A program made the position numbers and the translations under genes. Shown here piece by piece: positions 1 to 64,000 of a stretch of DNA of 64,000 nt. Below the pieces are notes generated by a model. It had not been told where the DNA came from, searched no databases, and was given only the letters and a program-made list of their open reading frames with translations. The DNA is taken from assembly GCF_014647155.1 (NCBI RefSeq), contig NZ_BMOQ01000002.1, forward strand, positions 186,001 to 250,000, read 5' to 3'. The stretch comes from Halarchaeum nitratireducens. GTDB lineage: Archaea; Halobacteriota; Halobacteria; Halobacteriales; Halobacteriaceae. The stretch's first letter is position 1. The number at the start of each line of letters is the position of its first letter.

Positions 1-321
1 GACTTCATCGAGCCCCATCAGCACGTCCGGGAGCTCCAGCGTCTCGATCCCCTGTGCGCCGGTCCGGTAGAGGTCCGAGTTCACGAACAGGAGCGTCTCC
101 TGGAGGGCCGAGAGGGGGGACGTCGCCACCACCTCGCCGTCCTCGACGAGCAACACGACGTCGTCGTCGACGTCCGGGACCGCGGCCTTCTCGACGTCGA
201 TCGGCTGCTCCGCGAACGCAGATTCGAGCATCCGATGGAGGACGTCCGGTCCCGTCGCGTTGGCGACGACGAGCGAGCGCTCCCGATCCGGGACGCGATC
301 GAGGAACCGCGTCAGCGACAT
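1..321 (-). CDS. DICT-domain sensory protein (3' end beyond window)
   Basis: The visible 107 N-terminal residues begin MSLTRFLDRVPDRERSL and match, from memory, the start of haloarchaeal DICT-domain proteins. DICT is a sensory domain associated with light-responsive signalling proteins. Supporting segments are LVVANATGPDVLHRML, a middle stretch DDDVVLLVEDGEVVATSPL, and FVNSDLYRTGAQG. The reading frame is still open at base 1, so the C-terminus is missing. The start at 321 is the only ATG giving this N-terminus. The gene follows the LOV kinase on the same strand after a 70-base gap, so the two may be co-transcribed and work in one signalling route. That link is an inference from position. Confidence 0.7.
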   Translation of the reverse strand, partial: MSLTRFLDRVPDRERSLVVANATGPDVLHRMLESAFAEQPIDVEKAAVPDVDDDVVLLVEDGEVVATSPLSALQETLLFVNSDLYRTGAQGIETLELPDVLMGLDEV

Positions 322-391
322 CGTGCTCCCCACAGCCGGTACGCGCGACGAGTGACCCGACGCCCGCGGGGTCCCGGTGATCGGACGCGGA

Positions 392-1837
392 TCATCGGAC
401 CCGTTGGAGTTCGACGCAGACGATCGTGCCGCGCGGGTCGTTGTCCTCGACCCACACGCGCCCGCCGAACTGCGTGACGAGTTCGTCCACGAGGTAGAGT
501 CCGAGCCCGGTGCCCGAACTCCGCTCGCCCTGTTCGCCGTGGTCGAAGACGGCGCGCTTTTGCGAGTCCGGGATTCCGGGGCCGTTGTCCGCGATGCGGA
601 CCGTACACGTCTCCGCGTCGGCGACGACGGAGACGTCGATGCGGACCGCCCCGCCGTCGCTGTGGAGGACCGCGTTGTCCAAGAGGTTCGTGAAGACGGA
701 GGAGAGCAGCGGCGTCGCCGACACCAGACACTCGTCCGGGAGATCGACCGGGCCGTCGACGACGAGCGAGTCCGCCTGGTACTCGAACGTCGAGCGCACC
801 TGCTCGATCTCGCGCGTCAACACGTCTCCGAGGTCGATCGGTTCGAGCGCGGGATCCTCGCTCCCGAGAATCGCGGTGAGATCGCGCACCTCCTCCGTGA
901 GCTCTTGGGTGTGGACGGCGGCGTTCATCACGCGCGAGAGCGTCTCGCGCTGGTCGGCGTCGAGGTTCCCGCGTAACTCCTCGCCCCACCCGCGGATCAC
1001 CGCCATGTCGTTACGGATGTCGTGACGGATGATCTGATTGAGCAGTTCGTACTGATCGCGCTCGGTGCTGAGCGCCTCCTCGGCCCGCTTGCGCGCGGTC
1101 ACGTCCTGCTGGAACCCGACCCAGTTCGTGACGACGCCCCGCTCGTCGCGGAGGGGCGCGATCGTCACGGCGTTCCAGAACTCCTCGCCGTCCGCGCGCT
1201 CGTTGCGGAGTTCGACCGTCGTCGACTCGTTGGCCGCCATCGCGTCGCGGAACCGCTGGACCGCGGCCTCCTCGGTCGCCTCGCACTGGAGGAACCGACA
1301 GTTCCGGCCGAGCGTCTCCAGGACGTCGTAGCCGGTGATCCGCTCGAACGCGGCGTTGGCGTAGATCAGCGGGTTGTCCGGACGGGTGTAGTCCGAGATC
1401 GTGATCCCGACGGGCGCGGCGTCGATCGCCCCGGTCTTGAGCGGCGTCGTCGGCAGCTTCTCGCGCGCGTCCTCCGCGACGCTCAGGCTCGCGAACGCCT
1501 CGCCGTCGTAGACGAACGGCGAGATACGGAGGCGATGCGAGCGCGCGTCGTCGCTCTCCTGATACGGGAGCGTCAGCGTGAGGTCGAGCGGCGTCGTCGG
1601 GTCCGCGATGTCGTCGAGCGACGCGTCGCCCCGGCGGAGCGTGCGGAGGTAGGTCGCCGCCGTTCGCGTGACCGCCGGATCGATCCCCGTCGCGTCGACG
1701 AACGTCCGCCACGCCTCGTTGGCCACGACGGCCGTCCCGGCGTCGTCGACGATGGTGATCCCGTTCGAGAGGGAGTCGAGCGCGCGCGCGGCGTACTCCC
1801 TGTCCGCTGTCCCCCTCCCGGGCGTCGGCGTCGTCAT
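392..1837 (-). CDS. LOV/PAS-domain sensor histidine kinase
   Basis: This is a 481-residue soluble kinase. Residues about 18-125 form a PAS domain. Residues about 137-250 form a second PAS domain with the LOV hallmark GRNCRFLQ (Cys180), plus Asn212, Asn222 and Gln243 at positions expected to contact flavin. A HisKA segment with IIRHDIRND (His272) follows. The ATPase domain has NLLDN (384-388), DNGPGIP (417-423) and GTGLGL (442-447). No transmembrane segment is visible, so it is probably a cytoplasmic blue-light- or redox-responsive kinase. The start at 1837 was preferred over an upstream in-frame ATG because a TATA-like element lies 25-32 bases before it, fitting a leaderless transcript. Flavin binding is inferred from the motif. 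Confidence 0.9.
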   Translation of the reverse strand: MTTPTPGRGTADREYAARALDSLSNGITIVDDAGTAVVANEAWRTFVDATGIDPAVTRTAATYLRTLRRGDASLDDIADPTTPLDLTLTLPYQESDDARSHRLRISPFVYDGEAFASLSVAEDAREKLPTTPLKTGAIDAAPVGITISDYTRPDNPLIYANAAFERITGYDVLETLGRNCRFLQCEATEEAAVQRFRDAMAANESTTVELRNERADGEEFWNAVTIAPLRDERGVVTNWVGFQQDVTARKRAEEALSTERDQYELLNQIIRHDIRNDMAVIRGWGEELRGNLDADQRETLSRVMNAAVHTQELTEEVRDLTAILGSEDPALEPIDLGDVLTREIEQVRSTFEYQADSLVVDGPVDLPDECLVSATPLLSSVFTNLLDNAVLHSDGGAVRIDVSVVADAETCTVRIADNGPGIPDSQKRAVFDHGEQGERSSGTGLGLYLVDELVTQFGGRVWVEDNDPRGTIVCVELQRVR

Positions 1838-1861
1838 ATCCACGTGTACCGACCCTCCGGG

Positions 1862-1869
1862 CTTAATAC
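1862..1869 (-). promoter_or_regulatory. TATA-like promoter of the LOV kinase gene
   Basis: On the minus strand the element reads GTATTAAG and ends 25 bases before the kinase ATG at 1837. This is the usual spacing for a leaderless haloarchaeal gene and supports the downstream start. Confidence 0.6.
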
Positions 1870-2171
1870 CTCTTGCCGCGGCGACCGACGGCGCGTCCGA
1901 CCGGTACCCGTCACGACCGACCGATATATGCGCCTGCCGGCGGACGTCCCTCCGTGGAATCGACGGAGCGCACCCCGGACTCAGGTGGTGGACGAGCGCG
2001 CTCGACGTCCTCGCCGTCGCGTCGCTGACGAACGGGGCGCCCGGAACGCTCACCCACCTGTTCACGTACACCGCGAGCGCGACCGAGATCTCGCTGTCGG
2101 TCGGGCGCGGGTGACGGAACAGGTCAACGGCCGGCGCGTCCTACGACCGCCCCTCCCGCTCCCACGGGGTC
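1870..2171. other. Intergenic stretch without a confirmed gene
   Basis: No complete gene is supported here. On the plus strand, roughly 1975-2114 reads as a coding-like, hydrophobic tail containing LRWWTSALDVL and THLFTYTASA and ends in a stop at 2112-2114. I could not find a start codon with a promoter for it. A TATATAT-like element lies near 1924-1930. It may be a gene remnant. Confidence 0.4.
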
Positions 2172-2969
2172 TCACAGCGCGTCCCGGAGGCGCTCTCGCG
2201 CCTCGGGGACGGTGAGCGGGACGTCCGAATCGTCGAGGAGTCCCGCGAACACCCGGACCGTGGTCGGCGGCCGGAGTCCGACGTCGGCGAGCAGGTCGCC
2301 GTCGGTGAGGACCGCGCGGGCGGACGCGTCGGCGGCGATGGACCCGTCGCGGTCGACGACGAGCACGCGCTCCGCGATCTCGGGGACGGCGTCGAGTGAC
2401 GGCGTGAACACGACGACGGTGCCGTCGTGATCGCGCACGAGGTCGCGGATGCGCGCGCGGTAGTGCGCGTCGACGGCGCCGAACGGTTCGTCGAGGAGGA
2501 GGACGTCCGGATCGAAGGCGAGGACGCTCGCCACCGCGGCGCGTTGCTTCTCGCCGCCGGAGAGGCGAAACGGCGGCCGGTCGAGCAGGTCGGTGAGTCC
2601 GAGTTCGTCGGCGAGCGATGCGACGCGTCGCTCCGCGCGCTCGCGCGGGAGCCCGAGCTGCGCCGGGCCGTACTCGATGTCCTCCCGGACGGTCGTGTTG
2701 AACAGGTAGTCGTTCGGGTCCTGGAGGAGCACGCCGAGGCGCTCGCGGACGGCCTCGGCGTCGGTCGTCTCCCCGAAGTACGTCACCTCGCCCGCGGTCG
2801 GGGCGACGAGGCCGCCGAGCGCGAGCTGGAGCGTGCTCTTGCCCGATCCGTTCGCGCCGACGACGGCGACGCGCTCGCCGCGCTCGATCGTCAGATCGAC
2901 GTCGCTGATCGCCGTCGTGCCGTCCGGGTAGGCGTGGGTCAGCCCGCGAGCGTCGATCACGGTGTCCAC
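2172..2969 (-). CDS. cbiO: ECF cobalt/nickel transporter ATPase CbiO
   Basis: This 265-residue ATP-binding protein powers the cobalt or nickel importer encoded with it. It has Walker A GANGSGKST near residue 40, a Q-loop at LLQDPNDYLF, the signature LSGGEKQRAAV and Walker B VLLLDEPFGAVD. The GTG start at 2969 overlaps the end of cbiQ by 13 bases, indicating translational coupling. It is the last gene of a four-gene operon, cbiM-cbiN-cbiQ-cbiO. The family is well known. Whether the metal is Co2+ or Ni2+ cannot be read from the sequence. Confidence 0.92.
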   Translation of the reverse strand: MDTVIDARGLTHAYPDGTTAISDVDLTIERGERVAVVGANGSGKSTLQLALGGLVAPTAGEVTYFGETTDAEAVRERLGVLLQDPNDYLFNTTVREDIEYGPAQLGLPRERAERRVASLADELGLTDLLDRPPFRLSGGEKQRAAVASVLAFDPDVLLLDEPFGAVDAHYRARIRDLVRDHDGTVVVFTPSLDAVPEIAERVLVVDRDGSIAADASARAVLTDGDLLADVGLRPPTTVRVFAGLLDDSDVPLTVPEARERLRDAL

Positions 2970-3769
2970 CGGATCACCCCCGAGACGACGACGGCGACGG
3001 CCGCGAGCGCGAGCAGCGCGTAGTCCGCGACGCCGACGCGACGCGAGCGACCGTACGGCGACGGCGGACGCGAGCCGCCGCGCGCTCGCATCCCCCGCCC
3101 GACGCGTTCGCCCCGATCGAGCGTGCGGAGGACGAACGTCCCGGCGATCCGCCGCGCGTCGCGCCAGCCGTCGCGGAGACCGGTCTCGCCCGTCGTTCGG
3201 CTGTTGCGCGCGAGCACGAGGCGCTGGAGTTCGTCGAAGAAGAGGAAGAGGTAGCGGTAGGTGACGGCGACGACCCAGACGAGCGGGACCGGCACGCGAA
3301 GCTCGCGGAGCGCGGCGACGAGGGCCGAGAACGGCGTCGTCAACACGAGCAGCGAGAGGAGCGCGACGCCGACGCCGACGCGGACGGTGAACAGGAGGAC
3401 GTAGGCGACGCCGGCCTCGGTGACGGTCACACCGAAGAGCCGAACGAGCGCGTCGCCCGGCAGGAGGATCGCCTGCGGGAGGACGACGAGCGCGGAGACG
3501 AGCGGGACGACCGCGGACCGCGCGAGCAGTCGGCGGAGCGGGACCGCGGAGAGGCGGGCCAAGCCGGCCGTCAGGGCGGCGAAGCAGAGCGCGACGCCGA
3601 GCGTGCGCGTGAGCACGACGCCGAGCGCGAGCGCGGTGATCGCGCACAGCGAGACGCGCGGGTCGCGGCGCTGGAGGAACCCGTCGGCGGTCGCGAGTTG
3701 TTCGGCCGCGAAGAGAGCGCGCAGCGCGCCCGTGATCGTCTCGACGGAGCGACCGAGGACGCCGCTCAC
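2957..3769 (-). CDS. cbiQ: ECF cobalt/nickel transporter transmembrane protein CbiQ
   Basis: This 270-residue T-component couples the ATPase to the substrate-specific subunit. Hydrophobic segments span roughly residues 35-70, 80-100, 110-160 and the last 25 residues. The cytoplasmic coupling region is arginine-rich, with LVLARNSRTTGE, corresponding to the Ala-Arg motifs that contact CbiO in this family. The GTG start at 3769 lies in a GTGA overlap with the cbiN stop. The previous and next genes in the operon both overlap it. Confidence 0.88.
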   Translation of the reverse strand: MSGVLGRSVETITGALRALFAAEQLATADGFLQRRDPRVSLCAITALALGVVLTRTLGVALCFAALTAGLARLSAVPLRRLLARSAVVPLVSALVVLPQAILLPGDALVRLFGVTVTEAGVAYVLLFTVRVGVGVALLSLLVLTTPFSALVAALRELRVPVPLVWVVAVTYRYLFLFFDELQRLVLARNSRTTGETGLRDGWRDARRIAGTFVLRTLDRGERVGRGMRARGGSRPPSPYGRSRRVGVADYALLALAAVAVVVSGVIRWTP

Positions 3770-4071
3770 CGTTCGAGGAGGCGTCCGGCGCCGAGCGCGA
3801 CGCCGAGCGTGAGGAGCGTCCCGATCCCGCCGGCCGCGAGCGTGCCGAGCGGGCCGTCGAGGCCGGCGACGGTGTAGTCGGGGAGGAGGCCCGGGAGAAC
3901 GGTACTGGCGGCGTCCGCGGCGCCCGTCGCGTGGGCGGCGTTCTCGAGCGGTTCGGCGTAGCCGACGGCGCCCGACGCCCACCCGAAGACGGGCGCGAGG
4001 AAGACGAGGACGAGGAGACACGCGAGCGCGCGCCGGACCCACGGGCGCGTGAAGGGGACGCCGGCACTCAT
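3766..4071 (-). CDS. cbiN: CbiN-like/PDGLE-domain subunit of the cobalt transporter
   Basis: This 101-residue protein has an N-terminal transmembrane helix (residues about 14-33), an extracytoplasmic loop with EPLENAAHATGA and LPDYTVAGL, and a C-terminal helix with GIGTLLTLGVALG. The layout matches PDGLE-domain proteins, which replace or accompany CbiN in archaeal and bacterial CbiMNQO transporters. The usual PDGLE string is replaced here by EPLEN. It starts in an ATGA overlap with the cbiM stop and ends in a GTGA overlap with cbiQ. Confidence 0.85.
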   Translation of the reverse strand: MSAGVPFTRPWVRRALACLLVLVFLAPVFGWASGAVGYAEPLENAAHATGAADAASTVLPGLLPDYTVAGLDGPLGTLAAGGIGTLLTLGVALGAGRLLER

Positions 4072-4724
4072 GCGCCCACCTCCGGGGCGGCCACCTCGTC
4101 GGCCGAGCGTCCGAGGACGAGGTCCGGACGGGCGTCCGCGACGTAGCCGTAGACGGCGGCGGTGATGGCGCCCTCGACGAGGCCGAGCAGCGCGTGGCCC
4201 ACGACCATGATCGGCACCGTGGTCCCGACGGCGTAGGCGAAGGCCGAGGAGAAGCCGACGCCGAGGCCGACGACGAGCGCGGAGACGGTGATCGCCCCCC
4301 ATCCGGCGACGAAGGCGGCGCCCGTCTCGTGGACGCCCCGGCAGGCGCGGAAGAGCGCGTAGCCGACGAAGACGTCGACGACGGCCATGGCGAAGAGGTT
4401 CGCGCCGAGCGCGATGATCCCGCCGTCGCCGAAGACGAGGGCCTGAATCGTCACGACGGCGGTCATGGCGAGCACGCCGAGCGAGGGACCGAGCAGGACA
4501 CCGGCGAACGCGCCGCCGACGAAGTGCGCGCTCGTTCCGCCCGGGATCGGCCAGTTCAACATCTGTGCGGCGAAGACGCCGGCGGCGACGACGCCGAGGA
4601 GCGGGGTCCGCTCGTCGCCGAGCTCATCGCGGGCGCGCCGGACCGCGAGACCGATCGCGGCGCCGGAGCCGAGCCAGAAGAGGCCCGCGACCCACGGGTC
4701 GAGGAAGCCGTCGGGGATGTGCAT
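4068..4724 (-). CDS. cbiM: Cobalt/nickel ECF transporter substrate-specific protein CbiM
   Basis: This 218-residue protein is the S-component that binds the metal. It begins with MHIPDGFLDP, the conserved N-terminus whose His and free amino group coordinate Co2+/Ni2+ in CbiM/NikM proteins. It also contains GGTSAHFVGGAFAGVLLG, another family hallmark. About seven hydrophobic helices are visible. An upstream in-frame ATG would bury this essential N-terminus, so the start at 4724 is secure. It is the first gene of the operon and has a TATA-like element at 4753-4760. Confidence 0.93.
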   Translation of the reverse strand: MHIPDGFLDPWVAGLFWLGSGAAIGLAVRRARDELGDERTPLLGVVAAGVFAAQMLNWPIPGGTSAHFVGGAFAGVLLGPSLGVLAMTAVVTIQALVFGDGGIIALGANLFAMAVVDVFVGYALFRACRGVHETGAAFVAGWGAITVSALVVGLGVGFSSAFAYAVGTTVPIMVVGHALLGLVEGAITAAVYGYVADARPDLVLGRSADEVAAPEVGA

Positions 4725-4752
4725 GCGTGTCCGGATCGAGTGCGAGGAGGTC

Positions 4753-4760
4753 AATAATAC
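4753..4760 (-). promoter_or_regulatory. TATA-like promoter of cbiMNQO
   Basis: The minus strand reads GTATTATT, ending 29 bases before the cbiM ATG. This predicts a leader of only a few bases, so no room is left for a long cobalamin riboswitch. Confidence 0.5.
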
Positions 4761-5110
4761 TTTCCGTGTCGTTCGTAATATTCGGGCGGATGTCCGTGAT
4801 CGAGGCGGGTCTCTTTTCGAGCGAACCGAACGAGTGCGACATTCTGCTCGTTTCGCGCCCCGAAGTGCCCGATATGTTACTCCGACCCGTCGGTGCCGCA
4901 GTGGCGAGCGACGCGGCGGTCGGATCGGTGCGGGTCGGAGCCGGCGACGCCATCGAAACCGTCATTCGCCTCCGGCGCCTCCCCCCGGCGACCACTCGTG
5001 CGCCACGTTCAGCACCGTCGTCGAGAGGGACCGGACGCGACACGCGGGCCGACCGCCGCGGGCGGGGGCGGCCGCGCGACGTCGAACGCCGGCCGCCGCG
5101 GTGGTGGACC
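4761..5110. other. Intergenic stretch between cbiM and glycosyltransferase
   Basis: The frame of the downstream glycosyltransferase stays open leftward through this stretch, with an ATG at 4790. The implied residues are arginine- and proline-rich and do not resemble a GT2 N-terminus, so I read it as non-coding. A second TATA-like string (TAATATT, about 4776-4782) may serve the plus strand. Confidence 0.4.
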
Positions 5111-6013
5111 GTGACGGCGGTGACGACGAGCGTCGTCGTCCCCGTCTACAACGACCCCGACGGGCTCTCGACGACGGTCGAGTCGCTCCTCGCGCAGGAC
5201 ACCGACGACTACGAGATCGTCGTCGCGGACAACGGCTCGACGGACGAGACGTCCGACATCGCCGCGGCGTTCGCGGACTCGGAGCCCCGCGTCCGCCACG
5301 TCGTCGAGGGCGACGTCCAGAGTTCGTACGCCGCGCGCAACGCCGGCATCGAGGCCGCCGCGGGCGACGTGATCGCCTTCGTCGACGCGGACATGTGGGT
5401 CGAGCGCGACTACGTGCGCGGAGTGACGCGGGCGGTGGCGGATCGGGAGTACGTGGGCTGTCGCGTCGAGCTCGTCGCCGGCGACGGGACGGTCGCGCGC
5501 TACCGGCGCGCGAGCGGCTTCCCCATCGAGCAGTACGTCGAGGAACACGGCTTCGCTCCGACGTGCTGTCTCGTCGTCACCCGTCACCTACTCGACGAGA
5601 TCGGCGGCTTCGACGCCCGTCTGGTGTCGAACGGCGACCTGGAGTTCGGCCGCCGGGCGCGCCGGGCCGGCTTCGCGCTGACGTACGAGCCGGACGTCAC
5701 GCTGTATCACCCGGCGCGCTCGACGCTACGGAGCGTGCTCTCGCAGAACTACCGAATCGGCCGCGGGCGCGAGCAACTGCGACGCTACCACGGCGAGCGC
5801 TTCGACGTCCGGCCGCTCGCCGACCCGCGGAACGTCCTCCCGGTCCACCCGGGGCGGTTCGCCGACTCCCTCGACGCGCCCGCGGCGCGCCGCCGCGACC
5901 TCCTCGTCTGGTACGTGATCGCGTGCGTGCAGAAGTGGGCGCGGACCGCGGGCACGCTCGCACAACGGCGGGCCGAGACGGCGCACGCGGACGGCTACGG
6001 GGAGTCCGACTGA
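5111..6013 (+). CDS. Family 2 glycosyltransferase
   Basis: This 300-residue GT-A fold enzyme is predicted to transfer a sugar from a nucleotide donor. It opens with TTSVVVPVYNDPDGL and has VVADNGSTDET and the metal-binding DxD-type motif FVDADMWV near residue 95. The acceptor region contains VSNGDLEFGRRARRAG. No membrane segment is obvious, so it is probably cytoplasmic or peripheral. The GTG at 5111 was chosen because the Rossmann core begins within a few residues of it. No close promoter was seen, so the exact start is uncertain. Confidence 0.82.
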   Translation: MTAVTTSVVVPVYNDPDGLSTTVESLLAQDTDDYEIVVADNGSTDETSDIAAAFADSEPRVRHVVEGDVQSSYAARNAGIEAAAGDVIAFVDADMWVERDYVRGVTRAVADREYVGCRVELVAGDGTVARYRRASGFPIEQYVEEHGFAPTCCLVVTRHLLDEIGGFDARLVSNGDLEFGRRARRAGFALTYEPDVTLYHPARSTLRSVLSQNYRIGRGREQLRRYHGERFDVRPLADPRNVLPVHPGRFADSLDAPAARRRDLLVWYVIACVQKWARTAGTLAQRRAETAHADGYGESD

Positions 6014-6030
6014 GCGGCGAGACCGGCGGA

Positions 6031-7635
6031 CTAGCCGGCGACGCGCGCGGCGAGCGTCACACCGGTCGCGGTCGGCGCGTCCGTCGAGTCCGTCGCGTTC
6101 GTCACGTTCCCCGTCTCCTCGATGACGTAGCGCTGGCCGACCATCGGATCGAGGAGCGTGTCGACGGGTGCCCGGTCGTCGCGGAGCGTCGGCACGTCGT
6201 CCGTCGGCACGTCGACGGCGTACTGCTCGATCGCGTCGCCGAGGTCGATGCCGATGTCGCGCGCCGCGTTCCGCTCGCGCAACTCGGCCTGCGTCACGTG
6301 CGTCCCGCGCTTCGTGGCGACGAGTTCGACGTTCTGCACGACGTTCGTGTCGGTGGTCGGGAAGCTGTACACCTGGGGGAAGACCTCGTTCATCGTCTCG
6401 TACTCGGCGCGGTAGAACTGCGAGGCGGGACCCGTGGGCGCGGAGATGACGTTGGCGACGACCCCCCCGTTCGGGGAGAGGCGATCCGACGCGAGCGACA
6501 TGAACTCCCGGGTCGTCAGCTGGAACGGTACCTTGTCCTTCTTGTAGGCGTCGAGGACGATCAGGTCGTAGGTCTCGTCCGTCTCCCGGAGGAACTGACG
6601 GCCGTCACCGACGTGGGCGGTGACGTCGTACTCGTCCGCCCGGAAGTACGCCTCGGCGACGCGGACGACTTCGGGGTCGATCTCGACGACGTCGACGCTC
6701 GCGTCGTACTCGGCGGCGAAGCGCTTCGGCCCCGTGAACCCGCCGCCGCCGACGAACAGCACGCGGTCGATGTCGTCCGGGTCGTCGGCGAGGAGGTAGG
6801 GCATGTGGAAGTACTGGGTGTACTCGAAGACGTGTCGCGTCGGGTCGCTCTTGTCCATCGCGCTGTGGCGCTGGCCGTCGAGGTAGAGCGTCCGCGTGTC
6901 GCCGTCGTCGACGACCGCGAGGTCCTGGTACGCCGTGTTCGTCTCGTAGACGACGTCGCCGCGGGCGGTGTAGCCGAACGCGCCGGTCGCGGTCGCCGCG
7001 ACGAGGAGGAGCGCGACGACGAGCGTCGAGAGCGTCGCTCGTCGGTCCGACGGCCACGCGAGGACGCCCGCGGTCACGACGAGCGTCGCCCCGAGCGCGA
7101 AGGCGATCCGCGAGACGGAGAGCGAGGGGATGAGGACGAAGGTCGTACCGAACGCTCCGACGATGCTCCCGACGGTCCCGAGCGCGTAGACGCGCCCGGA
7201 GGCCTCGCCGATCCCCTCCCGGTCGGTGAGTTCGGCCGCGTACGGGCTGATGAATCCGAGCAGGTACGTCGGCGGTCCGAACAGGAGGACGACGGCGGGG
7301 AGGGACGCGAAGCGCGCGGGGAGCGGGAGCGCCGCCGCCGACGCCAACAGCTGATCGGCGAAGACGATGAGGACGGCGACGTACACCGCGGAGCCGAGCA
7401 GCAGGCGGACGAGCCGACCGTTCGTCGCCTCCTCGGCGGCCCGCTTTCCCCCGTAGTGGTACCCCACGCTCAGCGCGGCGAGGAAGACGGCGATGACGCT
7501 CCCCCACGTGTAGATCGAACTGCCGAACTGGGGCGCGACGATCCGTCCCGCTAGGATTTCGAGGCCCATGCTGACGACCCCCGAGGCGAAGACGGCCAGC
7601 TCGGCTCTGTCCAGCCGATCCGCCAGCACGCTCAT
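6031..7635 (-). CDS. Membrane-anchored spermidine-synthase-like protein
   Basis: This 534-residue protein fuses about seven N-terminal transmembrane helices (residues about 10-220) to a spermidine-synthase-type Rossmann domain (about 225-480). The latter has FVGGGGFTGPKRF, VVEIDPEVV, GDGRQFL and DLIVLDAYKKDK. Standard aminopropyltransferases have an Asp-Ser pair where this protein has Asp-Ala, so the substrate may differ from putrescine. The fusion is common in archaea and bacteria and its reaction is mostly unassigned. A TATA-like ACTTATC about 25-31 bases upstream suits a leaderless start at 7635. Confidence 0.85.
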   Translation of the reverse strand: MSVLADRLDRAELAVFASGVVSMGLEILAGRIVAPQFGSSIYTWGSVIAVFLAALSVGYHYGGKRAAEEATNGRLVRLLLGSAVYVAVLIVFADQLLASAAALPLPARFASLPAVVLLFGPPTYLLGFISPYAAELTDREGIGEASGRVYALGTVGSIVGAFGTTFVLIPSLSVSRIAFALGATLVVTAGVLAWPSDRRATLSTLVVALLLVAATATGAFGYTARGDVVYETNTAYQDLAVVDDGDTRTLYLDGQRHSAMDKSDPTRHVFEYTQYFHMPYLLADDPDDIDRVLFVGGGGFTGPKRFAAEYDASVDVVEIDPEVVRVAEAYFRADEYDVTAHVGDGRQFLRETDETYDLIVLDAYKKDKVPFQLTTREFMSLASDRLSPNGGVVANVISAPTGPASQFYRAEYETMNEVFPQVYSFPTTDTNVVQNVELVATKRGTHVTQAELRERNAARDIGIDLGDAIEQYAVDVPTDDVPTLRDDRAPVDTLLDPMVGQRYVIEETGNVTNATDSTDAPTATGVTLAARVAG

Positions 7636-7734
7636 TGGCGTGCGTTAGCTCCGCATGGGGATAAGTTCGGAGGGGCGTCGGGCGGGAAGTCGGTCACCGA
7701 CCGAGTCGACCGGTCGAGCGGTTCGACCGGCTGA

Positions 7735-7980
7735 CCCGCCGGGGCGTACATAGACACGCCCGGAGAACCACCGTGCGGAACGTCATCATACGTCTCAGAG
7801 CTCGCCGCGATCTTCGAGCGCGTCGCGGGCGAACGCGACGTGCGCGAGGAGCGGGCGGAGACGTACGACCGGAACCCGGAGGAGCACGACGCGAACCGCG
7901 ACGTCGCTCGTGCGGTCGACGACGGGTTCGGCGACGCGATCGCCGGCGGGGAAGCCGGACGGGGTCCGCCGGCCGGGTGA
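7735..7980 (+). other. Open, coding-like stretch without a start codon
   Basis: The plus strand is open from a TGA at 7732-7734 to a TGA at 7978-7980. It reads as acidic haloarchaeal-like protein, for example ELAAIFERVAGERDVREER and HDANRDVARAVDDGFGDA. No ATG or well-placed GTG begins it. It may be a decayed small gene, or coding bias by chance between the two flanking genes. Confidence 0.3.
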
Positions 7981-7987
7981 GGGCCCG

Positions 7988-8785
7988 CTACTCGGTGAGG
8001 AGCGTCACGTCGAGCCAGTTCGCGGAGTGCGTCAGGCTCCCCATCGAGACCACGTCGACGCCGGCGGCGGCGTAGTCCGCGACGGTCTCCGGCGTGATCC
8101 CGCCCGAGGCCTCGGTGAGCACGTCGTCGGGGAGCGTCTCCACGCAGTCCGCGACTTCGGCGGGCGTCATGTTGTCGAGCAGGACGATGTCCGCGCCGTA
8201 GGCCGCGGCGCGGCGGGCTTGGGGCTCCGTCTCCGCCTCGACCTCGACCTTCGTCGTGAAGGAGGCGCGTTCGCAGGCCTCGCGGACGGCCGTCTCCAAT
8301 CCGACGATGTCGATGTGGTTCTCTTTGATGAGCACGGCGTCCGCGAGGTCGTAGCGGTGCGGGTCGCCGCCGCCGACGCGGACCGCCTTCTTCTCGAAGT
8401 AGCGAAAGCCGGGCGTCGTCTTGCGGGTCGCGGCGACGCGCGTCTCGCCGGCCCGATCGACGCAGGTCCGGGTCGCGCTGGCGATCCCGCTCATGCTCCC
8501 GAGGAAGTTGAGGGCGAGGCGTTCGGCTTCGAGGAGCGCGCGTGCGTCGCCCGACACTCGCAGGACGTCGTCGCCAGCCGCGATGGCGTCCCCGTCGTCG
8601 ACGACGGTCTCGACGGTGAGACCGACGTGCTCGAAGAGCGAGCGGGCCTCCGCGACGCCCGCGGCGATCCCAGAATCGCGGGTCCGAACGACCGCGTCGG
8701 CGTCGTGGCCCTCGACGAGCGCGCTCGTCACGTCCCGCCAGCCGGCCCCGTCTTCTTCGAGGAAAGCGTGTGGTCTCGTGTCCAT
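7988..8785 (-). CDS. nadC: Nicotinate-nucleotide pyrophosphorylase (quinolinate phosphoribosyltransferase)
   Basis: This 265-residue enzyme converts quinolinate and PRPP to nicotinate mononucleotide, CO2 and pyrophosphate in de novo NAD synthesis. Diagnostic motifs are ATRKTTPGFRYFEKKAV, VGGGDPHRYDLADAVLIKENH, KVEVEAET, DIVLLDNM and EASGGIT. The length is a little under the usual 280-290 because the N-terminal lobe starts compactly at MDTRPHAF. The start at 8785 fits a TATA-like element about 25-30 bases upstream (8808-8814). nadA and nadB, often adjacent in haloarchaea, are not in this window. Confidence 0.92.
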   Translation of the reverse strand: MDTRPHAFLEEDGAGWRDVTSALVEGHDADAVVRTRDSGIAAGVAEARSLFEHVGLTVETVVDDGDAIAAGDDVLRVSGDARALLEAERLALNFLGSMSGIASATRTCVDRAGETRVAATRKTTPGFRYFEKKAVRVGGGDPHRYDLADAVLIKENHIDIVGLETAVREACERASFTTKVEVEAETEPQARRAAAYGADIVLLDNMTPAEVADCVETLPDDVLTEASGGITPETVADYAAAGVDVVSMGSLTHSANWLDVTLLTE

Positions 8786-8914
8786 ATCGAACGGACAGTC
8801 CGTAGCCACAAAACGCTCCGGGTCTCGTACCTGAATCAGTAGGTGGTGGTTCCGACGTACTCTGAAGAGAATTGTTCTCCGAAAGACCCCGATGGCGAGA
8901 AAATGCAGAAGTGA

Positions 8915-8922
8915 TTTGTATT
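8915..8922 (+). promoter_or_regulatory. TATA-like promoter of the NitT/TauT-type ABC operon
   Basis: The element TTTGTATT ends 22 bases before the ATG at 8944, which suits a leaderless or nearly leaderless operon transcript. Confidence 0.5.
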
Positions 8923-8943
8923 CGAGGTCAATATCATCGATGA

Positions 8944-9975
8944 ATGCGTCGCAGAGCGTACCTCCGAACCGGGGCGGCGGTGATCGGGAGCACGGGTATC
9001 GCGGGCCTCGCCGGCTGTGGCGGATCGGGTGGCGGCGGGGACGGCGGGACGCTCCGGCTCGCGTTCCAGGCTCCCGCGGAGACCGTCGACGTCAACACGT
9101 GGGACGCGGCCGATCGGGTCGCGCCCGCGGAGTACGACCTCGACACCTCCATCGACGTCTTCGAGGGCGTCGACCTCGCCGCACAGTCCGTCCTGTCGGG
9201 GAACGCAGACGTCGCGCGCGGGTCGGTCACGGCCGCCGCGAACCTCGTCGCGGCCGGGCGGGAGTTCACGTTCGTCTCCGTTCCGATCCGATCGACCGAC
9301 TACGTCCTCGTCACCGACGGCGAGATCGACTCGCTCGAAGCGATCGTCGAGCAGGACGCCGTCATCGGAATGTCCGCGCCGAACGGGCTCGACGCCGTGC
9401 AGACGATCGCGCTCCTCAGCGAGGAGGGCGTCATCGAGAGCGCGGACGAGCTGAACTTCCAGCGCGTCGGCTATTCGAGCGCGCGCCGGGCCGCGCTCGC
9501 CGAGGGGAGCATCGACGTCTCGCCCCAGCACTACGCGCAGTGGCTGGCGATGCGCGAGGAGGGCGACGGCCTCACGCGCCTCGCCACCTTCGGCGACGTG
9601 CTGACGTCGTGGATTCAGGAGACCTACATGGTCCCGCAGTCCGTCATCGACGAGAAGCGCCCGCAGCTCGTGGATTTCGTCGCGGCCCAGTTGCTCGCCA
9701 ACCGACGCCTCGCCGACGACTACGAGCGCTACGGGACGCTGATCGACGAGTACGTCGACGGCGGCGGTCCCGAGGAACGCGTCCAGCGCCGGACCTACGA
9801 CTTCCTCACGGACGTCGACGTCTGGCCGCCCGGCGGCGGGCTCGGGAGGGACGAGGTCGACTACATGCTCGACCTCTCCGCGCGGGTCGGCCTCACGGAC
9901 GAACGCATCCCGACGGACGACGTGATGGACCGCTCGATCCTCGACGACGCGCTCGCGCGCGTCGGAGCGCGGTGA
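8944..9975 (+). CDS. NitT/TauT-type ABC transporter substrate-binding lipoprotein
   Basis: This 343-residue extracytoplasmic binding protein has an arginine-rich Tat-type N-terminus (MRRRAYLRTG) and lipobox LAGC, followed by a glycine/serine linker. The body resembles SsuA/TauA/ThiY-like domains that bind small anions or pyrimidine precursors, including GNADVARGSVTAAANLVAAG and PQHYAQWLAMREEG. It heads an importer operon with an ATPase and two permeases. The substrate cannot be told from the sequence. The galactonate dehydratase after the operon is a weak hint of an organic acid. Confidence 0.85.
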   Translation: MRRRAYLRTGAAVIGSTGIAGLAGCGGSGGGGDGGTLRLAFQAPAETVDVNTWDAADRVAPAEYDLDTSIDVFEGVDLAAQSVLSGNADVARGSVTAAANLVAAGREFTFVSVPIRSTDYVLVTDGEIDSLEAIVEQDAVIGMSAPNGLDAVQTIALLSEEGVIESADELNFQRVGYSSARRAALAEGSIDVSPQHYAQWLAMREEGDGLTRLATFGDVLTSWIQETYMVPQSVIDEKRPQLVDFVAAQLLANRRLADDYERYGTLIDEYVDGGGPEERVQRRTYDFLTDVDVWPPGGGLGRDEVDYMLDLSARVGLTDERIPTDDVMDRSILDDALARVGAR

Positions 9976-9981
9976 GCCGCG

Positions 9982-10743
9982 ATGACGACGCTACGCGCCG
10001 AGCGCGTCCGCAAGACCTACCGGAGCGACGCCGGGGACGTGACGGCCGTCGCGGACGTCTCGCTCACCGTCGCCGACCGGGAGTTCGTCTCCGTCGTCGG
10101 TCCCTCGGGATGCGGGAAGACGACGCTCCTCCGGCTGTTCGCCGGGCTCGAAGCGCCGACCGATGGGCGCGTGCTCGTCGACGGCGATCGGATCGAGGGC
10201 CCCTCGCCGGAGCGCGCGATGGTGTTCCAGTCGTTCAACCTCTTCGACTGGCGGACCGTCCGCGGGAACGTCGCGTTCGGGCTCGAACGGCGGGGCGTCC
10301 CCGAGGCCGAGCGCCGCGAGCGGGTCGACGACTGGCTCGACACCGTCGGCCTCACCGACTTCGCGGACGCCTATCCCGACGAGCTCTCCGGCGGGATGCG
10401 CCAGCGCGTCGGTCTCGCGCGCGCGCTCGCCGTCGACCCGGACGTCCTCCTGATGGACGAACCGTTCGGCGCGCTCGACGCGCAGACGCGCGCCGTCCTC
10501 CAGTCCGAGCTCCTCGACCTCTGGGAGGACCGGCGGACGACCGTCCTCTTCGTCACGCACGATATCGAGGAGGCGCTGTTGCTCTCCGATCGCGTGCTCG
10601 TGATGGGCGCGGCACCGAACGCGGTGACGCGGACCGTCAACGTCCCCTTCGAACGCCCGCGCCACGGCCGCGAGCTGGAGACGACGCCCGCGTTCGCCGA
10701 CTACCGCCGCGAGATCTGGGATCACCTCCGGGACGAACAGTGA
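9982..10743 (+). CDS. NitT/TauT-type ABC transporter ATP-binding protein
   Basis: This 253-residue ATPase energises the importer. Walker A is GPSGCGKTT (near residue 40), the Q-loop is MVFQSFNLFDW, the signature is LSGGMRQRVGLARA and Walker B is VLLMDEPFGALD. The pattern is that of SsuB/TauB-family ATPases. It follows the binding-protein gene by six bases and precedes two permease genes. Confidence 0.92.
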   Translation: MTTLRAERVRKTYRSDAGDVTAVADVSLTVADREFVSVVGPSGCGKTTLLRLFAGLEAPTDGRVLVDGDRIEGPSPERAMVFQSFNLFDWRTVRGNVAFGLERRGVPEAERRERVDDWLDTVGLTDFADAYPDELSGGMRQRVGLARALAVDPDVLLMDEPFGALDAQTRAVLQSELLDLWEDRRTTVLFVTHDIEEALLLSDRVLVMGAAPNAVTRTVNVPFERPRHGRELETTPAFADYRREIWDHLRDEQ

Positions 10744-10840
10744 TCACTGACGCCCGACGCGCCGAGCGTACACGGTGGATCACGCGAGCGAGCCGGCGAC
10801 GCTCGCGGCGGACGGATCGACGCCCGCGACGACGGAACCG

Positions 10841-11602
10841 ATGACCGCGATGAACGAACGCGTCCGCTACCCGCTGTTCGGCGTCGGCTCGCTCGCGCTC
10901 GCGTGGGAGCTCCTCGCCCGGCTCGCCGTCGACGGACTGACGCCGCTCTCGGACGTCCTCGCGGCCGGCGTCGGTCTCGTCGCCTCCGGCGAGCTGTTCG
11001 TGGCGCTCGCGGCGAGCCTCCCGAAGCTCGCGCTCGGCTACGGGCTCGCCGTCGCGGTCGGCGTCCCGCTCGGGCTCCTCATGGGGTTCTCGTCGACCGC
11101 GGACGCGCTCGCCGACACGCCCGTGACGACGCTGTTCGTGACGAGCGTCGCCAGCCTCCTCCCCCTGCTCATCGCCGTCTTCGGGGCCGGAATCGGGTTC
11201 TACGTCGTCGTCGTCTTCCTCTTCGCCGTCTTCCACGTCACCCTCACTCTCCGCGCGGGCGTGCGGGACGTGGACGACGCGCTCGTCGAGACCGGCCGCG
11301 TCTTCGGCGCGTCGCGGCTCGGCGTCTATCGACACGTCCTCCTCCCGGCGTCGCTCCCGCACGTCGCGGCCGCGCTCCGACTCGGTGCCGTCCGCGCCGT
11401 GAAGGGAATGGTCGTCGGCGAGCTCTGGGTGTACGCCGGCTTCGGTAGTCTCCTCCACGGCTATCAGCGGTACGGTCAGACGGACAGCGCGCTCGCCGTC
11501 GTCCTCGTCCTAATGGCGCTCTCGGTCGGGATCGCGGGCGGCCTCGGCGCGCTCGAACGCCGCTACGCCCCGTGGCACCACGTCGAGGGGGGTGTTCGCT
11601 GA
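10841..11602 (+). CDS. NitT/TauT-type ABC transporter permease 1
   Basis: This polytopic permease of about 253 residues has six predicted helices and the cytoplasmic EAA-type loop RVFGASRLGVYRHVLLPASLP, which docks on the ATPase. The final part has MVVGELWVYAGFGSLL, typical of SsuC/TauC proteins. I placed the start at ATG 10841, ten residues before the first helix. A GTG at 10775 in the same frame would add 22 hydrophilic residues and cannot be excluded. The stop is two bases before the second permease start. Confidence 0.85.
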   Translation: MTAMNERVRYPLFGVGSLALAWELLARLAVDGLTPLSDVLAAGVGLVASGELFVALAASLPKLALGYGLAVAVGVPLGLLMGFSSTADALADTPVTTLFVTSVASLLPLLIAVFGAGIGFYVVVVFLFAVFHVTLTLRAGVRDVDDALVETGRVFGASRLGVYRHVLLPASLPHVAAALRLGAVRAVKGMVVGELWVYAGFGSLLHGYQRYGQTDSALAVVLVLMALSVGIAGGLGALERRYAPWHHVEGGVR

Positions 11603-11604
11603 CG

Positions 11605-12372
11605 GTGTCCGATACGCGCGCGCTCACCGACCGCCGGCGCCGCGTCCTGCTCCGCGTCGCGTCAGTCGTCGCCCTCCTCCTCGCGTGGTACGCCTACACG
11701 ACCGCGGCCCGGACGCTGCTCGCGTCGCCGGTCGCGGTCGCCGCCTCGTTCGTCGAGCATTTCGTCGTGACGGGGACGCTCCGGCGCGCCATCGCGGACG
11801 CCCTCGTCCACGCGGCGCTCGGCTACGCGCTCGCGGTCGCTGTCGGCGTCCCGCTCGGCTTCGCGCTCGGCCTCTCGGAGCGCCTCGCCGCGGCCTACGA
11901 CCCGGCCGTCGACGCGCTCTACGCCGCGCCGGTCGTCGCGCTCGCCCCGTTGTTCGTCGTCTGGTTCGGCCTGACGCCGCTGGCGAAAACCGTACTCGTC
12001 TTCCTCTTCGCGGTGTTCGTGATCATCGTCACGACGGAGACCGGGGTCCGCGAGACCGATCGGGGCGCCGTCGACGCCGCGCGGGTCTTCGGCGCCGGAC
12101 CGTGCGTCGTCTACGGCGAAGTGTACCTCCGTTCGGCGCTCCCGTCGATCCTGACCGGCCTCCGACTCGGCGCGGGGCGCGCGATCCGCGGGATGGTCGC
12201 CGCCGAGCTGTTCCTCTACGCGGGCGACCTCGGGAGCTACCTCATCGACACCGCGGCGACGTTCCGGATGGCCGACTCGCTCGCCGGCGTGCTCGCGCTC
12301 TCGCTCACCGGGGTGGTCGCGATGGCGCTCGTCGCCGCCCTCGGACGCGCCGCCACGCGCTCGGGATCGTGA
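11605..12372 (+). CDS. NitT/TauT-type ABC transporter permease 2
   Basis: This 255-residue paralogous permease has six helices and the EAA-type loop RVFGAGPCVVYGEVYLRSALP. It contains the sister motif MVAAELFLYAGDLGSYL. The GTG start at 11605 lies two bases after the stop of permease 1. Two different permeases in one operon suggest a heterodimeric channel. Most SsuC/TauC systems use a single permease as a homodimer, so this is a mild oddity. Confidence 0.88.
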   Translation: MSDTRALTDRRRRVLLRVASVVALLLAWYAYTTAARTLLASPVAVAASFVEHFVVTGTLRRAIADALVHAALGYALAVAVGVPLGFALGLSERLAAAYDPAVDALYAAPVVALAPLFVVWFGLTPLAKTVLVFLFAVFVIIVTTETGVRETDRGAVDAARVFGAGPCVVYGEVYLRSALPSILTGLRLGAGRAIRGMVAAELFLYAGDLGSYLIDTAATFRMADSLAGVLALSLTGVVAMALVAALGRAATRSGS

Positions 12373-12461
12373 CGCCCCGACGGGCCGCGGATCGTCGCCG
12401 TGGTGCGTCCCCGGACGACGCGTCGACGCCTGCGCCGTCGCGCGAGCCGGAGACGGGAACC

Positions 12462-12469
12462 TACAATAG
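12462..12469 (+). promoter_or_regulatory. TATA-like promoter of the galactonate dehydratase gene
   Basis: TACAATAG ends 25 bases before the ATG at 12494. This predicts separate leaderless transcription of the dehydratase rather than simple readthrough from the ABC operon. Confidence 0.5.
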
Positions 12470-12493
12470 CGTGGTGGCCGCAGATGTCGGCAG

Positions 12494-13648
12494 ATGACGC
12501 AGATCGTCGACTACGAACTCTTCGAGGTCCCGCCGCGCTGGCTCTTCCTCCGGATCGAGACGGACGACGGTCTCGTCGGCTGGGGCGAGCCGGTCGTCGA
12601 GGGACGCGCGAAGACCGTGCGGGCGGCCGTCGAGGAACTGATGGACACCTACCTGCTCGGCGAGCCCGTTCACCCCATCGAGGACCACTGGCAGACGATG
12701 TACCGCGGGGGGTTCTACCGCGGTGGGCCGGTCCTCATGAGCGCCATCGCGGGGATCGATCAGGCACTCTGGGACGCCAAGGGGAAGGCACTCGGCGTAC
12801 CGGTGTACGAGCTCCTCGGCGGCGCGGCCCGCGATCGGATCGAGGTGTATCAGTGGATCGGCGGCGACCGCCCGAGCGACGTCGCCGCCGAGGCCGAGCG
12901 GAAGGTCGAGCAGGGGTTCTCGGCGCTGAAGATGAACGCAACGGAGGAGCTGGAGCGCCTCGACGACCCCGCGGCGATCGAGGCCGCCGTGAACCGCCTC
13001 CGCGAGGTCCGCGAGGCCGTCGGCGACGAGGTCGACATCGGCGTCGACTTCCACGGGCGCGTCACGAAGCCGATGGCGAAGCGCCTCGCCGTCGCCCTCG
13101 AACCCTACGAGCCGATGTTCATCGAGGAGCCCGTGCTCCCCGAGCAGAACGACGCGCTCCCGGACATCGCCGCGCGCACCTCGATCCCGATCGCGACGGG
13201 CGAGCGGATGTACTCCCGCTGGGACTTCAAGGAGGTCTTCGAGAGCGGCGCGGTCGACGTCGTCCAGCCCGACCTCTCGCACGCCGGGGGCATCACGGAG
13301 GTGAAGAAAATCGCGGCGATGGCCGAGGCCTACGACGTCGCGCTCGCGCCCCACTGTCCGCTCGGGCCGATCGCGCTCGCCTCGTGCATCCAAGTCGACG
13401 CCTGTTCGCCGAACGCGACGATCCAGGAGCAGAGTCTGAACATCCACTACAACGAGACGAGCGACGTCCTCGACTACCTCGCGGACCCGTCCGTCTTCGA
13501 GTACGATGAGGGGTACGTCTCGATACCGGACGCGCCGGGACTCGGCGTCGAGATCAACGAGGAACACGTCCGCGAGCAGGCCGACGAAGACGTCGACTGG
13601 CACAACCCCGTCTGGCGACACGACGACGGCAGCGTCGCCGAGTGGTAG
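12494..13648 (+). CDS. dgoD: D-galactonate dehydratase family protein (enolase superfamily)
   Basis: This 384-residue enzyme is predicted to dehydrate D-galactonate to 2-keto-3-deoxygalactonate. Metal ligands and catalytic residues are visible: VDFHGR (Asp185, His187), FIEEP (Glu211/212), TGERM (Glu237) and APHCPLGP (His287). The N-terminus ([20 protein letters not shown]) and the end ([14 protein letters not shown]) match bacterial DgoD closely as I recall it. Length is normal. It follows an ABC importer but has its own promoter. The enzyme may act on another acid sugar, since this subgroup is not strictly specific. Confidence 0.9.
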
Positions 13649-13720
13649 GCCGGGTCGGAGTCACGCGAACGTGACGCGGCGCGAGCCGCACCGCGACGCG
13701 GAGGTGCGAGACGGCTCAGC

Positions 13721-14452
13721 TCAGATCGCGCCGTCGCCCTCGCGGAGTTGGACGAACGCCTCGGCGAGCACGCCGATCGTGATGATGGAGAACGGGAGGA
13801 CGAGCACGCCGGAGACGACGGTGCCGGCGGACGCCCCGGCGGCGGCGGTGACGACCGCCGCCGCGACGACGGAGACGATGGCGCCGACGATGCCGACAAC
13901 GACGAACAGGATGAAGAGCACGACGAACAGGCGGAGCCAGTTGCCGCGCGTCAGCCGCCAGCTATCGCGGAGCGCCGCGACGAAGTTCTCGTCGTCGACG
14001 ATGACGTAGAAGATCGTGAAGCAGAACGCGACGTACGCGATGATCCCGGGAACGATCAGGAGGACGGTCCCGATGGCGACGAGGATCCCGTAGACGAGAC
14101 CGCCGATGACGGTGTTGACGAACGCGCCGACGGCGTTCCGCCGGTAGTACTCGCCGGGGATCGAGCGCGAGTCGCCGCCGACGAAGACGCGGACCGCGAC
14201 GATCGTGAGGTACTGGAGCGCCACGAACGCGAGCACCGCGACGAGCGCGACGACGGAGAGGGGGGCGTCGATCGACGGGAGCGCCGTCGCTTCCGTCGCG
14301 GCGTCGCGCGGGAGTTGCGTGGCGAGCAGGCTATACAGGGCGACCTGCCAGACGAGGCCGATCGCGGCGTACGCCAACACGATGAGGGCGCCGTTTCTGG
14401 TGGCGACGCGTCGGAGGCCGCCGGTCAGGGAGGAACCGATGTTCAGGGACAC
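13721..14452 (-). CDS. Polytopic membrane protein (DUF7847-like), copy 1
   Basis: This 243-residue protein has about six hydrophobic segments and a conserved cytoplasmic stretch, FVAALRDSWRLTRGNWLRL, near residue 175. It is related to the protein encoded at 15489 (shared ARxFVESWRxTRGNxLR-type segment). The family name is from memory and no function is known to me. The GTG at 14452 was chosen over an upstream in-frame ATG because a TATA-like element lies 24-31 bases before it. Confidence 0.75.
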   Translation of the reverse strand: MSLNIGSSLTGGLRRVATRNGALIVLAYAAIGLVWQVALYSLLATQLPRDAATEATALPSIDAPLSVVALVAVLAFVALQYLTIVAVRVFVGGDSRSIPGEYYRRNAVGAFVNTVIGGLVYGILVAIGTVLLIVPGIIAYVAFCFTIFYVIVDDENFVAALRDSWRLTRGNWLRLFVVLFILFVVVGIVGAIVSVVAAAVVTAAAGASAGTVVSGVLVLPFSIITIGVLAEAFVQLREGDGAI

Positions 14453-14475
14453 GACCAGTCCTTTCGGTGCCCGTG

Positions 14476-14483
14476 ACTTAAGT
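14476..14483 (-). promoter_or_regulatory. TATA-like promoter of membrane protein copy 1
   Basis: The palindromic ACTTAAGT lies 24-31 bases before the GTG at 14452, consistent with a leaderless transcript. Confidence 0.55.
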
Positions 14484-14599
14484 ACGGCGACGATGTTCCA
14501 ACCCGGAAACCGACGCCCGATGCGGATCTCGCGACCGCGATCCCGTCCCTCGTCTTCGGCGTCGCCCGCGGGGTCGCCCGTGTCCGAGGACGGCACGCC

Positions 14600-14917
14600 C
14601 TACCGGCCGACGTAGAGCGAGTAGAGGATGCTGGCGAGGCCGGCGATCTCGACGACGCGACTCACGATGGGCGCGTAATAGGTGTAGACGAGCGGGCCGA
14701 AGCCGAGGTGCTGGCCGAGCGACGCGACCGCGAGCGAGATGGCGAACGGGACGACCGTGAGGAGGCCGAGGCCGAGCGCGAGGTAGAGCATCGGGCGACT
14801 GCGGTTGCGCCGGTAGCCGCGGTACGCTTGGAGGACGATGGCGAGGCTCAGGACGAGACCGAGCAGCGTCACCGCGAGCAGGACAAGGTAGCCGACGTAC
14901 GCCGTCTCGTCCGGCAT
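14600..14917 (-). CDS. Small three-helix membrane protein (DUF7521-like)
   Basis: This 105-residue protein has three hydrophobic helices at about 7-30, 43-68 and 80-103. It has a basic loop YRGYRRNRSRPM between helices 1 and 2. Its ATG follows immediately after the TAG stop of the winged-helix gene (TAGATG), so the two are surely co-translated. Such a regulator plus small membrane protein pair recurs in haloarchaea. The function is unknown, though a membrane sensor for the adjacent regulator is plausible. Confidence 0.75.
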   Translation of the reverse strand: MPDETAYVGYLVLLAVTLLGLVLSLAIVLQAYRGYRRNRSRPMLYLALGLGLLTVVPFAISLAVASLGQHLGFGPLVYTYYAPIVSRVVEIAGLASILYSLYVGR

Positions 14918-15262
14918 CTAGATCCCCTCCCACATGTCGGTGAAGCGATCCGCCGGGTCGTCCGCCGTCGTCTCGACCGCGACGGTGAGTTCGCCGTCGT
15001 CGAGATCGACGGTGAGGCGGTCGAGGCGGGCCTCGAAGACGCTGTAGTGGTGCCCGTTCTCGCCGATCTCGGTGCGTTCGGTGAGGAGCCCGGCGTCGAC
15101 GAGCCGTTCCGCCCGCCGGTAGATCGTCGGAAGCGAGGCGTCGCATCGGTCGCGGAGTGTTTTCGCGGACATCGGTTCGGTGCTCGTCTGAGTGAGGATG
15201 GCGCGCGCGTACTCGTCGTTGAGGAGCGCGAAGAGTTCCTCGTCCGGCCGGTCCTCACTCAC
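14918..15262 (-). CDS. Winged-helix transcriptional regulator
   Basis: This 114-residue ArsR-like winged-helix protein has a first helix ELFALLNDEYARAIL, a helix-turn-helix MSAKTLRDRCDASLPTIYRR, and a wing followed by a short C-terminal strand region (DRLTVDLDDGELTV). It begins with GTG at 15262. A TATA-like element sits 24-31 bases upstream, so the transcript is probably leaderless. It probably controls its own operon with the small membrane protein that follows, and perhaps the flanking DUF7847-like genes. That target range is an inference. Confidence 0.82.
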   Translation of the reverse strand: MSEDRPDEELFALLNDEYARAILTQTSTEPMSAKTLRDRCDASLPTIYRRAERLVDAGLLTERTEIGENGHHYSVFEARLDRLTVDLDDGELTVAVETTADDPADRFTDMWEGI

Positions 15263-15285
15263 GCCGGACCGTTCGACCGGGACGG

Positions 15286-15293
15286 CTTAATAC
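15286..15293 (-). promoter_or_regulatory. TATA-like promoter of the winged-helix operon
   Basis: GTATTAAG on the minus strand ends 24 bases before the GTG start at 15262. It is identical to the element before the LOV kinase gene. Confidence 0.55.
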
Positions 15294-15488
15294 CCGCCGC
15301 CGGTTGTCCGGCCCGGAAAACCGCGCTCGGGTGTTATGCCAGTGGCCGGTCTCGGTGTCGACGTCGGCGGGCCGCCCGCCGATCCCTTCCCCTTCGGCCC
15401 TCCACGGTCCACGAGACCGGCCCCGCGGACGTTTTCCGTCCCGGAAAGCGACCCGCGGGTTTCAACTATCGAGGGACGTACGCCCGGT

Positions 15489-16361
15489 ATGGATCTCCCG
15501 ATACGTCGCACGCTCTCCGCCGGTCTCTCCTTCGCGTTCACCCGCACGGGGGCCCTCCTCGTGGTCGCGTTCGCGCTCGCGTCCGCGGTGCAGGTCGGAC
15601 TCGTCTACGCGCTCGCGACGGCGTACGTGCCGATGTCGGTGCCGGGGACCCCGCTCGCCGCGGCCCCGACGCCCGGCACGTCCCTCCCGCTCTCGATCGC
15701 CGTCGCCGCGGGGTCGCTCGGCGCCGTCACCGGCGGGCTCCTGACCGCGCCCGTACAGGTCGTCGCCACGCGCGTGATGGTCGCCGATCCGCGCCGACAG
15801 CTCTCCGACGAACTCGTCCTCCACCGACTCGGCTGGGCGTCGCTCAACACGCTCGCGGGGGGTCTCGTCCAGTTCGTCCTGTTCGTCTGTCTGGAGGTGC
15901 TCACGATCGGGCTCGTCGGCTACGTCGCGCTCCGATACGCGCCCCGGGCGGTCCTCCGACTCACCGCGGTCGCGTCGCCGGGGATCGTCGTCTTCGTCGC
16001 GTTCGTCGTCCTGAGCCTCCCCGCGCTGTTCGTGATGCTGTCGTTCTCGTTCGTCCCGCAGGCCATCGCCCTGCGGGATCGGAACGCCGCGCGCGCGTTC
16101 GTCGAGAGTTGGCGAACGACGCGGGGGAACCGACTGCGGATCCTCGCCCTCCTCCTGGGTCCGATGGCCGCGTCGCTCCTCGTGAGTCAGGGGACGCAGG
16201 TGGCGTTCCCCGACCCCACGCTGGCGGGCTTCCTCGCCGTCCAAGCGGTCTCGCTCGTCGTGGGGGCCGGCGTCTCCGTTCTCAACGCGACGCTCCTCAC
16301 GCGGGCGTACCTCTACCTCGGCGACGGCGTTCCCCCGCTCGGCGGCTGGCAGTGGGACTGA
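15489..16361 (+). CDS. Polytopic membrane protein (DUF7847-like), copy 2
   Basis: This 290-residue protein has about six hydrophobic segments, starting MDLPIRRTLSAGLSFAFTRTG. It shares with copy 1 the overall helix layout and the loop ARAFVESWRTTRGNRLRIL near residue 208. The two copies flank the winged-helix pair on opposite strands. No catalytic motif is visible. The start at 15489 puts a basic N-terminal segment just before the first helix. Confidence 0.72.
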   Translation: MDLPIRRTLSAGLSFAFTRTGALLVVAFALASAVQVGLVYALATAYVPMSVPGTPLAAAPTPGTSLPLSIAVAAGSLGAVTGGLLTAPVQVVATRVMVADPRRQLSDELVLHRLGWASLNTLAGGLVQFVLFVCLEVLTIGLVGYVALRYAPRAVLRLTAVASPGIVVFVAFVVLSLPALFVMLSFSFVPQAIALRDRNAARAFVESWRTTRGNRLRILALLLGPMAASLLVSQGTQVAFPDPTLAGFLAVQAVSLVVGAGVSVLNATLLTRAYLYLGDGVPPLGGWQWD

Positions 16362-16397
16362 GACGGCGGGCGGGCAGCGGACGGTCAGCGCCGGCGT

Positions 16398-17726
16398 TCA
16401 GTTCTCGCCGGAGCTGAATGCACCGCGCGCGTCGCGGACCGTCGTGCGGAGGAGCCGCTGGAGACTGTCCCGACGCAGGTAGAAGAGCACGGCGCCGAGG
16501 ACGAGGTAGACGGCGGTGTAAGCGTAGAGGATCGTGATGCTGATCTCGGTGGCGACGGGCTCCGCGTACGTCCGGATCACGTAGAACTCCGCGAACACCT
16601 GCGTCGAGAACAACGCGAGGAGCGCGACGGCCTCGCGGGCGTCGATCTCGAAGTTCGTCAGGATGGCGATGGCGAAGAAGCTCTGGGCGGCCGTCACCCA
16701 GATCTCGACCGCCTGCTTCGTGTCGAAGGGGAGCGCGCCGACGGCGCCCGCGGAGATCGAGTAGACGACGGCGAGCGTCCCGACGAGGAGCGTCCACTGA
16801 TTGAGCTTCGAGGAGATGAGCGCGTTGAACCCCGCGGTCGAGCGCGCCTTGTTGACGAGGTAGGCGACGACGACGAGCTCGGGGCTCTCGGAGGCGAGCG
16901 GCGCGATCCACTGAATCATGAAGAACTCGGGGACGCCGTACTGGAGTCCGAGGGTCTCCAACCCCTCCGCGAACGGGTGGACCGCGGTGAAGATGATCGC
17001 GCCGGAGAAGACGAAGCCGACGAGCACGAGCGCGATCCGCGGGAGGCGCGGGTAGTTCTGGAAGTACGCGGGGACCCCGACGTGAGCCTCGGGCTCCTCG
17101 ACTTCGCCGCGGACGATGATGAGGAGATAACAGACGTACAAGCCGACGAGGAAGAGGGTGTCGAGCGGACCGATGCCCCCGAACGGGACGACGAAGGCGT
17201 AGGCCGTCGCGGCGAGCAGGAACGTTATCTCGACGGCGATGCTCCGATCGAGCGTCACCGTGTCCGCGAGGAAGCCGTCGCGCTTCTCGACCGCGGCGTC
17301 CGCGCTACTGCCCGCCCGGTAGATGCTGAACAGGGCGATTCCCGCCCAGCCGAGGCCGATGAGGATGCGGTTCGCGCCCGTCATGTTGGCGATCGCCAGG
17401 TTGGCCGCGTCGGCCGATCCGGCGCCCGCCTGCCACGCGTAGAGGGCGTCGACCGCGTACTCGGGGGCGACGGCGAGCACCGCGAGGACGGCGATGGCGA
17501 ACGCCCGCGGGACGTCCTTCTCGGCGGTCTCGGCCGCCCACGCCAGGAGGAACGCGGCGCCGAGGATGGCGATTCCGGCGACGAGGACGGCCATCCCGGC
17601 GGTGATGTTCTCACCGACGTGGACCGCGCCGTAGCCACCGTAGGTCACGAAGAACCAGAGCCACGGCACGGTCAACAGGAGCGTGACGGCGACGGCAGTG
17701 AGAGGGTGGCGGAGTCTGGAGCGCAT
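16398..17726 (-). CDS. Na+/Ca2+-exchanger-like cation antiporter
   Basis: This 442-residue protein has about 11 helices and the two alpha repeats of the cation/Ca2+ exchanger superfamily. Repeat 1 has VAPEYAVDALYAW followed by ANMTGANRILIGLGW. Repeat 2 has ASESPELVVVAYLVNKAR and ISSKLNQWTLLVGTLAV. The paired acidic residues (the Glu in APEY and SPEL) match the ion-binding glutamates of NCX-type exchangers. A central cytoplasmic loop carries RGEVEEPEAHVG. It probably exports Ca2+ or another cation using the Na+ gradient. The start at 17726 is the first Met directly before helix 1. Confidence 0.8.
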   Translation of the reverse strand: MRSRLRHPLTAVAVTLLLTVPWLWFFVTYGGYGAVHVGENITAGMAVLVAGIAILGAAFLLAWAAETAEKDVPRAFAIAVLAVLAVAPEYAVDALYAWQAGAGSADAANLAIANMTGANRILIGLGWAGIALFSIYRAGSSADAAVEKRDGFLADTVTLDRSIAVEITFLLAATAYAFVVPFGGIGPLDTLFLVGLYVCYLLIIVRGEVEEPEAHVGVPAYFQNYPRLPRIALVLVGFVFSGAIIFTAVHPFAEGLETLGLQYGVPEFFMIQWIAPLASESPELVVVAYLVNKARSTAGFNALISSKLNQWTLLVGTLAVVYSISAGAVGALPFDTKQAVEIWVTAAQSFFAIAILTNFEIDAREAVALLALFSTQVFAEFYVIRTYAEPVATEISITILYAYTAVYLVLGAVLFYLRRDSLQRLLRTTVRDARGAFSSGEN

Positions 17727-17863
17727 TCGGACGGGGCGAGGGCTCCCGGTCACATAAGCGACGAGGATGCCGTCGGCGACGTCCACGGTCGCGGCCTTCG
17801 AGAACCTGAAAGACGCTGGCGCGGCGACGAACGCTTACGGTCCTCCTCCCACAAGCCGGAGAC

Positions 17864-18868
17864 ATGACGGGACAGCGCGACCGCGCGGCGGTCGATGACG
17901 ACGCCGGCGACCCGGTCGGTGAGTTCGCGCCGCTACACGAGGAGGACGCGGCGACCGTCGAGGGGACGATCCGCGGGGAGCGGGCCGGGCCGCTGGCGGT
18001 CTGCGGACCGCCGTACGGGGGCCGTCACGACCTGCTCGAACGCCTCGCCGACGCCGCCGGCGCGACGTATCGCCGCCTCGACCCCGGTGCGGACGCCGCG
18101 GCGGTCCGCGACGCCCTCGGCGACGGCCCCCTCGTCGTCGACGACTGCCACCACCTCTACGAGCGCCGGATCGGCGGCTTCGACGACCTCGACGCGGCGG
18201 TGCGCGCCCTCGCGGCGACGGAGACGCCGGTGGTCGCGGGGTGGAACAGCTACGCGTGGACGTATCTGGCGCACGTCCGCGACGTCGATCGGACGTTCGC
18301 GGAGCGCGTCGAGACGGCGCCGGCGAGCGCGTCGGACCTCGCCGGTCTCCTCCTCGACCGGTACGAGGACCTGCCGACGTTCGCGACCGACCGGACGGCC
18401 GACGGGATCGTGACGACCCGCCGGGTCTCGGCCACGCTTCGCGGGCGGACGGTGGGCGTCTCGATCCCGGTCCCGAACCGCCGCGTGCTCGGACCGAGAC
18501 CCGAAGGCAGAGAGGTGGATCCGACCGACGTCGTCTTCGAGCGTCTCGCCGCGGTGTCGATGGGGAACGTCGGCGTCGCCACGGCCATCTGGGAGGCGAC
18601 GCGCCGCGACGAGCTCCGACCGAGCGACGTCGCGCCGGCCGGCGACGGCCTCGACTTCGACCGCGAGACCGCGTTCTGCCTGCGCGTCCTCCTCTCGAAG
18701 GAGCGCGTCGCGCGCCCCGAGCTCGACCGACTCGTCGACCACGCGACGCGCGCGCTCGCCCGCCTCCGCCGCGCCGACGTCGTCACCGTCGACGAGGGGA
18801 TCGTCCGGCTCGCGCCCGCGGCCGTCCCGACCGCCGCGCGCGAGACCGACCGGCGGGGGCTCCAATGA
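17864..18868 (+). CDS. P-loop-like protein with degenerate Walker A, coupled to MscS
   Basis: This 334-residue soluble protein looks like a STAND/AAA-type nucleotide-binding fold with a C-terminal winged-helix-like domain. The Walker A position reads CGPPYGGRHDLL, which lacks the Lys-Ser/Thr pair. The Walker B position reads GPLVVDDCHHLY. The last 70 residues (CLRVLLSKERVARPELDRL, then ALARLRRADVVTV) resemble a small DNA- or protein-binding winged helix. Its stop overlaps the MscS start (ATGA), so the two proteins are made together. A cytosolic partner or regulator of the channel is my inference. No characterised homologue is known to me. Confidence 0.7.
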   Translation: MTGQRDRAAVDDDAGDPVGEFAPLHEEDAATVEGTIRGERAGPLAVCGPPYGGRHDLLERLADAAGATYRRLDPGADAAAVRDALGDGPLVVDDCHHLYERRIGGFDDLDAAVRALAATETPVVAGWNSYAWTYLAHVRDVDRTFAERVETAPASASDLAGLLLDRYEDLPTFATDRTADGIVTTRRVSATLRGRTVGVSIPVPNRRVLGPRPEGREVDPTDVVFERLAAVSMGNVGVATAIWEATRRDELRPSDVAPAGDGLDFDRETAFCLRVLLSKERVARPELDRLVDHATRALARLRRADVVTVDEGIVRLAPAAVPTAARETDRRGLQ

Positions 18869-19689
18869 TCCCGCCCCGGACGGGGCTGACCGCGGTGTCG
18901 ATCGATCCGGTGCTGCTCGGCAACAGCGTCGCGGTGCTCGTCGCGGCGTACGTCCTCGTCCGCGTCGCGACCGGGGCGATCGGGGCGCTCGCCGAGCGCG
19001 TCCCGCGCCGCCGGATCGCTATCAAGATGCTGACGCCGGTGGTGACGTTCGCGGTCTACGCCGGCGCCGCGTACGTGATCGCCGGCCCCCTCCTGCGCTT
19101 GTCGTCGACGCAGGTCGTCGCGCTCTCGGGGCTGTTCGGCGCGGCGCTCGGGTTCGGTCTGCGCGACCTCGTCGCGGGCGTGGTCGGCGGGCTCGTGCTC
19201 GTCACCGAGAAGCCGTACCGCGTCGGCGACAAGGTCGAGATCGGCGAGCACTACGGCGAGGTGACGGGGATCGGGCTGCGCGCGACGACGCTGACGACGC
19301 CGAACGACACCGAGGTCCGCGTGCCGAACGCGACCGTCTTCGACTCGAACGTCGCCAACGCGAACGCGGGCGCGCCGGAGATGCTGGTGACCGTCGATCT
19401 CGCGGTCGCGGAGGGCGCGGACGTGGCGCGAGCGAGCGAGGTCGTCGCGGACGCCCTCGTCACCTCGCCGTACGTCTACGTGGACGACGACCACCCGACC
19501 GCGGTCGTCGTCGAGGACGAGGCGTACTACCGGACGGTCACGGGGAAGGCGTACGTCGCCGACCTCCGCGACGAGTTCGCGTTCGCCTCCGATGTCACCG
19601 AGCGGAGCCTCGCCGCCTTCGAGGAGGCGGGGATCGAGACGCCCGAACGCCCGGCGGAGCGCGCAGTCACCGGACCGGACGACGGATAG
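18865..19689 (+). CDS. Small-conductance mechanosensitive channel, MscS family
   Basis: This 274-residue channel has three transmembrane helices. The third is the pore-lining FGAALGFGLRDLVAGVVGGL at about residues 90-110. The beta domain follows with KPYRVGDKVEIGEHYGEV and TPNDTEVRVPNATVFDSNV. This is the standard MscS core, protecting cells from hypo-osmotic shock, which matters greatly to a haloarchaeon. The start at 18865 overlaps the upstream stop by the ATGA pattern. Confidence 0.92.
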   Translation: MIPPRTGLTAVSIDPVLLGNSVAVLVAAYVLVRVATGAIGALAERVPRRRIAIKMLTPVVTFAVYAGAAYVIAGPLLRLSSTQVVALSGLFGAALGFGLRDLVAGVVGGLVLVTEKPYRVGDKVEIGEHYGEVTGIGLRATTLTTPNDTEVRVPNATVFDSNVANANAGAPEMLVTVDLAVAEGADVARASEVVADALVTSPYVYVDDDHPTAVVVEDEAYYRTVTGKAYVADLRDEFAFASDVTERSLAAFEEAGIETPERPAERAVTGPDDG

Positions 19690-19862
19690 CAGAGAGCCGG
19701 GAGCCGGATCGTGCGGCGCCGTCGCTGCGTCGTCTCCGGGCACGACCTCCCGGAGTGCGACGGCATCGACCTCTTCGAACCCGTCCGGGCGGGCCATCCC
19801 GATCTCTCCTCCCCCTTCGTCACCGGCGTCCCGCCACGCCCCGTCGGTCGCCCGACGATCCG

Positions 19863-19868
19863 TTTAAG
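19863..19868 (+). promoter_or_regulatory. TATA-like promoter of the exonuclease/helicase operon
   Basis: TTTAAG lies 27-32 bases before the ATG at 19895, the spacing for leaderless transcription. Confidence 0.55.
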
Positions 19869-19894
19869 CGCGTGCCGCCCCTCAGTCGGGCCGA

Positions 19895-21337
19895 ATGGAG
19901 GGGTCCGTCGCGCTCGCCGTCTATCCGGCCACCGTTCTCGACCGGCTCACCGACCGGGGGCTCCGGGAGTCCCTCGCGTACCTCGACCCGGACGCCGTGC
20001 TCGTCGAGCGGCCGCGACACGGGGCGCGGCTCGCGGCCGTCGGGAGCGACCGCCGGGTGCTCCGTCTGACCGACCTCCCGACGGGGGTCGTCGCCGGTGC
20101 GTCCGGCCCGCAGCTCGCGTGTCTCTCGACGCCGCGCGGGTTCGAGACGCTCGCAGGTCACGAGCGACGGGGCGACCTCGACGCCGCGAGCGAGACGTAC
20201 GTCCTCTCCGACGCGCTGGCCGTCGACGTCGACCTGACGGCGCTGGAGACGACGCTGGAGGGCCGCGCGGCGTACGAGGAGGCGCTGGACGGGGCGGCGA
20301 TCGACGGCTCGTACACGCACCTGACGACGAACGCGGACCCCGGATACCGAAACGACTGGGACGGGCTCGCCGTCGCGGGCGTCTGGCCGGGCGCGAGCGA
20401 GACGAGCGCGTCACCGCCGGCCCGGATCGCCGCGCTCCGCCTGTACGGCGACGGGACCGTGGCGAGCGACACGTACGATCCGGGGCGGTTCGGCCTCGAA
20501 GGCCTCGACGGCGTCGGACCGACGCGCGCGGCGACGCTGCGCGAGGCCGGCTACGCAACGAAAGCGGCCGTCGCGGCGAGCGATCCCGGCGAGCTCCAGC
20601 GCTGTGAGGGGATCGGCGCGACGACGGAGCGGACGATCCGCTACAGCGCGAAGGCCCGAAGCGAGGGCGTCGTCTACCGAACCTCCGCGGAGCGTCTGCC
20701 GGGCAACGATCCGGTGTTCGTCGACATCGAGACGGACGGGCTGAGCCCGACGATGATCTGGCTGATCGGCGTGTACGACAGCCGTACCGAGGAGTACCGC
20801 TCGTTCCTCGCCACCGACCCGAACGCGAGCGGACGCGCCGTGTCGGCGTTCGCGGAGTGGTACGCGACGCGCGCGAGCGGACGGCCGCTCGTCGCGTACA
20901 ACGGCGAGCGCTTCGACTTCCCGCACCTCCACGAGCACGTCACCCGCCACTGCCCCGAGTACGCCGCGACGTGGCGCGACGCGTGGACGTTCGATCTGCT
21001 CTGGTGGGCCTCGACGGAGGGGAACGCGGTCCTCCCGGGGGCGACGAACGCGCTCGACGACGTCGCGGGCGCGCTCGGCTGGGAGTCCGCCGGGACGGGC
21101 CTGAGCGGTGCGGTCGTCGGCCAGCGCTTCCGACGGTGGCTCGCCGATCCCTCGCGGGCGACAGAACTCGACTGGGCGCGCCACGAGCGCTACTGCGAGG
21201 ACGACGTGCGCGCCCTCGCGTACGTCTACGAGGCCGTGCGCGACGCCGAGCCGATCGCGGGCGTCGCCCGGAGCGACGGGCCGCGAGACGCGGCGGCGAC
21301 GACGACCACGCAGGGGACGCTGGGTGATTTCGAATGA
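19895..21337 (+). CDS. Ribonuclease H-like 3'-5' exonuclease with HhH motif (MrfB-like)
   Basis: This 480-residue protein has an N-terminal region of unknown fold. A helix-hairpin-helix segment follows (LEGLDGVGPTRAATLREAG and RCEGIGATTERTI, about residues 205-250). The C-terminal RNase H-like exonuclease domain has VFVDIETDGL (acidic pair near 275), AYNGERFDFPHL and HERYCEDDVRALAYV. The Bacillus protein MrfB has the same exonuclease family and is encoded with the helicase MrfA; together they remove mitomycin-type lesions. Here too the gene overlaps a DUF1998-type helicase by ATGA. DNA damage processing is the likely role. It has no test in archaea that I know of. Confidence 0.8.
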   Translation: MEGSVALAVYPATVLDRLTDRGLRESLAYLDPDAVLVERPRHGARLAAVGSDRRVLRLTDLPTGVVAGASGPQLACLSTPRGFETLAGHERRGDLDAASETYVLSDALAVDVDLTALETTLEGRAAYEEALDGAAIDGSYTHLTTNADPGYRNDWDGLAVAGVWPGASETSASPPARIAALRLYGDGTVASDTYDPGRFGLEGLDGVGPTRAATLREAGYATKAAVAASDPGELQRCEGIGATTERTIRYSAKARSEGVVYRTSAERLPGNDPVFVDIETDGLSPTMIWLIGVYDSRTEEYRSFLATDPNASGRAVSAFAEWYATRASGRPLVAYNGERFDFPHLHEHVTRHCPEYAATWRDAWTFDLLWWASTEGNAVLPGATNALDDVAGALGWESAGTGLSGAVVGQRFRRWLADPSRATELDWARHERYCEDDVRALAYVYEAVRDAEPIAGVARSDGPRDAAATTTTQGTLGDFE

Positions 21338-23802
21338 GCGACGACCGCGATCGGCTGGCGGACGAGCTCACGCCCGCCGCCCTCGAAGCGACGTACCCCG
21401 ACGCCGAACCGGATCAGCTCGCGCACGTGGAGACGGTGCCGGCGGTGGCGGCGGACACCGTCGCGCCCGGCGACGTCCTCCCCGCGTGGCTCGCGGACGC
21501 GCTCGATCACGACCTCTACTCGCACCAGGCGGCGGCGCTCGACGCGCTCCGGGACGGCGAGAACGTCACCGTCGCCACCTCGACGTCCTCGGGGAAGACG
21601 CTGGTCTACGCGCTCTACTACGCGCTGTTGAAGCGGCGGGATCCGGACGCGCGGGCGCTGTTCGTCTACCCGACGAAGGCGCTGAGCACCGATCAGGAGC
21701 GGGCGCTGAACGACCTGTTCGGCGACCTCGGCGTGGACGCGAGCGCGGAGACGTACGACGGCGACACCAAGGCGGAGCGCAAACCGCTGATCCGGGCGAA
21801 CCGCGACGTCGTCATCACGAACTTCGCGGGGATCAACCACTACCTCTCGAACCACGCGAAGTGGCGCGACGTGTACGCGAACACCGACCTCGTCGTGATC
21901 GACGAGTCGCACACGTACACGGGAGTCCACGGGATGCACGTCTCGTGGGTACTCCGGCGGCTCCGCCGCGTCCTCGATCACTACGGTTCGACGCCGCAGT
22001 TCGTCTGTACGAGCGCGACGATCGGCAACCCGAAGGACCACTCGGAGGCCCTGGTCGGCCGCGAGTTCAGCGTCGTCGAGACCGACGGGAGCCCGCGGGG
22101 GCGCCGCGAGATCGCGTTCTGGCTGCCGCGGCGGGACGACGACGGAGGCGGGAGCGGGAGCGACGAGGGGGCCGCCTCCGCCCCCGCGGACGCGGACGCC
22201 CCGACCGCCCGGAAGCGCGCGGGGGCGGCGGCCGCGAGCGTCACGAGCCACCTCGGGCTCTCGGGCGTGCAGACGCTGGCGTTCCTCCGATCGCGGCAGG
22301 GCGTCGAGATCGCGGCGAAGCGGGCGCGGGACGCGGCGCGCGAGCACCCGACGGACGCGCGCCTCGACGCGAAGCCGTACCACGCCGGGCTGAGCAAGCG
22401 AAAGCGCCGCGCGGTCGAGAACACCCTGAAGAGCGGGCGGACGGACGCCGTCTTCACGACGAGCGCGCTCGAACTCGGGATCGACATCGGCGGCGTCGAC
22501 GCGACGGTGCTCGCGGGCTACCCGGAGACCCGCCAGTCGTTCTGGCAACAGATCGGACGCGCGGGGCGCGGGACGTCGAAGGCGCTCTCCGTCTTCGTCC
22601 CGCGGCGGGACGCCATCGATCAGTACATCCTCGACGACCCGGACTACCTGCTCGGCGACGAGATCGAGGACGCGGTCGTCGACGTCTCGAACAACCACGT
22701 CTACGCGCGCCACGTCCGGTGTGCGGCCGAGGAGCTCCCGCTCACCGCCGACGACGCGGCGTGGTTCGGCCCGCGAGAGCGCCTCGAACGCGCCGTCTCC
22801 GTCTGGCGCGACGCCGGGGAGATCGTCGGCGACTTAGAGCGCGGCGCACAGTACGACGGTCGCCCGCGCCCGCAGGCGTCGATCTCGCTGTACGCGACGA
22901 CGGACGTCGAATACGAGGTCCGACGCGTCGACGGGGAGATCGACATGGAGCCGATCGGCCGCGAGCGCGCGTATCGAGACTACCACCCGGGCGCGCTCGT
23001 GATGTACGACGGCGAGCAGTACGAGGTGGTGGACCTCGCCGAGGACCGCCACCGGCCGTACGTCGAGCTCGAACGCGTCCGGACGAACGAGTACACGACG
23101 ACCGCCCACGAGAAGCGAGTCCACGACATCGAGGCGACGCGCTCGCGCGACCTCGGCGACGGCTACTCGCTCCACGCGGGGACGGGCACCGTCGAGATCG
23201 ACTACACGCAGTACCGCCGACACGACATCGGCGACGGCAGCGTCGAGGGACCGTACCCGATCGACCTGCCGCCGATCGAGTTGCGAACGCACCTGACGTG
23301 GGTCGAGCTCCCCGCGGACATGGAGTCCCGGGTCGTCGACGCGCTCGGACCGGCGGCGCTCCTCGATGCGGACGGCGCGCCCGCCTCCGACGCCGGCTGG
23401 ACGTTCGCGGGCGGCCTCCACGGCGCGGAGCACGGCATGATCAAGCTCGCGCCGCTCGAACTCCGCCTCGACAACTCGGACATGGGCGGGCTCAGCACGC
23501 CGATGCACCCCGAGACGGGCGCGCCGACGTGGTTCATCCACGACGCCGTCGAGGGCGGCGTCGGGTTCGCGCACAGCATCTACGACCACGTCGAGGCCGT
23601 CGCCGCGAAGACCCGCGATCGCGTCGCGCGCTGCGACTGCGCGGACCCGACCGGCTGTCCCTCCTGTCTCATGTCCGCACAGTGCGGCAACGACAACGAA
23701 CCCCTCCACAAGGGCGCGACGACGGCGATCCTCGACGCCGTGCTCTCGCGACTCGACGCCCCGGAACGCGAGTCGGAGGGCTCACCCACCCCCGACGCGT
23801 AG
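21334..23802 (+). CDS. DEAD/DEAH-box helicase with C-terminal cysteine cluster (MrfA-like)
   Basis: This 822-residue superfamily 2 helicase has Walker A ATSTSSGKTLVYAL, the DEAH-type box VVIDESHTY, motif III TSATIGN, motif V/VI TSALELGIDIGGVD and QQIGRAGRGT. A long C-terminal domain ends in a four-cysteine cluster, CDCADPTGCPSC and AQCGN, as in DUF1998/MZB proteins such as MrfA and Hrq1-like helicases. These unwind damaged DNA 3' to 5'. It is translationally coupled to the upstream exonuclease. An insertion rich in Gly, Ala and acidic residues (about 268-295) separates the two helicase lobes. Confidence 0.92.
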   Translation: MSDDRDRLADELTPAALEATYPDAEPDQLAHVETVPAVAADTVAPGDVLPAWLADALDHDLYSHQAAALDALRDGENVTVATSTSSGKTLVYALYYALLKRRDPDARALFVYPTKALSTDQERALNDLFGDLGVDASAETYDGDTKAERKPLIRANRDVVITNFAGINHYLSNHAKWRDVYANTDLVVIDESHTYTGVHGMHVSWVLRRLRRVLDHYGSTPQFVCTSATIGNPKDHSEALVGREFSVVETDGSPRGRREIAFWLPRRDDDGGGSGSDEGAASAPADADAPTARKRAGAAAASVTSHLGLSGVQTLAFLRSRQGVEIAAKRARDAAREHPTDARLDAKPYHAGLSKRKRRAVENTLKSGRTDAVFTTSALELGIDIGGVDATVLAGYPETRQSFWQQIGRAGRGTSKALSVFVPRRDAIDQYILDDPDYLLGDEIEDAVVDVSNNHVYARHVRCAAEELPLTADDAAWFGPRERLERAVSVWRDAGEIVGDLERGAQYDGRPRPQASISLYATTDVEYEVRRVDGEIDMEPIGRERAYRDYHPGALVMYDGEQYEVVDLAEDRHRPYVELERVRTNEYTTTAHEKRVHDIEATRSRDLGDGYSLHAGTGTVEIDYTQYRRHDIGDGSVEGPYPIDLPPIELRTHLTWVELPADMESRVVDALGPAALLDADGAPASDAGWTFAGGLHGAEHGMIKLAPLELRLDNSDMGGLSTPMHPETGAPTWFIHDAVEGGVGFAHSIYDHVEAVAAKTRDRVARCDCADPTGCPSCLMSAQCGNDNEPLHKGATTAILDAVLSRLDAPERESEGSPTPDA

Positions 23803-23811
23803 GCCGCGACG

Positions 23812-24099
23812 ATGCCCGAGACGATCACGGGGACGGTCATCCACGTCGTCCCCCCGGACGACCGCGACGATCACGACCTCGACCCCGCGCTCGCCGAGCG
23901 CGCCGCCGGCAACTACATCGTCGTCTGTCGCCGCGGCGGCTCCCCCTCGTTCCTCCGGCGCGTCTGGTCGCTCCTCCGCGGGGGGTCGATCGACGCGATC
24001 ACCGTCGTCACCGCCGAGGAGTACGCCGAGGGCGACCGGATCGCGATCGAGGCGAGTCCGGTCGGCGTCGCGGGCGTCTACGACGCGACCGAGCGCTGA
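23812..24099 (+). CDS. Conserved haloarchaeal protein of unknown function
   Basis: This 95-residue, probably cytoplasmic protein opens with ETITGTVIHVVPPDDRDDHD and contains YIVVCRRGG, an RVWSLLRGG segment and DAITVVTAEEYAEGDRIAIE. The beta-rich pattern suggests a small OB- or barrel-like fold. I recall similar proteins annotated only as a haloarchaeal DUF (possibly DUF7526). It begins nine bases after the helicase stop and may be the third gene of the repair operon. Its role is unknown. Confidence 0.65.
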   Translation: MPETITGTVIHVVPPDDRDDHDLDPALAERAAGNYIVVCRRGGSPSFLRRVWSLLRGGSIDAITVVTAEEYAEGDRIAIEASPVGVAGVYDATER

Positions 24100-24112
24100 G
24101 TCGCCGGACACA

Positions 24113-24120
24113 CTTTAGTG
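24113..24120 (+). promoter_or_regulatory. TATA-like promoter of the dehydrogenase gene
   Basis: CTTTAGTG lies 23-30 bases before the ATG at 24143 and predicts a leaderless transcript. Confidence 0.5.
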
Positions 24121-24142
24121 GATCCGCCGGGAACTGCCGCGT

Positions 24143-25213
24143 ATGCGTGCCGCAGTGTACCACGGACGGGAGGACGTTCGCGTCGAAGAGATCGAAGAGC
24201 CGACGGTCGGCGACGGCGACGTGCTGGTGGAGGTCGCCGCCTGCGGGATCTGCGGGTCCGACCTCCACGAGTACGCCGCCGGGCCGATCTTCGTGCCGGG
24301 CGAGGAGCCCCATCCGGTCTCGGGCGAGACCGCCCCGATCCCGATGGGCCACGAGTTCGGCGGGACGGTCACGGCGGTCGGGAACGACGTCACCGACGTC
24401 GACGTGGGCGACGTAGTCGCCGTCAACCCCATCCTCTACTGCGGCGACTGTCGCTACTGCACCGCCGGTCGCTACCACCTCTGCGAGTCCCTGGGGTTCA
24501 TCGGCCTCTCCGGGGGCGGCGGCGGGTTCGCGGAGCAGATCGCCGTCCCTCGGGAGAAGGTCGTCTCGTTCCCCGACTCCGTGCCCCCGGCGTACGCCGC
24601 GCTCGTCGAGCCGTTCAGCGTCGGTCTCCACGCCGTCCGGAACGCCGACTTCGAGGCCGGTGACGACGTCGCCGTGTTCGGGACCGGGCCGATCGGACTC
24701 ACCGTCGTCCAGGCCGCCCGCGCGGCCGGCGCCCGGACGGTCTACGCCGTCGAGCCACAGGCCACGCGGCGCGACCTCGCCGCCGAGGTCGGCGCGGACG
24801 TCACGCTCGATCCGAGCGCGACGGACGCGCTCGAGACGCTCCTCGACGAGACCGACGGCGGCGTCGACGCGACGTTCGAGGTCGCCGGGATCGAACAGAC
24901 CGTACGGGACGCCATCACCGCCGCGAAACACGACGGGTCGGTGACGATCGTCAGCATCTTCGAGGACGACGTCGCGTTCGACCCGAACGAGATCGTGCTC
25001 GGCGAGCGCGCGATCGGCGGCTCGACCGCGTACGCGGCTGGACCGCGCGGCGGCGTGGAGTTCAACGCCGTCCCCGACATGTTCGCGGACGGCACGCTCG
25101 ATCCCGACCCCCTCGTCAGCGACCGGATCGCCCTCGACGACATCGTCGACGACGGCTTCGACGCGCTCCTCGATCCCGATCGCGAGGCGGTGAAGATCCT
25201 CGTCGAGCCGTGA
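24143..25213 (+). CDS. Zinc-dependent medium-chain alcohol dehydrogenase (2,3-butanediol dehydrogenase-like)
   Basis: This 356-residue medium-chain dehydrogenase has the catalytic zinc site CGICGSDLHEY and GHEFGGTV, and the structural zinc cysteines CGDCRYCTAGRYHLC. The NAD(P)-binding Rossmann motif is FGTGPIGLTVV. The N-terminal lobe with an insert (GPIFVPGEEPHPVSGET) and the VEPFSVGLHA segment match 2,3-butanediol/sorbitol dehydrogenase-like members. The exact alcohol is uncertain. The gene stands alone with its own promoter, next to an FAH-family hydrolase. Confidence 0.87.
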   Translation: MRAAVYHGREDVRVEEIEEPTVGDGDVLVEVAACGICGSDLHEYAAGPIFVPGEEPHPVSGETAPIPMGHEFGGTVTAVGNDVTDVDVGDVVAVNPILYCGDCRYCTAGRYHLCESLGFIGLSGGGGGFAEQIAVPREKVVSFPDSVPPAYAALVEPFSVGLHAVRNADFEAGDDVAVFGTGPIGLTVVQAARAAGARTVYAVEPQATRRDLAAEVGADVTLDPSATDALETLLDETDGGVDATFEVAGIEQTVRDAITAAKHDGSVTIVSIFEDDVAFDPNEIVLGERAIGGSTAYAAGPRGGVEFNAVPDMFADGTLDPDPLVSDRIALDDIVDDGFDALLDPDREAVKILVEP

Positions 25214-25267
25214 GGTAAGGATCACCGCGGCACGAGCGTTCTTGTGGCTGGTCGCGGTACGGCCGGT

Positions 25268-26002
25268 ATGCGACTCGCTCGTGCGCGGACGCCGGACGGG
25301 ATCGTGACTGGAACGTACGACGACGGCGTCCTCGAAACGGAGACGGAGGCGTACGACCTCGACGGCGACGAGGCGGCGTTACTCGCACCGGCGGCGCCCT
25401 CGACGCTCTACTGCGTCGGGCGGAACTACGCGGCGACGCTCGATCAGATGGAGTACGAGCGCCCGACGGAACCGGACTTCTTCATCAAGCCGCCGGTCTC
25501 GGTGCTCGGCCCCGAGCGCCCGATCCCCTATCCGCGGTTCTCCGAGGAGGTCACGTACGCCGGCGAACTCGCCGCCGTCATCGACGAGCGGTGCAGCGAC
25601 GTCGCCGCGGCGGACGCGGACGACGTCGTCCGCGGGTACACGATCATGAACGACGTCGACGCTCTCGACCAACCGGGACGCACCGCCCGCAAGGCCTTCG
25701 ACGGCTCCGCCCCGCTCGGGCCGTGGATCGAGACGGACGTCGACCCGGGCGGGATCGAGATGCACACGGAGGTCAACGGCGAGGAGCGCCAGCGCTCCGA
25801 CACCGACCACATGCTCTTCTCGCCGCGGACGGTCATCGCGTTCCTCTCGGAGCGATTTACCCTCCGGCCGGGCGACGTCGTCGCGTTCGGCAGCCCGGCC
25901 AACCCCGGCCTGATCGAACCCGGCGACGAGATCGAGATCACTTACGAGGGCGTCGGTACCCTGCGGAACACGGTCGGAGAGTCGGACGACGCTCGGCGCT
26001 AA
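25268..26002 (+). CDS. Fumarylacetoacetate hydrolase family protein
   Basis: This 244-residue FAH-fold enzyme has YCVGRNYAATLDQM, FFIKPPVSVLGPERPI, YAGELAAVID and GYTIMNDVDALD. The family contains 2-hydroxyhepta-diene-dioate isomerases, acylpyruvases and oxaloacetate decarboxylases. The usual metal-binding Glu-x-Glu in the YEGEL-type motif is reduced to a single Glu here, with the Asp residues of NDVDA retained. The C-terminal GSPANPGLIEPGDEIEI is typical. Substrate unknown. The start at 25268 is preferred to a GTG 24 bases upstream because it begins MRLARARTPDG, a usual FAH N-terminus. Confidence 0.83.
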   Translation: MRLARARTPDGIVTGTYDDGVLETETEAYDLDGDEAALLAPAAPSTLYCVGRNYAATLDQMEYERPTEPDFFIKPPVSVLGPERPIPYPRFSEEVTYAGELAAVIDERCSDVAAADADDVVRGYTIMNDVDALDQPGRTARKAFDGSAPLGPWIETDVDPGGIEMHTEVNGEERQRSDTDHMLFSPRTVIAFLSERFTLRPGDVVAFGSPANPGLIEPGDEIEITYEGVGTLRNTVGESDDARR

Positions 26003-26105
26003 AGCGCGTCTCGGCCGCCGCTCGTCGCCGGCCGGGACCACCCCGGCGGTGGGAGACGCCTGTAGCAAACGATTTCCCGACCTCGCTCGAAGGGTGGATG
26101 AACGT

Positions 26106-27218
26106 ATGCCCGATCGCCGATGGATCCGCCTCCTCGTGCTCGCGCTCGTCGTCGCCGCGGCGATACCGACGGCGACAGTCGCCTCGCCGCCGGCGACGGC
26201 GAGCGAGACGGTCACCGTCGGCGACGTCGAGATCGATCCCGACGACGTCGTGCTCGGGGTATCCCTACACGCTGACGGGAACGCGACGTGGCGTGTCACG
26301 TACAGGATGCGGTTGTCCACGGAGAACGAGACCGACGCGTTCGAGGAGCTCGCGGCCGACGTCCGCGGGTCGCCGGCGGAGTACACGTCCGGGTTCGAGC
26401 GGCAGATGAGGGCGACGGCGCTGGCGGCGGAGAACGCGACCGGCCGCGAGATGCGAGTCACGAACGTCTCCGTCGACGCGGAGACGCGCCAGCTACCGCA
26501 GTCCTACGGCGTCATCACCTATCGGTTCACGTGGACAAACTTCGCGGCGGTCGACGGCCCGCGACTCCGCGCCGGCGACGCCCTCTCGCAACTCTTCCTC
26601 GATGCCGAGACGACGCTCCTCGTCGAGTGGCCCGAGGCATATCACGCCACGGCCGTCGACCCACAACCGACGGACGAGCGCGAGAACGCGGTCATCTGGG
26701 AGGGGCCGCTGGAGTTCACGGCGGGACAGCCGACGCTCCTCGCCACTACCGCATCCACGTCGTCTCGACGACCGACGTCGTCGGGTCCGTCACCGGCGCT
26801 CTTGGCCGGTGGTGCGCTCGTCCTGCTCGCGTGCGTCGGTGGGGCGCTCTACCTCTATCGGCGTGGTGACGCCGACGACACGGCGTCCGTCGAGTCCGGT
26901 GGCCCATCACCCGGACCGGCAACGGGAACGGGCGAGAGCGAACGGACGGCGGAGAAAGCGTCGACCAACGCGGAGGAGTCCACGCGGGCGGCGGAATCCA
27001 CCGAACCGCCCGAGGAACTGCTGAGCAACGAGGAGCGCGTGCTCCGACTGGTCGAAACCCACGGCGGACGGATGAAACAACAGCAAGTCGTTCAGCAACT
27101 CGGGTGGACGGACGCGAAGACCAGTCAGGTCATCGGCGACCTCCGGGAGGCGGGGGACATCGAGACGTTCCGAATCGGCCGCGAGAACGTCGTACGACTG
27201 CCCGAGGAGTCCGAGTGA
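26106..27218 (+). CDS. Membrane-anchored winged-helix protein with extracellular domain
   Basis: This 370-residue protein has a signal peptide (residues 1-32), an extracytoplasmic beta-rich domain of about 190 residues, one transmembrane helix (ALLAGGALVLLACVGGALYL, about 237-256), a Ser/Thr/Glu-rich linker, and a C-terminal winged helix. The last has RVLRLVETHGGRMKQQQVV and TSQVIGDLREAG. The architecture is known in haloarchaea (DUF7345/DUF7343 names from memory). It suggests an envelope-stress or secretion-state sensor that regulates genes directly or after cleavage. It precedes the secreted repeat protein on the same strand, a possible target. Confidence 0.78.
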   Translation: MPDRRWIRLLVLALVVAAAIPTATVASPPATASETVTVGDVEIDPDDVVLGVSLHADGNATWRVTYRMRLSTENETDAFEELAADVRGSPAEYTSGFERQMRATALAAENATGREMRVTNVSVDAETRQLPQSYGVITYRFTWTNFAAVDGPRLRAGDALSQLFLDAETTLLVEWPEAYHATAVDPQPTDERENAVIWEGPLEFTAGQPTLLATTASTSSRRPTSSGPSPALLAGGALVLLACVGGALYLYRRGDADDTASVESGGPSPGPATGTGESERTAEKASTNAEESTRAAESTEPPEELLSNEERVLRLVETHGGRMKQQQVVQQLGWTDAKTSQVIGDLREAGDIETFRIGRENVVRLPEESE

Positions 27219-27337
27219 GCGCGGCCGCCGAGACCGGGGGTCGAGTTCCCGTATCGGGAAGTCGGGCGGCGACGTCGCGCGTTCGTTCGTCGCTATTCGG
27301 CGTAACTGCGGTTAATTCGGGTTGACGAACTCGGGCG

Positions 27338-27344
27338 TATATAT
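27338..27344 (+). promoter_or_regulatory. TATA-like promoter of the repeat-protein gene
   Basis: TATATAT at 27338-27344 predicts transcription starting near 27367. That falls after the GTG at 27357, so it points to the ATG at 27375 as the true start. Confidence 0.6.
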
Positions 27345-27374
27345 GTCGGTGAGTCCGTGACTAGAGACGAAAGG

Positions 27375-28508
27375 ATGCGCCAATCCGTCATCACGTTGTT
27401 CGTGTGTCTCCTCGTCGTCGCGGGGTCGGCGTCTGTCACGGCGAGCGTCGGTTCGGTCGACGGCGACGCCCGCGATGCCGTACCGAACGGGACGACGAAC
27501 GACACCGCGTCGGACGCGATCGCGCCCGGGGAGCGCCTCGCGGGCGTGGTCGGTGTCCGAGGCGCCGATCTCAAGGGGGATCTCGAATCCCGAACGTTCG
27601 GTCGACGGGTCGAAAGCGCGGCGACGCCGGACGCGAAGGCCGAAATCGTCAGCGCACAGTTCGAGGAGAGCCGAGCACGAGCCGAGCGACTCGCCGACCG
27701 GCTCACGCGACTTCAGCAGGCCCGGCGGAACGGAACGATCAGCGAGGGTCGGTACGCCGCACGCGTGGCCGAGACGCGTGCCGAGTTGAACGCCGTCGCG
27801 GCGGTGACGAGCCGGACCGCGAACGTCTCTGAGGGCCTCCCTGCGGAGGCCCTCCGCGCGAACGGTGTCAACGCCACCGCGATCAGAACGCTCCAGCGAC
27901 GCGCTGGGGAGCTGAGCGGACCGGAAGTCGCGCGCGTCGCACGAACGATTACCGGCCCCGACCACGGTCAGGGTCCGGTGAACGCGACCGACCGGCGTAC
28001 GCGACCGGCGCGATCGGCGGACACCGAGACGGTCACACCGGGTCCCGACCGGACTACGACACCGGCTCCCAACCGGACGGTACCGATCCGTGACCGAACC
28101 GACACGGTAGCGAACAATCAGACGGGTGCGATGGCTCGCAACCGAACGACTACGGCGACGGGTGATCGGACGGCTACCGTGGCCCGCAACCGAACGGCCA
28201 CAGTGGACGGGAATCAGACGGCTACGGCGGCACGTAACCGAACGGACACAGTGGACGGGAATCAGACGGCTACGGCGGCGCGTAACCGAACGGCCACAGT
28301 GGACGGGAATCAGACGGCTACGGCGGCGCGTAACCGAACGGCCACAGTGGACGGGAATCAGACGGCTACGGCGGCGCGTAACCGAACGGACACGGCGAGT
28401 GATCGGACGACGGGTACCTCACGCCCCGAACCGTCTCGAAGACCGACGGCCGACGGCGGCCACCGGCGGACGGCGGACGCGTCCACGGCCCGATCGCCGG
28501 CCTCGTGA
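27375..28508 (+). CDS. Secreted protein with tandem 16-residue N-sequon repeats
   Basis: This 377-residue protein has a signal peptide (MRQSVITLFVCLLVVAGSAS). A helical region (about residues 60-195) follows with many Arg and Glu, possibly coiled coil (ARAERLADRLTRLQQARRNG). The rest is a long low-complexity tail rich in Thr, Asn and Arg. Residues 272-335 are four 16-residue repeats, each with NRT and NQT, both potential N-glycosylation sites. Further NRT/NQT sites lie just before and after. No C-terminal membrane anchor was seen. It may be a glycosylated surface or secreted stalk protein. It follows the anchored winged-helix gene by 156 bases. Confidence 0.75.
   Translation: MRQSVITLFVCLLVVAGSASVTASVGSVDGDARDAVPNGTTNDTASDAIAPGERLAGVVGVRGADLKGDLESRTFGRRVESAATPDAKAEIVSAQFEESRARAERLADRLTRLQQARRNGTISEGRYAARVAETRAELNAVAAVTSRTANVSEGLPAEALRANGVNATAIRTLQRRAGELSGPEVARVARTITGPDHGQGPVNATDRRTRPARSADTETVTPGPDRTTTPAPNRTVPIRDRTDTVANNQTGAMARNRTTTATGDRTATVARNRTATVDGNQTATAARNRTDTVDGNQTATAARNRTATVDGNQTATAARNRTATVDGNQTATAARNRTDTASDRTTGTSRPEPSRRPTADGGHRRTADASTARSPAS
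28188..28379 (+). repeat. Four tandem 48-bp repeats inside the secreted protein gene
   Basis: Units begin at 28188, 28236, 28284 and 28332. Units 3 and 4 are identical; units 1 and 2 differ from them by one base each. A partial fifth unit follows at 28380, and degenerate copies lie before 28188. The unit encodes NRTATVDGNQTATAAR (with A/D variation at position 4). The near-perfect DNA identity means recent expansion. Confidence 0.95.
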
Positions 28509-28520
28509 ACGGGGTGGCGC

Positions 28521-29429
28521 TCACAGGACGAACTGGAGCAGGACGAAGACGGCGGCGAGCGAGGTGACGGTGGTGACGAAGACGTTCGCGGACGCGAGGC
28601 GGGTGTCGCCGCCGAGTTGCGTCGCGTAGATGAACGTCGAGATGGCGGTCGGCATGGCGAGCATGACGACGCCGGTGCGGACGGTGAGGGGATCGCTCGT
28701 GAGGAGCGTGAAGACGCCGAAGGCGAGGAGCGGCATACAGACGATCTTGAGGGCGACGACGGCACCGACCGTCGGAACGTCGACGCCGTCGGCGTCGAAG
28801 GTGAGCGAGGCCGCGACGGAGAGGAGCGCGGCGGGGAGCGCGAGGTCCGCGAGCCACCCGAGCGCCGTCGCAGCGACGTCCGGGACGGGGAGGCCGAACG
28901 CGGCGAAGCCGAGGCCGACGACGAGCGTGACGATCACGGGGTTGCGTACGATGCCGAGGAATTCGTCGCGGAGGTCGGCCTCGGCGTCGTTGATCGTCAT
29001 GAGGACGAGGACGGTGAGCGGGATCTGGACGAGCGCGCCGACGCCGAGGAGGACGCTCGCCTTCCCGGCCGCGACCGATCCGAGCGTGATCGTGACGATC
29101 GGGAGCCCGAGGAAGCCGAAGTTGCTGTGGTACGATTGGACGATGGCGACGCTGCGTTTCGCGGGGTCGTCGAGGCGGCGGTGGACGAGCCACGCGATCG
29201 CGGCGACGGCGAGCTCGACGAGGACGAACGCGGCGATCATGCGCGGTGAGAAGACCGCGACGAGGTCCGTCGTCGCGGTCGAGGCGAAGACGAGCGCGGG
29301 GAGCGCGACGTAGAACGCAAAGCGCGTCAGGTAGTCCGCGCGCGTGGCCGTGAGGAGGCCGAGGCGGCGGGCGACGAGCCCGGCGCCGAGGAGGCCGAAC
29401 ATGTAGAGGAGGTTGGAGGCCAGCGACAC
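28521..29429 (-). CDS. AEC-family (auxin efflux carrier-like) transporter
   Basis: This 302-residue membrane protein has about ten helices in two five-helix halves. Signatures are LLGAGLVARRLGLL, FYVALPALVF, QSYHSNFGFLGLPIV and ALPAALLSVAASL, with the final TAISTFIYATQLG. AEC proteins of prokaryotes export or import malonate, malate and other organic anions. The substrate here is unknown. The GTG start at 29429 gives a family-normal N-terminus. The gene converges with the repeat-protein gene across 12 bases. Confidence 0.87.
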   Translation of the reverse strand: MSLASNLLYMFGLLGAGLVARRLGLLTATRADYLTRFAFYVALPALVFASTATTDLVAVFSPRMIAAFVLVELAVAAIAWLVHRRLDDPAKRSVAIVQSYHSNFGFLGLPIVTITLGSVAAGKASVLLGVGALVQIPLTVLVLMTINDAEADLRDEFLGIVRNPVIVTLVVGLGFAAFGLPVPDVAATALGWLADLALPAALLSVAASLTFDADGVDVPTVGAVVALKIVCMPLLAFGVFTLLTSDPLTVRTGVVMLAMPTAISTFIYATQLGGDTRLASANVFVTTVTSLAAVFVLLQFVL

Positions 29430-29614
29430 ACCGAAGGGGTCGTGTCGGGGATGCTTTCGCGTTTCGGATGCGGGCGAGATGGAAGAGTACGTACGTCGGG
29501 TACCGTGCCCGACCCGCGACCGATCGAAGCCGACCGATCGAGCCGGTCGTAATCGGTTTGGTCGCGGCCCCGCGTAGCCCGACGTGTGGGTCCCGACAGC
29601 GAGAGGTGGGCTGC
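29430..29614. other. Intergenic part with no recognised gene
   Basis: This is the first part of a 470-base gap between the AEC gene and the next iron-linked gene. I saw no coding pattern or RNA gene. The remainder holds the interrupted reading frame listed next. Confidence 0.4.
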
Positions 29615-29860
29615 GTGCCCCGGGCGGCGCTCTCCGATAGCGTCGGATCGCATCGGCTTCGAGCGGGATTGCTCCTCGGGCCCGTGCTCGTCCTCGTCTC
29701 CGTCTCCGTCTTCGGGCCCGTGCTCGTCGATCCGATCAGCGTGTGAGCAGACGATGACGACGCGTACACGTACGAAGCTACGGTCACCGCGATGCTCGTC
29801 GGTCTCTGGTCACTCAGGCGCGGGTGGAGACAGTACGACCGGGGGCGGGAGGAGCGGTGA
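29615..29860 (+). pseudogene. Possible small membrane protein gene interrupted by an in-frame TGA
   Basis: From GTG 29615 the frame encodes a hydrophobic segment (LLLGPVLVLVSVSVFGPVLV) and reaches TGA at 29744-29746. Reading on in the same frame gives a coding-like stretch (DDDAYTYEATVTAMLVGLW, then RRGWRQYDRGREER) to TGA at 29858-29860. Together they would make one protein of about 80 residues with one or two membrane helices. It could be a pseudogene, a sequencing error, or two unrelated frames. Confidence 0.35.
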
Positions 29861-29901
29861 GACGACGGGCGCGTCGGCGACGGCGGGAGGAGCGGTGTCG
29901 G

Positions 29902-31098
29902 TCAGTTCCCGGTGACGATGTCGGCGACGCGCTGTCGGTCGAAGAGCCGTTCGCCCTCGGGGATCGCTGGATAGGGCTCGCCGTCGGTGTAGCCCGGCCA
30001 CTCGCCGAAGACGTCGGGGTAGAGCTGTTTCGCCGTCATCTCGATCTGGAAGAGGTTCATCAGCGGGCCCTGATAGCGCATCCCCTGCGCGTAGACACGA
30101 TCGTTCTGCACGGCGGAGAGCTCCTTGCCGACCGGGTGGTCGCGGAGCTGCTCGCGGACGGTCGCCATGTCGTAGCGCGAGGTCATCCCCCAGAGGTGGA
30201 GGATGACGTCGGGGTCGGCGTCCGCCATCGTCTCGTAGCCGACGGAGCCCCAGAGGCCGTCCCACTCCGCGTCGCCGAAGGCGTCGGTCGCGGCGAGCGG
30301 GCGGGTGTCCGCGAGCCAGAACCCGGGCCGATTGAGGTGGTACGTCCAGAACTGGCCGTCACCGAGGGTGACGCGGACCGCCGTGGGGCGCTCTTCTCTC
30401 GGCGGGAGGTTCTCCTCGATGTGGGTGATGAGGTCGGCGTGAACGGCGTTCAGCCGCTCGAAGCGCCGGCGCTCTCGGAAGACCGAGGCGACGCGGCCGA
30501 AGATCTCCCAGAGCGTGTAGTATTCGTAGGCGTCGGCGTAGGCCTCGGGCGGCGCGCTGCGCGTGCCGCTGTAGAAGTTCCCGAAGAAGGGGCCGACGTT
30601 CTCTACGACGTCGTCGACGTCGCTGCGACTCCAGTTCTTCTGCGTGCTCGCCCACGCGGGTCCGAGGAGGTGGACGTCGCTGTCGAGGTTGTAGAAGAAC
30701 TCCTTCGTGAAGTTGTCGAACGGGTTCGGGAGGCCCTCCCAGTCGAAGGCGACGCCGTCGAGGTGCTCGTAGTAGTAGTTCATCGTCGTCCCGGACATCT
30801 CGGGGACGAACAGCGAGTTGACGGCGTCGCCGTGGCCGAGCGCGACGAGCATGTCCGCGTACTGCGGGTACATCGTGAAGGCGCTCTCCGGCACCTCGTC
30901 GAACGTCACCTCGCCGACGGGCGCGATGCTCGCGGTGTACGAGTCGGCCGCGCTCGTCCCCCCGGCCGTCGTGGAGCTCGACGTCTCGTCGGCGTCGTCG
31001 CTACTCCCGCCCGTACAGCCGGCGACGAGCGCGCTCCCGACGGCTCCCGCGCCAGCGAGATACGCGCGCCGCGTCGTGCGTGGCGTCCGGTCTACCAT
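29902..31098 (-). CDS. Iron-regulated periplasmic-binding-protein-type lipoprotein
   Basis: This 398-residue protein has a Tat-type N-terminus (TTRRAYLAGAG), lipobox VAGC at about residue 28, a Ser/Thr/Asp linker and a BtuF/FhuD-like binding domain. Family features are FTMYPQYADMLVALGHGDAV, a long helical middle and DPDVILHLWGM. The related proteins bind ferric siderophores, heme or cobalamin for ABC importers. No permease or ATPase gene is adjacent. A near-perfect iron box sits three bases before its ATG, pointing to ferric siderophore. It follows the flavin-reductase-like gene. Confidence 0.82.
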   Translation of the reverse strand: MVDRTPRTTRRAYLAGAGAVGSALVAGCTGGSSDDADETSSSTTAGGTSAADSYTASIAPVGEVTFDEVPESAFTMYPQYADMLVALGHGDAVNSLFVPEMSGTTMNYYYEHLDGVAFDWEGLPNPFDNFTKEFFYNLDSDVHLLGPAWASTQKNWSRSDVDDVVENVGPFFGNFYSGTRSAPPEAYADAYEYYTLWEIFGRVASVFRERRRFERLNAVHADLITHIEENLPPREERPTAVRVTLGDGQFWTYHLNRPGFWLADTRPLAATDAFGDAEWDGLWGSVGYETMADADPDVILHLWGMTSRYDMATVREQLRDHPVGKELSAVQNDRVYAQGMRYQGPLMNLFQIEMTAKQLYPDVFGEWPGYTDGEPYPAIPEGERLFDRQRVADIVTGN

Positions 31099-31100
31099 GA

Positions 31101-31116
31101 TTTAGGCAACCCTAAA
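31101..31116. promoter_or_regulatory. Putative iron box upstream of the binding protein gene
   Basis: TTTAGGCAACCCTAAA is a perfect inverted repeat with a four-base centre. It lies between a TATA-like GTTAAC (about 31123-31128) and the ATG at 31098, so a bound repressor would block initiation. The half-site TTAGG resembles DtxR/IdeR-type operators. Confidence 0.7.
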
Positions 31117-31151
31117 CTGACGGTTAACGCTTGCGGGTTCGAGTTCGGGCG

Positions 31152-31796
31152 TCAGGCCGGCCCGAAGCTCTCGATCGCGGCCTCGGCGGGATCGCGATCC
31201 GCGGCCTCGAGGAGCGCCTTCGCCTCGGCGACGAAGTCGTCGAAGCCGAAGACGTAGACGGCGGGCGTGGGAACGGACGGGTGATCGGCGTCGAAGTCAG
31301 CGAGGTCGTCGAGGCTGTCGACGACGGCGACCGTCGCGCCGGCCTCGGCGAGCGCGTCGAGGCGCGCGCGGTGCGGTGGCGCGTCGCCCCGATAGACGAC
31401 CGTCGCGTCGTGGCCGCTCTCGATCGCGCGCTCGGCGACGCCGACCGCGGGACCGATCCCGGGTCCGGCCGCGTAGACGGCGACGTCGCCCTCGCCGCGG
31501 TACTCGATGGTCCCGAGCGGGCCCTCGATCTCGATCTCGTCGCCCACCTCGCGCCGCGCGAGCCACGTGCCGAGCGACTCTTCCGGGGATTCGTCGACGG
31601 GGTAGCCGACGGTGATCTCGAACGTCTCGGCGACCGCCGGCGAGGAGATCGTGTAGTAGCCGGCGTCGTCCCCGCCGGGGCGGCGCACGAGGACGAACTG
31701 ACCGGGAGCGGCGTCGAACGACGCCGGAGCGTCGAGTTCGATGGCGACCGTCTGCGGGCCGACGTCGGCGACGGCCGCGACCGTGAGCGTTGGCAT
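31152..31796 (-). CDS. Ferredoxin-NADP+ reductase-like flavoprotein
   Basis: This 214-residue protein has an N-terminal FAD-binding barrel (APGQFVLVRRPG and GYYTISSPA, the RxYS-type motif being YTIS here) and a C-terminal NAD(P)-binding fold (VYAAGPGIGPAVGVAERA, VYVFGFDDFV). It resembles the FNR superfamily reductases that feed or take electrons from ferredoxin, or reduce ferric siderophores. The gene precedes the iron-regulated binding protein but has its own TATA-like element. A siderophore-reductase role is an inference from that context. Confidence 0.75.
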   Translation of the reverse strand: MPTLTVAAVADVGPQTVAIELDAPASFDAAPGQFVLVRRPGGDDAGYYTISSPAVAETFEITVGYPVDESPEESLGTWLARREVGDEIEIEGPLGTIEYRGEGDVAVYAAGPGIGPAVGVAERAIESGHDATVVYRGDAPPHRARLDALAEAGATVAVVDSLDDLADFDADHPSVPTPAVYVFGFDDFVAEAKALLEAADRDPAEAAIESFGPA

Positions 31797-31820
31797 GGGC
31801 CGCGATACGTTCGAGCGCGG

Positions 31821-31827
31821 CATAAAC
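31821..31827 (-). promoter_or_regulatory. TATA-like promoter of the flavoprotein gene
   Basis: GTTTATG on the minus strand ends 25 bases before the ATG at 31796, fitting a leaderless transcript. No iron box is near it. Confidence 0.5.
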
Positions 31828-31864
31828 GGCGCGTCTCGGGCGAGGGAGTCCGATTCGGCGACGG

Positions 31865-32740
31865 CTAGTCGATCCAGACGTGCGTTTCGCGATCGGCGTT
31901 CGACGCGGTCGGCGTCGTCGGCACCCCGCCGTCGTACAGCAGGTAGACGACCCGCGTCCTCCCCGGACCGTCCGCGACGGCCGACGACCGGCGTCGCGTC
32001 TCGCCCGCCGGGACCGTGAGCGTCTCGCGGCGGACCTCGTCTCGCGCGAGCACACGCGTCGCGTTCTCGGCGGCGACGCGTTGGCGCTGCACGACGAGCG
32101 TGTACGTCGCCGTTCCCGTCCCGTGGTTCGTGACGCCGACGCTCAGCGTCTCGTTCTCGCCCGGATAGCCGCCGGCGACCGCCCCGCCGTCCCCGGTCGT
32201 GAGCGAGAGCGACGCGCCGGCGGTCGCGGGCGTGAGCGCCGCGTGGGCGACGCTCGCGGCGGCGAGCAGTATCAGGACGACGAGCGCGGCGTCGAGCGTG
32301 CGCCGCGAGCGGTCGTCGGTCGCATCGGGCGACGCGACGGCGGTCCCCGGGGGGGCACCGCTCTCGGACGGCGCCGAATCCGCGGAGCGACGGCGAGCGG
32401 CGACGACGACCGCGAGACACGTCACGGCGGTGAGCGCACCGGCGAGCGGGACGGGACCGAGGGCGAACGGGGAGAGCGAGACGCCGACGGCGCAGAGCGG
32501 CGTGACAACAGCGCTCGCGGCGACGGCGAGCGCGAGGCGGGTCGCCCCCGGGCGTTCGTCGTCAGCGAAGAGCGCGGCGACGATCGCGTACCCCGGCGCG
32601 AGGAGGGCGAGCGCGAGGCCGAGCGGGAGGCGAAGCGCGCCGCCGAGCGGCGAGAGGAGGACGCACGCGTCGGCGAGGAGCGTCAGCCCGATCGCGGCGG
32701 AGAGATCGCGGGGCACGCGCGGCGCGGCGCGAGGCGGCAT
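31865..32740 (-). CDS. DUF1616-domain membrane protein
   Basis: This 291-residue protein has an N-terminal block of four helices (about residues 12-115), a polar linker, a fifth helix (AALVVLILLAAASVAHAAL) and a C-terminal extracytoplasmic beta domain. The latter has SVGVTNHGTGTATYTLVVQ and VVYLLYDGGVP. This is the DUF1616 architecture common in archaea near glycan or S-layer genes. The role is unknown. It lies 46 bases after the ABC ATPase gene on the same strand, without a clear promoter, so it may be the last gene of the FtsX operon. Confidence 0.8.
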   Translation of the reverse strand: MPPRAAPRVPRDLSAAIGLTLLADACVLLSPLGGALRLPLGLALALLAPGYAIVAALFADDERPGATRLALAVAASAVVTPLCAVGVSLSPFALGPVPLAGALTAVTCLAVVVAARRRSADSAPSESGAPPGTAVASPDATDDRSRRTLDAALVVLILLAAASVAHAALTPATAGASLSLTTGDGGAVAGGYPGENETLSVGVTNHGTGTATYTLVVQRQRVAAENATRVLARDEVRRETLTVPAGETRRRSSAVADGPGRTRVVYLLYDGGVPTTPTASNADRETHVWID

Positions 32741-32786
32741 GCGTGTCCGTAGATCCGCCGCGCGCGCAAGTGCGTTGTGCTCCGCT

Positions 32787-33452
32787 TCAGTCGCCCTCGA
32801 TCGTCCCGTCGCGGAGGACGTACCGGTCGTCGAAGCGCTCGACGAGGCGGGGGTCGTGGCTCACCACGAGCAGCGCGGTGTCGAAGTCGTCGCGCACCGC
32901 GTCGAGCGTCGACAGCACGGCGTCCGTCGTCTCGGGGTCGAGCTGGCCGGTCGGCTCGTCGGCGAGGACGACGCTGGGTCGGTTGGCGAGCGCGCGGGCG
33001 ATGGCGACGCGCTGGCGTTCGCCGCCGGAGAGCGCGGGCGGGTGGCGCGTCGCGAGGTCGGCGACGCCGAGACGCGCGAAGAGGGTGTCGAGCCACGCCT
33101 CGTCGATCGCGCCCGCGTGTTCCTGCGGGACGCGCGCGTTCTCGTAGGCGGTGAGGTCGTCGATGAGCCGGAAGGACTGGAAGACGAAGCCGAGGTGGTC
33201 GCGCCTGAGGGCCGCGCGCTCGCGCTCGGAGAGGGCCGTCGCGTCCCGTCCGCGCACGCGGAGCGTCCCGGCGTCCGGCGTCGTCAGGAGGCCGAGCACC
33301 TCGAACAGCGTCGATTTGCCCGCGCCGCTCGCCCCGCGGACGAGCGTCCGCGCGTCCGCCGGGACGCGCAGCGAGAGCCCGTCGAGGACGGCGCGCTCGC
33401 CGCGCGTCAGCGTCAGATCGCGCGCGTCGAGCACGGGCGGCGCGTCGCTCAC
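32787..33452 (-). CDS. LolD/MacB-type ABC transporter ATP-binding protein
   Basis: This 221-residue ATPase has Walker A RGASGAGKST (around residue 40), the Q-loop FVFQSFRLID, signature LSGGERQRVAIARA and Walker B VVLADEPTGQLD. The EPTGQLD variant is typical of LolD/FtsE/MacB-type ATPases that pair with FtsX-like permeases. The GTG start overlaps the preceding gene by GTGA. Its partner is the large FtsX-like permease two genes upstream in the operon. Confidence 0.9.
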   Translation of the reverse strand: MSDAPPVLDARDLTLTRGERAVLDGLSLRVPADARTLVRGASGAGKSTLFEVLGLLTTPDAGTLRVRGRDATALSERERAALRRDHLGFVFQSFRLIDDLTAYENARVPQEHAGAIDEAWLDTLFARLGVADLATRHPPALSGGERQRVAIARALANRPSVVLADEPTGQLDPETTDAVLSTLDAVRDDFDTALLVVSHDPRLVERFDDRYVLRDGTIEGD

Positions 33453-35089
33453 GGCGCCACCCCGGCGCGACACGTCCCCGGTGCCCAGCGAACGACGACG
33501 CGATCCGGTCCCCCGTCGTAGACGACGCTTCCGTTCATCACCCACGACTCGTAGGTCGAGCGGGGTAGTCGGACCGGTCCGGTCGCCGTCGGCGCGCCGA
33601 CGGTCGTCCACGAATCGCGGGCGACAGTCGGGCAGTCGGGCGGCGGGCCGTCGCCCCGGAGCCACGCCGTCACGGGCGCGCGGGCGACGTCCGCCGAGCG
33701 GTAGTTGTCGGCGACGAGCGCGACGTGGTCGTCGGCGGCCCACGTCCCGTCGAGGTGCGTCGTGGCGAACGTCGCGGCGTCGAACGTCTCGGGGTGAGTG
33801 ATCGGCTCGAAGGGATAGGCCTGCAGGCCGAGGAAGGGGAGGGGCGCGGAGGCGAGGAGCGCGACGACCGCGCAACAGGCGGCGACCCGGCCGAGGTGTG
33901 GGCGGCGATGGACGAGCGCGGCCAGCCCCGCGGCCGCGGCGACGAGCGCGCCGAGGTGGACGAACCCCGTCGCGCGGACGGCGAGGTCGAGATAGCGGGG
34001 CGTGCTCCCCGCGGTGAGGGCGAACCCGATCGCCGCGAGCGGCCCGAGGACGGTGGCGAGCGCGGCGATGCCGCGGTCACTGGCGAGCCGCGGCACGCCG
34101 ATCGCGGCGGCGGCGAGGGGGGCGAAAAGCGGGAGCGTGAGACACAGGAGCAGCGGGGCGGTCGTCGCGCGAGCGGGATAGAGCGCGACGACGGCGTTCG
34201 CGGCGAGGACGGCGAGGCCGCCCGCGAACGCGGCGAGCGGGACGGCGCGCTGGACGCGCGCGGAGCTCGCGTCGAGCCAGCGGGCGAGGACGACGACGAG
34301 CGCGAGCCACGCGGCGAACAGCCCGAGCGAGGCGACGGCGGTGTCGGCCTTCGGGAGGTCGATCGCCTCGTAGTAGCCGACGGTGAGCGCCCAGAACCCG
34401 AGCGTGCCGATCGCCCCGCCGACGAGGCGGCGGCAAGTGGGCGAGCGCGCGACGGCGAGCGCGATCAGCGTCGTACAGACGAGGCCGGCGACGAGGGCGC
34501 TGAGGTTGTGCGCGACGGGCATCGTCGCGCCCGCGGCGACGGCGAGCGCGAGCCAGCGACGACTCCCGGTGACGTGTGCGCGGCCGAGCGCGAGGACGAG
34601 AACGGCGAGAACCGCGAGCCCGTACACCTCGCCGCTGACCGACATCGTGCGAAAGAGGAAGGGGCCCTCGACGGCGAGCGCGAGGCCGGCGAACGCGGCC
34701 GCGGCGCGCCCGTGCGAGGCGGGGAGGTCGGCGGTGACGTCGCGGACGAAGACGACGGCGACGAGGGGCGGGACGACGGCGAGACAGGCGACGACGGTTT
34801 GGGCGACGAACAGGGGCGCGACGCCGGTGAGCGCGCTCGCGGCGGCGAGCAGCGTCACGAAGAGGTACTGATCGGCCGCGGGGGCGGCGGCCGCCGTCGG
34901 ATCGAGCGGGACGCCGCCGGCCGCGAGGAGACGTTCGGCGCTACTGGCGAAGACGAACGCGTCCGTGTTGTACGGCAGCGGCGAGACGTGGAGGCTGGCG
35001 AGGCGCGCGGCGATCCCGACGGCGACCACGGCGACGAGGAGCAGCGGATCGACGCGAGGGGGCCCGGCGCCCGCGTCGTCGCCGCTCAT
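33449..35089 (-). CDS. Large polytopic membrane protein, possibly GT-C type
   Basis: This 546-residue protein has about 12 hydrophobic helices followed by a soluble C-terminal domain of about 100 residues. The first loop contains SPLPYNTDAFVFASSAERL, whose acidic residue just after helix 1 resembles GT-C glycosyltransferases. The end has VMNGSVVYDGG and VVVRWAPG. No family was recognised with certainty. It sits between the FtsX permease and its ATPase with four-base overlaps on both sides, so it should work with them. It could be a glycosyltransferase or a structural subunit. Confidence 0.65.
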   Translation of the reverse strand: MSGDDAGAGPPRVDPLLLVAVVAVGIAARLASLHVSPLPYNTDAFVFASSAERLLAAGGVPLDPTAAAAPAADQYLFVTLLAAASALTGVAPLFVAQTVVACLAVVPPLVAVVFVRDVTADLPASHGRAAAAFAGLALAVEGPFLFRTMSVSGEVYGLAVLAVLVLALGRAHVTGSRRWLALAVAAGATMPVAHNLSALVAGLVCTTLIALAVARSPTCRRLVGGAIGTLGFWALTVGYYEAIDLPKADTAVASLGLFAAWLALVVVLARWLDASSARVQRAVPLAAFAGGLAVLAANAVVALYPARATTAPLLLCLTLPLFAPLAAAAIGVPRLASDRGIAALATVLGPLAAIGFALTAGSTPRYLDLAVRATGFVHLGALVAAAAGLAALVHRRPHLGRVAACCAVVALLASAPLPFLGLQAYPFEPITHPETFDAATFATTHLDGTWAADDHVALVADNYRSADVARAPVTAWLRGDGPPPDCPTVARDSWTTVGAPTATGPVRLPRSTYESWVMNGSVVYDGGPDRVVVRWAPGTCRAGVAP

Positions 35090-37950
35090 CGGCCACCTCC
35101 GAGGAGTCGAGACGGATCGAGGCGAGCGTCGCGCACGGCGAGCGCACCGGCGCCGACGAGCGCGAGCGCGAACGTCCCGAGAGCGACGGGGGCGACGGTC
35201 CAGAGGGGAACGCTCGGCGCGACGCGGACGCCGAAGGCGGTCAGCGCGCCGGCCCACGAGAGCGCGCGGAGCGTCAGCCACGCGAGGGCGAGACCGGCGA
35301 CGGTCGCGGGGAGCGCGATCCGTGCGGCGTCGGCCAGCACCGTCCCGACGACCCAGCGCGGGTCGGCACCGATCGCGCGGTGGACGCCGAGGTCGCGCCG
35401 ACGCGCCTGTACGGCGTCGGCGAACGTGGCGACGATGCTCCCGACGGTCATCAGGACGCCGAGTCCGAGGAGCGTCGCCAGCACGAGTCCGAGGTTCCCG
35501 AAGGCCCGTGAGAGGATCCCCGCGGTCCCGACACCGCCGGCGCTGCGACCGCTCGCTGCGAGCGCGCTAGCCAACCGCGCGTCGCCCGTCACGCGGTAGC
35601 TGGTGCTCGCCGTGGCGTTCCCGACGCGCGCCGCGACGTCGTAGGATCCGGGTGGCCGGCGCGCGATCGCCGCCGTCACGGTCCGTTCGGCGCCCGGGTC
35701 GAGCGCGACGGTCGTCGTCCGATCGACGCCCGGTCCCGTGATCGATGCCGAGCGTTCGAGCGGCGCCGGCCACGGGTTCGTGACCCGTAGGGCCGCACGC
35801 GGCGCGCCGAAGACGCTCACGCGCTCCGGGACGTGCAGTCGAACGCCGGGGCCGCGCACCGCCCCGTCGGCGACCCGGACCGTCCGCGTCGCTCGCCGAT
35901 CGCCGGCCGACGCCCGCATCTCGTAGCGGCCGGGCGTCGCCGGGAGGCGGACGCGGGTCGCGCCGTCCGCGGTCGTCGCGTTCGCGTTCGACCCGATCGC
36001 CACGCGCGCGCCTTCGACGCGCTCGCCCGCGACCGTCCCGACGGCGACGTCGAGCGACGCGTTCGGCGGTCCGCGGGCCGGGAGCGGGGCGAGCGTGAGC
36101 GTCCCCGGCGCGACGACACGCACCCGTCTGGTGGCGCCCGCGACCCGCGCGGTGTGCGTCCCGGCTGCGTTCGCGGCGAAGTCGAACGAGGCGGTTCGGC
36201 GCTCGCCGGCGTCGAGCGCGACCGACCGGGTCTCGCGGGCGCCGTCGAAGGCCGCGCGGACCGTCCGCGTCGCCGCGTCGTCACCGACGTTGCGGAGCCG
36301 GACCCGGAGCGTGACCGTCTCGCCGCGCGCGACGCGATCGGGGGCGCTAACGCCGAGGACGGCGACCGTGCCGTTCGCGGCCCGCGCGCCGCCGAATCGG
36401 ACGACGTTGGCCGCGCCAGCGGGAACCCCCTCCAAGTGTCGGGCGAGCGGGAGGGAGACGAGGAGGTGGTCGTCGGCCGCGCCGCGCGCGTCGTAGGCGC
36501 CGACGATATCGACGGTGCCGACGGCGGCCACCGTGCTCCCGCCGAGGGCGAGCGAATCGCCCGGGTCGACGCCGAGCGTCCGCGCGAGGTCGTCCCCGAC
36601 GACCGCCTCGTCGCTCGCGGTCGGCGCGCGGCCGGCGACGAGGGTGGCGTCCGAGACCGCTCGATAGGCGTCGAAGTCGACGCCGCGGGCGGGGAACGCC
36701 CGTCCGTCGTGGGCGAGGAAGAGCAGGATCTCGGGGCTCGCGGCGACGCCCGAGCGCCGGAGTTCGTCCGCGTACGCGACCGGGATGTGGCTGTCGACGG
36801 GGTGGACGGACCCGGGTTCGGTGACGACGCCGCCCGCGCCCCCGCCGGTCGCGCCGAGACTGCCGAGAACGCCGCCGAGCGCGGCGACGACGAGGACGAA
36901 CGCGACGAAGACGGTGAGCGTCGCCGTCGTCGGCACGACGGCGCGCGCGGGCAGGAGCCGCGGCCCACCGGGCCACCCCCGCGAGCCGGTGTCGGACTCG
37001 TCGAGCGGCGCCCCGCCGACGACGGGTCGAGCGGCGAGCGCGCCGGCGAGGCCGCCGACGCAGACGAGCGCGAGGAGGATCGCACCGACGAGGGCGGCGG
37101 CGCGCGTGTCGAGGGAGAGCGGGAGGCCGACCGGGAGGCCGAAGCGGACGGCGGCCGTCGCGGCCGCGTTCGGTGCGATCACGCCGATCCCGTAGCCGAG
37201 CGTCGCCCCCGCGAGCGTCAGCAGGGCGGCCCGGGCCGCCACAAGTCGGCGGACGCGGCGCGCGGAGGCCCCCGTGGCGCGGAGCGCGACGAGCGTCGAG
37301 CGGCGCTCGCGGACGGTCATCCGCGTGACGCTGAACACGACGACACCTACGAGGACGGCGACGCCGGCGCAGACGACGCCGAGCGTTTCGAGGACGCCCG
37401 CCGTCCCCGCGAGGAAGAACGACAGCGCGCCGACGAGCGGCGCGCCGGGGTCCGGGACCGCCGATTCGGCGTCGCGGACGACGAGCGCGCGCTCGGCACC
37501 GAGCTCTCGCACCGTCGCGGCGTCGGTGACGAGCCAGCTGTCCGGGAAGGGGGCGTCGGCCGTGCGATCGGCGCTCGCGCGCGCCACCGTGGCGTCTGGG
37601 CCGGCGAGTTCGACCGTCGTCCCGACGGGCGATCCGGCGACGCCGTCCGGGAGATCGAGGCCGAGCGGGTTCGGCCGCGGAACGCCGACGACGGTGTGGG
37701 CGTCGCCGGCGACGCGCGCCGTGGTGAGCGGGAAGACCGCCGCGCCCGGGGGCGCGCCGTCGGGAACGTCGCTCGTGAGGACGACCGCGGCGTCGGCGCC
37801 GTGGTCGGCCGCCATCGCCGTGGCTTGCCCCGAGACGGCCAGGAGGACGAGGACCGCGCCGACGAGGAACGCCGCGGTCACGGCGACGACGAGGACGGCG
37901 AGGCGGTCGCGGAGCGACCACCGCGTCAGGAGCGCGCGCCGGTAGCTCAC
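35086..37950 (-). CDS. FtsX-like ABC transporter permease with a large internal extracellular region
   Basis: This 954-residue protein has a MacB-type layout. An N-terminal helix and extracellular domain come first, then three helices with TRMTVRERRSTLVALRATGAS, a second helix and a very long extracellular region (about residues 360-810). The end is a second FtsX domain with VQARRRDLGVHRAIGADP. The long region holds MacB-like (VAYADELRRSG, VVGDDLARTLGVDPGD) and CARDB/Ig-like parts (VTLRVRLRNVGDDAATRTV and similar). It probably moves lipoproteins, glycolipids or extends into the S-layer space. The GTG start is in a GTGA overlap with a 13-codon frame. Confidence 0.85.
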   Translation of the reverse strand: MSYRRALLTRWSLRDRLAVLVVAVTAAFLVGAVLVLLAVSGQATAMAADHGADAAVVLTSDVPDGAPPGAAVFPLTTARVAGDAHTVVGVPRPNPLGLDLPDGVAGSPVGTTVELAGPDATVARASADRTADAPFPDSWLVTDAATVRELGAERALVVRDAESAVPDPGAPLVGALSFFLAGTAGVLETLGVVCAGVAVLVGVVVFSVTRMTVRERRSTLVALRATGASARRVRRLVAARAALLTLAGATLGYGIGVIAPNAAATAAVRFGLPVGLPLSLDTRAAALVGAILLALVCVGGLAGALAARPVVGGAPLDESDTGSRGWPGGPRLLPARAVVPTTATLTVFVAFVLVVAALGGVLGSLGATGGGAGGVVTEPGSVHPVDSHIPVAYADELRRSGVAASPEILLFLAHDGRAFPARGVDFDAYRAVSDATLVAGRAPTASDEAVVGDDLARTLGVDPGDSLALGGSTVAAVGTVDIVGAYDARGAADDHLLVSLPLARHLEGVPAGAANVVRFGGARAANGTVAVLGVSAPDRVARGETVTLRVRLRNVGDDAATRTVRAAFDGARETRSVALDAGERRTASFDFAANAAGTHTARVAGATRRVRVVAPGTLTLAPLPARGPPNASLDVAVGTVAGERVEGARVAIGSNANATTADGATRVRLPATPGRYEMRASAGDRRATRTVRVADGAVRGPGVRLHVPERVSVFGAPRAALRVTNPWPAPLERSASITGPGVDRTTTVALDPGAERTVTAAIARRPPGSYDVAARVGNATASTSYRVTGDARLASALAASGRSAGGVGTAGILSRAFGNLGLVLATLLGLGVLMTVGSIVATFADAVQARRRDLGVHRAIGADPRWVVGTVLADAARIALPATVAGLALAWLTLRALSWAGALTAFGVRVAPSVPLWTVAPVALGTFALALVGAGALAVRDARLDPSRLLGGGR

Positions 37951-37988
37951 GGCGCCCGCGCACCCCGTCGCTCCGCGTCGTCGGTCAT
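37947..37988 (-). CDS. Possible 13-codon leader peptide before the FtsX-like gene
   Basis: ATG 37988 starts MTDDAERRGARAP and ends in a TGA overlapping the GTG of the FtsX-like gene. A weak TATA-like CTTAC lies about 26-30 bases upstream, so the transcript may start at this ATG. It may couple translation. Evidence is positional only. Confidence 0.3.
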   Translation of the reverse strand: MTDDAERRGARAP

Positions 37989-38114
37989 CACGCGGAGGTG
38001 GGCGATGGGACGGCGTAAGTGCCCGGGTTCGGGACGGACGCGAAGGGCTTTCGGTGCCGCTCGTCGTTGAGCGCGACGACGCCGGTCCGCGAGCCGGGCC
38101 GGTCTCGACTCACC

Positions 38115-39239
38115 ATGGCCGCCGACAACGATCACCCGCGCGTCCTCCACGTGTGCAAGCACTACCACCCCGCGACGGGCGGCATCGAGAACGTCGTGCG
38201 GAGCCTCGTAACCGGGATCGACGACGCCACCTTCCGCGTGCTCACGACCCGCGATGGGCAGGGTCGGGGCCGGGTCGACACCGTCGACGGGACGCGCGTC
38301 GTCCGCGCGGGGAGCCTCGGGAGCGCGCTGTCGACGCCGCTCGCGCCGGCGTTCCCGCGCCACCTCCGCCGCGAGCGCCGGTGGGCCGACGTCGTCCACT
38401 ACCACCTGCCGTTCCCCCTCGGACCCGTCAGCGCCCTGATCGACCCGGGGGGCGAGACGCCGAGCGTCGTGACCTTCCACGACGACATCGTCGGGAAGGG
38501 CCCCGCCGTCTACCCGTACGCGCCGGTGTTGGGCCGCTTCCTCGACGCCGCGGACCGCTTGCTCGTCACCTCGCCCAACATGCGCGAGGGGTGCGCGCGC
38601 GTCGCGCCGTACCGGGGCAAGACCGACGTGATCCCGCTCGGCATCGAGACGGACGACGTCCCGCGCGAGGGCCGGCGGCCCGACGGACGGGAGCTCCTCT
38701 TCGTCGGCCGCCTCGTCCCGTTCAAGGGCGTCCGCCATCTCGTCGCGGCGATGACGCACCTCGACGACGCGACGCTCACCGTGGTCGGCGCGGGCCCGGA
38801 GCGGGAGGCGCTGGAAGCGCGGGCGGCGGCGCGGGGGGTGGCGGACCGGGTGACGTTCGCGGGCTACGTCTCCGAGGAGCGTCTCGAACGGCAGTACCGC
38901 GAGGCGGACGTCTTCGTCCTGCCGTCCGTCGGTGCGAACGAGTCGTTCGGCATCGTCCAACTCGAAGCGATGGCGCACGGCCTCCCCGTCGTCAACACGG
39001 CGCTCCCGACCGGCGTCCCGTACGTCAGCGTCGACGGCGAGACGGGGTACACCGTCGATCCCGGTGATCCGGCGGCCATCGCGGACGCCGCGGCCCGCCT
39101 GCTCGCCGACCCCGAGCGCTACGAGAGGTTCTCCGCGAACGCCCGCGAGCGCGTCCACGGAACGTTCGCGCGACGCGGGATGCTCGACGCCACGGCCGCG
39201 GTCTATCGGTCGCTGGCGGACGGCCGGGACGGCGAATGA
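38115..39239 (+). CDS. Family 4 glycosyltransferase
   Basis: This 374-residue GT-B enzyme has an N-terminal acceptor domain (VCKHYHPATGGIENVV, a GGxE motif) and a C-terminal donor domain (LLFVGRLVPFKGVRHLV, VGAGPEREALE, ESFGIVQLEAMAHGLPVV, the EX7E-type pattern). It adds sugars to a lipid- or protein-linked glycan on the cytoplasmic face. The start at 38115 lies directly before the acceptor domain; an upstream in-frame ATG at 38019 gives unrelated residues. It diverges from the FtsX operon. Confidence 0.9.
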   Translation: MAADNDHPRVLHVCKHYHPATGGIENVVRSLVTGIDDATFRVLTTRDGQGRGRVDTVDGTRVVRAGSLGSALSTPLAPAFPRHLRRERRWADVVHYHLPFPLGPVSALIDPGGETPSVVTFHDDIVGKGPAVYPYAPVLGRFLDAADRLLVTSPNMREGCARVAPYRGKTDVIPLGIETDDVPREGRRPDGRELLFVGRLVPFKGVRHLVAAMTHLDDATLTVVGAGPEREALEARAAARGVADRVTFAGYVSEERLERQYREADVFVLPSVGANESFGIVQLEAMAHGLPVVNTALPTGVPYVSVDGETGYTVDPGDPAAIADAAARLLADPERYERFSANARERVHGTFARRGMLDATAAVYRSLADGRDGE

Positions 39240-39327
39240 CGGAACGGAGGACGAGCGAGAGCCGGCCCGGGATCGGGAGACGCGGACGGACGAGGGCACG
39301 GGAGACGGGGGAGGGGCGGATCGGCGC

Positions 39328-39549
39328 TCAGCGCGGCGAGACGAAGTCCCCGGCGACGGCCCGGTAGACGGCGTAGCACGCGAGCACGGCGAGTCCGAGA
39401 ACGACGAGCGTGCCACGGACGTCGACGGAGAGCCACGCGCGCTCGCCGACGAACGTGCCCGCGAGTCCCAATCCGGCGGTCCCGAGGAGGACGAGACCGC
39501 CGCCGAGCCACATGGCGATCCGGTCGGCGGAGCGTGTGTGTCCCGTCAT
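39328..39549 (-). CDS. Small two-helix membrane protein
   Basis: This 73-residue protein has two hydrophobic helices (WLGGGLVLLGTAGLGLAG and TLVVLGLAVLACYAVYRAV) joined by an acidic/basic loop. I do not recognise a family. Its ATG lies three bases after the DoxX stop, so it belongs to the same iron-box-controlled transcript. It may be a subunit or assembly partner of the DoxX-like protein. Confidence 0.7.
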   Translation of the reverse strand: MTGHTRSADRIAMWLGGGLVLLGTAGLGLAGTFVGERAWLSVDVRGTLVVLGLAVLACYAVYRAVAGDFVSPR

Positions 39550-39552
39550 GGT

Positions 39553-40089
39553 TCAGCCGAGGAGGGCGCGGAGTCGGGGGTGATTCTCGACGAGGGCGGT
39601 CCGTTCGAGGACGGCGTCGACGCCCCAGACGCGGCCGGCGCCGAAGGCGATCAGCTGGGCGAAGAGGACGATCCGCAGGAGCTCGCCGGTGACGTAGGTG
39701 CCGGCGTAGCCGACGGTCGAGAGGTAGAAGACGGCGGCGAGGAAGGCCCCGAAGAAGGCCGCGAGCCGGGTGAACGCCCCGATGAGGACGCCGAGGCCGA
39801 TGAGCACTTCACCGACGGGGATGGCGACGTTCGTGGCCGCGAGCAGGAACGGGGTGTTGGCGGCCCACGCGAGGAAGCCGTGCAGCCACCCGGGCGCGGC
39901 GGTGGTGCCGGCGACCAGCCACTGGCTGGCCGCGAACGGCTTCGCGCCGGCGTCCCAGAGGAACGCGAACTTCGCCAGTCCGGCGTGGAGCATCCACCAC
40001 CCGAGCAGCAGGCGCGTGAGGAGGATCACGTACCCCGTCCACGAGCCGGCGGAGACGGGGGGCGTCTTCGCTTCGGCCGTCGCTACCAT
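39553..40089 (-). CDS. DoxX-family membrane protein
   Basis: This 178-residue protein has four to five helices. Typical DoxX/TQO-small-subunit segments are LLTRLLLGWWMLHAGLAKF near residue 30 and ATNVAIPVGEVLIGLGVLIG near 90. Relatives act with quinone- or thiol-linked redox reactions at the membrane. A GGAGG ribosome-binding site lies seven bases before the ATG at 40089. An iron box at 40209 controls the transcript. It is unusual to see a DoxX protein under an apparent iron operator. Confidence 0.85.
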   Translation of the reverse strand: MVATAEAKTPPVSAGSWTGYVILLTRLLLGWWMLHAGLAKFAFLWDAGAKPFAASQWLVAGTTAAPGWLHGFLAWAANTPFLLAATNVAIPVGEVLIGLGVLIGAFTRLAAFFGAFLAAVFYLSTVGYAGTYVTGELLRIVLFAQLIAFGAGRVWGVDAVLERTALVENHPRLRALLG

Positions 40090-40205
40090 CGTTCGCCCTC
40101 CGTCGCGGACGGAGCCGATCGTCGGTCTCGCTCTCGTCGCGTCTCTCCCCGACGGCGGTCGTTCGCACACGGATCACCTCCGTGCCCGTCGCGTCCGGTG
40201 ACCAT
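40083..40205 (-). CDS. Possible 40-codon leader peptide before DoxX gene
   Basis: ATG 40205 lies four bases from the iron box. The frame (MVTGRDGHGGDPCANDRRRG and on, very Arg-rich) ends in TAG at 40083-40085, overlapping the DoxX start. It has no recognised homologue. The DoxX gene has its own Shine-Dalgarno, so coupling is not required. This is a candidate only. Confidence 0.3.
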   Translation of the reverse strand: MVTGRDGHGGDPCANDRRRGETRRERDRRSAPSATEGERW

Positions 40206-40208
40206 GCT

Positions 40209-40224
40209 TTTAGGCTAGCCTAAA
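40209..40224. promoter_or_regulatory. Putative iron box of the DoxX operon
   Basis: TTTAGGCTAGCCTAAA is a perfect 16-base palindrome, identical to the site at 60207. It lies between a TATA-like CTATTAG (about 40228-40234) and the DoxX operon on the minus strand. Confidence 0.75.
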
Positions 40225-40293
40225 CACTAATAGTCGTTTGGATCTCGACGAACGAGAGAGAATTGCCGCGGGAGGGGCGATGCCGATCGCCGG

Positions 40294-40734
40294 TCAGGCC
40301 GAGCCGTTGGCGTCGGTGCCGTTCGCGCCCGAATCGGACGACTCGGTCACGAGGATGTCCCCGACCATCCCCATGTTGACGTGCGGTTCGCAGACGACGT
40401 GATAGCTCCCGGGGACCGTGAACTCGTGTTCGTACGTGTGGCCCTGCCCGTAGATCTCCGTGACGCCGTCCCAGTCGGACTCGGCGGGCTTCTCCTCGAC
40501 GACGATGTTGTGGTTGCCCGTCTGCCAGACGAAGCGGACGGTCGTCCCCGTGTCGATCGTCAGCGTCTCGTCCGTCCCCGGCCGGAAGGCGTAGTCCACG
40601 AGATCGCACTGGACGGTGTCCGGCGGCAGCGACGTCGTCGACTCCGCGGTTCCACCGCCGCCGCTCCCCCCGCAGCCGGCGAGCGCCGACGTGACTACCG
40701 TGCCCGCGCTCGCGAGGTACGCGCGTCGGTCCAT
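40294..40734 (-). CDS. Halocyanin-like blue copper lipoprotein
   Basis: This 146-residue protein has a Tat-type N-terminus (MDRRAYLASAG), lipobox ALAGC, a glycine-rich linker and one plastocyanin-type domain. Copper ligands are recognisable: His in TGNHNIVVEE, then Cys, His and Met in VVCEPHVNMGM. It is a membrane-tethered mobile electron carrier on the outer face. Its stop lies 70 bases upstream of the iron box on the same strand, so the box does not obviously control it. Confidence 0.9.
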   Translation of the reverse strand: MDRRAYLASAGTVVTSALAGCGGSGGGGTAESTTSLPPDTVQCDLVDYAFRPGTDETLTIDTGTTVRFVWQTGNHNIVVEEKPAESDWDGVTEIYGQGHTYEHEFTVPGSYHVVCEPHVNMGMVGDILVTESSDSGANGTDANGSA

Positions 40735-40834
40735 ACGTGAACGGGAGGACGGCGCGTCGAAAAGCGTGCCGGTACGGCCGCCTCCCGACCCGCTTAACCG
40801 CCGCGGTCCGTCGACGTCGGCTCCGAACCGCAGC

Positions 40835-40840
40835 TATATA
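40835..40840 (+). promoter_or_regulatory. TATA box of the polytopic glycan-region protein
   Basis: TATATA lies 32-37 bases before ATG 40872, predicting a leader of about ten bases. Confidence 0.5.
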
Positions 40841-40871
40841 CTCGGGTCGCGCATATGCCGACCAACTGGCG

Positions 40872-42140
40872 ATGCTGGTCGTGATCGTCTCCGTCGGCCT
40901 CCTCTACGCCGTCCTCGCGCGCCAGCGATCGCGCCGCTATCGACGCGCCGGCGCCGTCGCGCTCGCCGGCCACGTCTTCGTCGCCGTCGTCGTCCTCCCC
41001 GCCGTCCCCTACGACTGGGACGTCCCGCTCTTTCACGTCAACGCCCTGCGTATCCTCGCGGGCGGCGCGACCGACCCGTTCTCCGCCGTCGACGCCTTCG
41101 CGACCGTGCAGGCGCTCGTCTACGCCGTGTTCGGGACCGATACGACGGCGCTCGCGGTCGTCAACGGCCTGTTCGCCGTCCTCACGCCGCTCCCGCTGTG
41201 CGCGCTCGCCGACCGGCTCTATCCCGACCGGGAGGGCACCGACGGCCTCCGACTGCTCGCCCTCTTCTGTCCGCTCCCGTTCCTCTTCGCCAGCCTCCCG
41301 ATGCGGGACGCGCTCTCCACCCTCCTCGCGGTCGCGCTCCTCGCCGTCGTCGTCCGCGCGGCGACGGAGCGCGCGCCGTTCGTCGCGCTCCTCGCCCCGC
41401 CGCTCTGGGGCGCGCTCTTCCTCCTCCGCGAGGAGCTCGCGCTTCTCGCGCTTCTCGCGGCGTGCGCCGCGGGGCTCGTCGTCGCCGCCGAACGGACCGC
41501 GGGCGTCCGCTCCCTCCGCGCGCTCCTCCCGCTGACGGTGCCCGTCGGCCTCGTCGGCGTCGCGCTGTTCGCGCTCGTCTTCCCCGTCGACGCGCTCGAC
41601 GCGCGACTGCAGTACCGCGCGACCGGGAGCGCCGCCTACCTCGGCCACGTGACGTACGACACGTGGCTGGACGTCCTCCTCGCCGCACCGGTCCGCGCGC
41701 TCTACTTCCAGTTCGCCCCGTTCCCGCTCCACGTCGGCTCGGCGTTCGACCTGCTCGCGGCCGCGTCGCTCCCGCTCGTCGTCGCGCTCGCCGTCGCGGC
41801 GTACTGGTGTCTCACCCGCTACGAGACCGACCCCGCGGCGGCGCTCGCGCTGCTCGTCTTCTACGGCGGCGGCGTCGTCGGCTACGGGCTGATCGACGCG
41901 AACTACGGGACGACGGTGAGACACCGCGCGGTCTTCGTCTTCCTCCTCGGCGTCTTCGCCGCGCCGGCCCTCCAGCGGTGGCACGGCTCACTCCGGCGGC
42001 GGGTCGAGGTGGCGCTGAACGACGAGCGCGACGAGCGCGGCGACGAGGAGAAAGCTGAGGAACTTGATCGCCGCGCCGAGCGACGACGCGAGCACGGAGA
42101 CGACGCTGGCGAGCGCGAACGACGCGAGTGCGCCGAGTAG
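40872..42140 (+). CDS. Polytopic membrane protein, possible glycan polymerase or GT-C
   Basis: This 422-residue protein has about ten helices. Segments WDVPLFHVNALRILAGG, FASLPMRDALSTLL and FLLREELALLALL resemble membrane glycosyltransferases or O-antigen-polymerase-like proteins, though no family is certain. The last 50 residues are extremely charged (for example DERDERGDEEKAEELDRR) and lie antisense to a convincing minus-strand gene. They look like an accidental extension until the first stop, about 153 bases into the neighbour. The upstream part is in a glycan-gene context. The start follows the TATA box. Confidence 0.7.
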   Translation: MLVVIVSVGLLYAVLARQRSRRYRRAGAVALAGHVFVAVVVLPAVPYDWDVPLFHVNALRILAGGATDPFSAVDAFATVQALVYAVFGTDTTALAVVNGLFAVLTPLPLCALADRLYPDREGTDGLRLLALFCPLPFLFASLPMRDALSTLLAVALLAVVVRAATERAPFVALLAPPLWGALFLLREELALLALLAACAAGLVVAAERTAGVRSLRALLPLTVPVGLVGVALFALVFPVDALDARLQYRATGSAAYLGHVTYDTWLDVLLAAPVRALYFQFAPFPLHVGSAFDLLAAASLPLVVALAVAAYWCLTRYETDPAAALALLVFYGGGVVGYGLIDANYGTTVRHRAVFVFLLGVFAAPALQRWHGSLRRRVEVALNDERDERGDEEKAEELDRRAERRREHGDDAGERERRECAE

Positions 42141-42296
42141 GACGCGTTCGTCCGTGCACAGCGCGTAGACCGCGCTCTCTGCGGTCCAGCGCCGGAGCGT
42201 CCGCAGGGCGCGGTAGGTGGCCGACTCCCGGATCGCCGCCAGCAGGCGCACACCGGCGTCTCGCACGTCGGGGGCAAAACCGTCCACGGTTCTCAC
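41988..42296 (-). CDS. Small membrane protein coupled to the GT4 gene
   Basis: This 102-residue protein has a charged N-terminal half (VRDAGVRLLAAIRESATYRA) and two C-terminal helices (VLLGALASFALASVVSVLA and KFLSFLLVAALVALVV). No family was recognised. The GTG start at 42296 overlaps the GT4 stop by GTGA, which supports its reality. Its 3' part overlaps the end of the plus-strand membrane gene tail-to-tail. Confidence 0.68.
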   Translation of the reverse strand: MRTVDGFAPDVRDAGVRLLAAIRESATYRALRTLRRWTAESAVYALCTDERVLLGALASFALASVVSVLASSLGAAIKFLSFLLVAALVALVVQRHLDPPPE

Positions 42297-43507
42297 CCGA
42301 CGCAAACCCGTTCGAGCAACGCCTCGACCCGGTCGGTGACGCGCGCCCACGTGTAGCCGGCGTCGAGGGCGTGTGCGCGACACGCCGCGCTCGCCCTCGC
42401 TCGCGCGCCGTCGTCCGTCCGGTGCCACGCCGCGAGCGCCTCCGCGAGCGCCGCCGAATCGCCCGGCGGGACGAGACAGCGCGCGGGGATCGCGGGCTCC
42501 GATTCGAGCGGCCCGAGTATCTCGGGCGTCGCGCCCGCCGTCGTCCCGACCACCGGCGTTCCCGCCGCGAGCGCCTCGACCGTGGCGAGACCGAACCCCT
42601 CGTGAGCGAGCGTCGGGAGGACGAACGCGTCGGAGCGCGCGTACGTCGCGGGGAGGCGTTCCTCGGGGACGTAGCCCGCGAACGTCACCCGGTCCGCCAC
42701 CCCCCGCGCCGCCGCCCGCGCTTCCAGCCCCTCCCGCTCCGGGCCCGCGCCGCCGATCGTCAACCCGACGTCCGCGCCCGACGCGACGACCGCCGCGAAC
42801 GCGTCGACGAGCGTGTGGAGTCCCATCCGCGGCGTGAGGCGGCGGACCGTGAGGAACTCCGTGCGGTGCCGGTCGGCGACCCGGTTTTTCGCCGCCGTCG
42901 AGGGCTCGCCGCCGGCCGCGTGCGGCGCGAACCGCTCGGCGTCCGCGCCGCCCGGGAGCACCGTGATCGGCGGGGCGTCAGGGTGGGCGGCCGCGACGCG
43001 TTCGCGCATGAACTCGCTCAGGACGACTGTCGCGTCGCTCCGCGCGAGCGTCCGGTCCTCGATCCGGTCCCGGAGGGTCCGGTTCGCCCACCGCCACGGG
43101 CGTTCGAGTCCCGACGCGTCGGGCGCGCGCTCGTCGTACTCGGTCGCCCAGAGGCCGTGGACCGTGTAGGTCCGCGGGACGGCGTCGGGGAGCGCCAGGT
43201 CGACGCCGAACGAGCCCAGCGCGCCGTGAAAGCAGGCGACGTCGATCGACGCGTCGCGTTCGATCGCGCGCACCCGCCGTTCGACGGCGCGCAGCGTCCA
43301 CGGGAGCCGCGGGATCGACGCCCGATAGCGGCGGACGTCCATCCCGGCGACCGTCTCGCGCGCCGGGGCGTCGCCGCGCCGCCGCGTGAGCACGGACACC
43401 CGGTGGCCGCGCGCGGCGAGCCGTCGGCCGACCTCGTAGTTGTACCGGCCGGACCCGGTGGCTTCGGGCTCCGGGAAGAGGTTGTTCGTCGCGGCGAGCA
43501 CGTGCAT
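42293..43507 (-). CDS. Family 4 glycosyltransferase
   Basis: This 404-residue GT-B enzyme starts MHVLAATNNLFPEPEATGSG with the glycine-rich acceptor motif. The donor domain has FLTVRRLTPRMGLHTLVDAF, GGAGPEREGLEARAAARG and EGFGLATVEALAAGTPVV. It shares the sequence around GVADRVTFAGYV with the GT4 at 38115, so the two are close paralogues. The start at 43507 is four codons after an upstream Met and removes a weak extension. It diverges from the sulfatase-like gene. Confidence 0.9.
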   Translation of the reverse strand: MHVLAATNNLFPEPEATGSGRYNYEVGRRLAARGHRVSVLTRRRGDAPARETVAGMDVRRYRASIPRLPWTLRAVERRVRAIERDASIDVACFHGALGSFGVDLALPDAVPRTYTVHGLWATEYDERAPDASGLERPWRWANRTLRDRIEDRTLARSDATVVLSEFMRERVAAAHPDAPPITVLPGGADAERFAPHAAGGEPSTAAKNRVADRHRTEFLTVRRLTPRMGLHTLVDAFAAVVASGADVGLTIGGAGPEREGLEARAAARGVADRVTFAGYVPEERLPATYARSDAFVLPTLAHEGFGLATVEALAAGTPVVGTTAGATPEILGPLESEPAIPARCLVPPGDSAALAEALAAWHRTDDGARARASAACRAHALDAGYTWARVTDRVEALLERVCVG

Positions 43508-43623
43508 ACCCGACGGCACACTGGGCGCGCGGGTGAGCCTTTCGCTCGGCCCGGAGCGCGGCGGACGTCGCGCGTCGCGCGACGAAAGAAAGACTGATTC
43601 GCGCGTCCGCCCGAACGCGGGGT

Positions 43624-44541
43624 ATGGACGCCCGTTCGCGCCTGTCGCGTGCGCTTGGTACCCCGCGGCTCTTCTTGCGTCACGCGAACCGGCTCTACCA
43701 CCGCCGCTTCGGCCTGCGGAGCCACGACACCGCCGGCGACGACCCCTTCGACGCGGAGTGGGACACGCTCGTGCTCCTCGACGGCTGTCGTTACGATACG
43801 TTCGCGCGACGCGCCGACCTCCCGGGGACGCTCGAACGCCGACGCTCGCCCGCGGCCTCGACGGTCGAGTTCCTCCGCGCGACCGTCGACGGCCGGGACC
43901 TCCGCGATACGGTGTACGTCACCGCGAACCCCCAGCTCCGCCAGCACGACGACGTCGACGCGAGCTTCCACGCCGTCGTCGACGTCTGGCGCGAGGACGG
44001 TTGGGACGACGAGACCGGCACGGTGCTCCCGGAGACGATGACGGCCTCCGCCCGAGAGGCCGCCCGCGACTACCCCGAAAAGCGCCTCGTCGTCCACTAC
44101 ATGCAACCCCACTACCCCTTCGTCGAGGCCGACACGACGGTCGATAAGGGCCACCTCGACGGTTCGATCGACGGCGAGAACGTCTGGAATCGCCTCCTCG
44201 CGGGCGACGCGGACGTCGACCCCGAGGTGGTCAGGGACCTCTACGCGGAGAACCTCGATCGCGCGCTCCCGCACGTCGCCGCGCTCCTCGACGACCTCGG
44301 CGGCCGGACGGTCGTCACCGCCGATCACGGCAACATGCTCGGCGAGCGCGCGTTCCCCATCCCGTACCGTGAGTGGGGCCACCCGCGCGGGCTCTACACG
44401 GACGAACTCGTCACCGTCCCGTGGCTCGTCGTCGAGCGCGGCGAGCGACGGACGATCACGCGGGGCGAGTCGGACCGGGCCGGGCGCGGCGACGACGCCG
44501 TCGTGCGAGAGCGCCTGCGCGATCTCGGCTACGCCGAATGA
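43624..44541 (+). CDS. Sulfatase/alkaline-phosphatase-superfamily enzyme
   Basis: This 305-residue soluble enzyme of the alkaline phosphatase superfamily has LVLLDGCRYDTFARR (metal Asp, with a Cys three residues after it), VHYMQPHYPFVEAD and VVTADHGNMLGERAF (Asp-His pair). Sulfatase-like proteins in haloarchaeal glycan clusters may add or remove sulfate or phosphate groups. It lacks the canonical CxPSR sulfatase signature, so a phosphatase or transferase role is equally possible. The stop overlaps the next GT4 start by ATGA. Confidence 0.8.
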   Translation: MDARSRLSRALGTPRLFLRHANRLYHRRFGLRSHDTAGDDPFDAEWDTLVLLDGCRYDTFARRADLPGTLERRRSPAASTVEFLRATVDGRDLRDTVYVTANPQLRQHDDVDASFHAVVDVWREDGWDDETGTVLPETMTASAREAARDYPEKRLVVHYMQPHYPFVEADTTVDKGHLDGSIDGENVWNRLLAGDADVDPEVVRDLYAENLDRALPHVAALLDDLGGRTVVTADHGNMLGERAFPIPYREWGHPRGLYTDELVTVPWLVVERGERRTITRGESDRAGRGDDAVVRERLRDLGYAE

Positions 44542-45773
44542 CTCTCGATCTCGGGTTCCTCCATCCGACGTATCCGGCGAGCGAGGGCACGGGCGCGTCG
44601 CACAGCGCCACCCGGATCGTCGCGGAGGTAGCGGCGCGCGGCCACGACGTGACCGTCTACTGTCGCGAGACGCCCGGGGACGACGCGACCGCGCCCGCCG
44701 GCGCGACGCTGCGCTCGCTCGATCGCTCGGGCTACCCCTACCACACCGGGCAGCAGTTCGACCGCGCGCTCCGCGACGTCCGCGCCGACCTCGCCGCCCA
44801 CGACGTCGTCCACAGCTACGTCATGAACGCCCTCCCGGTGCTCGGCGACCTCGCGCGCGAGACGGACACCGCGACCGTCCTAACGCTGAACGCCTACGGC
44901 GCGGTCTGCCCGAAGAACGACCTCCGGTACATGGACCGGGAGCCCTGCACGTCGAACGGCCTAGCGAAGTGTACGGCGTGTGCGCTCGCCACGAGCCCCG
45001 GCCACGACGAGTACGGCGCGCCGTACCGCGCCGCGAGCCGCCTCGGCTATCTCGACCTCGTCCGCCGAGGGGAGCGCGTCGCCGACGCGGTCGACGCCTA
45101 CCACGCACTCTCGGGGCACATCGAGGCGACGTACGGCGAGTTCGGCTTCCCCACCGAGCGCTTCGCGGTCGTCCCGAACCTCCTCGACGAGCGCTTCGAC
45201 CGCCCCCACGAGAGCGGCTTCGAGCCGCCCTACGACCTCCTCTACGTCGGCTCGCTCGACGAGCACAAGGGCGTCGACCGCCTCGTCCCCGCGCTCGCCC
45301 GACTGAACGCCGACTCGGACGACGACTACCGGCTGACCGTGGTCGGGGACGGGGGCCTGCGATCCGACGTCGAGGCGCGGGCGGCCGACGCGGGACTCGC
45401 CGACGCCGTGACGTGCACCGGCTGGATGGCGAACGACGACCTCCCCGGGGTCTTCGCGCGCCACGACTGCTTTCTCTACCCCGGTCGGTGGGACGAGCCG
45501 TTCGGCCGGGTGTTCCTCGAAGCCCTCGGGACCGGAACGCCGGTGGTGGCCACGGACGTCGGGAGCGTCGCGGACATCGTCGGCGCGGGGGGACGCGTCG
45601 TCGAGGGCGGCGTCGACGCGCTCGCCGCGGGGGTGCGGGACCTCGCCGACGACGGATTCGAGCGCGCGTCGCGGGCGGCGCGCGAGCGCGTCGACGACTA
45701 CCGACCCGCGACGGTCGTCCCGCAGTTCATCGCGCTCTACGAGCGGGCGCGCGAACGCGCTCGACGGTGGTGA
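44538..45773 (+). CDS. Family 4 glycosyltransferase
   Basis: This 411-residue GT-B enzyme has an N-terminal LGFLHPTYPASEGTGASHS, a cysteine-bearing insert (REPCTSNGLAKCTACAL, as in some GT4 enzymes that bind a small zinc knuckle) and a donor domain. The latter has DLLYVGSLDEHKGVDRLV, VVGDGGLRSDVE and EPFGRVFLEALGTGTPVV. It is translationally coupled to the sulfatase-like enzyme and should act on the same glycan. Confidence 0.9.
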   Translation: MTLDLGFLHPTYPASEGTGASHSATRIVAEVAARGHDVTVYCRETPGDDATAPAGATLRSLDRSGYPYHTGQQFDRALRDVRADLAAHDVVHSYVMNALPVLGDLARETDTATVLTLNAYGAVCPKNDLRYMDREPCTSNGLAKCTACALATSPGHDEYGAPYRAASRLGYLDLVRRGERVADAVDAYHALSGHIEATYGEFGFPTERFAVVPNLLDERFDRPHESGFEPPYDLLYVGSLDEHKGVDRLVPALARLNADSDDDYRLTVVGDGGLRSDVEARAADAGLADAVTCTGWMANDDLPGVFARHDCFLYPGRWDEPFGRVFLEALGTGTPVVATDVGSVADIVGAGGRVVEGGVDALAAGVRDLADDGFERASRAARERVDDYRPATVVPQFIALYERARERARRW

Positions 45774-45804
45774 AGACGTGCGCGTGCGCACGCGATGAGC
45801 GACG

Positions 45805-47607
45805 CTAGCCGCGGCGTTGTGCGCCGTAGAGGTCGGCGTAGACGCCGCCTGCCTCGACGAGCTCCGCGTGTCGGCCGGATTCGACGACGCGGCCGTCCGC
45901 GAGCGCGTAGATGCGATCGGCGGTGCGGACGGTCGAGAGGCGGTGGGCGACGGTGAAGACGACGTAGTCGCGCTCCATCGACTCGATGGCGCGCTGGACG
46001 TCGCGTTCGAGCCGGGAGTCGAGGTCGCTCGTCGCCTCGTCGAGCACGAGCACGTCCGCGTCGGCGAGGAGCGCGCGCGCGAGCGCGACGCGCTGTTTCT
46101 GCCCGCCGGAGAGGCGGACGCCGTCGTCACCGAGGCGCGTCCCGTAGCCGTTCGGGAGGTCGTCGAGGAACTCGTCGACGCGCGCGAGCTCGCAGACGCG
46201 TTCGAGCTCGGCGTCCGTCGCGTCCCGATCGGCGAGCGTGAGGTTGTAGCGGAGCGTGTCGTCGAAGACGTAGGGGTCCTGTCGGACGACGGCGACGCGC
46301 TCGCGCCACGCGTCCACCGGCATCTCGGTGATCGGCGTCCCGTTCGCGCGGATCTCGCCGCCGTCGGGGTCGTAGAGGCGGGCGAGGAGCGAGACGATCG
46401 TCGACTTCCCCGCGCCCGACGAGCCGACGAACGCGACGAACTCACCGGCCTCGGCGGTGAAGCTCACGCCGTCGAGGACCGTCGCTTCGTCGTCGTAGGC
46501 GAACGTCACGTCGTCGAACGCCACGGACGTCACGCGCTCGGGGACGGGCGCCGTCCCGCCCTCGGGTTCGGCGTGGCCGGCGAGCTCCGCCGTGAACACC
46601 CGCGTGCGCACGAGGTGCGGGAGGTCGTTCTCGACCTGGTAGAGGAGCTCGTGGGCGCGACTCGCCTTCGGGCCGAGGCGGAACGCCGCGAAGAGGAAGA
46701 GCCCGAGCGAGCCGAGGCCCAGATTGGCGTACGTGAGCGCGGCGTAGACGAGGCCGAAGACGGAGACGGCGACGGCGAACTGATAGCAGTTCGTGATCGC
46801 CGCCTCGTTGCGCCGGAGGGTGATCCGGGCGTCGGTGTAGCGCTCGACCGCGGCCCGGAAGGTGTCGTACACCTCCTCGCGGAGGCCGAACAGCCGGACG
46901 TCGCGGATGCCCTGGGTTCCGGCCTGCGCGGCCGACTGGCGCCGCTCGTTCGCGTCCGCGACGGCCGCGCCGACGTCGTAGCCGGAGTCGACGACGCGGT
47001 GGACGACGACCGTCACGCCGCCGAGGACGACGGCGGTGGCGACGGTGAGCGTCGGGGAGACGAGGAGCGCGATGAGGCCGTAGGCGAACGCGAGCATCGA
47101 CTGCTCGACGAAGAGGACGACGCGCTTGATGACGCGGCCGGCGTAGAACGTCTGCGTGACGAGCGCGTTCAGGACGTCGTCGGAGCCCGCCTCGTCGTAG
47201 TAGGCGATGCGGGCGTCGAGGGCGCGCTCGAAGGCGCGCAGTTGGAGGTCGCGGACGTAATACGTCCGCAGCGCCTCGCGGAGCCACGCGACGAGGAAGC
47301 TCGACGCGAAGCGGACGGCCATCACGACGGCGACGCCGGCGACGGCCGTGCCGAGCGTGAGCGGGACGCCGACGGCGCGGTACGCCCGGACGAACAGGCC
47401 GCCGATCCCGTCCGTCGCGGGCCGTCCCGCGGTACCGACGAGTTCGATGATCGGGAGGACGAAGCTCAGCCCGACCCCCTCCAGGACGGCCGCGAGGAGG
47501 CCGAGCAGGACGATGCCGGCGGTGAGACGCGGGCTGTACGCGGCGACGCCGGCGAGCGCGTCGAGTTTCTCCCGTCGGGTGGCGGTCGGGAGGTCGTCGT
47601 CCGTCAT
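45805..47607 (-). CDS. ABC exporter with fused membrane and ATPase domains (MsbA-like)
   Basis: This 600-residue half-exporter has six N-terminal helices (about residues 30-330) and an ATPase with GSSGAGKST, LSGGQKQRVALARA and VLVLDEATSDLD, plus the H-loop FTVAHRLSTVR. It should act as a homodimer flipping a lipid-linked molecule, here probably a glycolipid, since it converges with GT4 and sulfatase-like genes. The start at 47607 begins MTDDDLPTATRREKLDALAG, the soluble lead-in typical of the family. An upstream in-frame start is less likely. Confidence 0.9.
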   Translation of the reverse strand: MTDDDLPTATRREKLDALAGVAAYSPRLTAGIVLLGLLAAVLEGVGLSFVLPIIELVGTAGRPATDGIGGLFVRAYRAVGVPLTLGTAVAGVAVVMAVRFASSFLVAWLREALRTYYVRDLQLRAFERALDARIAYYDEAGSDDVLNALVTQTFYAGRVIKRVVLFVEQSMLAFAYGLIALLVSPTLTVATAVVLGGVTVVVHRVVDSGYDVGAAVADANERRQSAAQAGTQGIRDVRLFGLREEVYDTFRAAVERYTDARITLRRNEAAITNCYQFAVAVSVFGLVYAALTYANLGLGSLGLFLFAAFRLGPKASRAHELLYQVENDLPHLVRTRVFTAELAGHAEPEGGTAPVPERVTSVAFDDVTFAYDDEATVLDGVSFTAEAGEFVAFVGSSGAGKSTIVSLLARLYDPDGGEIRANGTPITEMPVDAWRERVAVVRQDPYVFDDTLRYNLTLADRDATDAELERVCELARVDEFLDDLPNGYGTRLGDDGVRLSGGQKQRVALARALLADADVLVLDEATSDLDSRLERDVQRAIESMERDYVVFTVAHRLSTVRTADRIYALADGRVVESGRHAELVEAGGVYADLYGAQRRG

Positions 47608-47749
47608 GCGCCCGCCGCTCGGCTCCCGGGGCGGGGCGCGCGTGCCCGCGTAGACGAAACGCCTTTGTCGCCTCCGGCGAAGGGTCGAGTATTCGACTTC
47701 CCACACATGAACGCGTTCACAGTCTGGGTGGGTTTCGGCCGGGGGAACC

Positions 47750-48853
47750 ATGAGGCTTGTCGATGAGGACGGGCGGCTGTTCGGCCGCGTCAACGTCGTC
47801 GACGCCGTCGTCGTCCTCGTCGTCCTCGCCGCGGTCGTCGCGGGCGTCGTCGCGTTCGTCCCGCTCGGCGGTGGGGGCGAGCAGGCGACGCGCTACGCGA
47901 CCGTCGACCTCGGTACGCAACCGCCCGCGGCGGCCGAGCGCATCGAAGCGGGCGATCGCTCCGCGGACGGGGACGTCGTCGTCACCGACACGTACGTCGG
48001 GCCCGCCGCGGACGGCGCGAACGCGTCCGTCGTCGTCCGCGTCCGCGTGAACGGGACGCTGGCCGGCGACGGGGACGACCGCGTCTTCGAGCGCGACGGC
48101 GAACCGCTCCGTCGCGGCGACGCGCTCTCCTTCGAGACGCCGAGCTACGCCGTCTCGGGCGACGTGCTCCGGGTCGATGCGGACGGCGAGACGCTGCCCG
48201 TCGGCTCGCTCCCCGTCCTCCTCGAAGCGACGCTCTCGCCGGCCACCGCAGACGCCGTCTCGGTCGGCGACACGTCCCGAATCGACGACCGACGGACCGC
48301 GCGCGTCACGGGCGTCACGACCGCCCCGGTGGCGAACGGGAGCGACCGGCGGGCGCTGCTCGGCGTGCGGGTACACACGCTGAATCGCTCCGGGAGCACG
48401 TACTTCGGCGCGACGCCCGTGAAGGTCGGCGAGTCCCTCCGCTTCGACACGGACCAGTACGCGCTGACGGGGACGGTGGCGCGGTGGGGGAACGCCTCGC
48501 CGCCGGGGTCGCCGACGACGACGACGGCCGTCGTCTCGCTCACCGACGTCGCCCCGACCGTCGCGGACGGCCTCCGGGCGGGGTTGGTCGAGCGCCGCGA
48601 CGGCCGGACGACGGCGCGGATCACCGACATCCGCACGGAGAACGCGACGGTGGTGCTCACGAGCGACGACGGCCACATCTACGAGCGAGAGCACCCCGAG
48701 AACGTGGACGTCGAACTCACCGTCGACCTCCGAACGCGCGCGACGGCGGACGGTCTGCGCTTCCACACGCGCGCGCTCCGTGAGGGAACGCGCGTGACGC
48801 TCGACTTCCGGACGGTCGCGGTCGATGGCACCGTCACGCGAATCCGTGGGTAG
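47750..48853 (+). CDS. DUF4330-domain membrane-anchored protein
   Basis: This 367-residue protein has DEDGRLFGRVNVVDAVVVLVV at the start, the DUF4330 signature with one transmembrane helix (about residues 15-40). The rest is extracytoplasmic and beta-rich, consisting of about three similar repeats with segments like RRGDALSFETPSYAVSGDV and KVGESLRFDTDQYALTGTV. The family is often encoded beside exopolysaccharide or S-layer glycan genes and may be an extrusion or attachment factor. It begins after the divergent ABC exporter. Confidence 0.82.
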   Translation: MRLVDEDGRLFGRVNVVDAVVVLVVLAAVVAGVVAFVPLGGGGEQATRYATVDLGTQPPAAAERIEAGDRSADGDVVVTDTYVGPAADGANASVVVRVRVNGTLAGDGDDRVFERDGEPLRRGDALSFETPSYAVSGDVLRVDADGETLPVGSLPVLLEATLSPATADAVSVGDTSRIDDRRTARVTGVTTAPVANGSDRRALLGVRVHTLNRSGSTYFGATPVKVGESLRFDTDQYALTGTVARWGNASPPGSPTTTTAVVSLTDVAPTVADGLRAGLVERRDGRTTARITDIRTENATVVLTSDDGHIYEREHPENVDVELTVDLRTRATADGLRFHTRALREGTRVTLDFRTVAVDGTVTRIRG

Positions 48854-48903
48854 GCGTCCCGACGATCGGATGTAGTCGGTCCCACGGCCCGAGCGCAACC
48901 CTT

Positions 48904-48919
48904 TTCAGGTGCGCCTAAA
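48904..48919. promoter_or_regulatory. Putative iron box of the siderophore operon
   Basis: TTCAGGTGCGCCTAAA fits the consensus with one mismatch (TTC for TTT). It overlaps a TATA-like AAAAAATACT at 48917-48926, so binding would block promoter recognition. Confidence 0.6.
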
Positions 48920-48936
48920 AAATACTATCGAGAACC

Positions 48937-49014
48937 GTGAACGGAGGATCGACACCGACCCGTCACACCGGCGGGCGGCGGGTGAGCGAACGTGTCCGCG
49001 GTGACGCGATATGA
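48937..49014 (+). CDS. Possible 25-codon leader peptide before the acetyltransferase gene
   Basis: GTG 48937 begins VNGGSTPTRHTGGRRV and ends at a TGA overlapping the ATG at 49011 (ATGA). The main gene also has a GGTGA ribosome-binding site at 49000-49004. Whether the leader is translated is unknown. Confidence 0.25.
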   Translation: MNGGSTPTRHTGGRRVSERVRGDAI

Positions 49015-49592
49015 CCTGTCCGCGCGAGGCCGTCGGGTCGACGTACAGCTATCGGACGGTCGCCGAGTCCGGTGCCGAACTCGGCTTCCGGGAGGTGTCG
49101 CTCGACCGGGACCTCGGTCGACTGCACGCGTGGTTGAACAGCGACCACGTGCTCCCCTACTGGCAGCAGGACGACCCGCTGCCGGTGGTCCGGGACACGA
49201 TCAGCGAGCGCGCCGCCGACGAGCACCAGACGCTCTACGTCGGCTACCGCGACCACGTCCCGATGAGCTACTGGGAGTCCTACTGGGCGGCCCACGACCG
49301 CCTCGCGGACCACTACGACGCCGAGCCGGCCGATCAGGGCATCCACCTCCTCATCGGCCCGACGGAGTACCTCGGCCGCGGCTACGCCGCGCCGCTCATC
49401 CGCGCGATGGTCGACTTCCAGTTCCAACACCCCCGGACGGATCGGATCGTCACGGAGCCCGACGCCCGCAACGAGCGCGCGATCCGCGCCTTCGCGGCCG
49501 CGGGGTTCGAGCGCCGCGGCGAGATCAAGTTCCCCGACAAGACCGCCCAGTTCATGGTCCGGGAACGCGAGACGACCGCGCCCGATGAGTGA
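49011..49592 (+). CDS. IucB-like hydroxylysine/hydroxamate acetyltransferase
   Basis: This 193-residue GNAT enzyme is predicted to acylate an N-hydroxylated diamine or lysine to give a hydroxamate, the iron-binding group of the siderophore. It has the siderophore-type GNAT motifs: HVLPYWQQDDP, the acetyl-CoA loop IGPTEYLGRGYAAPLI, and DARNERAIRAFAAAGFERRG, with FPDKTAQFMV at the end. The ribosome-binding site GGTGA lies seven bases upstream. It overlaps the next gene by eight bases. Confidence 0.88.
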   Translation: MTCPREAVGSTYSYRTVAESGAELGFREVSLDRDLGRLHAWLNSDHVLPYWQQDDPLPVVRDTISERAADEHQTLYVGYRDHVPMSYWESYWAAHDRLADHYDAEPADQGIHLLIGPTEYLGRGYAAPLIRAMVDFQFQHPRTDRIVTEPDARNERAIRAFAAAGFERRGEIKFPDKTAQFMVRERETTAPDE

Positions 49593-50949
49593 GGACGTGT
49601 ACGACCTCGTCGGCGTCGGCGTCGGTCCGTTCAACCTCGGGCTCGCCGCCCTCCTCGACGACGTCGAAGCCGACTGCGACGCCGCCTTCCTCGAACAGCG
49701 CGCCGCGTTCGACTGGCACGAGGACATGCTCATCGAGGGGACGACGCTCGAAGTGCCGTTCCTCGCGGACCTCGTCACGATGGTCGACCCGACGAGCCCG
49801 TACAGTTACCTCAACTACCTCCGCGCGGAGAACCGCCTCTACGAGTTCTACTTCTACGAGGAGTTCTTCCTCCCGCGTCGCGAGTACAACGCCTACTGCC
49901 GATGGGTGGCCGAACAGCTCCCGTCGCTCCGGTTCCGCCGGCGCGTCACGTCCATCGACGTCGAGGACGACGGGGACGCCTATCGCCTCACCGCGATCGA
50001 CCCCGAGACGGGCGAGCGCGAGACGTACCTGACCGAGAACGTCGTCGTCGGCATCGGCACGCGCCCGCGCGTCCCGGACCGATTCGCGGACGTCCGCGGC
50101 GACGACGTCTTCCACACGGCGAGCTACCTCGGGAACCGCGAGCGGTGTCTCAACGCCGAGCGGATCACCGTCGTCGGCTCCGGGCAGAGCGCGGCGGAAG
50201 TCGTCCGCGACCTCCTCGAACGCCAGCCCGAGCACGGCTACGCGCTCGACTGGCTCACCCGCTCGCGCGGGTTCTTCCAGATGGCCGACGCCAAGCTCGG
50301 CCACATGATCTACACGCCCGACTACACCGACTACTTCTACGACCTCGATCAGGCGACGAAGGACGAGCTCCGCGAGGGACAGACCCTCCTCTACAAGGGG
50401 ATCGACGAGCGGACGAGCGCGGCGATCTACGACCTGCTCTACGAGGGGTCGATCGGCGCCGCAGAGCCCGACGTCGGGATGCTCGCCGCGACCGAGGTAC
50501 GGGAGATTGGGCCCGCGCCCGACGGCGACGGCTACGCCCTCCTCTGCGAGCAGTGGCAGGAGAGCGAGCGCTTCGTGCAGGAGAGCGACGTCGTCGTGCT
50601 CGGCACGGGGTACGAACGCGTCGAGCCGCCGTTCGCCGCGGGACTCGCCGACCGCCTCGAACGCGACGACGCGGGGCGACTCGACGTCACCCGCGACTTC
50701 CGACTCAGCGGCGACGACCTCCCGGGTGAGATATACGTCCAGAACGCCGAGATCCACACGCACGGGATCAACGCGCCCGATCTCGGCCTCGGTCCGTATC
50801 GGAACGCGGTCATCCTCGACGGCCTGCTGGCGGCGTCGCCCTACGGGACCGAGCTCGCCGACGTCTTCCAGAGCTTCTCGGTCGACGACTACCTCGCGCG
50901 CCGCGAGAGCGCCCGCCGCGTCGCGGCCCCTCCGAATCCCGACGATTAG
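49585..50949 (+). CDS. iucD: IucD-like lysine/ornithine N-monooxygenase
   Basis: This 454-residue flavoenzyme uses NADPH and O2 to hydroxylate the terminal amine of lysine, ornithine or a diamine, the first step of hydroxamate siderophore synthesis. Motifs are FAD-binding GVGVGPFNLGLA, WHEDMLIEGTTL with FLADLVTMVDPTSPYSYLNYL, NADPH-binding VVGSGQSAAEV and the family motif VVVLGTGYE. The family cannot be split into lysine or ornithine by eye; lysine or cadaverine is suggested by the paired IucB-like gene. It follows the acetyltransferase with an eight-base overlap. Confidence 0.9.
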   Translation: MSEDVYDLVGVGVGPFNLGLAALLDDVEADCDAAFLEQRAAFDWHEDMLIEGTTLEVPFLADLVTMVDPTSPYSYLNYLRAENRLYEFYFYEEFFLPRREYNAYCRWVAEQLPSLRFRRRVTSIDVEDDGDAYRLTAIDPETGERETYLTENVVVGIGTRPRVPDRFADVRGDDVFHTASYLGNRERCLNAERITVVGSGQSAAEVVRDLLERQPEHGYALDWLTRSRGFFQMADAKLGHMIYTPDYTDYFYDLDQATKDELREGQTLLYKGIDERTSAAIYDLLYEGSIGAAEPDVGMLAATEVREIGPAPDGDGYALLCEQWQESERFVQESDVVVLGTGYERVEPPFAAGLADRLERDDAGRLDVTRDFRLSGDDLPGEIYVQNAEIHTHGINAPDLGLGPYRNAVILDGLLAASPYGTELADVFQSFSVDDYLARRESARRVAAPPNPDD

Positions 50950-50950
50950 C

Positions 50951-52849
50951 ATGGTCGGGCTCTCCGGCGTCGTCGGCGCGGGCGCCACCGAGACCGAGGT
51001 CGACACCGTCCCCGCCACCGTCGACGACGAGGTCCGCGGGACGCACCGAGCCGACGGCGTCGCGGTCCGTACCGCGTTCCACCGGGGCGCGAGCGTCGAG
51101 CAGCCGGTCACCGCGCCCGACGGCGCGCTGATCTGGGTCTGGGGCGAGGTGTACGGCGTCGGGGACGGCGACGAGCGCGAGCGCGTCGATCCGCGCGAGA
51201 CGGCGCGCGTCTGCGCCGCGCAGTCCGCCGCGCACGGCCGGTCGTTCCCCGACCGTCTCGACGGCGAGTTCGCGGGCGTCCGCTACGATCCAGAGACGGG
51301 ACGCGCCACGCTCTTCACGGATCGCCTCGGCGCGCACCCGCTCTACTACGCCGTCGGCGACGACGCGCTCGCCTTCTCGACGAGCGTCCAGAGCGTCCCC
51401 GAAGTCGACGGCGCGGCGTTCGCCTTCGCCCCCGACTACCTCGCCGAGTACCTCTACGCGCGCCGAACGTTCGGCACGCGGACGCCGGTCGCGGGGATCG
51501 ACCAGCTTGCGCCCGCGACGACCGTCGCGTACGACCCGGCCGACGGCGGGCTCGACGAGCGGCGCTACTGGGCGCCACGATACCGCCCGGTGGACCGGCC
51601 GCTCTCGCACTACGTGGACGAACTCGCCGAGCGCTTCGCGGCCGCCGTCGCCGACCGCACGGCGGACGACCGGGCCGCGGGCCTGCTACTGAGCGGCGGG
51701 AGCGACTCGCGGGCGGTGCTCGCGGCCGCGGGGGAGGGCGCGGACGCGAGCGCGGTCGGGGACAGGCGCGAGCGGGCGGGCGGAAGCGGGGGCGGAGAGC
51801 CGATCCGCGCCTACCACATGAACGACGGCTGGAACCGCGAGGCGCGGATCGCGCGGCGGATCGCGGACACCGGAGACGCGCCGTTCACGCTCCTCGACCG
51901 CGGGCCGTCGTACCACGAGACGCTCTTGGAGCGCGCCGCGCCGATCCAAGAGTTCATCGGCCCGTTCAACACCGGCCACGCGCTCGGGTTCGCGTCGGAG
52001 CTCGCCGCCGACGTCGACGTCCTGCTCACCGGTCTCTACAGCGACTCGCTCTTCGGGCCGTGGAGCGTCCCCTCGCCGGAGGTCCCGCTGCCGTACGGTG
52101 CGAGCCTCCCGCTCCCGATCACCGACCTCCCCGAGACCGTCGAGGAGTACGCCGCCGCCCACGCGGCCTCGCAGCCGGCGCGCGATCCCGACTACCTCGA
52201 CGCGCCGCCGCTCGATCAGCTCGTCCGCGAGAACGTCCGCGAGGGCATCGCGTCGATCGATCACCACGGCGTCGACCACCCGGACGTGGAGCGCCTCGCG
52301 CTGAGCGAGTTCTACTACCCGATCACGAACGGCATCGGCTTCGACCTCTACAGCGCGCTCCAGATCGCGCCGACGCGCAACCCCTTCCTCGACCGGCGAC
52401 TCGTCGACCTCCACCTCGAGATCCCCCTGCGATACCGCCTCCGGCACGACCTCGTCGCGCTCGCGCTCGAACGCCTCGACGAGGAGCTGGCGGCGATCCC
52501 ACACCCGAGCACGCGGCTCCCGCTCACCGCGCCGCACCTCGCGCACGTCGTCGCCGCGCCCGCGTCGAGCCTCCTCGACAAGCTCCGCGGCGGGCGCGAC
52601 TCGTACCGGACGTGGGGGCCGTGGCAGGACAAGGACGCGCTGCTCCGCGAGCGCGACTTCGTCGGCGACGCGCTCCGCGAGGCGGACGACGTCGTCCGCG
52701 CGCTCCCGGGCGTCGATCGGGACGCCGCGTGGGAGACGTACCGGCGCCACCGCGCGGGCGAGATCGACGCCGGCGAGGAGCTCTACCGACTCCTGACGGT
52801 CGCCGCGACGCCGCTGGCGGCGCGACTCGTCGGAGACGACAGCGAATAG
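50951..52849 (+). CDS. Asparagine-synthetase-like enzyme lacking the glutaminase cysteine
   Basis: This 632-residue protein has the two-domain asparagine synthetase fold. The N-terminal Ntn domain keeps WVWGEVYG and TDRLGAHPLYYAV, but begins MVGLSGVVG, with Val where active glutaminases have the catalytic Cys2. The synthetase domain has the ATP pyrophosphatase motif SGGSDS at residues 248-253 and TGLYSDSLFG. Such Cys-less enzymes, for example beta-lactam synthetase and lasso-peptide cyclases, adenylate a carboxylate and let an amine attack. It starts one base after the hydroxylase stop, so it may condense or cyclise the hydroxamate precursor. That role is an inference. Confidence 0.8.
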   Translation: MVGLSGVVGAGATETEVDTVPATVDDEVRGTHRADGVAVRTAFHRGASVEQPVTAPDGALIWVWGEVYGVGDGDERERVDPRETARVCAAQSAAHGRSFPDRLDGEFAGVRYDPETGRATLFTDRLGAHPLYYAVGDDALAFSTSVQSVPEVDGAAFAFAPDYLAEYLYARRTFGTRTPVAGIDQLAPATTVAYDPADGGLDERRYWAPRYRPVDRPLSHYVDELAERFAAAVADRTADDRAAGLLLSGGSDSRAVLAAAGEGADASAVGDRRERAGGSGGGEPIRAYHMNDGWNREARIARRIADTGDAPFTLLDRGPSYHETLLERAAPIQEFIGPFNTGHALGFASELAADVDVLLTGLYSDSLFGPWSVPSPEVPLPYGASLPLPITDLPETVEEYAAAHAASQPARDPDYLDAPPLDQLVRENVREGIASIDHHGVDHPDVERLALSEFYYPITNGIGFDLYSALQIAPTRNPFLDRRLVDLHLEIPLRYRLRHDLVALALERLDEELAAIPHPSTRLPLTAPHLAHVVAAPASSLLDKLRGGRDSYRTWGPWQDKDALLRERDFVGDALREADDVVRALPGVDRDAAWETYRRHRAGEIDAGEELYRLLTVAATPLAARLVGDDSE

Positions 52850-53011
52850 CGGAGCAGACGATCCGCGGGGGCGGCGCGAGCGAGGGGGAGGGCCGTATGA
52901 GGCGGGAGCGATGGGGGGGCGACGCGGGTGAGACGAGGCGGGGACGACGCGACGCGCGGGAGAGCGCGTCGGAGGGAGAGGCGAAGCGCGACCGGCGTGG
53001 CGTCGCGTGCG

Positions 53012-54139
53012 TCAGCGCTCGAACCACTGGAGCGGGTGGTCCGCGACGACGTCGACGGTGACGGGCCGTCCGACGTCGAAGAGCTCCGTGTGGTTGTGCA
53101 TGCAGTGGATGCTGTCTCCCTCGGTCGTCTCGACGCGGTAGACGAACGAGGGGCCCTGGTACTGGCGCTGCGTGAGCCGGCCGTCGGCGGTCGCCTCGTC
53201 CGCGGCGGGGCGGGCCTGGAGGTCGTCCGGGCGGACGAGCACGTCGATCGTCGTGCCGTCGGGGAGATCGAGACCCGGGAAGTGCGCGGCGTCGAGGCGG
53301 CCGATGTCGGTCTCGACGGCGTCGCCGTCGACGCGGCCCGTGAGGAAGCCGGCCTGTCCGAGGAAAGAGGCGACGAAGCGCGACGTCGGGCGCTCGAAGA
53401 TGCGCTCGGGGCGACCGATCTGCTGGAGGCGCCCGTCGTTCATCACGCCGACGCGGTCGGCGATGGAGAGCGCCTCCTCCTGGTCGTGCGTCACCCAGAT
53501 GGCAGTGACGCCGGTCTCGTCGATGATGCGACGCATCTCCTCGCGCATCGAGACGCGGAGCGCCACGTCGAGGTTCGAGAGGGGTTCGTCGAGGAGGAGG
53601 ACGTCCGGTTCGGGGGCGAGCGATCGCGCGAGCGCGATCCGCTGTTTCTGCCCGCCGGAGAGCTCTTCGGGGTAGTGCTCGGCGTGGTCGTCGAGACCGA
53701 CGAGTTCGAGCAGTTGCGCGACGCGCGCCTCGCGCTCCTCGGCCGGCCGATCGTCGATCCCGAACGCGACGTTCTCGGCGGCGTTCAGGTGCGGGAACAG
53801 CGCGAAGTCCTGGAACACCAGCCCAATGTCGTGCTCCTCGGGCGGGACGAACGCGCCGGCGTCGGGATCCGCGAGCGTCCGGTCGCCGAGGGTGATCGTG
53901 CCGGCGTCGGCGCGTTCGAGGCCCGCGATCATCCGGAGCGTCGTGGTCTTCCCACAGCCGGAGGGGCCGAGGAGCGCGAGGATCTCCCCGTCGACGACGG
54001 ACATGGAGAGGTCGTCGACGGCGGTCTCGGGGCCGTACGTCTTGGTGATCCCGGACAGCGCGAGCACCGTCTCGGCGTCGGCGTCGGCGCTGTCCGCTGT
54101 GGGCGATGCGTCGGAGCGTCGGTGAGTCGTGCGTGACAT
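53012..54139 (-). CDS. fbpC: Fe(III) ABC transporter ATP-binding protein (FbpC-like)
   Basis: This 375-residue ATPase has Walker A GPSGCGKTT near residue 58, the Q-loop LVFQDFALFPH, signature LSGGQKQRIALARS, Walker B VLLLDEPLSNLD and the H-loop VTHDQEEAL. A C-terminal OB/TOBE domain follows (about residues 265-375), as in FbpC and PotA-type ATPases. Its ATG lies three bases after the permease stop. It powers the Fe(III) importer encoded with it. Confidence 0.9.
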   Translation of the reverse strand: MSRTTHRRSDASPTADSADADAETVLALSGITKTYGPETAVDDLSMSVVDGEILALLGPSGCGKTTTLRMIAGLERADAGTITLGDRTLADPDAGAFVPPEEHDIGLVFQDFALFPHLNAAENVAFGIDDRPAEEREARVAQLLELVGLDDHAEHYPEELSGGQKQRIALARSLAPEPDVLLLDEPLSNLDVALRVSMREEMRRIIDETGVTAIWVTHDQEEALSIADRVGVMNDGRLQQIGRPERIFERPTSRFVASFLGQAGFLTGRVDGDAVETDIGRLDAAHFPGLDLPDGTTIDVLVRPDDLQARPAADEATADGRLTQRQYQGPSFVYRVETTEGDSIHCMHNHTELFDVGRPVTVDVVADHPLQWFER

Positions 54140-54142
54140 GGA

Positions 54143-55792
54143 TTACTTCTCCTGTGAGAGGATGACGACCATCGAGAGCGCGGAGACGACGATGAGGACG
54201 AACGCGGGGATCGCGGCCGCGCCGTAGCTCCCGGACTCACGGACCGCCCAGATGTAGGTGACGAGGGTGTCGAACCCCGTCGGCTGGAGGAGCAGCGTCG
54301 CCGGGAGCTCCTTCATCGTCGTGAGGAAGACGAGCGCCGCGCCCGCGAGGACGCCGGGGGCGATGAGGGGGAGCGCCACCCGACGGAACGCCCCCAGCGA
54401 GGACTGCCCGAGGAGGCGCGCGGCCTCCGTGAGTTCGCGATCGACCCGCATCACGGACGAGCGGGTGGCGCCGACCGACTGGGGGAGGAAACGGACGACG
54501 TACGCGAAGATCAACAGCGGGAGCGTCTGATAGAGCGCCGGGAGGTACGAGGCGATCCCGACGACCGACGAGAGGTCGTCGACGGCGGCGCCGTAGGAGA
54601 CGCCGAAGAACACGAGCGCGAGGCCGAGGACGATCCCGGGCATCGCGTAGCCGATGTAGGTGGCCCGATCGATCACCTCCGCGATCGTCGAGCGGTGCCG
54701 GGCGGCGAGGTAGGCGACGGGGATCGCGGCCAGCGCGCACACGACCGCCGCGGCCACCGAGACGAGCACGGAGTTGGTCGCGTACGACCACTCGAAGACG
54801 AGGCGCGTCCGGCCGACGTCGGAGGCGCCGCGGCGGAACCAGACGAACAGCACGGCGAGGGGGACGACGAGGCACATCGTGACGACGGTCGCGCAGAAGG
54901 CGAGCGCGGGGGCCTTCCAGCGGCCGAGCGCGACGGTCGTGTCGCTGCTCGTGCTCGCGCGCGTGCCGACGTACGCCCCCTGCGTGGAGTCGCCGACCCG
55001 GGACTGGACGGCGAGGATGACCGCGGTGATGGTGAGGAGCTGGAGCGACAGCATCGCGGCCGTCTCGCGGCCGAATCCGTTGAAGTCCACCCAGATAGCC
55101 TGCGTGAGGACTTCGAGACGGAGGAGGTTCGGCGTCCCGAAGTCCGAGAGCGCGTAGAGCGCGACGAGCAACGCCCCGGAGGCGATCCCGGGGACGAGCT
55201 GCGGGAGGGTGACGCGTCGGAAGGCCTCCAAGCGCGAGACGCCGAGGGTACGCGCGGCCTCGACGAGCGACTCGTCGAAGGAGAGCAGCGACGCCCGCGT
55301 GGTGATGAACACGTAGGGGAACGTATAGAGTGTGAGGACGAGGGCGACGCCGCCGAAGCCGTAGACGGAGGGGACGGAGTCGATTCCGAGGGGCGCGAGC
55401 ACGCCGGCGATGTAGCCGCTGGGGCCGAACGCGGAGATGTACGTGAACGCCCCGAGGTAGCTGGGGATGACGAGCGGGAGCGCGACCGCGATGGTCCAGA
55501 AGCGCCGGAACGGCAGGTCCGTCCGGACGGTGAGGAACGCGAGCGGGACGCCGATCACGACGGACGCCCCGGTGACGACCGCGACGAGCGCGATGCTCGT
55601 GGCGAACGTCGAGGGTTGAGTCACCAGCGAAACGTCGCCCTCGGCCTCGAAGACGCGGAGGAGGATCCACGCGATCGGCGACAGTACGGCCGCCGCGATC
55701 GCGCCGCTCAGGAGGACGAGCCCGGTGGGGAGGTCGGAGTCCCCAGAACGGGCGTGGGCGAACGGTGCCGCGAGCCGATCGAGGGCCGACAT
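54143..55792 (-). CDS. fbpB: Fe(III) ABC transporter permease (FbpB-like)
   Basis: This 549-residue permease has two homologous halves of about six helices each. The ATPase-docking loops are LVEAARTLGVSRLEAFRRV and LTEAARLLGQSSLGAFRRV, one per half, as in FbpB/SfuB. A single fused chain therefore forms the whole channel. It is separated by a single base from the binding-protein gene (55794) and by three bases from the ATPase. Confidence 0.92.
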   Translation of the reverse strand: MSALDRLAAPFAHARSGDSDLPTGLVLLSGAIAAAVLSPIAWILLRVFEAEGDVSLVTQPSTFATSIALVAVVTGASVVIGVPLAFLTVRTDLPFRRFWTIAVALPLVIPSYLGAFTYISAFGPSGYIAGVLAPLGIDSVPSVYGFGGVALVLTLYTFPYVFITTRASLLSFDESLVEAARTLGVSRLEAFRRVTLPQLVPGIASGALLVALYALSDFGTPNLLRLEVLTQAIWVDFNGFGRETAAMLSLQLLTITAVILAVQSRVGDSTQGAYVGTRASTSSDTTVALGRWKAPALAFCATVVTMCLVVPLAVLFVWFRRGASDVGRTRLVFEWSYATNSVLVSVAAAVVCALAAIPVAYLAARHRSTIAEVIDRATYIGYAMPGIVLGLALVFFGVSYGAAVDDLSSVVGIASYLPALYQTLPLLIFAYVVRFLPQSVGATRSSVMRVDRELTEAARLLGQSSLGAFRRVALPLIAPGVLAGAALVFLTTMKELPATLLLQPTGFDTLVTYIWAVRESGSYGAAAIPAFVLIVVSALSMVVILSQEK

Positions 55793-55793
55793 C

Positions 55794-57074
55794 CTACAGC
55801 GCGCCCACCTCTCGGAGCAGGTCGAGGGTCGGCTCGACGTTCGCCAGTTTGCTCAAGTCGAGTTCGGGCGGGTTGAGCTGGTCGATCGTCGGGAGGTTGC
55901 CGACCGGCGGTACGCTGGAGAGCAGCGGGTAACCGAAGCCGCGGGTTCCGAGGAACTCCTGAAGCTCGATGGAGAGCAGGTGGTGGATGAAGTTCGCGGC
56001 CGTCTCGGGGTCGGCGCTGTTCTTGATCACCTGCGCGCCCGAGCAGTTGACGAGCGCCCCGGCGTCGCTGTTCGTGAAGGCGAGTTCGAGCGGCGCGTCG
56101 GGGCGCTCCTCGTAGACGAGCCGCGAGTAGTAGTGATTCGAAAAGCCCGCGGAGAGCTCGCCCGAGGCGACGGCGTTCGCCACCTGGAACTCGTTTCCGT
56201 ACTTCCTGACGCCGTGGTCCTGCATGGCTTCGAGCCACTGCTTGGTCGCCTCGCGGCCGTTGAGTTCGCGCATCGCGGTGATGAACGCCTGGAAGGCGCC
56301 GTAGGTCGGGGCCCACCCCATCTCGTCCTCGAAGCGCGGATCGTCGGGGAACGCCGCGACCTTGTCCGGGATCCCGTCGGCGTCGAACTCGTTCGTGTTG
56401 AACGGGATCGAGCGCGCCCGACCCATGATCCCGACCCACTCGTCAGTCGGGTGGTAGGTGTCCGCGACGGACTGCGTGACGTGATCGGGGAGGGTGACCG
56501 TCGCGCCGTTCTCGGCGACGACCCCGACCGAGCCGGCGTCGATGGCCCAGAAGACGTCCGCGGGGCTCTGACCGGCGTTCGCCTCCTCGATGATCGTGTT
56601 CGCGAGCTGCGAGGAGGACGCGGTCCGGATGTAGACGGTGAAGTCCCGATAGAGGTTCTGAATGCGCTGCATCGCGTCCTCGTAGAGACCGCCCTCGCCG
56701 CCGCCGAGGTAGACCGTGATCTCCCCGCGGAGGTTGGGGAGGTCGAGCACCGACAGCCCGGTGTACTCGGTGGGGCGCTCGCCGACCTGCGGGCCGTCAC
56801 CGCGCCACTCGTCCATGTGGAATAGCTCGTCCTCCGCGTACGTCTTGGGCTCGGGGACGGTAGACGTCGACGTCGACGTCGACGAGCCGCCGTCGGTGGT
56901 CGTCTCGCTCGTCGTCTCGCCGTCAGTACCACCGCCGCTACAGCCGGCGAGGCCGAGGATGCCCGCGCTCGCCCCGACGGCCTGCAGGAACGAGCGCCGG
57001 TCACCGACGGCGTCGCGGGCCCGCGAGAGGCCGGTCCGATCGTCGTCGATACCGTCTCGCGTGGAGTGATCCAT
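55794..57074 (-). CDS. fbpA: Fe(III)-binding lipoprotein (FbpA-like)
   Basis: This 426-residue protein has a Tat-type signal with DRRSFLQAVGASAG and lipobox LAGC, a Ser/Thr linker and a type 2 binding fold. The adjacent tyrosines Tyr315-Tyr316 (SNHYYSRL) match the pair that binds Fe(III) in FbpA/SfuA, and SSSQLANTIIEEANAG and MGRARSIPFN are family segments. It heads the fbpABC operon, with an iron box at 57086-57101. It probably captures unchelated or loosely held Fe(III) outside the cell. Confidence 0.92.
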   Translation of the reverse strand: MDHSTRDGIDDDRTGLSRARDAVGDRRSFLQAVGASAGILGLAGCSGGGTDGETTSETTTDGGSSTSTSTSTVPEPKTYAEDELFHMDEWRGDGPQVGERPTEYTGLSVLDLPNLRGEITVYLGGGEGGLYEDAMQRIQNLYRDFTVYIRTASSSQLANTIIEEANAGQSPADVFWAIDAGSVGVVAENGATVTLPDHVTQSVADTYHPTDEWVGIMGRARSIPFNTNEFDADGIPDKVAAFPDDPRFEDEMGWAPTYGAFQAFITAMRELNGREATKQWLEAMQDHGVRKYGNEFQVANAVASGELSAGFSNHYYSRLVYEERPDAPLELAFTNSDAGALVNCSGAQVIKNSADPETAANFIHHLLSIELQEFLGTRGFGYPLLSSVPPVGNLPTIDQLNPPELDLSKLANVEPTLDLLREVGAL

Positions 57075-57085
57075 GTCGTAATGTG

Positions 57086-57101
57086 TTTTGGGTCGCCTAA
57101 A
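57086..57101. promoter_or_regulatory. Putative iron box of fbpABC
   Basis: TTTTGGGTCGCCTAAA fits the consensus with one mismatch in the left half. It overlaps a TATA-like CTATTTTAG (minus strand, about 57097-57105) and lies 12 bases before the fbpA ATG. Confidence 0.6.
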
Positions 57102-57249
57102 ATAGCTTTCCAGTTGGAGGCACGAGGACCGGGCGCCCCGACTCACGACGCCGCGGCGAGCGCGGACTGACCGGCGGACCGCCCCACGTCGCGGGGGGCG
57201 CGGGCGCGTCAGTGACGCCGACGCGGAAGGCGAAACAGCACGCTTTTAA

Positions 57250-57265
57250 TTTAGGTTTACCTAAA
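57250..57265. promoter_or_regulatory. Putative iron box of the sugar transferase gene
   Basis: TTTAGGTTTACCTAAA has perfect half-sites. It lies between a TATA-like TTTTAATT (57243-57250) and the ATG at 57287. Confidence 0.75.
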
Positions 57266-57286
57266 CGGAGCGAACACGAAACGCCG

Positions 57287-58705
57287 ATGCACGACGCGAC
57301 ACACACACGCCGGGCGCTCCGGATCGTCGGGACGACGCTTCTCACGGCGCTCGCGGTTCTCATCGCCAACGCCGCCCCGACCCAGACCGCCCTCGCCCGA
57401 CTCCCCGGATCGCGCTTCGTCGCGCTCTCGTTCGGCGGCGTCGGTCTCCTCGCGCGACTCGGCGCGGCGCTCGTCGTCACGGTGCTCGTCGTCCACGCGC
57501 TGCGGGACCCGAGCGCGCGGCGCCCTCACGAGACCGTCGCCGCGACGCTGCGGGCGCTCGGCGCCGTCGCCCTCTCGCTCGCGGCGCTCGGCTACTTCGA
57601 CGTCCCGTACCGACTCCCCCGGACCACGCTCGTCGGCACGGTCGCCGTCCTCGCCGTCCTCCTCCCCGCGTGGTTCGTCGCCCTCGACCGGGGGCGGAAT
57701 CGAGCGGAGGGAACGCTGGTCGTCGGCGCCGACCCGCGACAGATCTCGGCCGCGCTGGAGGCGACCGCACGCCCGGTCGTCGGCTACGCGTCCGCCGTCT
57801 CGTGGCCGAGCGGGCCGGCCGCCGACGGACAGGTCGACACGGACGGGGGCGACGACTCCGTGGCGACGACGCTCGCCGAACACGAGCGCCTCGGCGGCCT
57901 CTCCCGACTCGACGACCTGCTCGCGAACGCGGACGTCGACACCGTCGTTCCCGCCCTCCCGCACGCCGACCGCGCGGAGTTCTTCGGGATCCTCGACGTC
58001 TGCCGGCGGCACGGCGTCGACGTCTCCGTTCCCGACGAGCACGGCGGCGTCCTCCTCGCGGAGGAGGAAGGCGACGCCGATCGCCGGGGCGGGTTCGACC
58101 GCATCGACCTCGAACCGTGGGGCGTCGGCGCCCGAGTCGGCAAACGCGCGTTCGACGTCTGTTTCGCCGCGCTCGTCCTCTGCGCGACGCTCCCCGTCTT
58201 CGCCCTCGCCGCGCTGGCGATCACGATCGAGGACGGCGGCTCGGTCTTCTACGCGCAAGAGCGGACGACGCTGTTCGGCGACACCTTCGACGTCTACAAG
58301 TTCCGAACGATGCGCCCCGAGAGCGAGTCCGCGACCCCCGGCGCCGGCGACGACCGCGTCACCCGCGTCGGGCGGCTGTTGCGGCGGACGCACGTCGACG
58401 AGCTCCCGCAGTTCTGGGCCGTCCTGCGCGGGCGGATGAGCGTCGTCGGCCCGCGCGCGGCGTGGACGGCCGAGGAGGAACTCCTCCTCGCGGAGACCGG
58501 TGCGTGGCGCAAGCGCTGGTTCGTCAAGCCGGGCCTGACCGGCCTCGCGCAGCTCCACGACGTGTCGAGCGAGACGCCGGCGGAGAAGGTGCGCTACGAC
58601 GTCGAGTACATCCGCCGACGCTCGCTCGCGCTCGACGCGTCCATCGTCGCGCGACAGCTGTGGCGGGTCGCAACCGAGGTCGGCTCCCTCGTGAGGGGCG
58701 TCTGA
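57287..58705 (+). CDS. Polyprenyl-phosphate sugar-1-phosphate transferase (WcaJ/WbaP-like)
   Basis: This 472-residue membrane enzyme is predicted to transfer a sugar-1-phosphate from a nucleotide sugar to a polyprenyl phosphate, starting a glycan. Four helices precede a CoA-binding-like soluble domain. The catalytic part begins KRAFDVCFAALVLCATLPVF and has the motifs FYAQERTTLFGDTFDVYKFRTM, DELPQFWAVLRGRMSVVGPR and KPGLTGLAQLHDVSSET. It follows a perfect iron box, which is unexpected for glycan synthesis. The start at 57287 is the first Met after that box. Confidence 0.88.
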   Translation: MHDATHTRRALRIVGTTLLTALAVLIANAAPTQTALARLPGSRFVALSFGGVGLLARLGAALVVTVLVVHALRDPSARRPHETVAATLRALGAVALSLAALGYFDVPYRLPRTTLVGTVAVLAVLLPAWFVALDRGRNRAEGTLVVGADPRQISAALEATARPVVGYASAVSWPSGPAADGQVDTDGGDDSVATTLAEHERLGGLSRLDDLLANADVDTVVPALPHADRAEFFGILDVCRRHGVDVSVPDEHGGVLLAEEEGDADRRGGFDRIDLEPWGVGARVGKRAFDVCFAALVLCATLPVFALAALAITIEDGGSVFYAQERTTLFGDTFDVYKFRTMRPESESATPGAGDDRVTRVGRLLRRTHVDELPQFWAVLRGRMSVVGPRAAWTAEEELLLAETGAWRKRWFVKPGLTGLAQLHDVSSETPAEKVRYDVEYIRRRSLALDASIVARQLWRVATEVGSLVRGV

Positions 58706-58770
58706 GACGGGCGCGAAAAGAGAGTCGGTGGCGGTCGTTTCCCCGAGAGCGAGAGCGAGAGCGCGACGCC

Positions 58771-60201
58771 TCAGTTCCCGCCGGCGACCGACGAGAGCGC
58801 GGATTCGAGGTCGCTCACCGTCCCGGAGAGCTCGTCGGCGGTCGACACCGTGTCGACGTTCGTCCGGAGCGTCTCGACCGCGGTACCGGCGGCGTCCCGC
58901 GTCTCGGCGTCGAGGTCGGACTCGATGGCCGCGTAGTGGGTCTCGACGCGGCGGAGGAACCCGCGGGCGTCCCAGTACTCGCCGTAGAGATCGACGGCCT
59001 CTCCCTCGGGAACGGCCGCGCTGTACTCCTCCTCGATGCGGCCGGCGAGCGCGACGATGATCGACGCGGTGAACGGCGTCGTCCCGCGGAACTCCTCGGA
59101 GACCGCGGTTTCCATCGCGTCGTCGAGCAGGTCGAACGTCTCGCCGGTCGCGTAGTCGTCGAACGCGTCGGCGCCGAGCGAGTGGCCCCGCTCCAGCGCG
59201 GACGTCATGCGCGTGAGGACGTCACCCGCGAGGCCGGGGTCGGACGCGTAGAGCGGCGGAAGCACCGTCATGGCGTAGTCGGGGGCGTGTCGGGCGTGGA
59301 ACGCCGTACCGGAGCTGTCGCCGAGCTGCTTGAGTTCGCTCGCGGCGAGCAGGTGCCCCTTGACCTCCTCGACGTTTCGCGCGTAATCGAGGGCGTCCTC
59401 GCGTCCCTCGACGCTCGCGCTCGGGAGACCGAGCGCGCCTTCCGCGGACGCGCGGAGCTGGAGCGTCGTCTCACGGACGGCCATGTTCGAGACGGTGTCC
59501 TCGACCTGTCCGCGGATCGCGGAGACGGCGTCGCTCGTCGCGTTGAGGAACGCCGACTCGTTGCCGTCGTAGAGCGTCTGAATGCGGACGGCGAAGCCCC
59601 ACGCGTCCCAGTACTCGCCGGCGTTCGTGATCGTCTCGCCGTCGGTGGCGACGCCGACCGAGTACTCCTCGTTGAGACGGCGCGCGAGCGCGTTCATCAC
59701 GCGGCCGGTGAACGACGTCGTCCCGCGGAGGTCCTCCGAGATCACCGCCGCGGACGCCCGATCGAGCAGGGAGAAGACGTCGTCGTGGACGTAGTCGTCG
59801 TACGCACCGGAGTCCATCGAGCGACAGTGCTCCAGGACGTCCGCGAGCGTGGCGCGCAGCTGGAGGGCGAGCTGCGAGTCGGCGTCGCGGAGCCGCGGGA
59901 TGATGTCCTTGTAGTAGTCGCCGGCGTGCTTCGCGTGGAACGCGGCGGTCGCGCCGTCCGCGGCGTCCCCGGCGCCATCGCTCTCCGAGAGGAGATGCGC
60001 GGACGCCTCGAGGTGGCCCTTGACCTCCTCGACGTTCCGCTGATAGGGCACCGCCTGCTCGACGCTGGTGAGCGGCGCGTCCCCGCTCGACTCCTGCGCG
60101 CTCGCGTCGCCGACGGCGTTCGATTCACTCGCTCCGTACCCGGCGAGAGCCGTCCCCGCTGCCAACCCGACGGTCTTCAGGAACGTTCGTCGCTGTGTCA
60201 T
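58771..60201 (-). CDS. Secreted protein with duplicated domain, apparently iron-regulated
   Basis: This 476-residue protein has a Tat signal (RRTFLKTVG). The lipobox position reads LAGYGAS, with Tyr for Cys, so it is probably a free secreted protein. Two repeats cover residues about 53-235 and 273-455. Each has RNVEEVKGHL, FHAxHAxDY, LRGTT or FRGTT, EEYS and GEYWDAxGF. His63, His89 and His92 recur as His283, His302 and His305, so metal or heme binding is possible. I cannot name the family (a DUF5059-like name is a guess). A perfect iron box lies six bases before the ATG, with a TATA-like CTTTAGTTA beyond it. Confidence 0.75.
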   Translation of the reverse strand: MTQRRTFLKTVGLAAGTALAGYGASESNAVGDASAQESSGDAPLTSVEQAVPYQRNVEEVKGHLEASAHLLSESDGAGDAADGATAAFHAKHAGDYYKDIIPRLRDADSQLALQLRATLADVLEHCRSMDSGAYDDYVHDDVFSLLDRASAAVISEDLRGTTSFTGRVMNALARRLNEEYSVGVATDGETITNAGEYWDAWGFAVRIQTLYDGNESAFLNATSDAVSAIRGQVEDTVSNMAVRETTLQLRASAEGALGLPSASVEGREDALDYARNVEEVKGHLLAASELKQLGDSSGTAFHARHAPDYAMTVLPPLYASDPGLAGDVLTRMTSALERGHSLGADAFDDYATGETFDLLDDAMETAVSEEFRGTTPFTASIIVALAGRIEEEYSAAVPEGEAVDLYGEYWDARGFLRRVETHYAAIESDLDAETRDAAGTAVETLRTNVDTVSTADELSGTVSDLESALSSVAGGN

Positions 60202-60206
60202 ACGTG

Positions 60207-60222
60207 TTTAGGCTAGCCTAAA
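60207..60222. promoter_or_regulatory. Putative iron box of the duplicated-domain secreted protein gene
   Basis: TTTAGGCTAGCCTAAA is a perfect palindrome identical to the site at 40209. It lies between the ATG at 60201 and a TATA-like CTTTAGTTA (about 60225-60233). Confidence 0.75.
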
Positions 60223-60651
60223 GATAACTAAAGCGTTACGATCGCGTGGTGCGTGGTTCCGCAGACCCCGATCTGGGATCCGATGGTCGTGGCCACCGTA
60301 TATGACTTACGACACCGTCTAGTCGAGCCGGTGTACGGAGCGATCGGGTCGTCGCGTTCGTCGAAATGCTCTCGGGCCGACTCGACGAGCGCTGTGACGC
60401 TGACTGAGAGGGAGTGTGGAAGCGCGATCGGACGGCGAACGACCGTCCGAGCGGTCGCGCCGTCGTGCCTCCGCCATTCGAGATCCGCCGTCTCCGATGG
60501 CGTTCCGAGCGGTCCTCGATCGAGTATAGACACAACAGCCGACGAACCGCCCACCGCTCGAACTCGCTTCACTAGATGGTCCCCGCGTTCGAGTCCAATC
60601 ACCTGAGAACAATATTATATCTGAAATAGGTCGCCCCCGGATCTATCACTG
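60223..60651. other. Gene-poor stretch upstream of the CofE-like gene
   Basis: The 429 bases carry no gene I can support. A minus-strand frame (about 60228-60602) contains an unconvincing coding-like part (VRRPIALPHSLSVSVTALVE) and may be a decayed gene. Base composition looks less GC-rich than the neighbours. A TATA-like TATTATAT at 60613-60620 serves the next gene. Confidence 0.4.
60613..60620 (+). promoter_or_regulatory. TATA box of the CofE-like gene
   Basis: TATTATAT lies 32-39 bases before the ATG at 60652, predicting a very short leader. Confidence 0.5.
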
Positions 60652-61506
60652 ATGCCAGAAGTGACCTTTCACGGATTGGACATCGGACGCGTCGACCCGA
60701 ATGACGACCTCGTCGAACGAATCGTCTCGACGACCGGCGAGGAGTACGCCCTGTCGGACGGCGACGTGATCGTCATCACCGCGAAAGTCGTTTCGTTCGC
60801 CGAGGGGCGACTCATCGAAGCCGATGACGTCGATGTCACCGAGCGCGACCGACGGGTCGCCGAGATCACCGGGATCGATCCGCGTGAGGTGGCGGTCATC
60901 TACGAGGAAAGCGACGTTCTCGGTGCAATCCCGATCGCAGAGGTCGGTGAGGACCTGCTCTTGGAACACGCCGTGGATCCCGACGTCGCTCAAGAAGCGC
61001 TTGACGACGTCCCCTCGATGCTCGTGACCGAACGTAACGGTCGACTCTGCACGAACGCGGGTGTCGACTGGTCGAACAGCCCGGAGGGAAAGATGACCCT
61101 CCTTCCAAAGGATCCCGACGAAAGCGCGCGCCGGCTCCGCGGGGAGATCGAGGCACGAACGGGAGCCGACGTCGCCGTCGTGCTGTCTGACTCGGAAATC
61201 GCCGGTCCGGGATCGATGGATCTCGCCATCGGGTGCTCCGGAATCGAAGCGATCGACACCAACTTCGGGCGAGCGGACCTCTACGACCAGCCGAAGATAG
61301 GCGGTGTCGATCTCGTCGCCGACGAGCTCACGGCAGGGGCAGCGCTGCTATTCGGACAGGCTGACGAACGGGTTCCCGTCGTGATCGTGCGCGGGCTCGA
61401 ATACGAGGACGGCGAGGGCGTCCCGAACTCGAGCGGCATCGTTCGGCGGGGTCTCCGGAAGAGCATCGAGTTGACTGCTCGGTTGAAGGCCCGGGAATGG
61501 TTCTGA
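60652..61506 (+). CDS. CofE-like (F420-0:L-glutamate ligase family) protein
   Basis: This 284-residue protein belongs to the CofE fold. CofE itself adds glutamate to coenzyme F420-0 using GTP. Recognisable parts are DGDVIVITAKVVSFAEGRL, RLCTNAGVDWSN, LLPKDPDESARRLR and LVADELTAGAALLFGQ. The usual metal-site segment SDTxGRPWR is replaced by SDSEIAGPG, so the active site is altered. It may be a paralogue ligating another acid, or it may use another acceptor. Its flanks are gene-poor. Confidence 0.75.
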   Translation: MPEVTFHGLDIGRVDPNDDLVERIVSTTGEEYALSDGDVIVITAKVVSFAEGRLIEADDVDVTERDRRVAEITGIDPREVAVIYEESDVLGAIPIAEVGEDLLLEHAVDPDVAQEALDDVPSMLVTERNGRLCTNAGVDWSNSPEGKMTLLPKDPDESARRLRGEIEARTGADVAVVLSDSEIAGPGSMDLAIGCSGIEAIDTNFGRADLYDQPKIGGVDLVADELTAGAALLFGQADERVPVVIVRGLEYEDGEGVPNSSGIVRRGLRKSIELTARLKAREWF

Positions 61507-61849
61507 CATCGGGTCGGGCTCGTTCTCGCCCGCAGTGACCGGAATTGCCGCGACGGTCGGGAAGTTCATAGAGCGCACGCGATAGGATCCACGTGAAATC
61601 GACCCGTGCGCCGTGCGAAAGGAGCGCGTGCGACAGGCTGTGGCCGTTTCGGACGTCGATCTCGTCACTCACCAGATCACGAACACCGACGAGCGACCGC
61701 GAACCAGCCGCGAAGGCCGAGAGGGAGCGACGACCGACCAGCATACCGCGACGAAGTCAGCAAACGCGCTCGGATGTCGGCGTCTCGATCGGCGTGACAG
61801 TGAGCTAGACGCTGTCCCGACGGAAAAAACAGTCTGTCGCGTGAACGCC
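61507..61849. other. Gene-poor stretch downstream of the CofE-like gene
   Basis: The 343 bases show no supported gene, RNA or repeat. Short frames on both strands end without a family match. Confidence 0.4.
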
Positions 61850-63025
61850 CTAGGGCTTGAGGAGGACCTTGAGGACGTCCGCGTCGCGGTCGTCGAAGCG
61901 CTGGTAGAGATCGGGAGCCTCGTCGAGGCCGGCCTCGTGGGTGACGACGAAGCTCGGGTCGGCGACGTCCTCGGCGATGAGGTCGCGGAGGTACCGGTTG
62001 TACTTCTTGACGTCGCACTGCCCGGTGCCGAGCTGCTGGCCCTTCTCGAAGAGCTTCCCGAAGTCGATGCCGAGGCGGCCCTGCGCGGCCATCGCGTCGG
62101 GCGCACCCGGATCGGACGGCACGTAGAGGCCGATGATGCCCAGTTGGCCCTTGGGCTTCACGACGTCGATGAGCTGATTCAGGACGACCGCGGGGTTCTC
62201 ACGGGCCGGGTCGTAGGCGTCGCTCCCGACGTCCGTGTCCGGGTCGAGTGCCTGGTAGCCGACGGCGTCGACGCCCTTGTCGACCTCGTCACCGAAGTCC
62301 GAGAGGATCTGTTCGACCGGATCGCCCTCCTCGAAGTTGATCGGGACGGCGCCGGTGTGTTCGGCCGCGAGATCGAGGCGGGCCTCGACGCGGTCGACGA
62401 TGTAGATCTTCGAGGCGCCCTTGATCTTCGCGCTGTAGGCGGCCATCTGGCCGACGGGGCCGGCGCCGAAGATGACGACGGACTCGCCGGGCTGGAGGTC
62501 GGCGAGTTCGGTGCCGTGCCAGCCGGTCGGGAAGATGTCGGCGAGGAGCGCGAAGCTCTGCTCGTACTCGTCCTCGGGTTCGCCGGGGAGCTTGAGGGCG
62601 TTGAAGTCCGCGTACGGGATGCGGATCTTCTCGGCCTGTCCGCCCTGATACGGTCCCATTCCGACGTAGCCGTACGCGCCGCCGGCGGGCACGTCACCGT
62701 CGGGGTTGACGTTGAGACAGAAGCCGGTCTTCCCCTCCTCGCAGTTCTTACAGTGTCCGCAGGCGACGTTGAACGGGGCGACGACGCGGTCCCCTACTTC
62801 GAGGTCGTCGACGCCGTCGCCGACCTTCTCGACGACGCCCATGTTCTCGTGCCCGAAGACGATCCCGGGTTCGGCGTCCGTCCGTCCCTCGTACATGTGC
62901 AGGTCGGACCCGCAGATGCACGTGGTCGTGATGTCGATGATCGCGTCGTTCGGTCCCTGTAGCGTCGGTTCGTCCACCTCGTCGACTTCGACGTGGTGCT
63001 CTCCGTGGTAAACAACTCCTTTCAT
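61850..63025 (-). CDS. Glutathione-independent formaldehyde dehydrogenase-like zinc enzyme
   Basis: This 391-residue medium-chain zinc dehydrogenase has the catalytic zinc site CICGSDLHMYEGR and GHENMGVVE, structural cysteines CGHCKNCEEGKTGFC, and the Rossmann motif FGAGPVGQMAAYSA. The insertion near GYVGMGPYQGGQAEKIRIPYAD and the ADIFPTGWHGTELA segment match glutathione-independent formaldehyde dehydrogenases, which may disproportionate aldehydes with tightly held NAD. Residues 350-380 keep the family end. The gene is alone. Confidence 0.88.
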   Translation of the reverse strand: MKGVVYHGEHHVEVDEVDEPTLQGPNDAIIDITTTCICGSDLHMYEGRTDAEPGIVFGHENMGVVEKVGDGVDDLEVGDRVVAPFNVACGHCKNCEEGKTGFCLNVNPDGDVPAGGAYGYVGMGPYQGGQAEKIRIPYADFNALKLPGEPEDEYEQSFALLADIFPTGWHGTELADLQPGESVVIFGAGPVGQMAAYSAKIKGASKIYIVDRVEARLDLAAEHTGAVPINFEEGDPVEQILSDFGDEVDKGVDAVGYQALDPDTDVGSDAYDPARENPAVVLNQLIDVVKPKGQLGIIGLYVPSDPGAPDAMAAQGRLGIDFGKLFEKGQQLGTGQCDVKKYNRYLRDLIAEDVADPSFVVTHEAGLDEAPDLYQRFDDRDADVLKVLLKP

Positions 63026-63265
63026 GATACGCGTTCTAACGATAGACGATCACGATACAAATAGATGCGCCCTGGCGGCGACCAGCACCCCTTTCGGGCG
63101 GGCTCCGGGGCGCTCGGTGGCCACCGTCGTTTTAGCGGAGGACGGACCGGACGTATGGACGGGGCCGGACGCGATCGGTACCGGCGCGGCAAAGCTCGGC
63201 GAGCGCCGCCACGACGCCGTCGTCCGCTGAGACGTCGGCTCCGTTCGGCCCGACGGGGGGCCGGT

Positions 63266-64000
63266 CTACGGGACGTCGCGATAGACGATCTCCATGGGGA
63301 CGCCGCGCTCGGGGTCCCGCAGCGGGTCGTCGGGGAGCGTACGCAGCGTCCCGCGGTCCGTCCGGCCGGCGACGGCGAGACACATCGCGTCGAGGAGGTC
63401 GTCGCAGTTGTCCGCGCGAAAACGTTGGCCGTGCGCGGGCGGTTCGTCGATGCGCGCGGCGACGAGTCGCTCGTAGGCGACGCGCGCGTCGTCGTATCGG
63501 TCGAGGACGTCGAGACGCGCCTCGACGCCCGCGTCGTCGGTCTTCGCGGGAGCGATCGGGCCGTCTCCGAGGCCGGCGAAACAGACCTCGGGGTGGGCCT
63601 CGCGGACGACGCCGCGGGCGCCGGGGTGTTCGGCGAGGAGGACGTCGGCGTCGCGGACCTGCGGGAGGACGTTCCACGTCTGCGTGGTGAGCGAGCCCGC
63701 GGTCCGCGCTTCGACGCGGCGTTTCGCCTCGGCGTACGTGGGCGCGTCGAGGACGGCGCGCGGCGGGGCGAGGAAGACGCGGCGGCGCTGTGCGCCGAGG
63801 GCGTCGCGGGCGCGTTCGTCACAGGCGCGCCGCCCCCGCTCGGGGAGGCCGATCGGGACGTCGACGAGGACGGACGCGGCGTCGCGGTGGGCGTGCCAGA
63901 CGGAGAGGAGCGAGGGGTGGTGACGCGCGTCCCAGCCGTCGGCGTCGCGGACGGCGGCGACCCAGCCGTTCGAGCTCCAGTCGACGCCGACGACCGTCTC
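63266..64000 (-). CDS. DUF429-family protein (5' end beyond window)
   Basis: The visible 244 residues form an RNase H-like predicted nuclease, DUF429. The signature VVGVDWSSNGWVAAV, DVPIGLPERGRRACDERAR and AHPEVCFAGL are typical, and the end RADNCDDLLDAMCLAVAG carries the final acidic pair. The start lies beyond base 64000, but the missing part is probably a few residues, since the first beta strand is already present. It is presumed a cytoplasmic nuclease, with no known role in archaea. Stop TAG at 63266-63268. Confidence 0.85.
   Translation of the reverse strand, partial: ETVVGVDWSSNGWVAAVRDADGWDARHHPSLLSVWHAHRDAASVLVDVPIGLPERGRRACDERARDALGAQRRRVFLAPPRAVLDAPTYAEAKRRVEARTAGSLTTQTWNVLPQVRDADVLLAEHPGARGVVREAHPEVCFAGLGDGPIAPAKTDDAGVEARLDVLDRYDDARVAYERLVAARIDEPPAHGQRFRADNCDDLLDAMCLAVAGRTDRGTLRTLPDDPLRDPERGVPMEIVYRDVP

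Follow-up and report, generated by a model that had tools for sequence, protein, structure and literature searches.

An iron-boxed IucB-IucD locus of Halarchaeum nitratireducens with an AsnB-like protein as candidate replacement of IucA/IucC

Hydroxamate siderophores are known to be completed by NRPS or by IucA/IucC-type synthetases. In a 64,000-nucleotide stretch of the Halarchaeum nitratireducens genome (hereafter the window), genes for an IucB-type acyltransferase and an IucD-type hydroxylase are directly followed by one for an AsnB-like protein (Table 1). The earlier note, made from this DNA alone, had described the three genes as a unit behind an iron box, whose synthetase bears Val at the glutaminase position and an intact SGGSDS site. 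Both descriptions hold, the first through Pfam matches, gene spacing and the box itself (TCAGGTGCGCCTAA, one mismatch from TTWGGNNNNCCWAA), the second through the stretches MVGLSGVVG and LLLSGGSDSR. The IucB and IucD reading frames overlap by 8 nt, and the AsnB-like start lies 1 nt past the IucD stop. Searching other genomes for the same triplet, as the note had proposed, yielded 8 orthologous loci; the order IucB-IucD-AsnB-like is strictly kept in 8 genomes, with a box 90-135 nt upstream of IucB in every locus (8/8).

Table 1. Coordinates of the triplet, its iron boxes and linked genes in the window.
Feature	Position	Strand	Remarks
GT2 glycosyltransferase	5111..6013	+	72-75% to GT2s in L070, L071
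BtuF/FhuD-like binding protein	29902..31098		own iron box
GT4 glycosyltransferase	38115..39239	+	
PMT/GT39-like membrane protein	40872..42140	+	weak PMT_2 match
GT4 glycosyltransferase	42293..43519	-	
Alkaline-phosphatase/sulfatase-like protein	43675..44541	+	motif-based, no Pfam match
GT4 glycosyltransferase	44538..45773	+	kept in 8/8 loci
HepA/MsbA-type ABC exporter, about 600 aa	45805..47607	-	listed TTG ORF extends to 47793
DUF4330 protein	47750..48853	+	directly 5' of triplet in 6/8 loci
Iron box (TCAGGTGCGCCTAA)	48905..48918		5' of triplet, 93 nt before IucB start
IucB-type N-acyltransferase (GNAT, Acetyltransf_8)	49011..49592	+	PF13523 E 1.6e-52
IucD-type flavin N-hydroxylase	49585..50949	+	PF13434 E 1.8e-111
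AsnB-like protein, Cys-less (Val2, SGGSDS kept)	50951..52849	+	PF00733 E 4e-16, GATase_7 E 2e-10
FbpC-like ABC ATPase	53012..54139	-	adjoins triplet in 8/8 loci
FbpB-like fused permease	54143..55792	-	
FbpA-like ferric-iron-binding protein	55794..57074	-	best solved match 7w3w E 6e-46
Iron box	57087..57100		5' of FbpA
Iron box	57251..57264		23 nt 5' of sugar transferase
Initiating sugar transferase (Bac_transf, EPS type)	57287..58705	+	PF02397 E 3.6e-54

Distribution of the triplet and of IucA/IucC

The observation that no IucA/IucC synthetase adjoins the triplet extends to the whole genome, since PF04183 had no match anywhere in the 98.2%-complete Halarchaeum assembly (the Haloferax volcanii control was positive), nor did the same search find one in G129, G006, G040, G218 or G371. 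Of an NIS hydroxamate siderophore pathway, the N-hydroxylase and N-acyltransferase that make the hydroxamate block are present and the IucA/IucC-type synthetase is missing. IucB and IucD are homologous to those of the dat-bdb-iucABDC (schizokinen) locus of Haloferax volcanii, and the iron box of the triplet also occurs at canonical haloarchaeal iuc loci within its genus and family (L074, L075). Unlike the Haloferax locus, that of Halarchaeum lies in a genome devoid of IucA/IucC, has no DAT-DDC genes, encodes an IucD that falls in its own clade and has an altered substrate loop, and carries the AsnB-like and glycan genes instead.

Strong IucD matches occur in 94 of 392 haloarchaeal genomes, and the AsnB-like clade is found in all six strong-IucD genomes that lack IucA/IucC, as against 2 of the 88 others (Fisher p=3e-8); in G150, one of these two exceptions, the only IucD and the best IucA/IucC match lie on different contigs. 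Trees of IucD and of the AsnB-like protein agree in topology, with near-full support for each clade (100/100 for the IucD triplet clade). These data support the prediction that an AsnB-fold enzyme occupies the IucA/IucC position, a replacement that is consistent across genomes. Such an enzyme, if real, would be a new siderophore ligation enzyme, and mining of NIS clusters by means of IucA/IucC would overlook the loci that encode it.

Residues and relatives of the AsnB-like protein

The catalytic Cys2 of glutamine-dependent asparagine synthetase B is absent from all 30 members of the AsnB-like family, whereas three of three comparison AsnBs possess it. For this reason a mis-called start hiding a Cys, an alternative that the earlier note had itself raised, was rejected, and the Cys-less start appears genuine. 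As judged from these alignments, loss of the Cys is a trait of the whole haloarchaeal family, mostly found in surface-glycan loci, and more distant relatives adjoin GT2, GT8, ATPgrasp_ST, flippase, FkbM and FemAB genes. The SGGxDS ATP-pyrophosphatase motif is retained, with S248, G249, G250, D252 and S253 invariant across the 30 sequences. On the synthetase side, the AsnB Glu348 motif GEGAD reads GLYSD (Glu to Leu), and the KR(A/V)L loop (K449 of AsnB, K443 of beta-lactam synthetase) is hydrophobic in a region where the C-terminal alignment is weak, so that the catalytic Lys and Glu348 of the superfamily were, within that weak alignment, not recovered. With the Glu replaced and the Lys loop unconserved, the coupling half-reaction may be a different one or be lacking. 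An AlphaFold model with one relative in the input had a mean pLDDT of 32 and was set aside.

The best PDB profile match (7ylz, E 3.8e-23) is TsnB9/SaHAT, an AsnB-fold trichostatin hydroxyamidotransferase in which ATP activates a free carboxylate (PMC13418202), and thus likewise an AsnB-fold enzyme within hydroxamate biosynthesis. However, TsnB9 moves the hydroxylamine group of glutamyl hydroxamate, whereas the hydroxamate of the triplet is expected from IucD and IucB, and the AsnB-like protein, unlike TsnB9, lacks the Cys2 needed for glutaminase chemistry. Its nearest solved relatives include beta-lactam synthetase and CarA. Beta-lactam and carbapenam synthetases (1jgt, 1q15) form an amide bond without ammonia, and like the AsnB-like protein they combine a glutaminase-dead N-terminal domain with an SGGxDS nucleotide site; they differ in closing a ring within one substrate, in an antibiotic context, and in an active-site Lys, required by beta-lactam synthetase, that is not conserved here. 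The AsnB-like amidotransferases of surface polysaccharide loci, e.g. those of XrtA/PEP-CTERM systems (TIGR03108), share superfamily and glycan context; nevertheless, the AsnB-like protein scores 49 bits against a family cut-off of 817 bits, and unlike them its haloarchaeal family is devoid of Cys2 and its triplet member sits beside IucB and IucD.

Both the glycan association of the wider family and the replacement of two catalytic residues of known synthetases would suit an AsnB-like protein that modifies glycans apart from hydroxamate assembly, with the IucB/IucD monohydroxamate secreted as such and only iron regulation in common, as would a basal IucB-IucD pair in G130 that has no AsnB-like neighbour. 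We regard this as improbable, given the strict gene order, the near-zero spacing here, the matching trees, and the presence of the AsnB-like gene exactly where IucA/IucC is missing; moreover, G130 also carries a canonical iuc locus. The best-covered named plasmid records held only 34-40% AsnB-like relatives, none in the tight clade.

IucD type and the amine substrate

The closest solved relatives of IucD are DfoA, DesB and FbsI. It has the PF13434 fold and a diamine-type substrate site among Lys/Orn/diamine N-monooxygenases, with Ala60 at the position of SidA Lys107, as in DfoA and FbsI, so that the carboxylate-binding Lys is missing; the triplet enzymes form a distinct clade with an altered substrate loop (MADAKLGHMIY here, MEYSKLGLQ in canonical haloarchaeal enzymes). 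Accordingly, the expected building block is an amine with no carboxylate of its own, which makes lactam formation unlikely. The new assembly or cyclisation logic suggested by the earlier note therefore stands in part: assembly gains from the AsnB-like protein being in the IucA/IucC place across genomes, whereas ring closure in the manner of beta-lactam synthetase is not borne out. Ring closure by the protein on a hydroxamate amino acid, or DesD-like macrocyclisation of N-succinyl-type blocks, would agree with the kept nucleotide loop and with beta-lactam synthetase and CarA among its nearest solved relatives; it seems very improbable in view of the unconserved Lys and of a block that would bear no carboxylate unless IucB added a dicarboxylic acyl group.

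Looking for DAT and DDC genes, as the note had advised, did reveal a pair, on contig C1, elsewhere than the triplet and with no iron box. DDC is missing from five triplet genomes (G006, G371, G040, G218 and G208) and present without IucD in G170 and G088; given this patchiness, 1,3-diaminopropane was dropped as the general substrate. Arginase-family (agmatinase-type) and UDP-sugar dehydrogenase genes occur in 8/8 triplet genomes, which would allow for uronic acids and putrescine, though these genes are not specific.

Glycan, export and import genes around the triplet

On one side of the triplet lies an FbpABC ferric-ion importer, with an Fe3+-binding protein that also matches HitA and FbpA structures, a fused permease and an ATPase. 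The initiating sugar transferase, glycosyltransferases and exporter have the make-up of a surface polysaccharide locus. Together with DUF4330, the GT4s, sugar transferase and exporter are syntenic, mostly at 55-75% identity, across families f4, f5, f7, f8 and f14; an exporter orthologue stands at or near the triplet in 8/8 genomes, and each of the five DUF4330 orthologues with at least 59% identity sits at a triplet locus, whereas the next best reach 45-47%. The window GT2, displaced by about 43 kb, is the counterpart of a GT2 whose start codon shares an ATGA with the stop codon of the AsnB-like gene in two other genomes (G040 and G218).

Iron boxes number 6 in the 64-kb window, against 0.13 expected, and 27 exact ones occur in the Halarchaeum genome, against 1 for the reversed pattern; 25 exact boxes fall in 159 kb of triplet loci and none in the 418 kb that flank related AsnB-like genes. 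These TTAGGNNNNCCTAA-type palindromes, marking a predicted haloarchaeal iron regulon, precede the triplet and FbpA in 8/8 loci each, the sugar transferase in 4/5 distinct loci holding it, the stand-alone GT2 in 3/3, the exporter in 5 loci of other genomes, and the second AsnB-like copies of G006, G371 and G150 (3/3). Judging from gene content and boxes, the triplet belongs to a larger iron-boxed glycan, export and Fe3+-import locus that is conserved in at least five families. This larger locus, the family-wide Cys loss and the replaced Glu and Lys lay beyond the scope of the earlier note.

That genes for sugar assembly share the iron regulon would suggest glycans that trap iron. We give close to an even chance to an iron-starvation locus whose product would be a hydroxamate chelator attached to a glycan that the cell exports. 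In our best reading, the AsnB-like protein would replace IucA/IucC and couple the amine of the hydroxamate to a carboxylate that is probably part of that glycan. IucD, judging by its family, would N-hydroxylate a diamine-type amine, and IucB would then acylate the hydroxylamine, as in ordinary hydroxamate siderophores; the AsnB-like protein would activate a carboxylate with ATP and form an amide bond to the free amine of the block. The carboxylate would most likely belong to a glycan sugar, e.g. a uronic acid. The linked GT4s, together with the sugar transferase and GT2 of the regulon, would make the glycan, which would leave through the linked ABC transporter and pass hydroxamate-trapped Fe3+ to FbpABC, whose binding protein is of ferric-ion type by homology. 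The complete scheme, a polysaccharide-linked siderophore with hydroxamates set on glycan carboxyls by a Cys-less AsnB-fold ligase and Fe3+ uptake through FbpABC, is offered tentatively, at somewhat less than even chances. If the scheme is true, siderophore assembly would follow a third logic next to those of NRPS and IucA/IucC; our searches of the open-access literature found no description of iron-trapping glycan chelators.

A soluble low-mass siderophore, in which the AsnB-like protein (alone or paired with the second copy) couples citrate or a different small acid to an N-hydroxy-N-acyl-diamine, is possible but rather unlikely. The glycan genes would then be mere neighbours, or glycosylate or export the product. 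The same IucB/IucD chemistry has been proposed for schizokinen in Haloferax (PMC7407949), an ABC exporter is linked, an iron-boxed BtuF/FhuD-like binding protein lies in the window, and the two boxed copies in three genomes recall the IucA/IucC pair; however, 5/8 genomes have a single copy, the importer beside the triplet belongs to the ferric-ion FbpA type, the sugar transferase and GT2 are part of the iron regulon and in some cases of the operon itself, and the AsnB-like family itself resides in glycan loci. For that large Cys-less family, the triplet would give a first functional handle.

Several observations count against the glycan-linked reading. The exporter, DUF4330, GT4s and GT2 of the window have no iron box of their own, and the boxed BtuF/FhuD-like protein would suit a soluble siderophore too. 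The glycan genes are not exclusive to the triplet, an idea that was rejected, as lower-identity DUF4330 and the alkaline-phosphatase-like gene also occur outside triplet loci; the latter has its nearest relatives (65-90%) in triplet loci and belongs to a widespread family, with matches in 345/392 genomes.

Distribution of the IucB-IucD-AsnB-like triplet

The three genes described in the earlier note, encoding an IucB-type acetyltransferase, an IucD-type N-hydroxylase and a Cys-less asparagine-synthetase-like (AsnB-like) protein, are real and overlap or abut (see table). The window's genome belongs to the genus Halarchaeum, and its AsnB-like protein is 87% identical to the counterpart in H. rubridurum JCM 16108. 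This assembly (3.14 Mb, 98.2% complete) has no IucA/IucC match, in a search that was positive for Haloferax volcanii, used as a control. Among 392 genomes of the order, strong IucD was present in 94, IucA/IucC in 121, and a tight clade of AsnB-like proteins (at least 56% identity) in eight. All six IucD genomes without IucA/IucC carry this clade, versus 2/88 of those with it (Fisher p=3e-8), and in one of these two exceptions (G150) the best IucA/IucC match and the only IucD lie on different contigs. The gene order IucB-IucD-AsnB-like recurs in 8/8 genomes with the tight clade, and the IucD and AsnB-like clades are well supported in trees (100/100 and 100/99), with identical internal branching. 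The base of the IucD clade is occupied by genome G130, which has an IucB-IucD pair without AsnB-like gene and also a canonical locus; a normal IucA/IucC locus is present in G141, a congener of the window's genome. Near-exclusive replacement and common inheritance are established at the level of sequence and comparison, and we consider it quite probable that the AsnB-like protein replaces IucA/IucC. A search of open-access papers for asparagine synthetases that take part in assembling hydroxamate siderophores found no match.

Features of the window and of related loci (C1, another contig of the same genome; L-numbers, sequence stretches)
Feature	Stretch	Position	Strand	Remark
BtuF/FhuD-like binding protein (Peripla_BP_2)	window	29902-31098	-	exact iron box 31102-31115, 4 nt upstream; not found in 20-kb stretches around other triplets
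DoxD/DoxX-like membrane protein	window	39553-40170	-	exact iron box 40210-40223
Halocyanin-like copper protein	window	40294-40734		adjoins DoxD/DoxX-like gene
IucB-type GNAT	window	49011-49592
IucD-type N-hydroxylase	window	49585-50949		8-nt overlap with IucB gene
AsnB-like	window	50951-52849		starts one base past IucD stop
Exported two-repeat protein (RRTFLK signal)	window	58771-60201	-	no Pfam match; exact iron box 60208-60221 at start
IucB-IucD pair of G130	L069	8513-10452		adjoins EamA transporter; no iron box nearby
DAT-DDC pair (diaminopropane synthesis)	C1, L173	6756-9589		67% and 55% identity to canonical counterparts; no iuc genes nearby
Two tandem surface-type genes, near-identical starts	C1, L175	3246-5806		two iron boxes directly upstream of second

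Predicted chemistry of the AsnB-like protein and IucD

The AsnB-like protein starts with MVGLSGVVG, retains LLLSGGSDSR and matches Pfam Asn_synthase (E 4e-16) and GATase_7 (E 2e-10), with no NCBIfam family above its cut-off. In an alignment of 30 family members (relatives at 33-87% identity), Cys at position 2 occurs in 0/30, which rules out a mis-called start hiding it; three AsnBs of other haloarchaea start with MCGI. Judged from this alignment, the missing Cys is a trait of the whole family, and glutaminase activity is therefore not expected. The nucleotide loop S248-G-G-x-D252-S253 is invariant. Because this loop is kept, but the GEGADE motif of AsnB becomes GLYSDS and hydrophobic residues take the place of the loop that bears the Lys in Cys2 enzymes (KRALTDA / KRVLKRA), the protein looks like an ATP-using carboxylate-activating enzyme with a second half-reaction unlike that of AsnB and beta-lactam synthetase. 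In a profile comparison with solved structures, it matches the hydroxyamidotransferase 7ylz best (E 3.8e-23), followed by human and E. coli Asn synthetases, beta-lactam synthetase and CarA. During hydroxamate formation, a trichostatin-type hydroxyamidotransferase uses ATP to activate a free carboxylate (PMC13418202).

Among solved structures, IucD comes closest to the diamine hydroxylases DfoA, DesB and FbsI (E 2e-101 to 3e-93), with lysine/ornithine enzymes far behind. In the ornithine/lysine enzymes SidA and PvdA, a Lys binds the substrate carboxylate; this position is Ala60 in the triplet IucD and Ala in all haloarchaeal relatives examined. On both grounds, IucD and IucB are expected to yield a block that has its amine free but lacks a carboxylate, and this counts against the lactam formation previously suggested. 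The triplet IucDs also have in common an altered substrate loop (MADAKLGHMIY-type vs MEYSKLGLQHF-type) and an altered second motif (INAPDLG-type vs VGxPDLG). The proposed canonical haloarchaeal substrate is 1,3-diaminopropane, made via DAT and DDC (PMC7407949). Since the DAT-DDC pair found in the window's own genome has no iron box, and DDC was not found in five other triplet genomes, diaminopropane is probably not the general amine of the triplet pathway; DDC is present in G170 and G088, both without IucD.

Iron boxes and the larger locus

Comparison by tblastn of the window genes with 20-kb neighbourhoods of the eight triplet genomes (some genes fall outside some stretches) revealed one conserved set, mostly at 55-75% identity, in genomes from the window's own family and at least five others. 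The set consists of the triplet, FbpC-FbpB-FbpA, DUF4330, three GT4s, a GT2, a GT39-like membrane protein, an EPS-type initiating sugar transferase, an alkaline-phosphatase-like protein and a HepA/MsbA-type ABC exporter. Because FbpA matches proteins that bind ferric iron (7w3w, E 6e-46; HitA; FbpA), the importer linked to the triplet is of ferric-ion type. G006, G371 and G150 each carry two AsnB-like genes of the tight clade, ~40 kb apart in G150.

The palindromic iron box TTWGGNNNNCCWAA, with up to one mismatch, has 6 sites in the window vs 0.13 expected, and the whole genome holds 27 exact sites vs 1 for the reversed pattern. The box is similar to sites through which haloarchaeal regulators of the DtxR family act. 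Exact boxes number 25 in 159 kb of the eight triplet neighbourhoods vs 0 in 418 kb around 21 more distant AsnB-like genes. Boxes precede IucB (8/8 loci), FbpA (8/8), the second AsnB-like copies (3/3, including the detached one of G150), the initiating sugar transferase (4/5) and, outside Halarchaeum, GT2 where it stands alone (3/3); in G040 and G218, GT2 overlaps the AsnB-like stop via ATGA and therefore belongs to the triplet operon. Some genomes have boxes at the exporter and DUF4330, but the window has none there. The motif searches show iron boxes common to triplet, glycan and Fe3+-import genes.

Beside more distant AsnB-like relatives (33-43%) lie, among others, genes for GT2, GT8, sugar-transfer ATP-grasp, polysaccharide flippase, FkbM methyltransferase, phosphodiesterase and FemAB-like proteins, which suggests that the triplet protein was probably recruited from a surface-glycan family. 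We propose that IucD and IucB would carry out hydroxamate chemistry, that the AsnB-like protein would form an amide bond with a sugar carboxylate as acceptor, and that iron would be handed over to FbpA. If the AsnB-like protein does replace IucA/IucC, a glycan acceptor is slightly favoured; its chief competitor is the reading in which the product is a soluble siderophore and the enzyme uses citrate or some other small acid. The open-access papers searched contained nothing matching polysaccharide-bound hydroxamates.

Cys-less AsnB-like proteins form a large haloarchaeal family in surface-glycan loci (L078-L097, many of 209 genomes), often adjacent to phosphodiesterase and FemAB-like genes and annotated merely as asparagine synthase-related. 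The exported two-repeat protein of the window is possibly iron-binding.
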